From NCBI GenBank assembly GCA_015065425.1, contig SVQH01000029.1, positions 1 to 39,435 on the forward strand: 39,435 nt of DNA, given 5' to 3'. Source of the DNA: Oscillospiraceae bacterium (lineage in GTDB: Bacteria > Bacillota > Clostridia > Oscillospirales > Acutalibacteraceae). Made by a program: the position numbers and the translations under genes. A model generated the notes under the pieces. That model worked only from the letters and a program-made list of their open reading frames with translations. It was not told where the DNA came from and ran no database searches. This document shows, piece by piece, positions 1 through 39,435 of this stretch (its first letter is position 1; the number at the start of each line of letters is the position of its first letter).

Positions 1-2936
1 ACTGCTTCTCCGGGGGTATGTCCGGATGCATTTATGGTTTCACCGGCTTCAGCTACTTCACCACAAGCGTCACAGACCATATCGCCTGTGTAACCGTCTT
101 CGGTACAGCTTACAGCATTTGCACCCGTAAGGGTGAATGAACCGGTGTGATTATCAGCATCTTTGGAATCAGCAATTTCGATATCCTTTGTAAGTCCGCA
201 AGAGCATGAGAACTTATCTGTTCTGTTTGTTACGCAATCTGCGGAGATTACATTTTCAACAAATGTATTGTATTCATGTGAATGAACATCGTATGTTGCC
301 TTGATAACAAGGTTGGAGGTTATATTTGTTCCGTCATGATCCCAGCCTGTGAAGGTATAAACAGTGTTTTCATCGCCTTCTCTTACGGGATCAGAGGGAG
401 CAGAGGCATCTTCACCGTGATTTACGATCATTGAAACAATGAAAGTATTGTCCCAGTCAACATAAGTTACAACATACAGTTCACCTTCTTTAGAATAAAG
501 AGCCGTTACTGTTGTGTCTTCTGTTATGTTACCCAGTGCCTTATCCCAGCCGACAAATTCATAACCTTCCTTAGTTACCTCTTCACCGCCGTAAACTGCC
601 GTACCGCCTTTTTCAACCATGGTCTTGTAAAGAACGGTTCCGTCAGTATCTACGAAGGTTACCCAGTGGTTTTCTACGCCTTCAACAGCATACTGTGCTA
701 CTGCATAGGTATTCTTTGTAATTTTGCTGAGATCTGCACTCCAGCCTGCAAAGATGTATGTCTTGCCGTCAGAAGCGGGCTTTGTGGGAGCGAGTGCACC
801 TGCCATCTGTGCCCCTTCGCCGTATAATACAATCTCTTCTGTTATTGCTGAACCGTCATAGTTTTTATAATATACATTATATTCATTCTTTACTGCTTCA
901 TAAACTGCTGTATATTCGGCAGGGCCCGAAACTGAAACTATTGCGGGACTCCAGCCCTTGAATTTATATGTATATTCTGCTGTTGCCTCTTTGGTGGGAG
1001 TTTCGGAATATGTGGGAGTTGTGCCGTATTTCCATTTTGTATTCTGAAGAACAGTGCCGTCGTCATTCTTAAAGATAATATCGTATTTATCTATTTTGGT
1101 TTGTTCATACACAGCGGTATAAACTGCAGCACTTGTTGCGGCAACAATCTCGGGAGTCCAGCCTTTAAATGTATATGAATATTCATCTGAGTCCTCCATA
1201 ACAGGTGTCTGACCTGTATATACAGGAATCGTATTATGAACTGCATAAACAGACTGAAGCAATGTTCTGTCCGCATTCATAAACATTATATTATAAGAGT
1301 TTGCAATATAATAATAGGTATAGCTTTTTGACACCTTATTGTTTGCATAAGATAACGGGGAACCGCCTCGTGTAATTCCGGATAACGCAGCAGTATATGT
1401 CGTGGTGCCGACAATATCGTTCTGATCTGCCTTATAACCGTAGAAGGTACTGCCTGTATATGTATTAGCTTCAAATGTAACAGTGTTGAAAAGGGCACTG
1501 CCAATACTTTCAGTTTCAATAAGCGACCCTACTATATAGCCTGTCGTCGGAGAATTGGGATCTGTAGGTACAAGAAGAACATGACGAAGAGACTGCGTGT
1601 AGTTCTGTAATGCAAGACCGCTTACTGCATTATCAAGTGTGGTTATTGCCGACGTAACATTTGCATAAGTTGCGGAAGGATTACCGAGAACTGTTGCCGC
1701 ATTCTTCATGGCAGAAACATAAGTGCTCCAGGTTGCCGAGGTATATCTTCCCTGCTGACGGTAATAGCCGTTCTTTATCTCTTTAACATAAGCTGAACGA
1801 AGATTTCCTTTTGCGGTATCATAAACCGTAAAGTTGATATTACACCAACCCTTTGCATCAGTTCTGTCGGAGTCACCAACGCAATAACCCTGCATTCTGA
1901 GAGTAAGAGAACCGCCGTCGGTAATATTGCTCATGGCATAATCTACGGTTCTTGCACCGAACTGATATATAAGAGTTTCTCCGCCATAATCGTCTTTACT
2001 GTGATAAGTTGCAAGTGTTGTACCGCTGCTGTTCTGCAGATAAACACGGACATCATCATCTCGGGTTTCTTCGTCATCGGTCATGGTAAGTCCGTAATAC
2101 ATATTGGGAACCTGATTGAGATTTGTAAAACGGGAGGAGTCAACATAAAAAAATGCCGTGGGAGATGTAACAGTGACTTCAGCACCGCCGGGATAACTGT
2201 AGTTTACATATTTCGGAGAAAAGCCTGTGCCGATGAAGCCTGCATTTTCGGGAGTGACATTATTTGCAGTGGCAAGAACAGGTTTTCCGTTACCGTTAGT
2301 AAGCTTAAATGCAGCCTTTACACCGTAAGAACCCGTATTTGAAGAGTTGGCACCCCAAAGAAGAGTTAGGAATCCCATATAAATATTTCTTGTAGTCAAG
2401 CCGGTGGTCTCATTACCCTTGCACTCAACAGCAGCACCTGTGGGATCAGGATTTTGCTTATACACATAAGTGTATGAAGTTACAGTTCTCGAAATATCGT
2501 CAGAGCCTGTAAAAGTTGCAGTCCATGTGATTATCTGAGCATTGGTATTATTAAGCCCTGTGATGGTGAAAGAATCATCATCAATGGTGGTCGTACCCGT
2601 GGTTGTAAGATCAGCCACGCTTCCCGCACCGCCTGAAATGCTGTAGGAAACTGTAACATCTGTGGAATCTGAACAGTAAAAATACAGTCTGCCCACCGTT
2701 TCCTTTGCAGTAAGCGTAGTGGTTGCAGAATTATCATAGCTGTTAAGATAATACTGCACTCCTGCAGTTGCGGCGGTAGTGGGTATAAGATAAACCGCCT
2801 CGGGAACATAAAAGTGTACCGCCGGATTTCCGAAATCCGGAGTGCTGTCGGTTACCTGTGCCATTACAGGTGCGGCAGAAAAAACTACCAGCAAAACAGC
2901 TAAAAAAGTACAAAATATTTTCTTTGCCTGTTTCAT
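1..2936 (-). CDS. Large secreted surface protein with beta-grasp-like (Flg_new/InlB-type) repeats and Cys modules, C-terminus outside window
   Basis: An open frame runs without a stop from ATG at 2936 to the window edge, giving at least 978 residues. AAGGAGG sits just upstream (2943-2950). A Sec signal peptide is clear: KKIF, a hydrophobic core, then an APVMA site near residue 26. Residues about 30-370 are beta-rich, Thr/Ser-rich and unrecognised. About 376-443 is a helical FIVAR-like spacer. Five repeats follow (about 546-611, 614-680, 684-749, 754-813, 818-883), each with a DGT-like turn, a GW(D/S/T) core and an ending like YTAVYE, typical of Flg_new/Listeria-Bacteroides repeats. From about 885 come Cys-pair modules (CSCG, CDACG) preceded by SHEY, matching the protein at 33102. 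Role is inferred: adhesion or cell-surface binding. No anchor can be seen because the C-terminus is missing. Confidence 0.9.
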   Translation of the reverse strand, partial: MKQAKKIFCTFLAVLLVVFSAAPVMAQVTDSTPDFGNPAVHFYVPEAVYLIPTTAATAGVQYYLNSYDNSATTTLTAKETVGRLYFYCSDSTDVTVSYSISGGAGSVADLTTTGTTTIDDDSFTITGLNNTNAQIITWTATFTGSDDISRTVTSYTYVYKQNPDPTGAAVECKGNETTGLTTRNIYMGFLTLLWGANSSNTGSYGVKAAFKLTNGNGKPVLATANNVTPENAGFIGTGFSPKYVNYSYPGGAEVTVTSPTAFFYVDSSRFTNLNQVPNMYYGLTMTDDEETRDDDVRVYLQNSSGTTLATYHSKDDYGGETLIYQFGARTVDYAMSNITDGGSLTLRMQGYCVGDSDRTDAKGWCNINFTVYDTAKGNLRSAYVKEIKNGYYRQQGRYTSATWSTYVSAMKNAATVLGNPSATYANVTSAITTLDNAVSGLALQNYTQSLRHVLLVPTDPNSPTTGYIVGSLIETESIGSALFNTVTFEANTYTGSTFYGYKADQNDIVGTTTYTAALSGITRGGSPLSYANNKVSKSYTYYYIANSYNIMFMNADRTLLQSVYAVHNTIPVYTGQTPVMEDSDEYSYTFKGWTPEIVAATSAAVYTAVYEQTKIDKYDIIFKNDDGTVLQNTKWKYGTTPTYSETPTKEATAEYTYKFKGWSPAIVSVSGPAEYTAVYEAVKNEYNVYYKNYDGSAITEEIVLYGEGAQMAGALAPTKPASDGKTYIFAGWSADLSKITKNTYAVAQYAVEGVENHWVTFVDTDGTVLYKTMVEKGGTAVYGGEEVTKEGYEFVGWDKALGNITEDTTVTALYSKEGELYVVTYVDWDNTFIVSMIVNHGEDASAPSDPVREGDENTVYTFTGWDHDGTNITSNLVIKATYDVHSHEYNTFVENVISADCVTNRTDKFSCSCGLTKDIEIADSKDADNHTGSFTLTGANAVSCTEDGYTGDMVCDACGEVAEAGETINASGHTPGEA

Positions 2937-2967
2937 AAAATTGCCTCCTTTGAATTTGTTTTTTTCA

Positions 2968-2997
2968 ATTATATTATAAAAAAAGAAATATTGTCAA
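2968..2997 (-). promoter_or_regulatory. Promoter of the left-edge secreted protein gene
   Basis: On the minus strand TTGACA (2992-2997) and TATAAT (2968-2973) are separated by 18 bases, both perfect sigma-A consensus. The start codon lies about 30 bases downstream, after the ribosome binding site. A second TATAAT-like match (2973-2978) has too short a spacer. Confidence 0.8.
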
Positions 2998-3117
2998 TAG
3001 ATGACATAGGGGTTTTTTACAAAATTTTACAAAATTTTCAGATAATTATGTTTATTATGCATTATCATTAAACAGAGAAAGAATACAGCAAAATAAGACG
3101 GAAAACGTGAAATACCC

Positions 3118-3151
3118 TTGCAGAATACGCTGTGATATGTTATAATTATAA
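3118..3151 (+). promoter_or_regulatory. Promoter and possible operator of the DtxR/C-S lyase/MelB operon
   Basis: TTGCAG (3118-3123), a 17-base spacer ending in TGT (extended -10), and TATAAT (3141-3146). A perfect 12-bp palindrome TTATAATTATAA (3140-3151) covers the -10 box and could be the operator for the regulator encoded next, though it is AT-rich enough to be chance. The ribosome binding site GGAGG is at 3163-3167. Confidence 0.7.
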
Positions 3152-3174
3152 AATAATAGTTCGGAGGTCAGTTT

Positions 3175-3549
3175 ATGCGATTACAGGAATCAGGCGAAAT
3201 GTACCTTGAATCCATATATGTTTTATCAAAAAAGAATCCCTTTGTCCGTTCCGTGGATGTCAGTGAATATCTCGGGTATTCAAAGCCCAGCGTTTCAAGA
3301 GCCGTGGGACTTCTTAAAAATGCAGGATATATCACCGTTGAACCTTCAGGTGCACTGAAGCTTACGGAAGAGGGATATAACATTGCAGATATGATGTTTG
3401 AAAGACACACCTTACTTACAAACTGTCTTGTAAGACTCGGTGTATCCCCTGAAACTGCCGCCGAGGATGCCTGCAAAATTGAGCATGTCATCAGTGAGGA
3501 ATCATTTGAAGCAATAAAAAAACAGATGAATGAAAGCGGTATAGTATGA
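3175..3549 (+). CDS. DtxR/MntR-family metal-dependent transcriptional regulator
   Basis: 124 residues, a normal length for the short, MntR-like members. The N-terminal 65 residues form a winged helix-turn-helix; VDVSEYLGYSKPSVSRAVGL is the recognition part, followed by the wing. The rest is the metal-binding dimerisation domain, with the family pattern RHTLL and, further on, ED-C-IEHVIS. In MntR relatives the Glu and His residues of these stretches bind Mn2+ or Fe2+. No SH3-like third domain is present. The stop overlaps the next start in an ATGA, so it is translationally coupled to the C-S lyase fusion and probably regulates this operon. Family call is firm; the metal and targets are inferred. 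Confidence 0.9.
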   Translation: MRLQESGEMYLESIYVLSKKNPFVRSVDVSEYLGYSKPSVSRAVGLLKNAGYITVEPSGALKLTEEGYNIADMMFERHTLLTNCLVRLGVSPETAAEDACKIEHVISEESFEAIKKQMNESGIV

Positions 3550-5363
3550 AATTTGATTTTACGAGTGTTCCCGACAGGTCATCCTGCGGTTCATCAAAAT
3601 GGAACAGTGCAAAAAACGCAAGTACCGAGGCAGTACCTCTTTCGGTTGCAGACATGGAATTTACAACCGCTGAACCCATAAAAGAAGCTCTTGCAAAACT
3701 TGCAAAGGAACAGATACTGGGTTATACAGACCCTACTCAAGAATATTTTGATGCCGTCATTTCATGGATGAAGAGAAGACACAGCTTCAACATAAAAAAA
3801 GAATGGATAGTAACAACCCCCGGTGTTGTAAATGCACTCGGTATTCTCATTGAAGCCGCAACAAAACCGGGAGACGGAGTAATTATCCTCACCCCCGTGT
3901 ATTACCCCTTTGATATGGCAGTTCTTGCAAAAAGCAGAACTTTCATATACAGTGAACTGCTTCTTAAAGACGGGAAATACGAAATAGATTTTGAAGACCT
4001 CAGAAAAAAGGCGACTCTTCCCCATGCAAAAGCAATAATTTTCTGCAATCCTCACAATCCCATAGGCAGAGTGTGGACAAAGGAAGAACTGAAGAAAGTT
4101 GCAGATATCTGCAATAAAAACGGCGTTTTCATTATCGACGATGAAATACACAACGACCTTATAATGCCCGGCTTTACACATACAGTCATGGCAACACTTG
4201 ATGACAGAACACTTAACAACATAGCCGTATGCACAGCCCCCAGCAAAACCTTCAACCTTGCGGGACTTCAGTGTTCAAATATAATAATTCCCGACAAAAA
4301 GACAAGAGCAAAAGCTGAAGCTTGTATGATGATAAGCATGCAGAATCATCTGAATATTTTTGCGTATGAAGGCTGTAAGAGTGCATATAACAAATGCGAA
4401 GACTGGCTTGACGAGCTTCTGACGGTCATTGATTCAAATGCAAAATATGTTGAGCAGTTTATGTCTGAGAATTTCCCCGAAATTAAAGTTTTTCCCCTTG
4501 AAGGTACATATCTTCAGTGGCTTGATATGAGAAAACTCGGAATGACCCATGTTGAGCTTAGAGAAATGCTGGAGAAGCACGATATTTTCCTTGACTGGGG
4601 CGAAATGTTCGGAGATACGGGCAGAGGCTTCCAGAGAATTAATCTTGCATGTGCAAGAAGCACTCTCGAAAAGACCATGGAAAGATTCAAAGAAGCAGTC
4701 AACGCAGTAAGAGATAATTGGGAGAAAAACGGAAAACCGTACCATAAGACACTTACAAGAGGTGACCATATCGGAGAGTTCATTTATTCTTCCGCTTACG
4801 GAAAAGATATTGACCTTTCAAAAAATATTTTCAAAAAGACACTTCTCATTTTTTCAAGATATTATGAATGTGAAATATGCAGAAAAACTCTTGATACCTT
4901 CAAAAAATATCAGAGGGTATTCAGAATGATGGGAATAGACATAAAATTTATCATACAGTCAGACATAAAAACGCTGTCTGTCGCTCAGAGCAATTATCCG
5001 TTTGAGCTTATAAGCGACCCCGATGCGGTATTTTATGACAAATTCAACATTTTTGAAGCTAACAGCATGATAAACATGGTTGCAGGAGACAAAATGTTTG
5101 AGGAAATGACAAAAGGTGACATCAGAAATCTTCTGGACTCCGATATAATAAATTCCTTTGTATCGGATGAAAATGACACTTCCGCACACAGAGAATTGCA
5201 GCTTTCGGCTTTCATCGGCATAGATAAAAATATGAATGTTATATATTCGCATTATTGCAAAACTATAGGTGATTTCCCTGATGCGGGAAAACTTCTCGGA
5301 GCAATGAGGAAAAATTTGCCCGAACCAAAACATGAATTTACCTACGGGAGGAAAATAAAATGA
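3546..5363 (+). CDS. PatB/MalY-like C-S lyase (PLP) fused to a thioredoxin-fold peroxiredoxin-like domain
   Basis: 605 residues, about 210 more than the usual 390-residue PatB/MalY enzymes. Residues 1-395 are a fold-type I aminotransferase-like domain: VTTPGVVNAL, CNPHNPIGRVW, the Asp in FIIDDEIHNDL, and PLP lysine K234 in APSKTFNLAGLQ. This family splits cystathionine or cysteine conjugates to a thiol or H2S, pyruvate and ammonia. Residues about 400-605 look like a separate thioredoxin-fold domain of the AhpC/TSA-like type. It has a hydrophobic strand, a redox-type C442-E-I-C445 pair, then helix and strand (FIIQSD), and ISDPDAVFYDKF, as in peroxiredoxin-like proteins. The fusion is in one clean frame with no frameshift. 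It is coupled by ATGA overlaps to both neighbours. The lyase call is strong; the redox role of the tail is inferred. Confidence 0.88.
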   Translation: MKFDFTSVPDRSSCGSSKWNSAKNASTEAVPLSVADMEFTTAEPIKEALAKLAKEQILGYTDPTQEYFDAVISWMKRRHSFNIKKEWIVTTPGVVNALGILIEAATKPGDGVIILTPVYYPFDMAVLAKSRTFIYSELLLKDGKYEIDFEDLRKKATLPHAKAIIFCNPHNPIGRVWTKEELKKVADICNKNGVFIIDDEIHNDLIMPGFTHTVMATLDDRTLNNIAVCTAPSKTFNLAGLQCSNIIIPDKKTRAKAEACMMISMQNHLNIFAYEGCKSAYNKCEDWLDELLTVIDSNAKYVEQFMSENFPEIKVFPLEGTYLQWLDMRKLGMTHVELREMLEKHDIFLDWGEMFGDTGRGFQRINLACARSTLEKTMERFKEAVNAVRDNWEKNGKPYHKTLTRGDHIGEFIYSSAYGKDIDLSKNIFKKTLLIFSRYYECEICRKTLDTFKKYQRVFRMMGIDIKFIIQSDIKTLSVAQSNYPFELISDPDAVFYDKFNIFEANSMINMVAGDKMFEEMTKGDIRNLLDSDIINSFVSDENDTSAHRELQLSAFIGIDKNMNVIYSHYCKTIGDFPDAGKLLGAMRKNLPEPKHEFTYGRKIK

Positions 5364-6862
5364 ACAAAACAGACAGTATAAAAAAATATGTACCTAAGAA
5401 AGAAGTTCAGGCTTATGCCATAGCCGCCCTCGGACAGGGACTTGTATACAGCTGTATGTCAAGTTACATAACGGACTATTACATGAATGTTCTGAAGCTC
5501 AACGCAATTTTTGTTATTCTTCTTATGCTTCTTGCCCGTGTATGGGATGCTGTTAACGACCCCATGATGGGTATGATAATGGACAGAAAAACGACAAAAT
5601 GGGGAAGAATGAAGCCTTACCCTCTTGTAACCGCCATTCCCATTGCTATACTTACAATTCTCATGTTCGTCAACCCCGGCTTTGATACGAACAACCAGTC
5701 GATATGGCTTTATGTTTTCGTTACCGTGGTTTATGTTACATGGGGCATGATATACACTGTAAGCGATGTTCCCTTCTGGAGCATGCCCAATGTAATGACT
5801 CCAAACCCCAAGGAAAGAGGTACTCTTATTTCTTATGCAAAAACTGTCGGCGGAATAGGTTCTGCTGTTACAGTAGCACTCCCCATAATAGTCGGATATA
5901 TTATTGCTGATATGCCTTATGAAAAGCAGAATATTTTCAAATATGCAATAATGGCAATTTCAATGTCCGTTATAGGCATGCCTCTGTTCACTCTTTCATC
6001 ATTTAAGACAAAAGAGAGGATACAGATGCCCAATGCCGCAAAAAAACAGCCCGGCGAGATATCAACTCTTAAAAGAATATTCACATGTAAACCTCTCATG
6101 CTTGTTGTTCTTTCAGGCGTTCTTTCCTTCGGAAGATATATGCTTCAGGCAGCCGCTCCTCATGTTGCACGTTATTCAGGATTTTATCTCGGTTCTACAA
6201 AGCCCATGACAGAAGCGGAGATAAATACAAACATATCAAATGTTGCCCTTGTTATTCAGATTTGTGCCGCTGTCGGTATGTTCGGTGCAATGATATTCCT
6301 CCCCAAACTTTACAAAAAGTTTGAATATAAGCACATTATGATAGTTTCATGTATAGGCGGTTTTGTTGCAAGCTGCTTCACTCTTATAATCGGCTGGTCA
6401 ACAAAGAATCTTCTTATATGCATCCCCTTTATGCTCATATCCGCAATTCCTCTCGGTGTTATCAATAACGTTGCATTTGCAATGGTTTGCGACTGTCTTG
6501 ACTTCATGGAATGGAAAACAGGATACAGAGACACAGGATTGGGCTCAGCTTGTCAGTCATTTGTAAACAAGATAGGCAATGCCTTTGCAACTGTTATGAT
6601 AATCGTTATGTACCTCATTGTTCATATCGACGTAAAGAACCTCAATGTCGGCACAGGTGAAGCTGTTGTCAACACGTTAAACTCACTCAATCCCAGCCAG
6701 AACTTTGCAATGTTCTCACTTGTTACAATAGTTCCCGGCATCAGCCTTCTTCTTTGCGCAATTCCTCTTTTCTTCTATGATTTTACAGGCAAGAAAAAAG
6801 AAAAGGTATTCTCTGAACTTGCAGTAATGAGAAAAGAAAGAGGCATTGAAATAGACGAATAA
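5360..6862 (+). CDS. MelB-type (GPH family) sugar:cation symporter
   Basis: 500 residues with about 12 membrane segments. The diagnostic N-terminal signature WDAVNDPMMG followed by DRKTTKWGRMKPYPL is that of glycoside-pentoside-hexuronide:cation symporters (MelB, XynB, UidB type). The second signature region near residue 380 (DCLDFMEWKTGYRDTGLG) is also present. It imports a sugar or glycoside with Na+ or H+. ATG overlaps the stop of the upstream C-S lyase gene, with GGGAGG just before. It is followed by an intrinsic terminator, so it ends the operon. The link to the oxidoreductase/lyase operon downstream is by position only. Substrate unknown. Confidence 0.92.
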   Translation: MNKTDSIKKYVPKKEVQAYAIAALGQGLVYSCMSSYITDYYMNVLKLNAIFVILLMLLARVWDAVNDPMMGMIMDRKTTKWGRMKPYPLVTAIPIAILTILMFVNPGFDTNNQSIWLYVFVTVVYVTWGMIYTVSDVPFWSMPNVMTPNPKERGTLISYAKTVGGIGSAVTVALPIIVGYIIADMPYEKQNIFKYAIMAISMSVIGMPLFTLSSFKTKERIQMPNAAKKQPGEISTLKRIFTCKPLMLVVLSGVLSFGRYMLQAAAPHVARYSGFYLGSTKPMTEAEINTNISNVALVIQICAAVGMFGAMIFLPKLYKKFEYKHIMIVSCIGGFVASCFTLIIGWSTKNLLICIPFMLISAIPLGVINNVAFAMVCDCLDFMEWKTGYRDTGLGSACQSFVNKIGNAFATVMIIVMYLIVHIDVKNLNVGTGEAVVNTLNSLNPSQNFAMFSLVTIVPGISLLLCAIPLFFYDFTGKKKEKVFSELAVMRKERGIEIDE

Positions 6863-6870
6863 TTTATTTA

Positions 6871-6906
6871 CAGACCGTGCGGAAAGTCCGTGCGGTCTGT
6901 TTTTTA
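6871..6906 (+). terminator. Intrinsic terminator after the MelB-type gene
   Basis: The stem of CAGACCGTGCGGA against TCCGTGCGGTCTG (two G-U pairs, short loop) is followed directly by a run of T. Confidence 0.85.
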
Positions 6907-7068
6907 TTATTTAGGAAATTACTCGCATCGTGAGTAATTTGCTTATGTCAAGAAACACCGATTCCCCCAAGACCCGGGGCAGGGGGTTGATAAATCGTAA
7001 GATTTTTTCTTACTTTTTCAGTATTTTGCAAATTCACATAAAAAACAGAATATTTTCCGATGTTTTTG
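6907..7068. other. Non-coding stretch with three consecutive hairpins
   Basis: There is no plausible gene here. A perfect 9-bp inverted repeat AAATTACTC/GAGTAATTT lies at 6916-6940. A GC-rich patch with CCCCC/GGGGG arms lies at about 6964-6987, in otherwise very AT-rich DNA. A GTAAGA/TCTTAC hairpin at 6997-7013 is followed by a T run, as in a terminator. This could be a small RNA with its own terminator or a decayed MITE-like element. Confidence 0.4.
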
Positions 7069-7097
7069 TTGCACAAAAACAAAAATAAGTTTATTAT
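7069..7097 (+). promoter_or_regulatory. Promoter of the oxidoreductase/heparinase-like operon
   Basis: TTGCAC (7069-7074), 17-base spacer, TATTAT (7092-7097). A second TATAAT at 7103-7108 lacks a matching -35. The ribosome binding site GGAGG is at 7115-7119. Confidence 0.6.
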
Positions 7098-7128
7098 AAA
7101 GTTATAATTGAACCGGAGGCTATATTTT

Positions 7129-8460
7129 ATGATCCGTAAAGTTTATACAACAACAGAGGAATTTACTCAACAGAACAGAGGTCTTGAGTGTGAACTGCCT
7201 TTTTCCGAAAATTTGGAGGTTCTGAAAAATGAGATTAAAATAAATGACAAAAGTATAAAAAACCGCCTTGCCTGTCAGGCAATGGAGGGCTGTGACGGAA
7301 ATGCTGACGGCACTCCGGGAGAACTTACTCTCAGAAGGTATGACCGTTTTGCAAAAGGCGGAGCAGGACTTATATGGTATGAAGCCACGGCAGTGCTTCC
7401 CGAAGGAAAGGCAAATCCGAGACAGCTTTACATCAATGAAAATAATCTTGATACCTTCAAAAGACAGGTCGAAAGAATAAAAGAAACCGCAATAAAAGAA
7501 AACGGAATTGAGCCTGTTGTAATAATGCAGGCTACGCACTCGGGAAGATATTCCAAGCCCGAGGGCGTCCCCGCTCCTCTTATTGCATACAATAATCCCA
7601 TATTTGAAAAAGACTCCCCCATTTCATCCGAGAGAATTGTCACGGATGAATATATTGACCGAGTAAAAGAAGCACTGATAAATGCCTCTTCTCTTGCTGA
7701 GAAATCAGGTTTTGACGGCGTTGACATAAAAGCGTGTCACAGATACTTAAACTGTGAGCTTCTCTCCGCTTATAAAAGAGAAGGCAGATACGGCGGCGAC
7801 TTTTATAACCGTACACGTCTTTTAAGAGAAAGTATTCTCGGGGCAATGGAAATTACGGGTAAAAACTTTATTGTTACATCAAGAATGAATGTTTATGACG
7901 GTTTTCCTTATCCCTACGGCTTCGGAGTAAACGAGGGTTCGGGAATTGACATAGACCTTTCAGAGCCTGTCGAACTCATAAAAATACTTTCTTCATACGG
8001 TGTGAAACTTCTTAACATCACAATGGGAAATCCCTATTTCAATCCTCATGTAAACCGACCCTTTGCAAAAGGCGGATATACGCATGAAGAGCACCCTCTT
8101 GAGGGAGTTACAAGAATGCTCAGAGGCATTTCAGAAATAAAACGGGAAGTCCCCGAAATGAAAATTATATCTTCTGCCATGTCTTATCTCGGTATTGCCG
8201 CTCCTTTTGTTGCGGCAGGCTTTATTGAACAGGGAGGCTTTGACATAGCAGGCTTCGGAAGAACGGTATTCGCCTACCCTGATTTTGCAAATGACATTCT
8301 TAAAAAAGGCGGGATGGATAAAAACAAAATTTGTATCTGCTGCAGCAAATGTACGGAAATTATGAGAACTCCCGGAGGAACACCCGGCTGTGTCATAAGA
8401 GATAAGGATGTTTATGCACCGATATACAAAAAACAGTGCGGAGGGACAGAAAATGGATAA
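7129..8460 (+). CDS. Old-yellow-enzyme-family NADH:flavin oxidoreductase with C-terminal [4Fe-4S] motif
   Basis: 443 residues from ATG 7129, nine bases after GGAGG; an in-frame TTG at 7108 lies upstream of the ribosome binding site and is rejected. An FMN TIM barrel is indicated by NRLACQAMEG, QATHSGRYSKP, and GFDGVDIKACHRYLNCELLS followed by YGG. At the C-terminal end C-I-C-C-S-K-C and a Cys 12 residues later give C-x2-C-x2-C-x11-C, the usual [4Fe-4S] site of the 2,4-dienoyl-CoA reductase/BaiCD branch. The FAD/NAD domain that makes those enzymes about 650 residues long is absent. Such enzymes reduce activated C=C bonds or carry out related flavin chemistry. It heads a seven-gene operon and overlaps the next gene by 8 bases. 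Substrate unknown, but the context suggests an unsaturated sugar or sugar acid. Confidence 0.88.
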   Translation: MIRKVYTTTEEFTQQNRGLECELPFSENLEVLKNEIKINDKSIKNRLACQAMEGCDGNADGTPGELTLRRYDRFAKGGAGLIWYEATAVLPEGKANPRQLYINENNLDTFKRQVERIKETAIKENGIEPVVIMQATHSGRYSKPEGVPAPLIAYNNPIFEKDSPISSERIVTDEYIDRVKEALINASSLAEKSGFDGVDIKACHRYLNCELLSAYKREGRYGGDFYNRTRLLRESILGAMEITGKNFIVTSRMNVYDGFPYPYGFGVNEGSGIDIDLSEPVELIKILSSYGVKLLNITMGNPYFNPHVNRPFAKGGYTHEEHPLEGVTRMLRGISEIKREVPEMKIISSAMSYLGIAAPFVAAGFIEQGGFDIAGFGRTVFAYPDFANDILKKGGMDKNKICICCSKCTEIMRTPGGTPGCVIRDKDVYAPIYKKQCGGTENG

Positions 8461-9190
8461 AGTGGCTTTAATATCAGGCGTTTCCGCAGGAATCGGTCTT
8501 GCCTCAGCGAGACTTTTTACCGAAAACGGTATCACGGTCGTCGGCATGGGAACAAGAGAAAAGGTTGACAATGCCCCCGAAAAGAACTTTATTTATGTCA
8601 GAGGTGATGTATCCGTTGCCGCTGACAGAAAAAGACTTATTGATACTGCAATAAGGGAATTCGGGCATATTGATATACTCGTAAATGTTGCAGGTGTCGC
8701 ACCGAAGGTAAGGGCAGACCTTCTTGAAATGACGGAAGAAAGCTATGACAGAGTGCTGAATATCAACACAAAAGCCATGCTTTTTCTGACACAGCAAACA
8801 GCTCTTGAAATGATAAAAAACAAGGGCGAAAACAAAGGAGCCATTGTAAACATCTCCTCTCTTTCAGCATACACAAGCTCTGTTTCCCGCGGAGAATACT
8901 GCATTTCAAAAGCAGGGGTATCCATGATTACAAAGCTTTTTGCTGACCGACTCTCAGAATACGGGATTACCGTAAACGAAGTACGTCCCGGAATTATTGC
9001 TACCGACATGACGTCTAAGGTAAAAGAAAAATATGATAACCTTATTGAAGACGGACTTCTTCCCATAAAAAGATGGGGAACACCTGAAGATGTTGCAAAA
9101 GCAGTATTTGCACTTGTAAACGGCTCTCTCCCCTACATCACGGGGCAATCTCTTGATGTTGACGGCGGCTTTCATATAAGAAGACTGTAA
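8453..9190 (+). CDS. Short-chain dehydrogenase/reductase (SDR, FabG-like)
   Basis: 245 residues, typical classical SDR length. Start ATG 8453 lies inside the end of the upstream gene and follows GCGGAGGG. A Rossmann glycine motif SGVSAGIG is at the N-terminus, NVAG marks strand 4, and the catalytic triad is visible as the Ser in NISSLSAY and the YCISK (YxxxK) motif. RPGI and a C-terminal GQSLDVDGG are also typical. It would interconvert an alcohol and a ketone with NAD(P)H. The FabG-like sequence does not mean fatty-acid synthesis here: the operon is carbohydrate/redox in character, and sugar-acid SDRs such as KduD look alike. Exact substrate unknown. Confidence 0.9.
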   Translation: MDKVALISGVSAGIGLASARLFTENGITVVGMGTREKVDNAPEKNFIYVRGDVSVAADRKRLIDTAIREFGHIDILVNVAGVAPKVRADLLEMTEESYDRVLNINTKAMLFLTQQTALEMIKNKGENKGAIVNISSLSAYTSSVSRGEYCISKAGVSMITKLFADRLSEYGITVNEVRPGIIATDMTSKVKEKYDNLIEDGLLPIKRWGTPEDVAKAVFALVNGSLPYITGQSLDVDGGFHIRRL

Positions 9191-9200
9191 AGGATGTATT

Positions 9201-11069
9201 ATGGATTATCTGAATTTTGATACAGTAGTTATAGGTACGGGAGCGGCAGGCTACAATGCCGCCTGTGAAATAAAAAAACTCTGCGATAAAAATGTTTGCA
9301 TTGTCACGGAGAGTAAAATGGCGGGCACATCAAGAAACACAGGGAGCGATAAACAAACCTATTATAAACTGACACTGGGTGGTAATACACCCGATTCTGT
9401 AAGAAAAATGGCAGATGACCTTTTTTCGGGCGGCTCGGTTGACGGGGATAATGCACTTTGTGAAGCAGCTCTTTCCTCTGCATGCTTTTATAATCTCTGC
9501 TCTCTCGGTGTCCCCTTTCCAAAAAACAGATACGGAGAATATGTGGGCTATAAAACAGACCACGACCCTTATATGAGAGCGACATCGGCGGGACCGCTTA
9601 CTTCAAAATTTATGACAGAAGTTCTGGAGAGACAAGCAGAAAAACTTTCACTTCCCGTATATGATGAGCTTCTTGCAGTTGAAATAATAATTCATGAAAA
9701 CTCCGTAAAAGGGGTTTTGTGTCTTGATAAAAAAAGCGGAGAATATAAAGTTTTCCGTTGTAACAATGTTGTTCTTGCAACGGGCGGTCCTGCAGGAATA
9801 TATCAAAATACCGTGTATCCTGACGGTCACACGGGTTCTTCGGGACTTGCTCTTAAAGCAGGTGCCGCATTACAGAATATGACAGAATGGCAGTACGGTC
9901 TTTCAAGCGTTTCACCAAAATGGAACGTTTCGGGAACATATATGCAGGTGCTCCCCCGTTTTGTTTCCGTGGATGAATACGGTATTGAACATGAATTTTT
10001 AAGTGATTATTTTTCCGATATTTATGAAGCCCTTTCCTTCGTATTCTTAAAGGGTTATCAGTGGCCCTTTGACTCAAAAAAAGCAAAAAACGGTTCATCT
10101 CAGATAGACCTTGCAGTTTACAGCGAATGCGTGAATAAAAACAGAAAGGTTTTTCTTGATTTTAGAAAAAATCCTTTCGGACTTGATAAAATAGAATATG
10201 ATAAACTTTCAGATGAGGCATTCTGCTATCTCAGAAATGCCGATGCACTTTTCGGCACTCCCATTGAAAGACTGAAAAAAATGAACGCTCCCGCCATAGA
10301 ACTTTATAAAAGTAAAGGCGTGAATTTAGAAAAAGAAATGCTTGAAATCGCCCTTTCGTCTCAGCACAATAACGGCGGAATAGCAGTAAATATGTGGTGG
10401 CAGACCGATATCCCGGGACTTTTTGCCGCAGGTGAATGTGCAGGCACTCACGGAATAACACGTCCCGGAGGCTCAGCACTCAATGCGGGACAAGCCGGTT
10501 CTCTGAGAGCGGCACAGTTTATTTCCGTCAAAGAAGATAAAGAATACGACAATACTGAATTTATCCGACTTGCCGAAGCTTCACTCAGTCGGCACAAAGA
10601 ATTCAGAGAAAGAATTTCAGGTAATGAAAACACGGCAGCGGCTCTTCTTACAAAAATCAGAACAGATATGAGTGAAAATGCCGCCGCTGTCAGAAACATT
10701 GAAAAAATAGGCATAATGACCAAGTACCGCAAAAAGGAACTTGAAAACTTCCCCTGTAACATTACAGCCAAGGATACAAAGGGACTTATTGATGCTTATA
10801 AATATTATGATGCTCTGTTGACACAGACAGCCGTTCTCATATCTATGGAAAATTACTTCAATGAAGCAAAAACCGATCGCGGCAGTGCGGTTTTTGTCTC
10901 AAAGGAAAAAGAAGACTCGGCAAATGATAAAAGAGATATGATACAAAGCGTTGTTTATAAAAACGAAGAATTTTCCGTCTGTTGGAGAAAAGTAAGACCC
11001 CTTCCCGAGGATGACAGTTTTTTCGAGAATGTGTGGAGACTATACAGAGAGAATAAAAATATATATTAA
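9201..11069 (+). CDS. FAD-dependent oxidoreductase, fumarate reductase/L-aspartate oxidase flavoprotein type
   Basis: 622 residues. An N-terminal dinucleotide-binding motif VVIGTGAAGYNAA is followed by an acidic strand end (VTESK), NVVLATGG in the middle, and the FAD-family closing motif GECAGTHGITRPGGSALNAGQAG near residue 415, followed by a helical C-terminal domain, as in SdhA/FrdA/NadB relatives. The capping domain sits between. No signal peptide or heme domain is seen, so it is cytoplasmic and needs an electron donor; the OYE-like protein or ferredoxin are candidates. Its start is 10 bases after the SDR stop, with AAGGATG as ribosome binding site. Flavoprotein call firm; role in reducing a double bond or oxidising a sugar acid is inferred. 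Confidence 0.87.
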   Translation: MDYLNFDTVVIGTGAAGYNAACEIKKLCDKNVCIVTESKMAGTSRNTGSDKQTYYKLTLGGNTPDSVRKMADDLFSGGSVDGDNALCEAALSSACFYNLCSLGVPFPKNRYGEYVGYKTDHDPYMRATSAGPLTSKFMTEVLERQAEKLSLPVYDELLAVEIIIHENSVKGVLCLDKKSGEYKVFRCNNVVLATGGPAGIYQNTVYPDGHTGSSGLALKAGAALQNMTEWQYGLSSVSPKWNVSGTYMQVLPRFVSVDEYGIEHEFLSDYFSDIYEALSFVFLKGYQWPFDSKKAKNGSSQIDLAVYSECVNKNRKVFLDFRKNPFGLDKIEYDKLSDEAFCYLRNADALFGTPIERLKKMNAPAIELYKSKGVNLEKEMLEIALSSQHNNGGIAVNMWWQTDIPGLFAAGECAGTHGITRPGGSALNAGQAGSLRAAQFISVKEDKEYDNTEFIRLAEASLSRHKEFRERISGNENTAAALLTKIRTDMSENAAAVRNIEKIGIMTKYRKKELENFPCNITAKDTKGLIDAYKYYDALLTQTAVLISMENYFNEAKTDRGSAVFVSKEKEDSANDKRDMIQSVVYKNEEFSVCWRKVRPLPEDDSFFENVWRLYRENKNIY

Positions 11070-11078
11070 GGTGATACT

Positions 11079-11819
11079 ATGCAGCAGCTCGGTCTTGTTT
11101 CAATATCCTTCAGAAATCTTTCTCCTGAAGAAATAATCAGAAAAGTAAAAAAAGCGGGGCTTTCCTGTATTGAATGGGGAAGCGATATTCATGCACCTTG
11201 TGATGATAACGAAAAATTAAAAAGAATAGCATCTCTTCAGAATCAATACGGAATATCCTGCTGTTCCTACGGCACGTATTTCCGTCTCGGCGTAAATGAT
11301 ACCGAAGAGCTTCAGAAATATATCGATGCCGCGAAAATACTCGGTACTGATGTTTTAAGATTATGGTGCGGTGATAAATCAACGGGAGAATATTGCGAAG
11401 ATGAAGAAAACCGTCTTTTCGACGAATGCAAAAAAGCTTCTGAAATTGCGGAAAAAAACGGAGTCACCCTCTGTCTTGAATGTCACAACGGCACTTACAC
11501 CGAATTAAAAGAGGGAGCAATTAAGCTTATGAAGGTGATAAACTCCCCTGCCCTTCGTATGTACTGGCAACCTAATCAGTTTACATCCCACGATGAAAAC
11601 AAACGGTATGCAAGACTTCTCGCTTCCTTTACAAAAAACATACATGTCTTTAACTGGACAAGCACTGAAAGATTTCCCCTTGCGGATGCGGTGTACGTTT
11701 GGAAAGAATATCTCTCATATTTCAATAAAAACCAGACACTGCTTCTTGAATTTATGCCCGATGACAGCATATATTCACTGATTACAGAAGCAGAAAGTCT
11801 CAGAAAAATTGCGGAGTGA
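11079..11819 (+). CDS. Xylose-isomerase-like TIM-barrel protein (sugar phosphate isomerase/epimerase family)
   Basis: 246 residues of the AP endonuclease 2/xylose-isomerase-like barrel. Family landmarks are GLSCIEWGSDIHAP near the N-terminus, the metal-ligand Glu in VTLCLECHNGT, a His in NIHVFNW and the final Glu in LLLEFMPD. Where many members carry an Asp ligand (often in an 'l.lD..H' strand) this one reads MYWQPNQ, so the metal site may be altered or absent. Likely chemistry is isomerisation, epimerisation or dehydration of a sugar or inositol-like compound. It starts 9 bases after the FAD gene with AAGGTGATACT before ATG. Substrate is not predictable. Confidence 0.85.
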   Translation: MQQLGLVSISFRNLSPEEIIRKVKKAGLSCIEWGSDIHAPCDDNEKLKRIASLQNQYGISCCSYGTYFRLGVNDTEELQKYIDAAKILGTDVLRLWCGDKSTGEYCEDEENRLFDECKKASEIAEKNGVTLCLECHNGTYTELKEGAIKLMKVINSPALRMYWQPNQFTSHDENKRYARLLASFTKNIHVFNWTSTERFPLADAVYVWKEYLSYFNKNQTLLLEFMPDDSIYSLITEAESLRKIAE

Positions 11820-11824
11820 TAAAA

Positions 11825-12826
11825 ATGAAAGCTGTATTTTTATGTAACGATAAAAACAATCCCGAAAGAGTTTATTCGGAAGATACAAGAAAAGAACTTC
11901 ATAATCTTTCGGGACTTGAAAACAGTGTTTATTCAAAGGATGAAGTCCTTGATAACCCTACCCTTTTTAAAGATACGGAGTATGTTTTCTCAACCTGGGG
12001 AATGCCTGTTTTTTCAGAAAGTGAGATAAAAAATATTTTTCCGTCTCTGAAATGTGTATTCTACGGTGCGGGCACGGTCCAGTTTTTTGCAAAACCATTT
12101 CTCGCAAACGGAATAAAAGTGTTTTCGGCATGGGCGGCAAATGCAGTACCTGTTGCTGAATACACCGTTTCTCAGATAATACTTGCAAACAAAGGCTTTT
12201 TTGCAATGTCCCGTTATCAGAGCGTGGGAGACTTAAAAAAAGCGGCAGAGCTCAAGGAATGCTATCCCGGTTCATTCGGTGAATATGTCGGCATAATAGG
12301 TGCAGGTATGATAGGTTCACTCGTAATTGAAATGCTAAAAAGCTACAAGCTGAAGGTAAAGGTTTTCGACCCGTTTTTAAGTGATGAAAAGGCAGAATAT
12401 CTCGGAGTACAAAAATGTTCTCTTGATGAACTGTTTTCAACCTGCTTCGTTATTTCAAATCACCTTGCCAATAACAGCGAAACAAAAGGAATGTTAAACA
12501 AAGAGTATTTCAGCAAAATGCGAAAATACAGCACATTTATAAATACGGGCAGAGGTGCACAGGTGGTAGAAAAAGATCTTTGCGAAATACTTAAAAGCCG
12601 TGAGGATATTACCGCAATTCTTGATGTTACGGAGCCTGAACCTCCCGAGAAGGGACATCCCTTTTATACACTCGGAAACTGCATACTTACACCGCATATT
12701 GCGGGAAGCTACGGTGACGAGGTAAAAAGGATGGGTGAATATATGCTCTGTGAATATAAAAAATATATTTGCGATGAAAAAACAGAATATGAAGTTACAC
12801 TGAAAATGCTTGAAACCATGGCGTAA
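11825..12826 (+). CDS. D-isomer-specific 2-hydroxyacid dehydrogenase family protein
   Basis: 333 residues from ATG 11825, eight bases after GCGGAG. A GTG at 11816 overlaps the previous stop but also the ribosome binding site, so it is rejected. The Rossmann motif GIIGAGMIG is followed by a strand ending in FDP. Catalytic Arg (NTGRGAQVV), Glu (DVTEPEPPE) and His (LTPHIAGSYG) are all present. Family members reduce 2-keto acids to D-2-hydroxyacids with NAD(P)H, or oxidise them. In a sugar-acid operon it may handle glyoxylate, hydroxypyruvate or a keto sugar acid. The N-terminal quarter is divergent. Confidence 0.9.
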   Translation: MKAVFLCNDKNNPERVYSEDTRKELHNLSGLENSVYSKDEVLDNPTLFKDTEYVFSTWGMPVFSESEIKNIFPSLKCVFYGAGTVQFFAKPFLANGIKVFSAWAANAVPVAEYTVSQIILANKGFFAMSRYQSVGDLKKAAELKECYPGSFGEYVGIIGAGMIGSLVIEMLKSYKLKVKVFDPFLSDEKAEYLGVQKCSLDELFSTCFVISNHLANNSETKGMLNKEYFSKMRKYSTFINTGRGAQVVEKDLCEILKSREDITAILDVTEPEPPEKGHPFYTLGNCILTPHIAGSYGDEVKRMGEYMLCEYKKYICDEKTEYEVTLKMLETMA

Positions 12827-12838
12827 AGGAGATAAATT

Positions 12839-14779
12839 ATGAAAAACATATTTTTCCCTGAAGAAAAAATACAGTTTATTAAAAACTGCACCGATGAAAG
12901 ATGCAAAATACTTTATAATAAAGCCATAAATCAGGCTGAAAAGGCACTTGAAATAATCCCTCTTGAAGAGGAAAGCGTTCAGGTTGACGGAGAGGGATAT
13001 GCCGTACAGCATGAAAACTACGGTGATGCAGCAGGTCCCTTTACAGGCAATATGCCGTATCTGTCATTCGCTTATGAAATAACGGGGGACGACAAATATT
13101 TTCTTAAAGCAAAAGAGCTTATGCTTAAATACTGCTCTTATTCAAGGTGGTACGGCAAAGGCTCCATAGGAAAAGGAGAACTGAACACAGGGCATTTTCT
13201 CACGGGAATGAGTTACGGCTGGGCAACTTTTTCCCATAAATTTACGGAAGACGAAAAAAAATATCTCGCTGAAAGAATATATACCCTCGGCATCCGTGCA
13301 CAGCTTGACGACTGGCTTCTTCCTGGAACAAAAATACACTGCTTTGACACAATGGGACATAACTGGTGGCCCGTTTGCGTTTCTTCGGGGGCACTTGCCG
13401 CCATTACCATGAGTGAATATCTTCCTGACGGCAGAACCCTTGCCGATAAAGCCGCAGAAGGACTTCGTGAATGGTTTTATTATGAAGGCAATCCCATAAA
13501 CATGAAGCCTGCCACACTTGATAACGGTGCTTTTTATGAAAGTGTGGGATACTATAACTATGCACTCTTCGAATATCTTCGCTTTTCGGAAGCTTACCTT
13601 GCCGTTACGGGAAAGCCGCCTTTTGATGATGAGGAAATAATAAGAAAATCGGCAGAATTTTTTATAAATACATTTTATCCGTCTTCAAAAGGCGATTATA
13701 TAGTCGGCTTTGGTGACACGGATGACACACAGTTTTCATCATCTGTTCCGTTAATGCTTTCAAGATATCCCGATATCGGAATTCTTCGTTTTTATATTAA
13801 TAACAGAAAGCATTCCGAGAACTCGGATATATTGTTAAAACTCATACGATTTGAGCAACTGTATCTTCTCCCTGAAAAAATACCCGAAAAGCTCTCGGTT
13901 TACTATAAAAATATTGGTTGGTCGGTTTTCAGAGATTCCTTTGAGGAAGACAGCACTTTACTTGCCGTAAAATGCGGTGACTCATGGAATCATGCACATT
14001 GCGATGCAGGGCATTTCATTTTTTTCAGAAACGGAATTCCCGAAATTTTCGACTCCTCCTGCTGTTCATACGGCAACGACATTTACAGGGATTATTATGT
14101 TCAGTCAAAAGCACACAATGTTGTGCTTTGTAACGGAAAAGGACAGTTTTCCGATGACCATCACCACCATGTAAGACCAAAAGGCGAATTACATAATTTT
14201 ACCGACAAAGGCGATTTCCGTTATGTCTGTGCTGATGCATCAGGTCCCATGGGACGACATTTCAGGAAACATCTGCGTCACTTTATAATGGTAAAAGATA
14301 TCATTATCATTTATGATGATATATGGGCTTATGAAGAAAGCGAACTTAATTTCCTTTTACACTCGGAAGAAAACTCATGTTTCAGAATGCTGACATCGTG
14401 TGAAGAGAGAACCGAAACGGGATATCTCGGCAAGGATATTCACGAGGTTACATTCAAATCATTCAACAGAAAAACAGATGATTACGGCAGAGGAAAATTT
14501 GTTTCCGCTTTGTGTCTCGATGAAAAAAAGGAGCCTGTTTTTGAAGAGATTGAGGACGGGTTCAAGGTAACATACGGAAATATAAAGATATACATAAATA
14601 TATTAAGCGACAACCGTGTTATGCACAGAAACTGCTTCAATACTTTTGACGAAATACTTACGGATGCTACGGTTTTAATTGACAATAACGGGGAATATTC
14701 TGTTGTAAACGGCTCCATTGTCAGAAAAGACGGAAAGTCACTTCTTGACAGATTTTCAAGGATAACGGACAAAATCTGA
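12839..14779 (+). CDS. Heparinase II/III-like protein, cytoplasmic (putative polysaccharide lyase)
   Basis: 646 residues with AAAGGAGATAAATT before ATG. No signal peptide. The N-terminal half is an (alpha/alpha) toroid with GHNWWPVCVSSGALAA and DNGAFYESVGYYNYALFEY near residue 230, which carries the Asn/Tyr candidates of this fold. The C-terminal half is the beta-sandwich typical of heparinase II/III: GDSWNHAHCDAGHF (H385, H387, D389), then a nearby stretch rich in His. The class cleaves uronate-containing glycans (heparin, alginate, chondroitin) by beta-elimination, leaving an unsaturated sugar. Being cytoplasmic, it would act on imported oligosaccharides. Some relatives have lost lyase activity, so lyase function is inferred. 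It sits mid-operon after four redox genes. Confidence 0.88.
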   Translation: MKNIFFPEEKIQFIKNCTDERCKILYNKAINQAEKALEIIPLEEESVQVDGEGYAVQHENYGDAAGPFTGNMPYLSFAYEITGDDKYFLKAKELMLKYCSYSRWYGKGSIGKGELNTGHFLTGMSYGWATFSHKFTEDEKKYLAERIYTLGIRAQLDDWLLPGTKIHCFDTMGHNWWPVCVSSGALAAITMSEYLPDGRTLADKAAEGLREWFYYEGNPINMKPATLDNGAFYESVGYYNYALFEYLRFSEAYLAVTGKPPFDDEEIIRKSAEFFINTFYPSSKGDYIVGFGDTDDTQFSSSVPLMLSRYPDIGILRFYINNRKHSENSDILLKLIRFEQLYLLPEKIPEKLSVYYKNIGWSVFRDSFEEDSTLLAVKCGDSWNHAHCDAGHFIFFRNGIPEIFDSSCCSYGNDIYRDYYVQSKAHNVVLCNGKGQFSDDHHHHVRPKGELHNFTDKGDFRYVCADASGPMGRHFRKHLRHFIMVKDIIIIYDDIWAYEESELNFLLHSEENSCFRMLTSCEERTETGYLGKDIHEVTFKSFNRKTDDYGRGKFVSALCLDEKKEPVFEEIEDGFKVTYGNIKIYINILSDNRVMHRNCFNTFDEILTDATVLIDNNGEYSVVNGSIVRKDGKSLLDRFSRITDKI

Positions 14780-14838
14780 TTGATTTTTATATCAGAAGAT
14801 TTTATAAAACACAACAATAAACTTAATACGGTGAAAAA

Positions 14839-15564
14839 ATGGATATAAAAAAATTAAAAGAAGAACTTCTCAGAGAATACAGATTTCAGACAGAGCTTCA
14901 CGCACATACCTCTCCTGCAAGCTCCTGCTCACAGATTGTACCTGAAAAACTGGCAGAAATATATAAAGACCTCGGATATTCTGCAGTGTGTGTGGTAAAC
15001 CACTTTGTATACGAATATCAGGGACTTTCAAAGAAAGAATTGATCGACAGATATTTCGGAGATTTTGAAAGAGCCGAAAAAAGAGGAAAAGAAATCGGAA
15101 TCAAAGTTATTCTGGGAGCAGAAATCAGATTTAACGAAAACGATAATGACTATCTGATTTACGGTGTAACCAGAGATATGCTTGAAGAAATATATAACCT
15201 TCTTCCCTACGGTGTTGATAATTTCCGTAAGGTTTATAAAATGCCCGACAGCGTATTTTTACAGGCTCATCCCTTCAGGGAGGGCATGGAAAGGGTTGAG
15301 CCCGCAATTCTTGACGGAATTGAAGTCTATAATGTACATCCAAATCACAATTCCAAAATTGGTCTTGCCGCTGTTTACGCAAAGGAACAGGGATTTTCGA
15401 TAATTACATCGGGCTCAGATTTTCATCACCCTGACAGAAAACATGAGGGTGTCTCTGCAATAAGAACCAAGGTTTTACCCGAAGATTCTTTTCATCTTGC
15501 ATCAATTCTCAGAAGCGGAGACTATCTTATGGAAATCGGAAGAAATAATATCATAATTCCTTAA
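14839..15564 (+). CDS. PHP-domain metal-dependent phosphoesterase
   Basis: 241 residues. Metal-binding motifs of the PHP fold are H21-A-H23 (ELHAHTSPASSC), VNHFV, GAEIRF, QAHPFRE and GSDFHHPD. The length fits stand-alone PHP proteins (trpH/YcdX-like) rather than polymerase subunits. These hydrolyse phosphoesters such as nucleotide ends, 3',5'-bisphosphates or sugar/histidinol phosphates. It is the last gene of the operon, 59 bases after the lyase gene, behind a weak ribosome binding site (GGTGAAAAA). Substrate unknown; a sugar phosphate would suit the context. Confidence 0.87.
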   Translation: MDIKKLKEELLREYRFQTELHAHTSPASSCSQIVPEKLAEIYKDLGYSAVCVVNHFVYEYQGLSKKELIDRYFGDFERAEKRGKEIGIKVILGAEIRFNENDNDYLIYGVTRDMLEEIYNLLPYGVDNFRKVYKMPDSVFLQAHPFREGMERVEPAILDGIEVYNVHPNHNSKIGLAAVYAKEQGFSIITSGSDFHHPDRKHEGVSAIRTKVLPEDSFHLASILRSGDYLMEIGRNNIIIP

Positions 15565-15577
15565 ATGAAGCTCAGAA

Positions 15578-15612
15578 TAAGCCCTCCTGCAGAGTATCGG
15601 GAGGGCTTATAA
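15578..15612 (+). terminator. Hairpin after the PHP gene, weak terminator
   Basis: A perfect 10-bp stem TAAGCCCTCC/GGAGGGCTTA with a 12-base loop, 14 bases after the stop codon. The T run after it is poor, so termination may be partial. The remaining sequence to 15785 holds the presumed tRNA promoter (TATAAT at 15752-15757, no good -35) and nothing else recognisable. Confidence 0.6.
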
Positions 15613-15785
15613 TGCTCTTATGAAAAATCCTATGAAACTGAAAGCTAAACAAGGAAATGAAAAAATACAAATCATGATTTATAATTATATTCACCGAAAG
15701 CGTACACACCGAATTTTATATAAATTATGATTTTTCTCTTGCTTATTTTTTACGGATGATATATAATTATTTCAATTTCATATCC

Positions 15786-15869
15786 GCGGGTGTGGTGGAA
15801 TTGGCAGACACGCAAGATTTAGGTTCTTGTGCCAAAAGCATGCAGGTTCGACCCCTGTCACCCGCACCA
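15786..15869 (+). tRNA. tRNA-Leu (anticodon UAG)
   Basis: 84 bases including an encoded CCA end. The acceptor stem GCGGGTG pairs with CACCCGC, the anticodon stem is CAAGA/TCTTG with loop TTTAGGT (anticodon TAG), and the T stem GCAGG/CCTGT closes the loop TTCGACC. The extra arm is short for a leucine tRNA. An intrinsic terminator follows seven bases after CCA. Confidence 0.95.
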
Positions 15870-15875
15870 AAAAAA

Positions 15876-15903
15876 TCGACAAGTTTCTGCTTGTCGGTTT
15901 TTT
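15876..15903 (+). terminator. Bidirectional terminator between tRNA-Leu and the amidohydrolase gene
   Basis: The stem CGACAAG/CTTGTCG with a six-base loop is followed by T6 on the plus strand and by ATTTTTTT on the minus strand, so it can serve both converging genes. Confidence 0.85.
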
Positions 15904-15956
15904 ACTTTGCGGGAAATTCCTTACTGTAAAGTAAATCAAATTCAGATATTACTTTT

Positions 15957-17090
15957 TTAATTTCTCCACACAATTTCACCGTTTATTATAGTAGCTTTTA
16001 CACAAGAATTTATTTCCAGAGGATTTCCTTCAAAAATGACAATATCTGCATCCTTGCCTTCTTTAAGGCTGCCGATTCTGTGGTCTACTCTGCATATACG
16101 TGCCGCATCAATGGTGATTGCACGGAGTGCTGCTGATTCACCTAAGCCCTCTTTTGCTGCAAGGCCTGCACATAAGGGAAGATACTGTATTCTCGAAACA
16201 GGATGGTCTGTGGTTATTGCAACCGTAACTCCTGCATCGTGAAGGATCCCCGCTGTTTTAAAATCTGACAGGCTGACTTCGTCTTTGCTTCGTGAAGCAA
16301 GAGAAGGCCCTACAATGGCAGGATAACCGCTTTCAGCAATTTCCTGTGCAATCAGATGCCCCTCGGTGCAATGGTCAATGGTCAGATCAAGGTCAAATTC
16401 TTTAGCTATTCTTATTGCGGTAAAAATATCATCGGTACGGTGTGCATGAGCCTTAAGCGGAATTTTCTTTTCAAAGAGTTCTTTGTAGCAAATCAGAGTA
16501 AAATCCTCATTGCCTGATTGATTTTGTGAAAAATATTGCTTAGCACGAAAAAACTCTTCCCTTATAAGAGAAGCAATTCCCATTCGGGTGGACGGCATAT
16601 TGCCGTTAATGCCGTAACAACTCATCGGATTTTCACCGAAAGCAATTTTAATTGCGGCAGGAGCCAGAACTACCATATCATCAATGCATCTGCCGTAGGT
16701 TTTTATAAAAGCAAATTGTCCGCCGACAGCATTGGAGCTTCCCGGTCCCGACATGACACCGGTAATACCGGCGGCAATAGCATTATGAAAAGCATTGTCC
16801 ATGGGATTTATGCTGTCAATTCCTCTTATACAGGGAGTAATCGGATTTGTATTCTCATTAGTCATATCATTCTGTGATGAAATTTTGTCTTCTGCAATTC
16901 CGATATGACTGTGTGCATCAATAAAACCGGGATAAACATTCAGATTTTCTGCATCAAAAACTTCTGTCCCCTCTGACGGCTCAATCTTTTTTTTGATTTT
17001 TACAATTTTTCCCTCGTTTACCAAAATATCGGCCTTTTGCGGCGTATCACTTTCCATTGTATGCAAAAGACCGTTTACAATTAAAAGCAT
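15957..17090 (-). CDS. Amidohydrolase-superfamily protein (imidazolonepropionase-like)
   Basis: 377 residues, starting at ATG 17090 after AAAGGAGAAAAAT. An N-terminal composite beta-sandwich strand set (LLIVNG...ILVNEGKIVKI) precedes the barrel. The first metal pair is H60-S-H62 in FIDAHSHIG. Further ligands are visible as the His in LKAHAHR, the His in LTIDHCTEGH and the Asp in AITTDHPVSR. The C-terminus closes with GKDADIVIFEGNPLE and ATIINGEIVW, usual for this superfamily. It hydrolyses an amide, amidine or similar bond of a small molecule in the cytoplasm. Substrate cannot be fixed: dipeptidase, imidazolonepropionase-like and deacetylase relatives share these motifs. It is divergent from the Asn-rich gene, with 88 bases between starts. 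Confidence 0.88.
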   Translation of the reverse strand: MLLIVNGLLHTMESDTPQKADILVNEGKIVKIKKKIEPSEGTEVFDAENLNVYPGFIDAHSHIGIAEDKISSQNDMTNENTNPITPCIRGIDSINPMDNAFHNAIAAGITGVMSGPGSSNAVGGQFAFIKTYGRCIDDMVVLAPAAIKIAFGENPMSCYGINGNMPSTRMGIASLIREEFFRAKQYFSQNQSGNEDFTLICYKELFEKKIPLKAHAHRTDDIFTAIRIAKEFDLDLTIDHCTEGHLIAQEIAESGYPAIVGPSLASRSKDEVSLSDFKTAGILHDAGVTVAITTDHPVSRIQYLPLCAGLAAKEGLGESAALRAITIDAARICRVDHRIGSLKEGKDADIVIFEGNPLEINSCVKATIINGEIVWRN

Positions 17091-17122
17091 ATTTTTCTCC
17101 TTTCAGTCTTTTTCTTGTGTGA

Positions 17123-17150
17123 ATAGTTTTACTCAAACGTGACAAACTAT
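17123..17150. repeat. Inverted repeat between divergent genes
   Basis: The perfect arms ATAGTTT and AAACTAT are separated by 14 bases, in the short region between the amidohydrolase and Asn-rich gene starts. It may be an operator or a 5' leader hairpin; neither promoter is clear here. Confidence 0.35.
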
Positions 17151-17178
17151 CCTTGTAAACTGTTCAGGAGGTGAAAAC

Positions 17179-17361
17179 ATGAACAACAACAATAACCAGA
17201 ACAATAAGAACAACCAGAATAACAAGAATAATCAGAGTAACAAGAATAATCAGAATAATCAGAATAACCAGAACAATCAGAATAACCAGAACAATCAGAA
17301 TAACCAGAATAACCAGAATAACCAGAATAACAGAAATAATCAGAACAATCAGAACAAATAA
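17179..17361 (+). CDS. Small Asn/Gln-repeat low-complexity protein
   Basis: 60 residues made almost only of Asn and Gln with a few Lys, one Ser and one Arg, in NNQ and NNK units; no Cys, aromatic or hydrophobic residue after Met1. The DNA is a run of AAY-AAY-CAG/AAG triplets. What makes it look real is a near-perfect ribosome binding site AGGAGGTG (17167-17174) placed five bases before ATG, and a downstream hairpin/terminator. Predicted to be disordered and highly polar; such sequences occur in spore-coat and prion-like proteins, but no function can be assigned. The repeat is prone to replication slippage, so its length may vary between strains. The opposite strand has an open frame rich in Ile/Leu/Val that is a by-product of the repeat. 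Confidence 0.65.
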   Translation: MNNNNNQNNKNNQNNKNNQSNKNNQNNQNNQNNQNNQNNQNNQNNQNNQNNRNNQNNQNK

Positions 17362-17469
17362 CAATATCCATTTTTTGAATTTTACTGTTCCGACTGTATT
17401 TGTTTGACGGATTTCATAATTTTTTCGCAAATTTTGATTTAAATCGAACAAATTCTCAGCATAAGCACA

Positions 17470-17505
17470 GCTGATGTTTGCAGATTATATTCTGTGAACA
17501 TCAGC
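17470..17505 (+). repeat. Strong 15-bp hairpin
   Basis: GCTGATGTTTGCAGA against TCTGTGAACATCAGC, with two G-U pairs and a six-base loop TTATAT. There is no T run, so it is not itself a terminator; it could protect the 3' end of the Asn-rich transcript or be part of a small RNA. Confidence 0.6.
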
Positions 17506-17510
17506 ACCAA

Positions 17511-17545
17511 AGATTCCGGATGCAATGCATTTCGGAATCTTTTTT
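17511..17545 (+). terminator. Intrinsic terminator downstream of the Asn-rich gene
   Basis: The stem AGATTCCG/CGGAATCT is followed by T5. The loop region contains a further ATGCA/TGCAT self-complementary stretch. Confidence 0.8.
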
Positions 17546-17638
17546 ATATTATAGGAATATCACACATTTAGTTTTCACAGAGAAAAAATCAATAATATAT
17601 ATTTCGTTACAAACGCCTCATTCTGCATGTCCTCTTAC

Positions 17639-17667
17639 TTGACTGTTAAAATGATTTGTGTAATAAT
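17639..17667 (+). promoter_or_regulatory. Promoter of the fucosidase-like gene
   Basis: TTGACT (17639-17644), then a 16-17-base spacer, then TAATAA/AATAAT (17661-17667). The start codon lies 28 bases downstream. Confidence 0.55.
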
Positions 17668-17694
17668 TATATATATTTTTTCAGGAGAACGGTT

Positions 17695-18699
17695 ATGGAT
17701 AACAGAGAATGGTTCAGAAATGCAGGTTACGGGATGATGGCTCACTGGGGACTTTATTCTCTTCTCGGCGGTGAGTACAAAGGCAGACGAGTTAATGATT
17801 ACGCAGAATGGATACAAAGTTTTATGGCAATACCAAACGAAGAATATTCACTTCTTGCAAAAAGCTTCAACCCAGTTTATTTCAATGCAGATGAATGGAT
17901 ACGACTTGCAAAAGAAGCAGGAATGAAATATTTTGTATTCACTTCAAAGCACCATGACGGTTTTGCCATGTTCAAATCGGAGTGCGACAGATATAATGTC
18001 GTTGATGCAACTCCCTTCGGAAGAGATGTTGTGGCAGAACTGGGAGAAGCCTGTTATAAACACGGGCTTAAATTCGGGTTATATTATTCTCAGGAGCTTG
18101 ACTGGCATCATTTTCACGGGGGCGGTTATGACAAATTCTCAGGCTGTTCGGGAGTCAGCTGGGACAACAGCTGGGATTTTCCCGAAAGAGAGAAAAAGAA
18201 TTTCAGTTTATGCTTCAACGAAAAAATCAAGCCGCAGGTCAAAGAAATACTTACAAAATACGGAGACCTGTGCCTTATTTGGTTTGATGTTCCCCATACC
18301 ATAACAAAAGAGCAGAGCCTTGAACTCAATGCCCTTGTAAAAGAATATCAGCCCAATTGTCTCATTAATTCAAGAATCGGCAACGGTGCTTATGATTATG
18401 TATCCCTCGGAGATAATGAGTATCCCGAGAGCTTTAAGGTGGAGGAAAATTACGATCCCAACAGCCTTGACGGATTGAAATATTCACCTTACGGACTTTA
18501 TGAAACCGCGGGCACACTCAATTCTTCATGGGGATTCAAGTATTATGACCAGAACTGGCTGACACCCGAAGAAATAGCCTCACGAAGAAAAAAACTCAAT
18601 GACATGGGAATAAACTACCTTCTGAATGTCGGCCCCGACGCTCTCGGAAGAATTCCTTCTTTTTCAGCAGAGGCTTTATTGAAAGCAACACAGTTTTAG
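17695..18699 (+). CDS. GH29-type alpha-L-fucosidase, single-domain
   Basis: 334 residues from ATG 17695, preceded by AGGAGA; an upstream in-frame ATG at 17656 overlaps the promoter region and is rejected. The GH29 catalytic barrel is plain: REWFRNAGYGMMAHWGLYS, EAGMKYFVFTSKHHDGFAMF, GLYYSQELDWH, and the nucleophile strand LIWFDVP with Asp198. A typical NSRIGNG-like strand follows. It removes alpha-L-fucose from glycans. It is shorter than many GH29 enzymes (about 450 residues) because the C-terminal beta-sandwich is missing, and it has no signal peptide, so it acts in the cytoplasm on imported oligosaccharide. Some GH29 relatives act on other sugars; that is a minor alternative. Confidence 0.9.
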   Translation: MDNREWFRNAGYGMMAHWGLYSLLGGEYKGRRVNDYAEWIQSFMAIPNEEYSLLAKSFNPVYFNADEWIRLAKEAGMKYFVFTSKHHDGFAMFKSECDRYNVVDATPFGRDVVAELGEACYKHGLKFGLYYSQELDWHHFHGGGYDKFSGCSGVSWDNSWDFPEREKKNFSLCFNEKIKPQVKEILTKYGDLCLIWFDVPHTITKEQSLELNALVKEYQPNCLINSRIGNGAYDYVSLGDNEYPESFKVEENYDPNSLDGLKYSPYGLYETAGTLNSSWGFKYYDQNWLTPEEIASRRKKLNDMGINYLLNVGPDALGRIPSFSAEALLKATQF

Positions 18700-18735
18700 T
18701 TTCAGGTAAGTACGGTATTGATTTTTAATATCATA

Positions 18736-18755
18736 TATGTTAATTTATTAACATA
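18736..18755. promoter_or_regulatory. Perfect palindromic operator candidate
   Basis: TATGTTAATTTATTAACATA: 8-bp arms around a four-base centre, 22 bases before the start of the ketopantoate-reductase-like gene. Its size and placement suit a dimeric repressor. Which regulator would bind is unknown. Confidence 0.45.
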
Positions 18756-18777
18756 ATATTTTCTGGAGGAACATACA

Positions 18778-19800
18778 ATGAAAGAAATTACGGCTGCAAT
18801 ATACGGTGCAGGTTCACTCGGCACCGTACTCGGTGCATATATTACTAAAAACGGCGGAAAAATCGACCTTATCAACAGAAACAAGGCACATGTCACGGCA
18901 CTTAACGAAAAGGGAGCCATAATTACGGGTTCAGTCGATATGACAGTTCCCGTAACAGCAATTACCCCCGATGAAATGACAAAAAAATATGATGTTATTT
19001 TCCTTATGACAAAGCAGCTTTTCAACAAAGAAGTTGTCACCATGCTTAAAGACTTCCTCAGTGAAAAAGGTGTAATCGTAACTTTACAGAACGGTATTCC
19101 CGAGCCCGGCATTGCTGAAATAATCGGAGAGGAGCACACTATGGGCTGTACCGTTGAATGGGGTGCAGAGCTTACCTCCCCCGGTGTATGCAAGCTCACC
19201 TCAGAACCTGACAGCCTTTCCTTCCACATGGGAAAAATGAAAGGCATAACCGATGAACAGTTTAATACCGTAAAAGAAATACTTGAACTTATGTGTCCCG
19301 TTCACGAGGAAACAAACCTTCTCGGTGCACGTTGGTCAAAGCTTCTTATAAACGCAACATTCTCGGGACTGGGAACAGTTGTCGGCGGCTGTTTCGGTGA
19401 TGTTTCCGAAAATAAGGCTGCAAAAAAGGTAGCAATACGCTGCATGAAGGAATGTATTGATGTAGGTCACGCTGCAGGTGCCGAATTTGCTCCCGTTCAG
19501 GGCAAGAACATAACAAAGCTTTTCTATTACAAGGGAAGAGCTAAGAGAATTTTTGCTCAGCTTCTTCTTCCCATTGCTATGAAAAAGCACAGAGATATCG
19601 TTCCTTCAATGCTTCAGGATATAAGAAACGGAAAGCCTTGTGAAATTGATGCAATAAACGGTGTTGTATGCGAATGGGGCAGAAAATGCTCCGTTCCGAC
19701 ACCCATAAATGATAAAATAGTGGAACTCATAAAAAGAGAACAGGCAGGAAAGCTTAAATGCCATCCCACAAACATCATGTATTTTGATGATTTACTGTAA
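18778..19800 (+). CDS. Ketopantoate reductase family protein (PanE/ApbA-like)
   Basis: 340 residues, with CTGGAGGAACATACA before ATG. Rossmann motif IYGAGSLGTVLGAY at the N-terminus; the family's mid-domain strand DVIFLMTKQ and TLQNGIPEP follow, and the C-terminal helical domain carries ARWSKLLINATFSGL, matching the Lys/Asn active-site region of 2-dehydropantoate 2-reductases. NADPH-linked reduction of a 2-keto acid is expected. Many paralogs in anaerobes are not pantoate enzymes, and no other pantoate gene (panB, panC) is nearby, so a related 2-oxo acid is possible. A cysteine-synthase-like gene follows 30 bases later, probably in the same transcript. Confidence 0.88.
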   Translation: MKEITAAIYGAGSLGTVLGAYITKNGGKIDLINRNKAHVTALNEKGAIITGSVDMTVPVTAITPDEMTKKYDVIFLMTKQLFNKEVVTMLKDFLSEKGVIVTLQNGIPEPGIAEIIGEEHTMGCTVEWGAELTSPGVCKLTSEPDSLSFHMGKMKGITDEQFNTVKEILELMCPVHEETNLLGARWSKLLINATFSGLGTVVGGCFGDVSENKAAKKVAIRCMKECIDVGHAAGAEFAPVQGKNITKLFYYKGRAKRIFAQLLLPIAMKKHRDIVPSMLQDIRNGKPCEIDAINGVVCEWGRKCSVPTPINDKIVELIKREQAGKLKCHPTNIMYFDDLL

Positions 19801-19830
19801 TAATTAACATTTTTCAGGAGAGCTTTTTTC

Positions 19831-20760
19831 ATGATATATCAAAACATTTTAGATGCAATAGGACACACGCCGATTGTACAGCTTAATCATATAGTACCCG
19901 AAAATTCTGCAAGGGTGCTTGTCAAATATGAAGGTCTCAATGTGGGCGGCTCAATAAAAACAAGAGTTGCTTACAATATGATAAAAGATGCAGAAAAAAG
20001 AGGAAGAATAAATAAAGACAGCATTATTGTAGAGCCCACCTCAGGAAATCAGGGCATAGGTCTTGCACTTGTAGGTGCTGTGCTCGGATATAAAGTAAGA
20101 ATTATTATGCCTGATTCCGTAAGCATTGAAAGAAAGAAACTCATGTCTCATTACGGAGCCGAAGTGGTTCTTATTCACGATGAAGGCAACATCGGAGATG
20201 CCATTGCAAAGTGTCTTGATACAGCTTTGCAGATGGAAAAGGATGACCCCAATGTATTTGTACCTCAGCAGTTTGAAAATCCTGCAAATCCCATGATACA
20301 CCGTCATCAAACGGGACTTGAAATACTCGAACAGGTGGGCGGTCCCATTGACGGCTTCTGCTCAGGTATCGGCACAGGCGGTACGATTACGGGGATCGGA
20401 GAAACACTCAAGGCTCTCAATCCCGATATGACAATTTGGGCAGTTGAACCCGAAAATGCCGCCATTCTCGCAGGAGGTACCGTCAGTGCTCATATACAGA
20501 TGGGCATAGGAGACGGGCTTATACCCGAAATTCTCAACACAAAAATATATGAAGATATCTATATAGTTTCCGACGAAGAGGCTTTACAGACAGCAAAAAA
20601 CCTTGCCGCAAAAGAAGGACTTATGTGCGGAATTTCCTCAGGCACAAATGTTGCGGCGGCAATTAAACTTGCACAAAAGCTCGGTCCCGGAAAAACAGTT
20701 GTAACAGTTCTTCCCGACACAGCAGAAAGATACTTCTCCACTCCCCTTTTTGATGAATAA
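19831..20760 (+). CDS. Cysteine synthase-like PLP enzyme (CysK/CBS family)
   Basis: 309 residues, normal for O-acetylserine sulfhydrylases. The PLP lysine is K43 in GLNVGGSIKTR. The substrate-binding loop reads PTSGNQGIGLA, the phosphate loop is GIGTGGTITG, and the C-terminal Ser (GISSGTNVAAA) is present. Classical CysK proteins read NPSGSVKDR and PTSGNTGI; here Asp after the PLP lysine is Thr and NTG is NQG, so the family is sure but the exact substrate is not (O-acetylserine, O-phosphoserine or another beta-replacement donor). It lies 30 bases after the ketopantoate-reductase-like gene with AGGAGAG ten bases before ATG. It acts in the cytoplasm, and may use the sulfide released by C-S lyase. 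Confidence 0.85.
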   Translation: MIYQNILDAIGHTPIVQLNHIVPENSARVLVKYEGLNVGGSIKTRVAYNMIKDAEKRGRINKDSIIVEPTSGNQGIGLALVGAVLGYKVRIIMPDSVSIERKKLMSHYGAEVVLIHDEGNIGDAIAKCLDTALQMEKDDPNVFVPQQFENPANPMIHRHQTGLEILEQVGGPIDGFCSGIGTGGTITGIGETLKALNPDMTIWAVEPENAAILAGGTVSAHIQMGIGDGLIPEILNTKIYEDIYIVSDEEALQTAKNLAAKEGLMCGISSGTNVAAAIKLAQKLGPGKTVVTVLPDTAERYFSTPLFDE

Positions 20761-20807
20761 AAAACGACTTCACGGTATGCATACAGCGACCGGTTTCGGA
20801 TAGTTTA

Positions 20808-20840
20808 TCTCCGAGTGAAGCATAGCTGAGCTTTCGGAGA
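20808..20840. terminator. Hairpin downstream of the cysteine-synthase-like gene
   Basis: TCTCCGA/TCGGAGA with additional GAAGC/GCTTT pairing inside; a run of T lies about ten bases after the stem. It may be a terminator or RNA-end structure. An imperfect hairpin (TTTACAG/CTGTAAA) follows at about 20858-20884. Confidence 0.5.
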
Positions 20841-20890
20841 GACATATAATTTTTTACTTTACAGAAAGGATTTTCCTGTAAAATAAAAGC

Positions 20891-20938
20891 ACAGGACTTA
20901 AGTCTACGGAAAATGTAAACTTAAGTCCTGTATTTTTT
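20891..20938. terminator. Intrinsic terminator between converging genes
   Basis: A perfect 13-bp stem ACAGGACTTAAGT/ACTTAAGTCCTGT (20891-20903, 20919-20931), followed by TATTTTTTT on the plus strand and TTTTATTT-like sequence on the minus strand. It separates the cysteine-synthase-like gene from the minus-strand propeller protein. Confidence 0.85.
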
Positions 20939-20953
20939 TGCTAATTATGTATA

Positions 20954-21904
20954 TCATATCTCAGCTTCAATAAAGCCGATACTTTCTCTGCCTGTAAGCA
21001 TATTGGCGGTATTTCTTGCATTAAAATATATTCTTATTTTTCCGTTATATACCGTTAAATTACAGGCATATACGAACTGTTCCATCCATTTGTATTTTTT
21101 TTCAGGAACGATAAGCGGCTTTACAAACTCAAAGCTTTCACCGTCATCTGACCTTAAAAGCATAACGGCGGAATGGCTTTTACCGTTTTCTTCAAATATG
21201 CCGTTCTGAAGTCCGATATAGCAATCTTTTAGTCTGTACACCTTAAGACAGCCGGAACATAAATTCAAATACTTACTGTTTTTATCGGGGCTTATTATCG
21301 GTTTTTCCCTTGAAACAAATCCCTCAGACGGCTTTTCACTTTCGGCAAATGAGATATGAGTAGGCTCGGAAAAACCGCAGTCTTTAATAAATGTCTGACC
21401 GCATGAATAATACAGGCGGTATTTCCCGTCTTTTTCCAGAAGAAACGGATTGGAGATTGCAATACCCTTTTCGTCTTTTTCAAAGCTTCTTGTATGTTCT
21501 ATTACTTTTTTCGGTTTTATCCAATTCAACAAATCAGATGACTCGGTAAGATATATTTCCGAATGCCATTTTACACCGAAAAGGCTTAAAGCATTGAGAA
21601 TAACAGGTCTTGTTCTCTCATAATAGAGATAATACTTCCCGTCAATAAAATTAATATCGGGACGCATAGCTCTGTTTACTATCTTCTGCACCTTTGTGAA
21701 GGATATTCCGTCAGAACTTTCATAATGATATACTCCGAAAAACGTATGACAGAAGAGATGCCATTTTTTATCCCTTGAGGTATCGGGAGTCAGTATTGAC
21801 GGGTCCGCAACAACAAAGCTGTTTAACGGATGCTTCAATACGGGATTATTGAAATAAAGCCTGAAGTCTGCATTTTTTATATCTTCAAATGTCAAATTGA
21901 ACAT
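20954..21904 (-). CDS. Five-bladed beta-propeller glycosidase-like protein (GH43/GH117-related)
   Basis: 316 residues with a weak GGTGATA ribosome binding site. Recurrent blade motifs are visible: VVADPSIL (D34, where GH43/117 enzymes have a catalytic base), KWHLFCH, SDGISFTKVQKI, MRPDINFIDGKYYLYYE, DLLNWIKPKKVIE, SNPFLLEKDGKYRLYYS, DDGESFEFVKPL and IRIYFNAR. This pattern of D/E-containing strands followed by YYLYY is usual in the GH43/GH32/GH117/GH130 propeller clan. No signal peptide is seen, so it is cytoplasmic. It probably hydrolyses or phosphorolyses an oligosaccharide, but which sugar is unknown. It is divergent from the MFS/sulfatase pair with facing promoters. Confidence 0.75.
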   Translation of the reverse strand: MFNLTFEDIKNADFRLYFNNPVLKHPLNSFVVADPSILTPDTSRDKKWHLFCHTFFGVYHYESSDGISFTKVQKIVNRAMRPDINFIDGKYYLYYERTRPVILNALSLFGVKWHSEIYLTESSDLLNWIKPKKVIEHTRSFEKDEKGIAISNPFLLEKDGKYRLYYSCGQTFIKDCGFSEPTHISFAESEKPSEGFVSREKPIISPDKNSKYLNLCSGCLKVYRLKDCYIGLQNGIFEENGKSHSAVMLLRSDDGESFEFVKPLIVPEKKYKWMEQFVYACNLTVYNGKIRIYFNARNTANMLTGRESIGFIEAEI

Positions 21905-21922
21905 ATTATTATCACCGTTTTT

Positions 21923-21951
21923 ATAATATCATATAAATCTTTCATTTTCAA
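21923..21951 (-). promoter_or_regulatory. Promoter of the propeller glycosidase-like gene
   Basis: Minus strand TTGAAA (21946-21951), 17-base spacer, TATTAT (21923-21928). Confidence 0.7.
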
Positions 21952-21962
21952 CTGTTATCGAT

Positions 21963-21991
21963 TTGACATTAAATTACTCCTTTGCTACAAT
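21963..21991 (+). promoter_or_regulatory. Promoter of the MFS/sulfatase operon
   Basis: TTGACA (21963-21968), 17-base spacer, TACAAT (21986-21991). Its -35 end lies 12 bases from the facing promoter of the propeller gene, so one regulator could control both. Confidence 0.8.
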
Positions 21992-22021
21992 AAGTTTAAT
22001 AAATATGAAAGGAATAATTTT

Positions 22022-23431
22022 ATGGTTCAGATTACTCCACAAAAAAGAGAAAAAGAACTCACAAAACTCAGAAAGCAACAGGCAAAACCTAAAGGAAGAG
22101 GATATTTTGCCTATTTCATGCTGGTAATCACAGTAATTTATATTGCCGATGAAATTGCTTCGCAAATCGGCATACAGATGCAGTCAATAGTTGCAAGTGA
22201 GCTTTTTGCTCCCGTGTTCGGAGAAGAATTTGCAGTTGCCCGCTTAGGTCTTATTGGTTCTGTCGCTCAAATAGGTTCTGTTCTTGCATTTATATATAAA
22301 CCTTTGTCAGACAAGCTCGGAAGAAGAATATTCCTTATCATTAACACTTTCGGTATGGGACTCGGGCTTCTCTTTGTTTCAGTCTCCACAAACATACCTG
22401 TGTATGTAATGGGTGCATTTGTAATAAGCTTTTTCATTCCTCACGATATGCAGGCTGTATATATTCAGGAATGTGCTCCCGCAAAACACCGTGCAAAGGT
22501 ATATTCTGTTATAAAATCAATAGCAACACTTGCAATTTTCCTTATTCCCCTATTAAGACGAACCTTCATCCCCGATACAGACCTTTCAGGCTGGAGATTC
22601 GTATATATGATACCTGCAGGAATTGCACTTGCAGCAGCAGTTGTTGCATTGATATGTATCCGAGAATCAGATGTGTTTATTGAAAACAGAATAAAGCAGC
22701 TCACAACACCACCTGAAGAAAAAAATGAAGCACAAACAGAAGGCGGCTTTATAAACGGCTTCAGATATTGTTTCAAAAACAAACAGCTTCTTTTCATAAT
22801 GATAGCAGGCGGCTTCTTAATGTTCGGTATGCTTGTAACACAAAACTATGAAACAATAATGAACTATGGTTTTGCACAGGAATTTATAGCCGGCGGTGCT
22901 GCTACAGAGGAGGCACTTGCTCTTGCAGTTAACTCCGTTTCTCAGGCACTTCTGCTTTTCAGTGCGGGCAGTGCTGTTTTTCAGCTTATCCCCGGATTTA
23001 TTGCTGACAGATTCGGTCGGAAAGTGACAGTTATTGTCATGAGCGTTTTTATGCTTACCTTCTATCTTCTTTTTTATTTCGGTTCAAGAAACTCATGGAA
23101 TGAATATCTTGTAGGTCTTTTCTGCGGTGCAGCAGTGGGAAGCTACTGGTCAACAGGCGATATGATAACACTTATGTGCTCAGAATCCGCACCGACAGGC
23201 ATCCGTGTTTCCGTTGCCACGGTAAGACCCCTTATCACCGGGGTTATCTATGCAATTTCAATGCTTATTATGATGATACTTTCAAATGTTCTCGGAGATG
23301 CCAAGATAGGAATAATCTGTCTTCTGACTGTTGTTCCCGGTATGATTATCGGTATTGTAATTCTTATGCTCAAAGCCAAGGAAACTAAGGGTGTTGACCT
23401 TGAAACAATAGGTGAAAAAAATGAAACCTAA
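22022..23431 (+). CDS. MFS transporter (sugar porter-like)
   Basis: 469 residues from ATG 22022, six bases after AAAGGA; upstream in-frame ATGs would overlap the promoter. It has about 12 membrane segments. The MFS loop 2-3 signature is KPLSDKLGRRIF, with the equivalent second-half loop at GFIADRFGRKVTV. The N-terminal 40 residues are basic and cytoplasmic. It is translationally coupled to the sulfatase gene by an 11-base overlap, which suggests import of a sulfated sugar that is then desulfated inside. Substrate inferred from context only. Confidence 0.9.
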   Translation: MVQITPQKREKELTKLRKQQAKPKGRGYFAYFMLVITVIYIADEIASQIGIQMQSIVASELFAPVFGEEFAVARLGLIGSVAQIGSVLAFIYKPLSDKLGRRIFLIINTFGMGLGLLFVSVSTNIPVYVMGAFVISFFIPHDMQAVYIQECAPAKHRAKVYSVIKSIATLAIFLIPLLRRTFIPDTDLSGWRFVYMIPAGIALAAAVVALICIRESDVFIENRIKQLTTPPEEKNEAQTEGGFINGFRYCFKNKQLLFIMIAGGFLMFGMLVTQNYETIMNYGFAQEFIAGGAATEEALALAVNSVSQALLLFSAGSAVFQLIPGFIADRFGRKVTVIVMSVFMLTFYLLFYFGSRNSWNEYLVGLFCGAAVGSYWSTGDMITLMCSESAPTGIRVSVATVRPLITGVIYAISMLIMMILSNVLGDAKIGIICLLTVVPGMIIGIVILMLKAKETKGVDLETIGEKNET

Positions 23432-25013
23432 TATTATAATTATCAATCCTGACCAGATGCGTGCAGACAGCCTCCATCATCTCGGAAATGAAGCGGCATA
23501 CACTCCGAATCTTGACGAGCTTTCTTATGAAGGTGTTTCCTTTAGCAATGCATTCTGTCAAAATCCCGTATGTGTTCCATCCCGTTGCTCTTTCATGACA
23601 GGGCTTTATCCTCATACAATGGGACACAGAACAATGTCAAATCTTCTGAAGCCATACGAAGAAAACCTTTTTTCAGACATGAAAAAGGCAGGATATTACA
23701 CAATGTCCACCACAAGAGGTGACCTCATGGCAGGACAGTATAAAAAATATCACAAGGACCTTATCGATAAATATCTGATGTTCAGGATGTCATCTGAACG
23801 TGCTTGTATTCCGAAAGCAAACCGCGGAGAAAAAGGAAGTGACACTTATAACTCCTTTTTTGACGGAATTACTGAGGAAAAAAAGAGCGGGAAAGCCGTA
23901 AAAAATACTGATGATTTTTCCGTGGATACTGCTATAAGAGAAATAAAACACAGACCAAAAAACAAACCGTTTTTTATGTTTATCGGGCTTAACTTCCCAC
24001 ATCCTCCATACAGTATTGAAAAAAAGTATTACGACCTCATAGACCCTGACAAGCTTCAGAAGAGAATACCCTCCATTGCAGATACAGACGGCAAACCGAA
24101 AATGGAAACCGGACTGAGAAATGCACTCGGAGTATACTTATGGGACGAAGAACGCCTTAAAGAAATAAGAAGAGTATATCTTGCCATGTGTGCCAAGGTT
24201 GATGATCAGATAGGAAGAATAAGAGAAGCACTGAAAAAAGAGGGCATATATGACGAAACTGCCATTGTCATTTTATCCGATCACGGAGATTACACGGGAG
24301 ACTACGGTATTGTAGAAAAATGTCAGAACTGTTTTCCCGACTGCCTTACTAATGTACCGTTCATAGTTAAGCCTGCAAAAAACATCAAAGCCGACACCGG
24401 TATAAATGATAATCTTGTTGAACTTACAGACCTTTGTGCCACAGTATATGATCTTGCGGAAATAAAATGTACACGGCAAAGTTTCTCACGCAGCACTCTT
24501 CCCACAATAAAGGATAAAAATACTCCCCACAGAGATTATGTGTTTTCAGAAGGCGGAAGACTTCTCGGAGAAAAGCATTGCAGTGAAATGAATCTTTTCA
24601 TAAATGAGAATGACCGTTATGCACCAAGACAGCTTTTACAAAACAAGGAAGACGGCACTCATACAAAAGCCGCCATGATACGTACAAAAGAGTACAAGTA
24701 TGTACTCAGGCTCTATGAAAATGACGAATTTTATGAGCTTGTCAAAGGCGAAAGTAAAAATCTCATAAACGAAGATGAATATGAGGAAAAGATATCTGAA
24801 CTGAAAGAAAAAATGCTTTTATGGTACATGAAGACATCAGATATCGTTCCGACGAGCTTTGATGACAGATTTACCGATGAATTTCTTCAAAATAATATAG
24901 TATCCTTCGGTATTCCGCCTGTCATTGCAAAGACTTTTACAAGAGGCATTTCCCTTACGGGAAAAACAGCCTCTCAGTTTATTGATATCATAAGAAAAAA
25001 ACTAAATGTATAG
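23421..25013 (+). CDS. Type I sulfatase, Cys-type, cytoplasmic
   Basis: 530 residues from ATG 23421 (the AGGTG before it and the overlap with the MFS stop support it; an in-frame GTG at 23412 is also possible). N-terminal IIIINPDQMRADS has the conserved Asp metal ligands. The maturation motif NPVCVPSRCS carries Cys51, which is converted to formylglycine; a Cys-type needs an anaerobic (anSME) or FGE maturase that is not in this window. ILSDHGDYTGDYG gives the second metal pair (Asp, His). It resembles iduronate/heparan-type and choline-type sulfatases. No signal peptide. It would cleave sulfate esters from imported oligosaccharides. Residual C-terminal sequence is unremarkable. Confidence 0.93.
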   Translation: MKPNIIIINPDQMRADSLHHLGNEAAYTPNLDELSYEGVSFSNAFCQNPVCVPSRCSFMTGLYPHTMGHRTMSNLLKPYEENLFSDMKKAGYYTMSTTRGDLMAGQYKKYHKDLIDKYLMFRMSSERACIPKANRGEKGSDTYNSFFDGITEEKKSGKAVKNTDDFSVDTAIREIKHRPKNKPFFMFIGLNFPHPPYSIEKKYYDLIDPDKLQKRIPSIADTDGKPKMETGLRNALGVYLWDEERLKEIRRVYLAMCAKVDDQIGRIREALKKEGIYDETAIVILSDHGDYTGDYGIVEKCQNCFPDCLTNVPFIVKPAKNIKADTGINDNLVELTDLCATVYDLAEIKCTRQSFSRSTLPTIKDKNTPHRDYVFSEGGRLLGEKHCSEMNLFINENDRYAPRQLLQNKEDGTHTKAAMIRTKEYKYVLRLYENDEFYELVKGESKNLINEDEYEEKISELKEKMLLWYMKTSDIVPTSFDDRFTDEFLQNNIVSFGIPPVIAKTFTRGISLTGKTASQFIDIIRKKLNV

Positions 25014-25148
25014 CAGTTATCTCTGTAAAAACGAAAAAGCTGTTAAATATAGGCTCCGTATTCCGACAATTACTGAATACACTGTACGATATAATACATA
25101 ATAAATTAATATGCTTTTGAACATTTCATAAAAATCTTGTATAATATA

Positions 25149-25177
25149 TTGACAGCATAACCGTAATTTTATATATT
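25149..25177 (+). promoter_or_regulatory. Promoter of the amidase-like gene
   Basis: TTGACA (25149-25154), 17-base spacer, TATATT (25172-25177). The upstream stretch from 25014 shows no clear terminator for the sulfatase gene and no other feature. Confidence 0.75.
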
Positions 25178-25208
25178 AAAATTAACAAAAACAAAGGGGA
25201 AGAAAATT

Positions 25209-26288
25209 ATGAAAAACAAGAAAAAAATCCTTATTCCGATAATTGCTGTTGCGGCTGTTATCATTATTGCTGCGGTAAGTGCACTTGCTGTATTTCAGGG
25301 TGAACTGAGAACCCTTCTTTCTGTGAAAGAAAGAGACGATACGGGAATTTATGAAGTCAATTATGCCGCAGATTATAAGCTTGATGAGCTTCTCTCTCAG
25401 GGCGGTGCCGCAACCGAGGAAGAGCTCGTACAGTACATACTCAAAACCATGCTTAAGGGACTTCCCATTGATGTACCTTATGAAATTCCCAATCTCGCCT
25501 GTTCAACATTCTCCGCTGAGACTCCCGAGGGAGGCTTTATATTCGGAAGAAATCTTGATAATCAGCAGACTGACCTTGCCGTTGTAAAAACCTCTCCCAA
25601 AGACGGCTACAGTTCCGTTTCCGTGGTAAATCTCAGCTTCCTCGGATACAACGAAAATTACACACCCGACAAACTGCTTGACAGAATAAACACCCTTGCA
25701 ACAGCATATTTCCCTCTTGACGGTGTCAATGAAAAAGGACTTGCTGTCGGTGTTTTACAGCTTCAGGCACCCAAAACTGCTCAGGATAACGGTAAACCCG
25801 ATGTGGGCACAACTCTTGCCATAAGAGCCATGCTCGACAAATGTGCTACCGTAAGAGAAGCAGTGGAATTTCTTGAAAGTATCGATATGTTTGCCGCCGC
25901 AAACGGCTGCTATCACTTCCAGATAGCAGATGCAACGGGAGACAGCGTAGTAGTCTCTTATGTAAACAATGAAATGGTTCTCACTGAAAAGAAGGACGGA
26001 ATCCTCTGTGCAACAAATTTCTATCTTCATGATGTACCCTTCGAGTATGAAAAACAGGGACTTGACAGATATGAAATACTGGTAGAGGAGCTCACCGAAA
26101 CAAAGGCCGTTCTTGATTTGGAGGGCGGGAAAGAGCTTCTTCATGCAGTAAACATCACGGGAACCGACCCCGATGAAAAGGGCAGAGTATATTCTACTCA
26201 GTGGTCATCGGTATACGACCTTACCTCTCCTTCCCTTCATCTCTGGGCAGACATGGACTATGCTTCCGAATATATTTATGAACCCTGA
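25209..26288 (+). CDS. Membrane-anchored or secreted Ntn-type linear amide hydrolase (choloylglycine hydrolase/AAT-like)
   Basis: 359 residues with an AAAGGGGAAG ribosome binding site. A basic start followed by a hydrophobic segment (about residues 7-29) is a signal peptide or anchor. The catalytic region begins at C98 in NLACSTFSAE, followed by the family pattern GGFIFGRNLDNQ, GVNEKGLAVGV, ATVREAVEFL, CYHFQIADATGDSVVV and ATNFYL. These fit the linear amide C-N hydrolase family, which includes bile-salt hydrolases, penicillin V acylase and acyl-CoA:6-APA acyltransferase. The family needs a free N-terminal Cys, so the first 97 residues should be a propeptide removed by self-cleavage. Substrate unknown: bile salts, N-acyl homoserine lactones or N-acyl amino acids are all possible. 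Confidence 0.87.
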   Translation: MKNKKKILIPIIAVAAVIIIAAVSALAVFQGELRTLLSVKERDDTGIYEVNYAADYKLDELLSQGGAATEEELVQYILKTMLKGLPIDVPYEIPNLACSTFSAETPEGGFIFGRNLDNQQTDLAVVKTSPKDGYSSVSVVNLSFLGYNENYTPDKLLDRINTLATAYFPLDGVNEKGLAVGVLQLQAPKTAQDNGKPDVGTTLAIRAMLDKCATVREAVEFLESIDMFAAANGCYHFQIADATGDSVVVSYVNNEMVLTEKKDGILCATNFYLHDVPFEYEKQGLDRYEILVEELTETKAVLDLEGGKELLHAVNITGTDPDEKGRVYSTQWSSVYDLTSPSLHLWADMDYASEYIYEP

Positions 26289-26302
26289 GAATTCGCTTTT
26301 TG

Positions 26303-26335
26303 AAAAAACCGCAGTTTTTTACACTGCGGTTTTTC
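26303..26335 (+). terminator. Intrinsic terminator after the amidase-like gene
   Basis: The stem AAAAACCGCAGT/ACTGCGGTTTTT with a T-rich loop is followed by further T. Confidence 0.85.
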
Positions 26336-26376
26336 TGTTTTTCGCGATTTATTTTTCGTTTTTCATTATTTTTTTA

Positions 26377-26405
26377 TTGACAAACGATAAATTATATGCT
26401 ATGGT
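26377..26405 (+). promoter_or_regulatory. Promoter of the DUF2975/HTH/membrane operon
   Basis: TTGACA (26377-26382), 17-base spacer, TATGGT (26400-26405). Confidence 0.65.
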
Positions 26406-26434
26406 GAAAATACAGAATATCGGGAGGTGTATTT

Positions 26435-26869
26435 GTGTATACAAACATCAAAAGCACAAAACTTACCATAGCAGTAACATATATTTTCTGCATACTGCTG
26501 TTTTTCATGATGATATTTGCGGCACCGTTTATTTCTCTGCACATAGGAATAGGTTTAAGATTCTATGCGACACTCATGGCATTTTATATCTCCTGCCCTG
26601 CCGCGTGGATTGCTCTCATCTGCATACTGAAACTTCTGAAAAACATATTAAAGGATAACATTTTTTCAAAAAGCTCGGTAAAGCTTCTCAGACTTCTTTC
26701 CTGGTGCTGTGTATTTGTAAGTTTCATAAGCTTTGTGACAATGTTTTTCAGCCGTGCATTCTTCATTTTCTTCCTTGGTGCAGGACTTATGACGTTGATA
26801 CTGAGAGTCCTAAAAAATGTCATGGCAAGAGCCATTGAGATAAAAGAAGAAAATGAACTTACGATATAA
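26435..26869 (+). CDS. DUF2975 family membrane protein
   Basis: 144 residues starting at GTG 26435, seven bases after GGGAGG. There are four membrane segments: about residues 13-32, 40-62, 86-106 and 109-128. The motif ILKDNIFSKSSVKLLRLLSW between segments 2 and 3 is characteristic of DUF2975. Function unknown. Members are typically followed, as here, by a short Cro/CI-type regulator. Eight bases separate the two genes, which suggests a functional pair. Confidence 0.85.
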   Translation: MYTNIKSTKLTIAVTYIFCILLFFMMIFAAPFISLHIGIGLRFYATLMAFYISCPAAWIALICILKLLKNILKDNIFSKSSVKLLRLLSWCCVFVSFISFVTMFFSRAFFIFFLGAGLMTLILRVLKNVMARAIEIKEENELTI

Positions 26870-26877
26870 GGTGAATT

Positions 26878-27084
26878 ATGGCTATTATAATTAATCTTGA
26901 TGTAATGCTTGCCCGACGGAAAATGTCATCGGGTGAACTTGCAAACAGAATAGGAATAACACAGGCAAATCTCTCTGTACTGAAAACGGGCAAAGCAAAG
27001 GCTATAAGGTTTTCTACCCTTGAAAGCATCTGCAAATGTCTCGGTTGTCAGCCGGGGGATATACTCGAATATATTGACGATTAA
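26878..27084 (+). CDS. Small HTH (Cro/CI, YozG-like) transcriptional regulator
   Basis: 68 residues, almost entirely one helix-turn-helix. LDVMLARRKMSSGELANRIG, then ITQANLSVLKTGKAKAIRFS, then TLESICKCLGCQPGDILEY are in the usual order of the YozG/XRE short family. There is no other domain. It directly follows a DUF2975 gene and precedes a large membrane protein gene by 11 bases, so it is likely to be the operon's regulator. It has an AAGGTGAATT ribosome binding site. Confidence 0.92.
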   Translation: MAIIINLDVMLARRKMSSGELANRIGITQANLSVLKTGKAKAIRFSTLESICKCLGCQPGDILEYIDD

Positions 27085-27095
27085 GGAGTGATATC

Positions 27096-29312
27096 ATGTC
27101 AGACGAAAACAGAAACAACGAATATTTCACATCTTCTCCCTCCCCCGAGGAGGTAAAAGCCGAATATGTGGGAAGAGTCTCACCTGACGGTCCCGATATG
27201 AGAAGACCGGACAACGGTTCATCTCCTGAACCGCCGTTTCACAGTAACGGTGTGAACGGAAATGCTTACAGACCGCCTCACAACATGAACGGCAATCCGT
27301 CTTTTAATGCTCAGACCCCGCCCGGATACAGACCCGCTTATACGGGAAATTCAAATATTCCTCCTCAAGCTCCGCCGAAGCAGCCAAAAGAAAAGGTAAA
27401 GGCTGATTTCTCGGATATAGCAGCTCTCTTATTCACCCTGATAACGGTGTTTGCTTCTGCATGTGCTGTTTTTTCAGAGCTTAACGGAATAATAACAGCC
27501 TGCATTCAGATTGCTTTTCTTGTCTTTGTAACTGTTATAATCAGGAAGAAAAATAAGACTTCCGTAAAATCTGCAATATTCCCCGGAATACTTGCATTTC
27601 TTACGGCAATATCAAATTGCATGACACCGGAAATGTCCTTTATCAAGCTTGTTTTTTCTTATTATGTTTTCAGCATTTACTGTCTTGCTCTCACGGGTGC
27701 AAAGGGTTATCCCCTCGGAAGCCTTGTAAATATTTTCCATCAGGCAAGGGCATTTCTTCTTATTCCCGTAAGAAAAATGCTGCTTCCCGCTACAAGTGTA
27801 TTCCGTAACATAAAGCTGATTCCCATAGGACAGATACTCGGTATCTGCGGCGGTGTTATTTTAGGTATACCCTTCCTTATAATCACGGCATTCCTTCTTT
27901 CAAATGCAGACATGGCATTCAGCGGTATGCTTACAGACTTTTTTGAAGCCATCTTCAACTATATCGCGGATATTTTCAAGCTGTCAAACATTGCCGTTTT
28001 CATAATGACGGTAATAATAACACCTCTTCTTTATTCTTTTATATTCTCGGCAAAACACGGGGTTATATCAAAGACACTGGGAGACAACAAATCTGAAAAC
28101 ACCGTTATAAAACTCGGCTTTGTACATTCTTCTTTTCTGCTGGGATTCTACGGTGTAATAAGTCTCTGCTATATCACTTATATTTTCTCACAGTTCAGAT
28201 ATCTCTTCTCAGGCTTTTCGGGTATTGTCCCCGAAGGAACCGAATATACCCTTTCGCAGTACGCAAGACAAGGCTTTTTTGAAATGAGCGGTGTTGCACT
28301 TATAAATCTTATCCTCATTTCTCTCGGAAGTGTCTTTGCAAAAAGAAAGAATAAGACAAAGCTTCCGAAGACATATAAGTTCTTCTCTGCTTTCTTCTGC
28401 CTGTTCACGGTGCTTATAACCGTTACGGCAATTTCAAAAATGGTGCTTTATGTATCCGAACTCGGTTTTACGGAAAAACGGATACTTGTACTCATTGCGG
28501 ATATCATACTTCTTGTGGCATTTATATCAATACTTCTGAAACTGTTTATCAAAAAATTCCCATATCTTAAGATAATTTCTTATTTTGCTCTCACGCTTAT
28601 CTGCGTTTACTGTGTAGTCGGTACAGATGCTCTGATAGCCCATTTCAATACGGAAATGTATATTTCAGAAAAACATGAAAGCGTACACATTGATACAATA
28701 GCCGGTGTTTCCGATGACAATCTTAAAATAACAAATCTTGATAAGCTCACCGATTCCCCCGATGAAAGTATTGCAATAAGTGCGAAGGAGATAATTTACT
28801 ATCTGTATCTTGACCATACAGAAAAAGATTATAAGGCTGTTTCCGTAAGTGATATTCTCTGTGATAATTACATCAGGGAAAACAAGGACAGAATTGAAGG
28901 CTACAGAGAATTCTGTTACGAGCTGGCTGAAGATAAGGATATTTCGGCTGAAATAAGATATGACAACAGTTATATTCCGTCTTCAATCACTCTTCATGTA
29001 GATGTTCCGGGAAGATATGTTGCCTTTGAATTTTCAAATGAACTTGTTTCAACCGTATGCAAAACCACTGACGGAAGTGCTTTCGGAAAAGATGCCGTAA
29101 TAATTGCAAATGGCTGGGTATATCCCGAAAACACATCCACCATTGCTACCGTAAAAGCTATCGATACAGAAGGTATGGAATATACCTTCAGAATAGAGAA
29201 AGGCAGAAACATCACAACGGATGAAACTCAAAATATCGTATATACAAACTACAGTAGGAGTTTTCGCGGCACTGTTACCTACAAAGAGGGAGATATGCTC
29301 ATTTATCAGTAA
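27096..29312 (+). CDS. Large polytopic membrane protein (DUF4173/DUF4153-like)
   Basis: 738 residues. Residues 1-105 are a disordered, Pro/Asn/Gly-rich cytoplasmic tail (PPHNMNGN, QAPPKQPKEKVK). About 11 membrane segments follow between residues 110 and 530, with basic loops such as RKMLLPATSVFRN and RKNKTK. The last about 200 residues are soluble, mixed alpha/beta and without Cys motifs beyond scattered residues. The loop LLSNADMAFSGML resembles the SADP.F-like loop of DUF4173 proteins, so that family is my best guess, not certain. No function is known. It ends an operon with the HTH gene and has AAGGAGTGATATC before ATG. Confidence 0.75.
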   Translation: MSDENRNNEYFTSSPSPEEVKAEYVGRVSPDGPDMRRPDNGSSPEPPFHSNGVNGNAYRPPHNMNGNPSFNAQTPPGYRPAYTGNSNIPPQAPPKQPKEKVKADFSDIAALLFTLITVFASACAVFSELNGIITACIQIAFLVFVTVIIRKKNKTSVKSAIFPGILAFLTAISNCMTPEMSFIKLVFSYYVFSIYCLALTGAKGYPLGSLVNIFHQARAFLLIPVRKMLLPATSVFRNIKLIPIGQILGICGGVILGIPFLIITAFLLSNADMAFSGMLTDFFEAIFNYIADIFKLSNIAVFIMTVIITPLLYSFIFSAKHGVISKTLGDNKSENTVIKLGFVHSSFLLGFYGVISLCYITYIFSQFRYLFSGFSGIVPEGTEYTLSQYARQGFFEMSGVALINLILISLGSVFAKRKNKTKLPKTYKFFSAFFCLFTVLITVTAISKMVLYVSELGFTEKRILVLIADIILLVAFISILLKLFIKKFPYLKIISYFALTLICVYCVVGTDALIAHFNTEMYISEKHESVHIDTIAGVSDDNLKITNLDKLTDSPDESIAISAKEIIYYLYLDHTEKDYKAVSVSDILCDNYIRENKDRIEGYREFCYELAEDKDISAEIRYDNSYIPSSITLHVDVPGRYVAFEFSNELVSTVCKTTDGSAFGKDAVIIANGWVYPENTSTIATVKAIDTEGMEYTFRIEKGRNITTDETQNIVYTNYSRSFRGTVTYKEGDMLIYQ

Positions 29313-29319
29313 AATACTG

Positions 29320-29348
29320 TTGACATATCACATTTTATCAGCTAAAAT
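29320..29348 (+). promoter_or_regulatory. Promoter of the riboswitch/ECF operon
   Basis: TTGACA (29320-29325), 17-base spacer, TAAAAT (29343-29348), so the transcript starts just before the riboswitch aptamer. Confidence 0.75.
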
Positions 29349-29364
29349 AACAACAAATAAATAC

Positions 29365-29520
29365 TTACCGTAACAGGGGAAATACAGGTGAAAATCCTGA
29401 GCAACCGCCATTGCCGTAATCAGCTTTTGCTGTAAGTCGGAATGCCCGCACGGTAAAGTCATAATATCACTTTTGGGCAAAAGGAAGAGTGAGATGACAT
29501 GAAACCGTGTAAGGTTCCGA
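29365..29520 (+). promoter_or_regulatory. Cobalamin riboswitch, compact
   Basis: The outer stem TTACCGT (29365-29371) pairs with ACGGTAA (29450-29456). Inside are GGGGAAATACAGGTGAAAATCC, the core characteristic of cobalamin aptamers (written as three parts: GGGGAA, ACAGG, TGAAAATCC), a CGCC segment, a CAGC-TTTT-GCTG hairpin (29421-29432), and the B12 box AAGTCGGAATGCCCGC (29434-29449). A CTTTT-GGGC-AAAAG hairpin (29470-29483) follows, then a terminator at 29529. In the family, binding cobalamin stabilises the terminator and shuts the gene off. The aptamer is short (about 92 bases to the end of the outer stem), as in class-II or compact variants. Target: the downstream ECF transporter. Confidence 0.87.
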
Positions 29521-29528
29521 ACATTTAT

Positions 29529-29562
29529 ACGCCCTTTCTTTTCCGGAAGGGCGTTATTTTTT
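29529..29562 (+). terminator. Riboswitch-linked intrinsic terminator
   Basis: The stem ACGCCCTT/AAGGGCGT with loop around TTTTCCGG is followed by TATTTTTT. It lies between the cobalamin aptamer and the ecfT gene, as expected for an attenuator. The remaining leader to 29633 has no other structure I recognise. Confidence 0.85.
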
Positions 29563-29633
29563 AGTTTTAAAAAGCTTTCACAAAAATCAGGTCAGACTTA
29601 CACTCTCAAAAATATTATCAAGGAACGATTGGA

Positions 29634-30509
29634 ATGAAAACAGGGTTCAGAAGTGTGCACCCCTTCAGTGCTTTTATATTCTATCTGTTTGTTTTTGCGG
29701 TAAGCATCACGGCAACACATCCTCTGACACTTCTTACTGCAATAACATCGGCATTTATATATGACATAAAACTCAGAGGGAAAAAAGCCGTCTCGTTTTT
29801 TATGAAACTTATTCTTCCCTTGATGACAGTATCTGCACTTATAAACGGACTTTTTAACCATTCGGGTGTGACAGTACTTTTCAAGCTTCCGTGGGGAAAC
29901 AATTTTACATTTGAGGCGGTAGTTTACGGACTGATTTTTGCACTGAGAACAGGTGCAATGCTTATATGGCTTTTTTCCTTCAATGAAGTCATAACAAATG
30001 ACAAAATAATTTATCTTTTCGGGAGAATATCTCCGAAAACAGCTCTCATTATTTCAATGGCTCTGAGATTCATTCCTCTTGTCATATCACAAGGGGAAGA
30101 AATAACAAAAGCACAAAAAGGCATCGGTTCGGCAGGTACTTCAAAAGGACTCATAAAAAAAATAAACAGTGCATCAAAAAGACTGTCGGTATTGGTATCA
30201 TGGACTCTTGAAAGAGGAATAGATACCCAACAATCAATGGCTGCAAGAGGTTACGGACTTAAGGGAAGAACTTCTTTCTCCCCTTATTTATTCACACTGA
30301 AAGATGCACTAATGCTTATTTTCAGTATCGTTGGAGCCGTTTTATATTTTATCACTTCTGACTCTCTTTCCGCTCTTTTTATCCCTGAAATACTCATTCC
30401 CTTCCCTGATATAACGGGAATTTCAGTTTCTGTTTTTTTTGCTTTTTTAATGCTGATGCCATTTTTGTATGACATACTGGAGGAAAAGAAATGGTCGATA
30501 TCTCGGTAA
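29634..30509 (+). CDS. ecfT: ECF transporter T component (EcfT)
   Basis: 291 residues with about six membrane segments. The coupling helices carry the two Arg-containing ECF T-component motifs: ITKAQKGIGSAGTSKG and the canonical TQQSMAARGYGLKGR. It transmits ATP-driven motion to the S component. It follows the cobalamin riboswitch and overlaps the ABC gene by 19 bases. AAGGAACGATTGGA precedes ATG 29634. Call is firm; partners are the next two genes. Confidence 0.92.
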   Translation: MKTGFRSVHPFSAFIFYLFVFAVSITATHPLTLLTAITSAFIYDIKLRGKKAVSFFMKLILPLMTVSALINGLFNHSGVTVLFKLPWGNNFTFEAVVYGLIFALRTGAMLIWLFSFNEVITNDKIIYLFGRISPKTALIISMALRFIPLVISQGEEITKAQKGIGSAGTSKGLIKKINSASKRLSVLVSWTLERGIDTQQSMAARGYGLKGRTSFSPYLFTLKDALMLIFSIVGAVLYFITSDSLSALFIPEILIPFPDITGISVSVFFAFLMLMPFLYDILEEKKWSISR

Positions 30510-32161
30510 AAAATCTGTGTTTTTCATATCCCGGAGCAGATAAAAAAACTCTCGAAAATATATCCTTTGAAATAAACAAAGGAGAATTTATTATACTTTC
30601 GGGTCGCTCGGGCAGCGGGAAAAGTACGCTTCTGCGAATGCTGAAGCCTGAGCTTACACCTCACGGAAATCTTCAGGGAGAAATAACCTTTTTCGGGAAA
30701 AATAAAAGCGACTATTCCCTTCGGGATTCGGCTGCCGATATTGGATATCTCCTTCAGAATACAGAATATCAGACCGTTACACACTCGGTAAGAAGCGAAC
30801 TTGCTTTCGGTGCGGAAAATCTCGGTCTTCCGACCGGTACAATAAGACAGAGAATAGCCGAAATATCGGCATACTTTTCCCTTGACGGCATAATCGATAA
30901 AAAAATCGATGAACTTTCAGGCGGTCAGAAACAGCTTGTCTGCCTTGCTGGGATTCTGATGATGCATCCGAAAGTTCTTATTTTCGATGAACCTGCATCA
31001 CAGCTTGACCCGATGGCAGCAGAAACACTTTTTTCAACCGCAAACAAGTTATGTAAAGAAAACAGCATGACGGTCATTATGACCGAGCACAGACTGCAGA
31101 GCATCATTCCTTATGCAGACAGACTTATAGTGCTTGAAAACGGTAAAATATTAACAGACACAAAGCCTTCTCTTCTCAGTAAAAAGCTTTTTGAAGAGAA
31201 TGAATACATCAATCTTTCCATGCCCTCGCCCATGAGAATAAGTGCGGCTCTCAATCTCTCGGACGAGCTACCCTTGGATATCGGCGGATGCAGAAAGCTT
31301 CTTGGAGAAAAGCTTAAATTACCGCCTCATGACACCAATTACGAGGGAGAGACAAGGCATCTCAGCAAAAGCTATGCCATTGAAGCAAAAAACGTAAGCT
31401 TTGCTTATGACAAATCGGGCTATGTTCTGAGAAATTTTTCACTCAGAATTCCCGAAGGTTCATTTTTTGCCGTGCTCGGTGCAAATGCAGCGGGAAAATC
31501 CACTGCAATTTCTCTTTTAAGCGGGCTTTTGCCGTGCAGAAGCGGAAAAATTAAAATATTCGGGAAAGACATAAAAAAATATAAAGACAGCGACCTTTAT
31601 AACGGAACTGTTGCTGTTCTTCCTCAGAAATGTGAAGCACTTTTTGCAGGTAATTCGGTAAAAGAAGACTTGATGAATGCACTTTCAGGCAGTTTTCTTA
31701 CAAAAGAAATAAAAGAAAAGAAAATCACGGAAACTGCAAAGCTCACAGAGATTTCCCATATTCTTGACAGACACCCTTATGACATAAGCGGCGGTGAAAT
31801 GCAAAGAGCGGCACTGGCAATAGTTCTGCTGAAAAATCCCCGTATTGTTTTCATGGATGAACCGACAAAGGGTATGGATCCCTTATTCAAAGACCGTTTT
31901 GCGGGTATTATAAAAAGACTTTGCAAAAGCGGAACAACAGTAATAACAGTGTCACATGACACGGAATTCTGTGCCCGTCACTGTGACAGGTGTGCCATGA
32001 TATCAGACGGTTTATGTGTGCTTGAAGCTGACAGTCATGAATTTTTTACAAGCAATTATTTTTACACGACTGCCGCAAACAAGACAGCAAGAGAATTCTT
32101 CCCCGATGCTGTCACGGAAAAGGAGGTAATTGAGCTTTGCTTAAAAAACCTTCAAAGCTGA
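30491..32161 (+). CDS. Fused ECF ATPase (two ABC domains, EcfA-EcfA')
   Basis: 556 residues joining two ATPase domains that are often separate genes (ecfA1, ecfA2). Domain 1 has Walker A GRSGSGKST (residues 38-46), signature LSGGQKQ and Walker B VLIFDEPASQLDP with the H-loop MTEHRL. Domain 2 has GANAAGKST (about 330), ISGGEMQRAALA, IVFMDEPTKGMDP and VSHDTEFCARHCD. Both have complete ATP-hydrolysis residues. It powers vitamin uptake with EcfT and the S component. GGAGGAAAAGAA precedes ATG inside the end of ecfT, a clear translational coupling. Confidence 0.95.
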   Translation: MVDISVKNLCFSYPGADKKTLENISFEINKGEFIILSGRSGSGKSTLLRMLKPELTPHGNLQGEITFFGKNKSDYSLRDSAADIGYLLQNTEYQTVTHSVRSELAFGAENLGLPTGTIRQRIAEISAYFSLDGIIDKKIDELSGGQKQLVCLAGILMMHPKVLIFDEPASQLDPMAAETLFSTANKLCKENSMTVIMTEHRLQSIIPYADRLIVLENGKILTDTKPSLLSKKLFEENEYINLSMPSPMRISAALNLSDELPLDIGGCRKLLGEKLKLPPHDTNYEGETRHLSKSYAIEAKNVSFAYDKSGYVLRNFSLRIPEGSFFAVLGANAAGKSTAISLLSGLLPCRSGKIKIFGKDIKKYKDSDLYNGTVAVLPQKCEALFAGNSVKEDLMNALSGSFLTKEIKEKKITETAKLTEISHILDRHPYDISGGEMQRAALAIVLLKNPRIVFMDEPTKGMDPLFKDRFAGIIKRLCKSGTTVITVSHDTEFCARHCDRCAMISDGLCVLEADSHEFFTSNYFYTTAANKTAREFFPDAVTEKEVIELCLKNLQS

Positions 32162-32850
32162 CTGTCATTTCTTTATTATTTTTATTTCTGCTTCCGCCTG
32201 CAGTAATATATCTTTGCATGACTTTTTTTGACAGTAAAAGCTATTATGCCGCCGCCGTTCTCATAATCATTTGTGCGATAATCCCGTTTTTTGTTTTTTT
32301 TGAAAAAAGAAAAATCAGAACCGGGGAAATAGTAATTATTGCCGTCATGACGGCTCTGTCTGTTGCCTCAAGAAGTGTTATGGCATTTTTACCTCAGGTC
32401 AAGCCTACCTGTGCCCTTGTTGTAGTTACTGCCGTCGCCTTCGGTCCCAATGTCGGTTTTCTCACCGGAGCACTTTCAATGTTCCTGTCCAACTTCATTC
32501 TGGGACAGGGAATGTTTACCCCGTTTCAGATGCTCGGCATGGGACTTGTGGGATTCATTGCAGGAGCTGTATTTTCAAAAAAGAAACATTCAGAGAAAAG
32601 ACTTTCAGTAAGTATAACAGGCGGACTTCTGTGTTTTGCCGTATACGGTTTTATCGTTGACAGCTGCTCTGTGTTTATGCTCTCTTCGTCTCTCACACTC
32701 AGTTCTGCCCTTCCCTTTTATGCTTCGGGACTTCCCTTCAACATAATACATGCCGTTACCACTGCAGTTCTTCTGTTTTTTATAAACAAACCCATGAATG
32801 ACAAATTTTCAAGACTCAGAATAAAATACGGAATTTTTTCAGCAGAATAA
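32137..32850 (+). CDS. ECF transporter substrate-binding (S) component, probably cobalamin (CbrT-like)
   Basis: 237 residues, starting at TTG 32137, ten bases after AGGAGG and inside the end of the ATPase gene; there is no upstream alternative. It has about 6-7 membrane segments. The family-type stretch is EIVIIAVMTALSVASRSVMAF, with FLPQVKPTCALVVVTAVAFG and the GFLTGALSMFLSNFILGQGMFTPFQM loop in parts. The ECF S-component fold is clear. The upstream cobalamin riboswitch makes cobalamin (or a corrinoid/cobalt precursor) the likely substrate. No separate CbiMNQ features are seen. Substrate is inferred from regulation only. Confidence 0.85.
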   Translation: MLKKPSKLTVISLLFLFLLPPAVIYLCMTFFDSKSYYAAAVLIIICAIIPFFVFFEKRKIRTGEIVIIAVMTALSVASRSVMAFLPQVKPTCALVVVTAVAFGPNVGFLTGALSMFLSNFILGQGMFTPFQMLGMGLVGFIAGAVFSKKKHSEKRLSVSITGGLLCFAVYGFIVDSCSVFMLSSSLTLSSALPFYASGLPFNIIHAVTTAVLLFFINKPMNDKFSRLRIKYGIFSAE

Positions 32851-32903
32851 CAGAATGCCGAAAGTACTTTTGCCACTGAAGTTTCTTACAGTCAAATCTG
32901 CAC

Positions 32904-32921
32904 TTCCGATATTTATCGGAA
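32904..32921. repeat. Short palindrome after the ECF operon
   Basis: TTCCGATATTTATCGGAA, eight-base arms around TT. Weak for a terminator because no T run follows on the plus strand; TTTT is present on neither side beyond AT-rich sequence. No other structure is seen between 32851 and 33029. Confidence 0.35.
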
Positions 32922-33029
32922 TCGAAAAAATTGCTTAAGAACAAATACATGCAATATGGAGTTAATTGTTTTGTAACATTTTGTATGTTTTTTACAAATG
33001 GAAATTTATTAAGTTGTTAATATTCATAA

Positions 33030-33058
33030 TTGAAGTCTTTATTAATTTTTATTATAAT
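33030..33058 (+). promoter_or_regulatory. Promoter of the secreted MABP-like protein gene
   Basis: TTGAAG (33030-33035), 17-base spacer, TATAAT (33053-33058). It lies inside an in-frame upstream extension, which supports the later start at 33102. Confidence 0.7.
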
Positions 33059-33101
33059 AATTTTAGGTTTATTTAACCAATTTTTCGAGAGGATGAAAAC
33101 T

Positions 33102-36100
33102 ATGCAGAAAAAAAGATTATCTACAAAAGTATTTTCAGTAGTTTTATCATTACTGATGATACTGACAGTTATTCCCCTTGTTCCCGGCATTACTGCTGAT
33201 GCGGCTTATGCAAATGAATATTACTATCCCGCAGGAACAAAGTACATCAAAGATGTTGCTATGGTTTACTACGGCTCAAGCTCCGAAGGTCAGGCAGCCA
33301 TAAAAAATGCTGTCGGTCACGATGCCGGCAGAGGTTATGCCTTGTTGAAAGACCTTACAGCAGGTACCGGCGGTGATTACTATGTTTACATCGGTTGGAC
33401 ATGGACAACAAATCCGGCTGAAGCTGTAAGAGGTTTCAGAATTTCTCACAACAACGGTACTCCCGGCTCATATACACAAAGCGGTGTAAACTGGTACCCC
33501 GTAAACTCAGGTAATCATGCTTGGGTTCCCAAGTTACACAGTGACGGCTGCGTTGATACAAACAGAGGTGCCGGCGGTGATGACATTTTCGTTTATGTAA
33601 CAAAAGACCCCGCTTTTGGTCCTCCTGTTACAAATTTGGACCGTGCAGGAAGTACCGGTGAAAGAGACAGCCTTATCAACAGCGGATGGACCGGCGTTGT
33701 AACTTTCCAAGATAACGGTTATGTTATCGACCTTAACAAGGGTGCCGGTGGTGATGACCTTTTCTTCGCATACAAAAAAGACACCAATTACGCAAAAGTA
33801 AACACAGCTGCTCTTCGCACTGCTTATGATAATACTGCAGCTTTTGACGGAGCAGAAGGCTATACAATAGCATCTGCCAGTGAACTTGCAGCGGCAAGAA
33901 ACGAAGCAAAAGCAATAATGGATGCATTTGATAATAATCAGGGTTATGCATCATATACTCAGACTGCTATCAACAACGCTGCAACCAGAGTCAATAATGC
34001 AGCAAACAATCTTCAGACAAATCTTTATCTTAACGGTACAACAAACGGCGGTGACAAAGACCAGACAGTAACTCTTACTATCGGAAAAAATGCCAGTGTA
34101 ACCGTTGACCTCAGCAAGTATACAGTAACTAAGCCCGGTGCTGACTTTGCAGGCTGGTCAAAGAGCTCTATTGCAACAACAGGTACAACAGGCACTGTTA
34201 CAGTAGGCTTAAATGAAACCTATTATGCTTTGTTCGGTGTTGAACTTACAGCAAACTTCCATTATCTTCTTGCTGACGGTACAATTACAACGAATACTCA
34301 GAACGTTTATGCGATGAACACTGCAACAGCAGGTTCCGTTCCCCTTCCCTCACTCAGCAATGTAAACATTAACGGTAAGACATTCACAGCTCTCGGTTGG
34401 AGAGAAGATACGGTTGCTGCAGAAAACACCATAGGCAAGAACGGTGTTTACACTATCTACACAAATAAGCCCGTGGTTGATGTTTATGCTGTATATTCTG
34501 CACCCATCACATTAACACAGGATGTAAACAAGGGTGCTCCCGAAGTTGAACCTCAGGTTCAGACCCAGTACATCAATGTAAACACAGAGATTACAAAGTC
34601 TTCTCACGAATTTACCGTATCTGCCGATGAACCCACTCGTGACGGCGGTACATTCATCGGTTGGGCAGATACAACAACAGCAACAGAAGCTCAGTATACT
34701 GCAGGCTATAAGTTCACTCTCACAGAAGATAAGACTATTTACGCTGCATATACCATGAACTTTGCAGAGGTTACCTTCGTTGACGGTAACGGCGAAGTAA
34801 TGAAAACAGAAACCGTTGCTTTCGGTGACGATGCAACAGCTCCCACAGAAACACCCGTTAAAGATTATGACGAAAACAATCACTATGTATTCACAGGTTG
34901 GGATAAAGATTTCACAGCAGTTGGTACTGACCTTACAGTTACAGCTCAGTTTGAAGCAATCTCTCACGAATATGATATTGAAACTATAACAGAAAGCTTC
35001 TGTCTCACAGAAGGTCTCGAAAAATGGACCTGTGAATGCGAATATACAAAGGATGTTATAACAGAAGCACTTGAACACGATAAGGCATTCGATCCCGGCT
35101 CACCCGCTACTTGTACAACAGACGGTTCTACAGACTATGTAACTTGTCTCAGATGTCTCGCAGTTCTTCAGGAAAGAGAAGTAATCCCTGCACTCGATCA
35201 CGATTGGGAACTTCACGAAGCAAAGGCAGCAACCTGCAGCGTAGGCGGTTATGAAATCTATGTATGCAAAAACAACGAGAACCACAAGGAAACAAGAAAT
35301 GTTACAATGCCTTCAGGTGTACACAAGCCTCAGACCGTTAAAGGTTTTGATGCTGACTGTCTTAACAACGGACTTACAGAAGGCACAGAATGTTCAGAGT
35401 GTGGCTCCGTAATAGTTCCTCAGAACATCATCCTTGCAGACGGACACGACCTTATTATTGATAAGTATGTAGCTCCCACATGTGAAGAAACAGGACTTAC
35501 ACAGGGTGCACACTGCGAAGATTGTGACTATGTAGTTAAACAGGAAGTTATTCCCGCACTCGGTCACGACTGGGCAGACTTCCTTGCTGAAGCTGCTACC
35601 TGCACAAAGCCCGGATTTACAGCAGGTTCAAAGTGCAGATACTGTCACGAAGTAAGAGACAGCGTTGAAATCCCCGCACTTGACCACGATTGGGAAGTCA
35701 TTGAACACGAAGCTACCTGCACAGAAGCCGGTTACACAGAATATATCTGTGCTTATGACGATGCTCACAACTACACCGTAGCAGGCGAAGCAGCTCTCGG
35801 TCATAAGGGCGGCACAGCTACCTGCAAAGAAGCTGCAGTTTGCGAAGTTTGTCATCAGCCTTACGGAAATACAACAGCTCACAGTTATGAAGAGGTTGTA
35901 TTCCCCGCTACCTGCACAAAGGGCGGTTACACTCAGTACACCTGTACTGCTTGCGGCGACACTTATAACAGTGAAGAATCCGCACTTGCTCCTCACTCTT
36001 ATGATAACGGCAAGGTAACAGTAGAAGCTTCCTGCGATGCAGAAGGCGTAATGACATTCACTTGTCTCTACTGCCCCGATAATTACACAGAAGTTATCCC

Positions 36101-36341
36101 CGCAAAGGGACACAATGTTGACAACTGGGTAGTTGAAGGCACAGAAGCTTCAGGCGACTGCTCCGATTGCGGCGAGCACATCACGGCTGACCCCGAAGAT
36201 GTAGGACTTGAACTTCCCGAATGTGAACGCTGCGGAATGGTTCACAGATATAACAGCGGTATCTTTAAGTACAAGGGTATCTACTGCTCCATCGTTTACT
36301 TCTTCCGTCAGATTGTAAACTTCTTCAAAGGTAATGCATAA
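33102..36341 (+). CDS. Large secreted protein: threefold MABP-like repeat, helical spacer, beta repeats, ten Cys-pair modules, amphipathic tail
   Basis: 1079 residues from ATG 33102, nine bases after GAGAGG; ATG 33093 is too near to it. The signal peptide is KKRLSTKVF plus a hydrophobic core ending near ADA-AYA. Residues about 45-227 show three matching units, DLTAGTGGDYYVYIGWTWTT, DTNRGAGGDDIFVYVTKD and DLNKGAGGDDLFFAYKKD, the pattern of MABP/beta-prism domains. About 243-310 is a FIVAR-like helical spacer. Then come Flg_new/InlB-like beta repeats (about 317-620; ends like YALF, IYAAYT, TAQFEA). About 630-1030 has ten Cys-pair modules of the type ATCTxxGYT-YxCxxC separated by HDWE. The tail (about 1040-1079) has CERCG and then IVYFFRQIVNFFKG. 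No LPXTG anchor. Role: surface binding, inferred. Confidence 0.9.
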   Translation: MQKKRLSTKVFSVVLSLLMILTVIPLVPGITADAAYANEYYYPAGTKYIKDVAMVYYGSSSEGQAAIKNAVGHDAGRGYALLKDLTAGTGGDYYVYIGWTWTTNPAEAVRGFRISHNNGTPGSYTQSGVNWYPVNSGNHAWVPKLHSDGCVDTNRGAGGDDIFVYVTKDPAFGPPVTNLDRAGSTGERDSLINSGWTGVVTFQDNGYVIDLNKGAGGDDLFFAYKKDTNYAKVNTAALRTAYDNTAAFDGAEGYTIASASELAAARNEAKAIMDAFDNNQGYASYTQTAINNAATRVNNAANNLQTNLYLNGTTNGGDKDQTVTLTIGKNASVTVDLSKYTVTKPGADFAGWSKSSIATTGTTGTVTVGLNETYYALFGVELTANFHYLLADGTITTNTQNVYAMNTATAGSVPLPSLSNVNINGKTFTALGWREDTVAAENTIGKNGVYTIYTNKPVVDVYAVYSAPITLTQDVNKGAPEVEPQVQTQYINVNTEITKSSHEFTVSADEPTRDGGTFIGWADTTTATEAQYTAGYKFTLTEDKTIYAAYTMNFAEVTFVDGNGEVMKTETVAFGDDATAPTETPVKDYDENNHYVFTGWDKDFTAVGTDLTVTAQFEAISHEYDIETITESFCLTEGLEKWTCECEYTKDVITEALEHDKAFDPGSPATCTTDGSTDYVTCLRCLAVLQEREVIPALDHDWELHEAKAATCSVGGYEIYVCKNNENHKETRNVTMPSGVHKPQTVKGFDADCLNNGLTEGTECSECGSVIVPQNIILADGHDLIIDKYVAPTCEETGLTQGAHCEDCDYVVKQEVIPALGHDWADFLAEAATCTKPGFTAGSKCRYCHEVRDSVEIPALDHDWEVIEHEATCTEAGYTEYICAYDDAHNYTVAGEAALGHKGGTATCKEAAVCEVCHQPYGNTTAHSYEEVVFPATCTKGGYTQYTCTACGDTYNSEESALAPHSYDNGKVTVEASCDAEGVMTFTCLYCPDNYTEVIPAKGHNVDNWVVEGTEASGDCSDCGEHITADPEDVGLELPECERCGMVHRYNSGIFKYKGIYCSIVYFFRQIVNFFKGNA

Positions 36342-36359
36342 TTAAAACCTCTCAACAAG

Positions 36360-36392
36360 AAAGCCTCTGTGCCACACGGCACAGAGGCTTTT
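36360..36392 (+). terminator. Intrinsic terminator after the secreted protein gene
   Basis: The 12-bp stem AAGCCTCTGTGC/GCACAGAGGCTT with loop CACACG is followed by TTGAG and AT-rich sequence. The converging folP gene may also use it. Confidence 0.8.
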
Positions 36393-36437
36393 GAGTTATT
36401 TATAATGTATATATATTTTTATATTATTATATTTATA

Positions 36438-37277
36438 TTATATACGACAAATACCGTCAAAGACCAAAGAAGCTTTTTTATGCAAAGCAACATTATGCAC
36501 TCTTATTATATCGGCACCCTTGGAACAGGCGATGATATTTGCAGCAAGCGTGCCTTCGTCTCTTTTTTCGCTGTCCGTATCTCCTGTGAGTTCACCAATA
36601 AACCGCTTTCTTGAAAGAGCACACAATAAAGGGAGTCCGTACTTATTGATTTTTTCATAGTTTTCAAGAAGCTCATTGTTCTGTTCATTATTTTTTGAAA
36701 ACCCAAAGCCTGCATCAAGACAAATATGCTCTTTCGGTATACCTAAAAGTGTTATTTCCCTGAGAATATCCTCAAAAAAATTGTTTACATCATTTATAAT
36801 ACCGTCAGAAAAAACTGTTTCCTCTTCTGTCTTTCTTACAGAAACACCTCCGTGCATTACTACCCAGCCACAGTTATATCTTTTTATTAATTCTGCCATT
36901 TCCGACGAAAAAACACCGCTGACATCATTTATAATATCCGCACCCGAGTCGAGACATCTTTCGGCGGTAAACGGATTAAAAGTATCTATCGAAACAGGAA
37001 CGATAAAGTTTTTTCTTATTTCACATAAAATATCTTTAAGACGTTCCCATTCCTCTTCGGGAGAAACATATTCTGAAAAAGGACGGGTTGACACTGCTCC
37101 GACATCAATAATATCAGCACCTTCGTCTATCATTCTTTCAGCCTGTCTCATGGCTTCTTTCAGAGTAAAATACTTTCCTCCGTCGGAAAAAGAATCGGGA
37201 GTAACATTCAGTATCCCCATAATGTATGTCTTTTTTCCAAGTTCAAGGGAATGTCCCCCTGCAATAAATCTGTTCAT
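36438..37277 (-). CDS. folP: Dihydropteroate synthase (FolP)
   Basis: 279 residues from ATG 37277, preceded by GGTGA; a TTG at 37289 is the only earlier start and overlaps the ribosome binding site. Signature 1 is YIMGILNVTPDSFSDGGKYF and signature 2 is GADIIDVGAVSTRP. Later SIDTFNPFTAERCLDSGADI, INDVSG, CLDAGFGFSKN and SRKRFIGELTGD are all typical. It joins 4-aminobenzoate to the dihydropterin pyrophosphate in folate synthesis, and is the target of sulfonamides. Length and motifs are normal. No other folate gene is in the window, and it is monocistronic here. Confidence 0.96.
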   Translation of the reverse strand: MNRFIAGGHSLELGKKTYIMGILNVTPDSFSDGGKYFTLKEAMRQAERMIDEGADIIDVGAVSTRPFSEYVSPEEEWERLKDILCEIRKNFIVPVSIDTFNPFTAERCLDSGADIINDVSGVFSSEMAELIKRYNCGWVVMHGGVSVRKTEEETVFSDGIINDVNNFFEDILREITLLGIPKEHICLDAGFGFSKNNEQNNELLENYEKINKYGLPLLCALSRKRFIGELTGDTDSEKRDEGTLAANIIACSKGADIIRVHNVALHKKASLVFDGICRI

Positions 37278-37293
37278 TGTATTCACCAATTAA

Positions 37294-37321
37294 ATTATAC
37301 TTTTTTTTATTAAAATATCAA
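37294..37321 (-). promoter_or_regulatory. Promoter of folP
   Basis: Minus strand TTGATA (37316-37321), 16-base spacer, TATAAT (37294-37299). Confidence 0.65.
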
Positions 37322-37339
37322 TAATATATTCCCAAACAA

Positions 37340-37368
37340 TTGCAAAAAGGATAAAAATATAGTAATAT
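37340..37368 (+). promoter_or_regulatory. Promoter of the ACT/UPF0210/SCP2 operon
   Basis: TTGCAA (37340-37345), 17-base spacer, TAATAT (37363-37368); AGGAGGA ribosome binding site follows before ATG 37399. Confidence 0.65.
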
Positions 37369-37398
37369 CTAATTATATATAATAGGAGGAATATTATT

Positions 37399-37668
37399 AT
37401 GAAAGCCATAATCAGTGTAACAGGTAAAGATAACGTAGGAATAATTGCAGGAGTAAGTGCAATTTGTGCTGAAAAAGGTGCAAATATACTTGATATAACA
37501 CAGAGTGTTTTAAGTGAGTATTTTGCAATGATAATGCTTGCCGATATAGATGCTCTGAACATCCCCTTCTCTGAATTTGTTGACCTTTTATCAGAATACG
37601 GTCTCAGCCGTAATCTTCAGATACAGACCATGCATGAAGACATATTCAACACAATGCATCACATTTAA
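37399..37668 (+). CDS. Small ACT-domain protein (UPF0237 family)
   Basis: 89 residues, a single ACT domain: [20 protein letters not shown], then [16 protein letters not shown], then [10 protein letters not shown]. The N-terminal strand, the ligand-binding GxDNxGI-type turn and the beta-alpha-beta-beta-alpha-beta order are intact. ACT domains bind amino acids or similar ligands and regulate partners. It sits 17 bases before a UPF0210 gene, a pairing commonly seen in Firmicutes, so it may regulate that protein. Confidence 0.93.
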
Positions 37669-37685
37669 CGGAGGCTTCACACATC

Positions 37686-39044
37686 ATGATTAATACAGCA
37701 GATATTCTTGAGACCATAAATATGATACGCCAGGAAAATCTCGATATCCGCACAATTACCATGGGAATATCGCTTTTTGACTGCGTAAGTGAAGACGAAA
37801 ACAGGCTTCTTACAAACATATATGATAAAATAACAAAAAAAGCCGAAAATCTTGTAAAAACAGGTGAAGATATCGAAAAAAAATACGGAATTCCCATTGT
37901 AAACAAGCGTGTTTCCGTAACACCCGTTTCTCTCATAGGCGGTGCTCACGGCAGTGATATTTATGTCAAAATTGCAAAAACTCTTGATAGAGCCGCAGAT
38001 ACACTCGGAATAAACTTCATCGGCGGTTTCTCCGCCCTTGTTGACAAAGGTTTTACAAACAGTTCAACAAATCTTATTGCCGCAATTCCCGAAGCACTCA
38101 GCACAACGGGCAAGGTTTGCTCATCGGTAAATGTTGCTACAACTAAAGCCGGTATCAATATGGATGCAATAAATCTTATGGGTAAAACTATCAAAGAAAC
38201 TGCATTTCTTACTAAAGATAATTATTCCATAGGCTGTGCAAAACTCGTTGTTTTTGCAAATGTACCTCAGGATAATCCTTTTATGGCAGGAGCATTCCAC
38301 GGAATCGGCGAACCCGAATGTGTTATCAATGTCGGTGTTTCAGGTCCCGGTGTTGTATCCTCCGCAATTTCCCGTGCAGGTGACTGTGATCTTTCAACAC
38401 TTGCGGATATAATAAAGAAAACTGCATTCAAAATTACAAGAGTAGGACAACTGGTTGCATCAGAAGCCGCAGACAGACTCGGTGTTCCTTTCGGAATTGT
38501 AGACCTGTCCCTTGCACCCACACCTGCCATTGGTGACTCCGTTGCAAGAATTCTTGAAAACATGGGACTTGAATGCTGCGGTGCACACGGCACTACGGCG
38601 GCACTTGCAATGCTCAATGATGCAGTAAAGAAAGGCGGAGTTATGGCTTCTTCTCACGTAGGAGGTCTTTCAGGTGCATTTATCCCCGTATCAGAAGACG
38701 AAGGCATGATAGCCGCAGTGGCAAACGGTTCTCTCACCATAGAAAAACTGGAAGCTATGACGGCAGTATGCTCTGTAGGTCTTGATATGATAGCAATTCC
38801 CGGTGACACCCCTGAAGCCGTAATTTCCGGCATTATTGCAGATGAAATATCCATTGGTGTTGCAAACACAAAGACCACGGCAGTCAGAGTTATCCCCGCT
38901 TACGGCAAAAAAGAGGGAGACACGGTAAGCTTCGGCGGACTTTTAGGTTATGCCCCTGTTATAAAGCTCAATTCAAATTCTCCCGAAAAATTTATTTCCC
39001 GCGGCGGCAGAATTCCTGCCCCCATACATTCACTTAAAAACTGA
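37686..39044 (+). CDS. UPF0210/PFL-family (DUF711) protein
   Basis: 452 residues. Recognisable UPF0210 features include an N-terminal [20 protein letters not shown], then [24 protein letters not shown], and near the middle [31 protein letters not shown] and [20 protein letters not shown]. This large family has a 3D relationship to glycyl-radical-like folds, but no catalytic role has been settled, so function is unknown. It is preceded by its ACT-domain partner with GGAGG and followed after 17 bases by an SCP2-like gene. Confidence 0.95.
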
Positions 39045-39061
39045 GAAAGGTTGAGAAAATA

Positions 39062-39435
39062 ATGACATTTATTGAAAAATTCGATTATCTCAAGAAAAAA
39101 TATGCTCTTAAAGCGGACACATCAAAACTGAAGGAAAATTTTATTGCAGCTCAGATAACAATGTCCGATGAGGACTGCGGCGGCACCATGTATGCAGCCT
39201 TCATCGACGGTAAGTTTTCATTTGAACCTTATGATTATCACGACAACACAGTTGCAATAATCATTGATTCAAATCTTCTTGAAGAATGTATAAAAGGTAA
39301 GGCTGACCCTGTAAAGAGTTATCTTGACGGTACTCTTCAGGCATGGGGTAACCTTGACCATGCTCTTCAGCTTATAGAATGTCTCAAAGGCAAGGAAAAA
39401 GCACCTGCAAAAAAGGAAGAAACCAAAGAAAAGAA
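39062..39435 (+). CDS. SCP2 sterol-binding-domain-like protein, truncated by window end
   Basis: The first 124 residues are present and the frame is open to the edge. AAAGG precedes ATG 39062. The stretch FIAAQITMSDEDCGGTMYAAFIDG, broken here by the sheet turn, and DPVKSYLDGTLQAWGNLDHAL match the SCP2-like lipid-binding fold, where the DP-x-x-x-(Y/F)-x-x-G strand is typical. Lys/Glu-rich residues follow (KEKAPAKKEE), perhaps a linker to another domain beyond the edge. It may bind a lipid or other hydrophobic ligand. It shares the operon of the ACT and UPF0210 genes. Confidence 0.8.
   Translation, partial: MTFIEKFDYLKKKYALKADTSKLKENFIAAQITMSDEDCGGTMYAAFIDGKFSFEPYDYHDNTVAIIIDSNLLEECIKGKADPVKSYLDGTLQAWGNLDHALQLIECLKGKEKAPAKKEETKEK

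Follow-up and report, generated by a model that had tools for sequence, protein, structure and literature searches.

Gene organization of the operon

The question raised by this locus is what a compact set of redox and lyase-fold genes might do in an Oscillospiraceae bacterium. The window, which is the whole stretch of DNA analysed (39,435 nucleotides, contig SVQH01000029.1), contains a run of seven tightly packed ORFs at positions 7129-15564, all on the + strand. The junctions in gene order are an overlap of 8 nucleotides, gaps of 10 and 9, an overlap of 4, and gaps of 12 and 59. The ORF coordinates and a Pfam match for each gene bear out the seven-gene redox/lyase run described by the sequence-only reading. 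The features are as follows.

5360..6862, + strand: GPH-type sugar/hexuronide:cation symporter (MFS_2), upstream of the operon; Pfam MFS_2, 2.1e-60
6870..6900, + strand: intrinsic-terminator-like hairpin, 3' of the symporter gene; 14 pairs, 8 of them G-C, then a T-run
7070..7097, + strand: weak promoter-like hexamers, 5' of the operon; 9/12 match
7129..8460, + strand: OYE-type FMN barrel, 443 aa, core gene 1; Pfam Oxidored_FMN, 1.7e-19
8453..9190, + strand: short-chain dehydrogenase/reductase (SDR), core gene 2; Pfam adh_short_C2, 1.2e-50
9201..11069, + strand: FrdA/NadB-type FAD flavoprotein, 622 aa, core gene 3; Pfam FAD_binding_2, 6e-30
11079..11819, + strand: AP_endonuc_2 (xylose-isomerase-like) barrel, AP2; Pfam AP_endonuc_2, 3.3e-17
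11816..12826, + strand: D-2-hydroxyacid dehydrogenase (HADH); Pfam 2-Hacid_dh_C, 1.6e-42
12839..14779, + strand: heparinase II/III-like lyase-fold protein, optional; Pfam Hepar_II_III_C, 3.2e-15
14839..15564, + strand: PHP-domain putative phosphoesterase, optional; Pfam PHP, 2.5e-6

A single promoter for the operon is plausible, with the hexamers at 7070-7097 as the candidate; the scan found 42 promoter-like sites versus 38.2 +/- 5.1 in shuffled sequences, which is no excess. The upstream symporter scored 229.5 bits against TIGR00792 (gph), slightly below the cut-off of 231.35. A GPH gene also lies directly 5' of the OYE gene in the loci L005-L007.

Conservation of the core trio across Clostridia

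The conserved unit is smaller than the operon, and consists of the four-Cys OYE-type flavoprotein, the SDR, and the FrdA-type flavoprotein. Of the FrdA loci in Clostridia, 57 had 6 kb of flanking sequence on either side; among these, the OYE was found in 54 and the SDR in 52. The order OYE-SDR-FrdA was kept in 58 of the 59 loci with all three genes called, and the trio was immediately adjacent in 47/59, with median gaps of 3 and 10 bp. The locus genes were called with a purpose-written script, and the counts were repeated by tblastn. These loci cannot be treated as independent, since L021 and L022 come from a single isolate and the set of genomes with an FrdA gene may repeat species of the locus set. 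The whole trio was inspected in the genome of the window and in 40 others, out of 63 genomes with an FrdA gene (8 of the 63 FrdA matches being only 35-41% identical); both OYE and SDR were present in 30 of the 40 other stretches. The redox genes are thus not a chance assembly.

The neighbourhood comparison proposed by the sequence-only reading gave a mixed result, since the trio is conserved and the full seven-gene set is not fixed. The AP2 barrel and the D-2-hydroxyacid dehydrogenase are frequent partners of the trio, found in 25/57 (window-type barrel) and 29/57 well-flanked loci, respectively; the heparinase-like gene and the PHP gene are optional. In L084 and L086, apparently unrelated neighbours were seen. 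A herbivore host was named in 21 of 36 locus titles, in one case as 'Lapin'. No description of the OYE-SDR-FrdA gene combination was found in the literature searched.

Sequence features of the trio enzymes

Residue conservation was counted for the OYE, FrdA, AP2, and HADH proteins in a separate alignment for each. The window OYE shares the Oxidored_FMN barrel of the OYE family (YqjM/NamA, and the Fe-S forms BaiCD and 2,4-dienoyl-CoA reductase). It retains the second active-site His, the Tyr, and the four Cys residues (C402, C405, C408, and C421), which are kept in 62/63 aligned sequences, with one gap. K201, H204, and Y206 are invariant (63/63); in all 63 trio OYEs, Lys takes the place of the first His of the family motif HxxHxY. 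Both the FMN barrel and the four-Cys motif of the Fe-S enzymes (DCR/BaiCD type) were therefore found by sequence, and Fe-S binding is predicted. Unlike the Fe-S forms, the trio OYEs are missing the C-terminal FAD/NAD module, except in L082, where the OYE is fused to Fer4_20 and Pyr_redox_2 domains, and likewise, by sequence, in L090. Pfam identified the barrel alone in the 443-aa window protein, with no C-terminal FAD/NAD(P)H domains. The OYE is no longer than 457 aa in 61/63 sequences, which is too short to accommodate the FAD/NAD domains at the C-terminus of BaiCD-type enzymes.

The SDR scored 284.7 bits against PRK12745 (cut-off 250), and its PDB matches include 4da9 (2.9e-51) and 4z9y (2.7e-38), the latter of which we take to be a KduD. 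The score against the KduD model TIGR01832 was 157 bits, under the cut-off of 338.85. Judged by these matches, the SDR is related to KduD and falls outside the KduD model.

The FrdA-type protein belongs to the FAD_binding_2 family, as do the fumarate reductase and L-aspartate oxidase flavoproteins, and contains no FMN or Fe-S domain by Pfam. H389 and R421 are invariant (76/76) and match conserved positions of E. coli FrdA in the alignment, presumably the substrate-binding residues in fumarate reductase. Unlike in fumarate reductase, the QYH motif reads QYG (Gly in 76/76), and the operon has no gene for an Fe-S or membrane partner. The capping region, which contains the catalytic Arg in fumarate reductase, could not be aligned with that enzyme. 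The structure model of this protein is weak (mean pLDDT 68.8).

The three enzyme classes match those of equol formation. In that pathway, the daidzein reductase belongs to the NADH:flavin oxidoreductase family, the dihydrodaidzein reductase is an SDR like the 3-oxoacyl-ACP reductases, and the tetrahydrodaidzein reductase is a succinate dehydrogenase/fumarate reductase-like flavoprotein (PMC4381290). OYE-class, SDR, and FrdA-class genes are also found there in one cluster, a likeness at the level of enzyme class (PMC4381290, PMC8618169). The trio might accordingly act on a plant phenolic or hydroaromatic acid (flavonoid, or quinate/shikimate type), taking an enone to a ketone, an alcohol, and a deoxy product, while the sugar genes would handle the released glycone or glucuronate. 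We consider this unlikely. Rhamnosidase genes lie 3' in L020 and L021, in line with such a role, but most of the OYEs are too short for the BaiCD-type domains, and the trio, unlike the equol set, is tied to uronate genes and to Clostridia. KDPG aldolase is near-universal in the genomes with an FrdA gene, and some loci have UxaC, UxuA, KdgK, GH28, or lyase-fold neighbours; these are sugar-acid features.

Relationship with uronate catabolism

Genome content and some of the loci link the FrdA gene to hexuronate catabolism. The KDPG aldolase family was found in 62/63 Clostridia genomes with the FrdA gene versus 185/328 without it (Fisher 9e-13), in genomes that are phylogenetically non-independent. 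In 6/62 genomes, the FrdA gene has an aldolase gene no more than 10 kb away (expected 0.72, P 1e-4); this chance assumes uniform gene placement for a tally of 89 matches in 62 genomes, and the 10 kb limit was set after the cases were seen. The adjacency of UxaC is weak (2/62 genomes, P 0.05). The aldolase link may reflect plant-polymer lifestyles generally.

A KdgK, Eda, or UxaC gene is present in 8/57 well-flanked loci, and none of the three was found in the fetched stretch of the other 49/57. Eda and KdgK lie 3' of the trio in L070, L093, and L105, and downstream on the opposite strand in L017; L096 has Eda and a kinase grouped with KdgK, and L092 has KdgK. By NCBIfam, the L070 aldolase is above its model cut-off, and the L070 and L092 kinases are below theirs. 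UxaC is 3' of the trio in L080 and L097, above its cut-off. Downstream in L021, GH78 and GH28 are above the cut-off and GH106 is below its own. A GH30 gene is found in L005, with counterparts in L006 and L007. The uronate or sugar-acid setting suggested earlier is thus supported by the surroundings of part of the relatives and by the aldolase counts.

The genome of the window (95.06% complete) encodes Eda, UxaC, and a KdgK-like kinase, which was assigned by similarity (41% identical to the L070 kinase). A KDG kinase, by that similarity, and a KDPG aldolase of the KDG pathway are therefore both present. Two proteins between Eda and KdgK were named by eye as UxuB and UxuA. The reported absence of KduI, KdgK, and Eda holds for the operon, and no KduI was recognised in the 95% complete genome; Eda and KdgK are encoded elsewhere in it. 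Given this, and given that a few relatives carry these genes next to the trio, the proposed bypass of the KDG route is not required for the product. The single PF04962 (KduI/IolB) match was taken as IolB, because its neighbours, by eye, look like an inositol operon.

The operon shares with the 4-deoxy-5-ketouronate route (KduI-KduD-KdgK-Eda) the KdgK and Eda of the genome and of a few relatives, and the KduD-related SDR; it differs in the lack of a recognised KduI and in two flavoproteins that have no known role there. One explanation is that the operon only replaces KduI/KduD as a 5-keto-4-deoxyuronate bypass. The unrecognised KduI and the relationship of the SDR to KduD fit this, and AP2 barrels include aldose-ketose isomerases. 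Such a bypass would not require OYE or FrdA, the genome has no GH88 match, and PF04962 (KduI and IolB) shows no depletion where the FrdA gene is present (25/63 genomes, versus 74/328 without it). These counts weaken KduI replacement as the main role, and we regard it as improbable.

Variable partner genes

In the AP2 barrel, E134, H136, Q164, H189, and E224 are invariant (29/29), as are R246, E275, and H294 in the D-2-hydroxyacid dehydrogenase (32/32). Among the additional operon proteins scanned, Gfo/Idh accounts for 15/86, further AP2 barrels for 7/86, and UxuA for 1/86; the 86 were picked by eye from at least 150 of 156 unassigned proteins, and these fractions are not a random sample. Together with the frequency of the window-type barrel and a GH4 gene in L092, these proteins are consistent with oxidoreductive sugar-acid epimerisation or 3-keto-type deglycosylation, for which the YcjS/YcjR and C-glycoside systems are precedents. 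The SDR, Gfo/Idh, and AP2 proteins would make and unmake keto sugars, and the flavoproteins would exchange electrons with no net reduction. However, the window operon has no Gfo/Idh gene, neither Gfo/Idh nor the AP2 type occurs in 23/57 well-flanked loci, and fusion of the OYE to an NAD(P)H-type module suggests net electron input. This role also appears doubtful to us, at about the level of a phenolic substrate.

The heparinase-like protein retains the C-terminal domain of the heparinase II/III-type lyases (PL35, PL15), at 56.7 bits against a curated cut-off of 24. N175, Y238, H385, H387, D389, H426, and N427 are invariant (7/7), and we take them to be the candidate catalytic positions of these lyases. 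Unlike those lyases, it has weak similarity to solved structures (PL35 chondroitinase, 5e-7; oligo-alginate lyase, 5.7e-6) and no signal peptide by eye; from this reading of the N-terminus, it is probably cytoplasmic. Its structure model is also weak (mean pLDDT 57.3). The window-type gene is found in L006, L007, L010, and L029, and a related type (HepB) in L016, L028, L069, and L071. A fixed lyase operon was rejected because the close relatives L004 and L005 have the trio without the heparinase gene, which is therefore not a constant member as first thought. In the PHP protein, H21, H23, E95, H144, D194, and H196 are conserved (5/5), and its gene is found in L004-L007.

Another protein of about 550 aa, c9, is encoded 3' of the HADH gene in L024, L028, L030, L032, L033, L070, and L071, and between HADH and OYE in L105. 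It was tried as a heparinase relative and rejected (hhalign probabilities of 0.1 and 0.7 versus the two heparinase types). No PDB match up to E 5 was found for c9, and no Pfam match in three members scanned. None of HepII, HepB, or c9 was found in the fetched stretch of 43/57 well-flanked loci.

Proposed pathway

Direct observations are the gene content, the conservation of the trio as a unit, the association at genome level between the FrdA gene and KDPG aldolase, and the other uronate genes in some loci. Our main reading, with a probability of roughly 0.4, is that the operon serves the breakdown of plant oligosaccharides that contain uronate, and that its reductive module feeds a modified uronate into the 2-keto-3-deoxygluconate route. 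We infer its substrate, direction, step order, and product as follows. The GPH symporter would import a small hexuronide, and the heparinase-type protein may free or eliminate a substituent at the uronate O4. At other loci, its place would be taken by another lyase-fold gene, a GH88-like gene, or a rhamnosidase gene, or be left empty. The unsaturated or keto sugar acid formed in this way would then be the substrate of the OYE-SDR-FrdA trio, working as a single reductive unit. The OYE would serve as an Fe-S/FMN ene-reductase, the SDR would be a keto/hydroxyl reductase, and C=C or C-O would be reduced by a second flavoprotein, the FrdA-type protein. Isomerisation and reduction of 2-keto forms might fall to the AP2 barrel and the D-2-hydroxyacid dehydrogenase. 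The pathway would yield 2-keto-3-deoxygluconate or a plain hexuronate for entry into KdgK-Eda or UxaC-UxuB-UxuA, encoded elsewhere in the genome.

To our knowledge, neither an OYE nor an FrdA-type flavoprotein is required in any established uronate route. More specifically, and quite tentatively, the trio might convert an unsaturated or O4-substituted hexuronate (e.g. 4-O-methyl or rhamnosyl) to 2-keto-3-deoxygluconate, as equol-type chemistry on sugar acids. Anaerobic gut Clostridia would then have a reductive route that does without KduI/KduD and has not been described before.

In summary, the analyses define a gene trio for assay, and enzyme class alone is not a sound basis for annotating OYE-SDR-FrdA clusters of gut genomes as polyphenol reductases. 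If the proposed pathway is true, anaerobic Clostridia possess a route for sugar acids that is assembled from flavin ene-reductases. Such a route would close a gap in the fermentation of capped, methylated, and unsaturated uronates from pectin, arabinogalactan, or xylan.

Structure and setting of the operon

The seven genes form a tightly packed run, as had been claimed from the sequence alone, and their Pfam families agree with the assignments made then. The operon and its flanking signals are as follows.

7129-15564, + strand: seven genes with junctions of -8, +10, +9, -4, +12, and +59 bases; Pfam families, in order, Oxidored_FMN (OYE-like), short-chain dehydrogenase (SDR), FAD_binding_2 (FrdA-type), AP_endonuc_2 (AP2 barrel), 2-Hacid_dh_C (D-2-hydroxyacid dehydrogenase, HADH), Hepar_II_III_C (heparinase-type), and PHP
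6870-6900: terminator-like hairpin, 3' of the upstream GPH symporter gene
7070-7097: promoter-like site upstream of the operon

A single promoter had been proposed for the operon. The site at 7070-7097 is a candidate, but the window scan was no better than its shuffles, and one promoter is plausible only.

Other features were observed in the window. A tRNA-Leu (15786-15869) directly follows the operon. A PatB-type C-S lyase of 605 aa (3546-5363; TIGR04350, 396 bits) has a Pfam match spanning residues 30-380 only, with about 200 C-terminal residues left without an assignment. On the - strand, an ORF with a high content of I, V, and L (17164-17451) covers a tandem repeat (17191-17354; period 9, 18.2 copies), and sigma-70-type hexamers were matched 12/12 with an 18-base spacer (2997-2968). 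The downstream GH43-like, MFS transporter, and sulfatase genes (20954-25013) are apparently a separate glycan unit.

Conservation in Clostridia

Scanning genome contigs with the FrdA protein, a search limited to close relatives, yielded 36 loci. By title, these were from Clostridiales (4), Oscillospiraceae (4), Ruminococcaceae (1), Lachnospiraceae (1), and otherwise Clostridia; a herbivore host is named in 21 of the 36 titles. The FrdA family (E <= 1e-60) was found in 63 of the 391 Clostridia genomes searched, including the window's own genome. Of the 62 genomes besides its own, 40 contributed a stretch each, which brought the scan loci to 76; 57 of these had at least 6 kb on both sides (well-flanked loci). 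By tblastn, OYE, SDR, HADH, and AP2 were found in 63, 68, 32, and 28 of the 76 loci, and in 54, 52, 29, and 25 of the well-flanked loci, respectively. The order OYE-SDR-FrdA on one strand (the trio) was retained in 58 of 59 loci with all three genes called, as immediate neighbours in 47. The exceptions are L034 and L072, with no nearby OYE, and L089, L099, L100, L101, and L102, with no SDR (L101 also has no OYE); these last five clusters hold a gene that by eye looks like a zinc-type alcohol dehydrogenase. Pairwise distances were correlated across loci (for example, OYE-SDR r 0.67, OYE-FrdA 0.54, SDR-FrdA 0.71, FrdA-AP2 0.89), as expected for co-inherited genes; relatedness alone would give such correlations too. 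The neighbourhood comparison showed that the operon is real and conserved, but its fixed parts are fewer than the sequence-only reading claimed.

The heparinase-type gene, which had been counted in the set, is not fixed. The GPH-to-PHP order of the window was retained in L006 and L007; the heparinase gene is absent from L004, and both it and HADH from L005. Because L004 and L005 keep the trio, AP2, and PHP, the heparinase-type gene is optional. At least one of three kinds of protein (window-type heparinase, HepB, or c9) was encoded in 14/57 well-flanked loci. HepB is related to the window-type heparinase (hhalign probability 97.7); c9 was also compared by hhalign and is not related to it by sequence. 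The c9 proteins (L032:13636-15279 and relatives) have about 550 aa and, in eight loci, are encoded close to HADH or OYE, with no Pfam match in three members and no PDB match. An AraC-type regulator was found in 25 of the 57 well-flanked loci, in 21 of these on the opposite strand, 3.5-5.4 kb upstream. The same loci contained Gfo/Idh (14), c9 (7), HepB (5, that of L021 on the opposite strand), window-type heparinase (4), GPH (4), UxaC (4), KdgK (3), Eda (3), PHP (3), and GH4 (1).

Conserved residues and structural features

The window OYE consists of a barrel and four cysteines. Unlike BaiCD-type enzymes, it has no C-terminal FAD/NAD domains recognised by Pfam. Its motif diKachrYl aligns with eiHaahgYl of the NADPH dehydrogenase 3gr7; Lys201, His204, and Tyr206 were kept in 63/63 aligned sequences, and the four cysteines in 62/63, the remaining one being a gap. 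In L082 (11763-14417), Pfam finds Fer4_20 and Pyr_redox_2 domains fused to the OYE, and a similarly long OYE, judged by sequence, is encoded in L090 (7179-9800); the other 61 of 63 have at most 457 aa. The fusion suggests that the fused forms draw electrons from NAD(P)H, and hence a reductive role. No module of the Fer4_20/Pyr_redox_2 type was found within the window operon.

In the FrdA-type protein (AlphaFold model, mean pLDDT 68.8), a His and an Arg match conserved residues in the alignment with E. coli fumarate reductase; both were kept in 76/76 aligned sequences. The His of the fumarate reductase QYH motif is Gly in all 76, and the capping region could not be aligned. The nearest PDB entries of the SDR are 4da9, 4one, and 4z9y; 4z9y is a 2-deoxy-D-gluconate 3-dehydrogenase (KduD). 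Arg246, Glu275, and His294 of HADH were kept in 32/32 aligned sequences, and Glu134, His136, Gln164, His189, and Glu224 of the AP2 barrel in 29/29. The heparinase-type protein is weakly similar to PL35 chondroitinase and oligo-alginate lyase. Its Asn175, Tyr238, His385, His387, Asp389, His426, and Asn427, kept in 7/7, presumably have catalytic roles; the AlphaFold model (mean pLDDT 57.3) is helical in the first half and beta in the second, as expected for the family.

Relationship to uronate genes

KdgK, Eda, and KduI had been noted as missing from the operon. An Eda gene and a KdgK-like kinase are present in the window's own genome, with two proteins between them that by eye look like UxuB and UxuA; a UxaC gene and a second Hepar_II_III protein are also present. 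No KduI was recognised in this genome, because the sole PF04962 match sits among genes read as an inositol operon; at 95% completeness this absence is not proof. GH88 had no match in the same 95% complete genome. A simple replacement of KduI is disfavoured by the counts of PF04962, a family mixing KduI and IolB (25/63 FrdA genomes vs 74/328 others).

KDPG aldolase (PF01081) was found in 62/63 FrdA genomes vs 185/328 others (Fisher P 9e-13), and in the high-quality subset in 40/40 vs 151/278. Aldolase genes lie within 10 kb of the FrdA gene, a limit picked after the cases were seen, in 6/62 genomes (G028, G128, G228, G307, G312, and G343; expected 0.72, P 1e-4). A KDG-kinase-type gene and an aldolase gene were found after the trio in L070, L093, L096, and L105; in L017 they are also downstream, on the opposite strand, and L092 encodes a GH4 protein as well as a KDG-type kinase. 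Scored with NCBIfam models, the aldolase of L070 exceeds its cut-off, and the kinases of L070 and L092 fall short of theirs. UxaC, present in 38/62 FrdA genomes (counted in these only), is downstream in L080 and L097, and within 10 kb in 2/62 genomes (expected 0.35, P 0.05). GH78 and GH28 matches in L021 are above their cut-offs and its GH106 match is below; the GH88 match of L076 is slightly below. A GH30 gene of L005 falls into one group with L006 and L007 genes, and a protein 59% identical to its product is encoded elsewhere in the window's own genome. Among 86 further operon proteins, picked by eye out of 156, were matches to Gfo/Idh (15), AP2 (7), URO-D (3), and UxuA (1). URO-D-family genes near the trio, in L020 and L075 (Pfam) and in L091 and L093 (grouped together), possibly serve methyl transfer. 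Against the uronate link, neighbours at some loci look unrelated, and KdgK, Eda, and UxaC are all missing from the fetched stretch in 49/57 well-flanked loci. The operon's connection to the KDG route is closer than the sequence-only reading assumed.

Proposed function

No description of this gene combination was found in the freely accessible literature searched. The closest precedent for the enzyme set is equol formation, whose enzymes are an NADH:flavin oxidoreductase, an SDR resembling 3-oxoacyl-ACP reductases, and a flavoprotein of the succinate dehydrogenase/fumarate reductase type (PMC4381290); the likeness is by enzyme class. Arabinogalactan side chains bear glucuronate, 4-O-methyl-glucuronate, and rhamnose caps (PMC8377490), and O4-capped glucuronates would therefore be candidate substrates. 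The GPH symporter would import a hexuronide, on which the lyase-type protein, where present, might act. The trio would then reduce an unsaturated or keto sugar acid arising from it. Most likely, the trio is a single reductive unit, whose product would enter the KDG or the hexuronate isomerase route.
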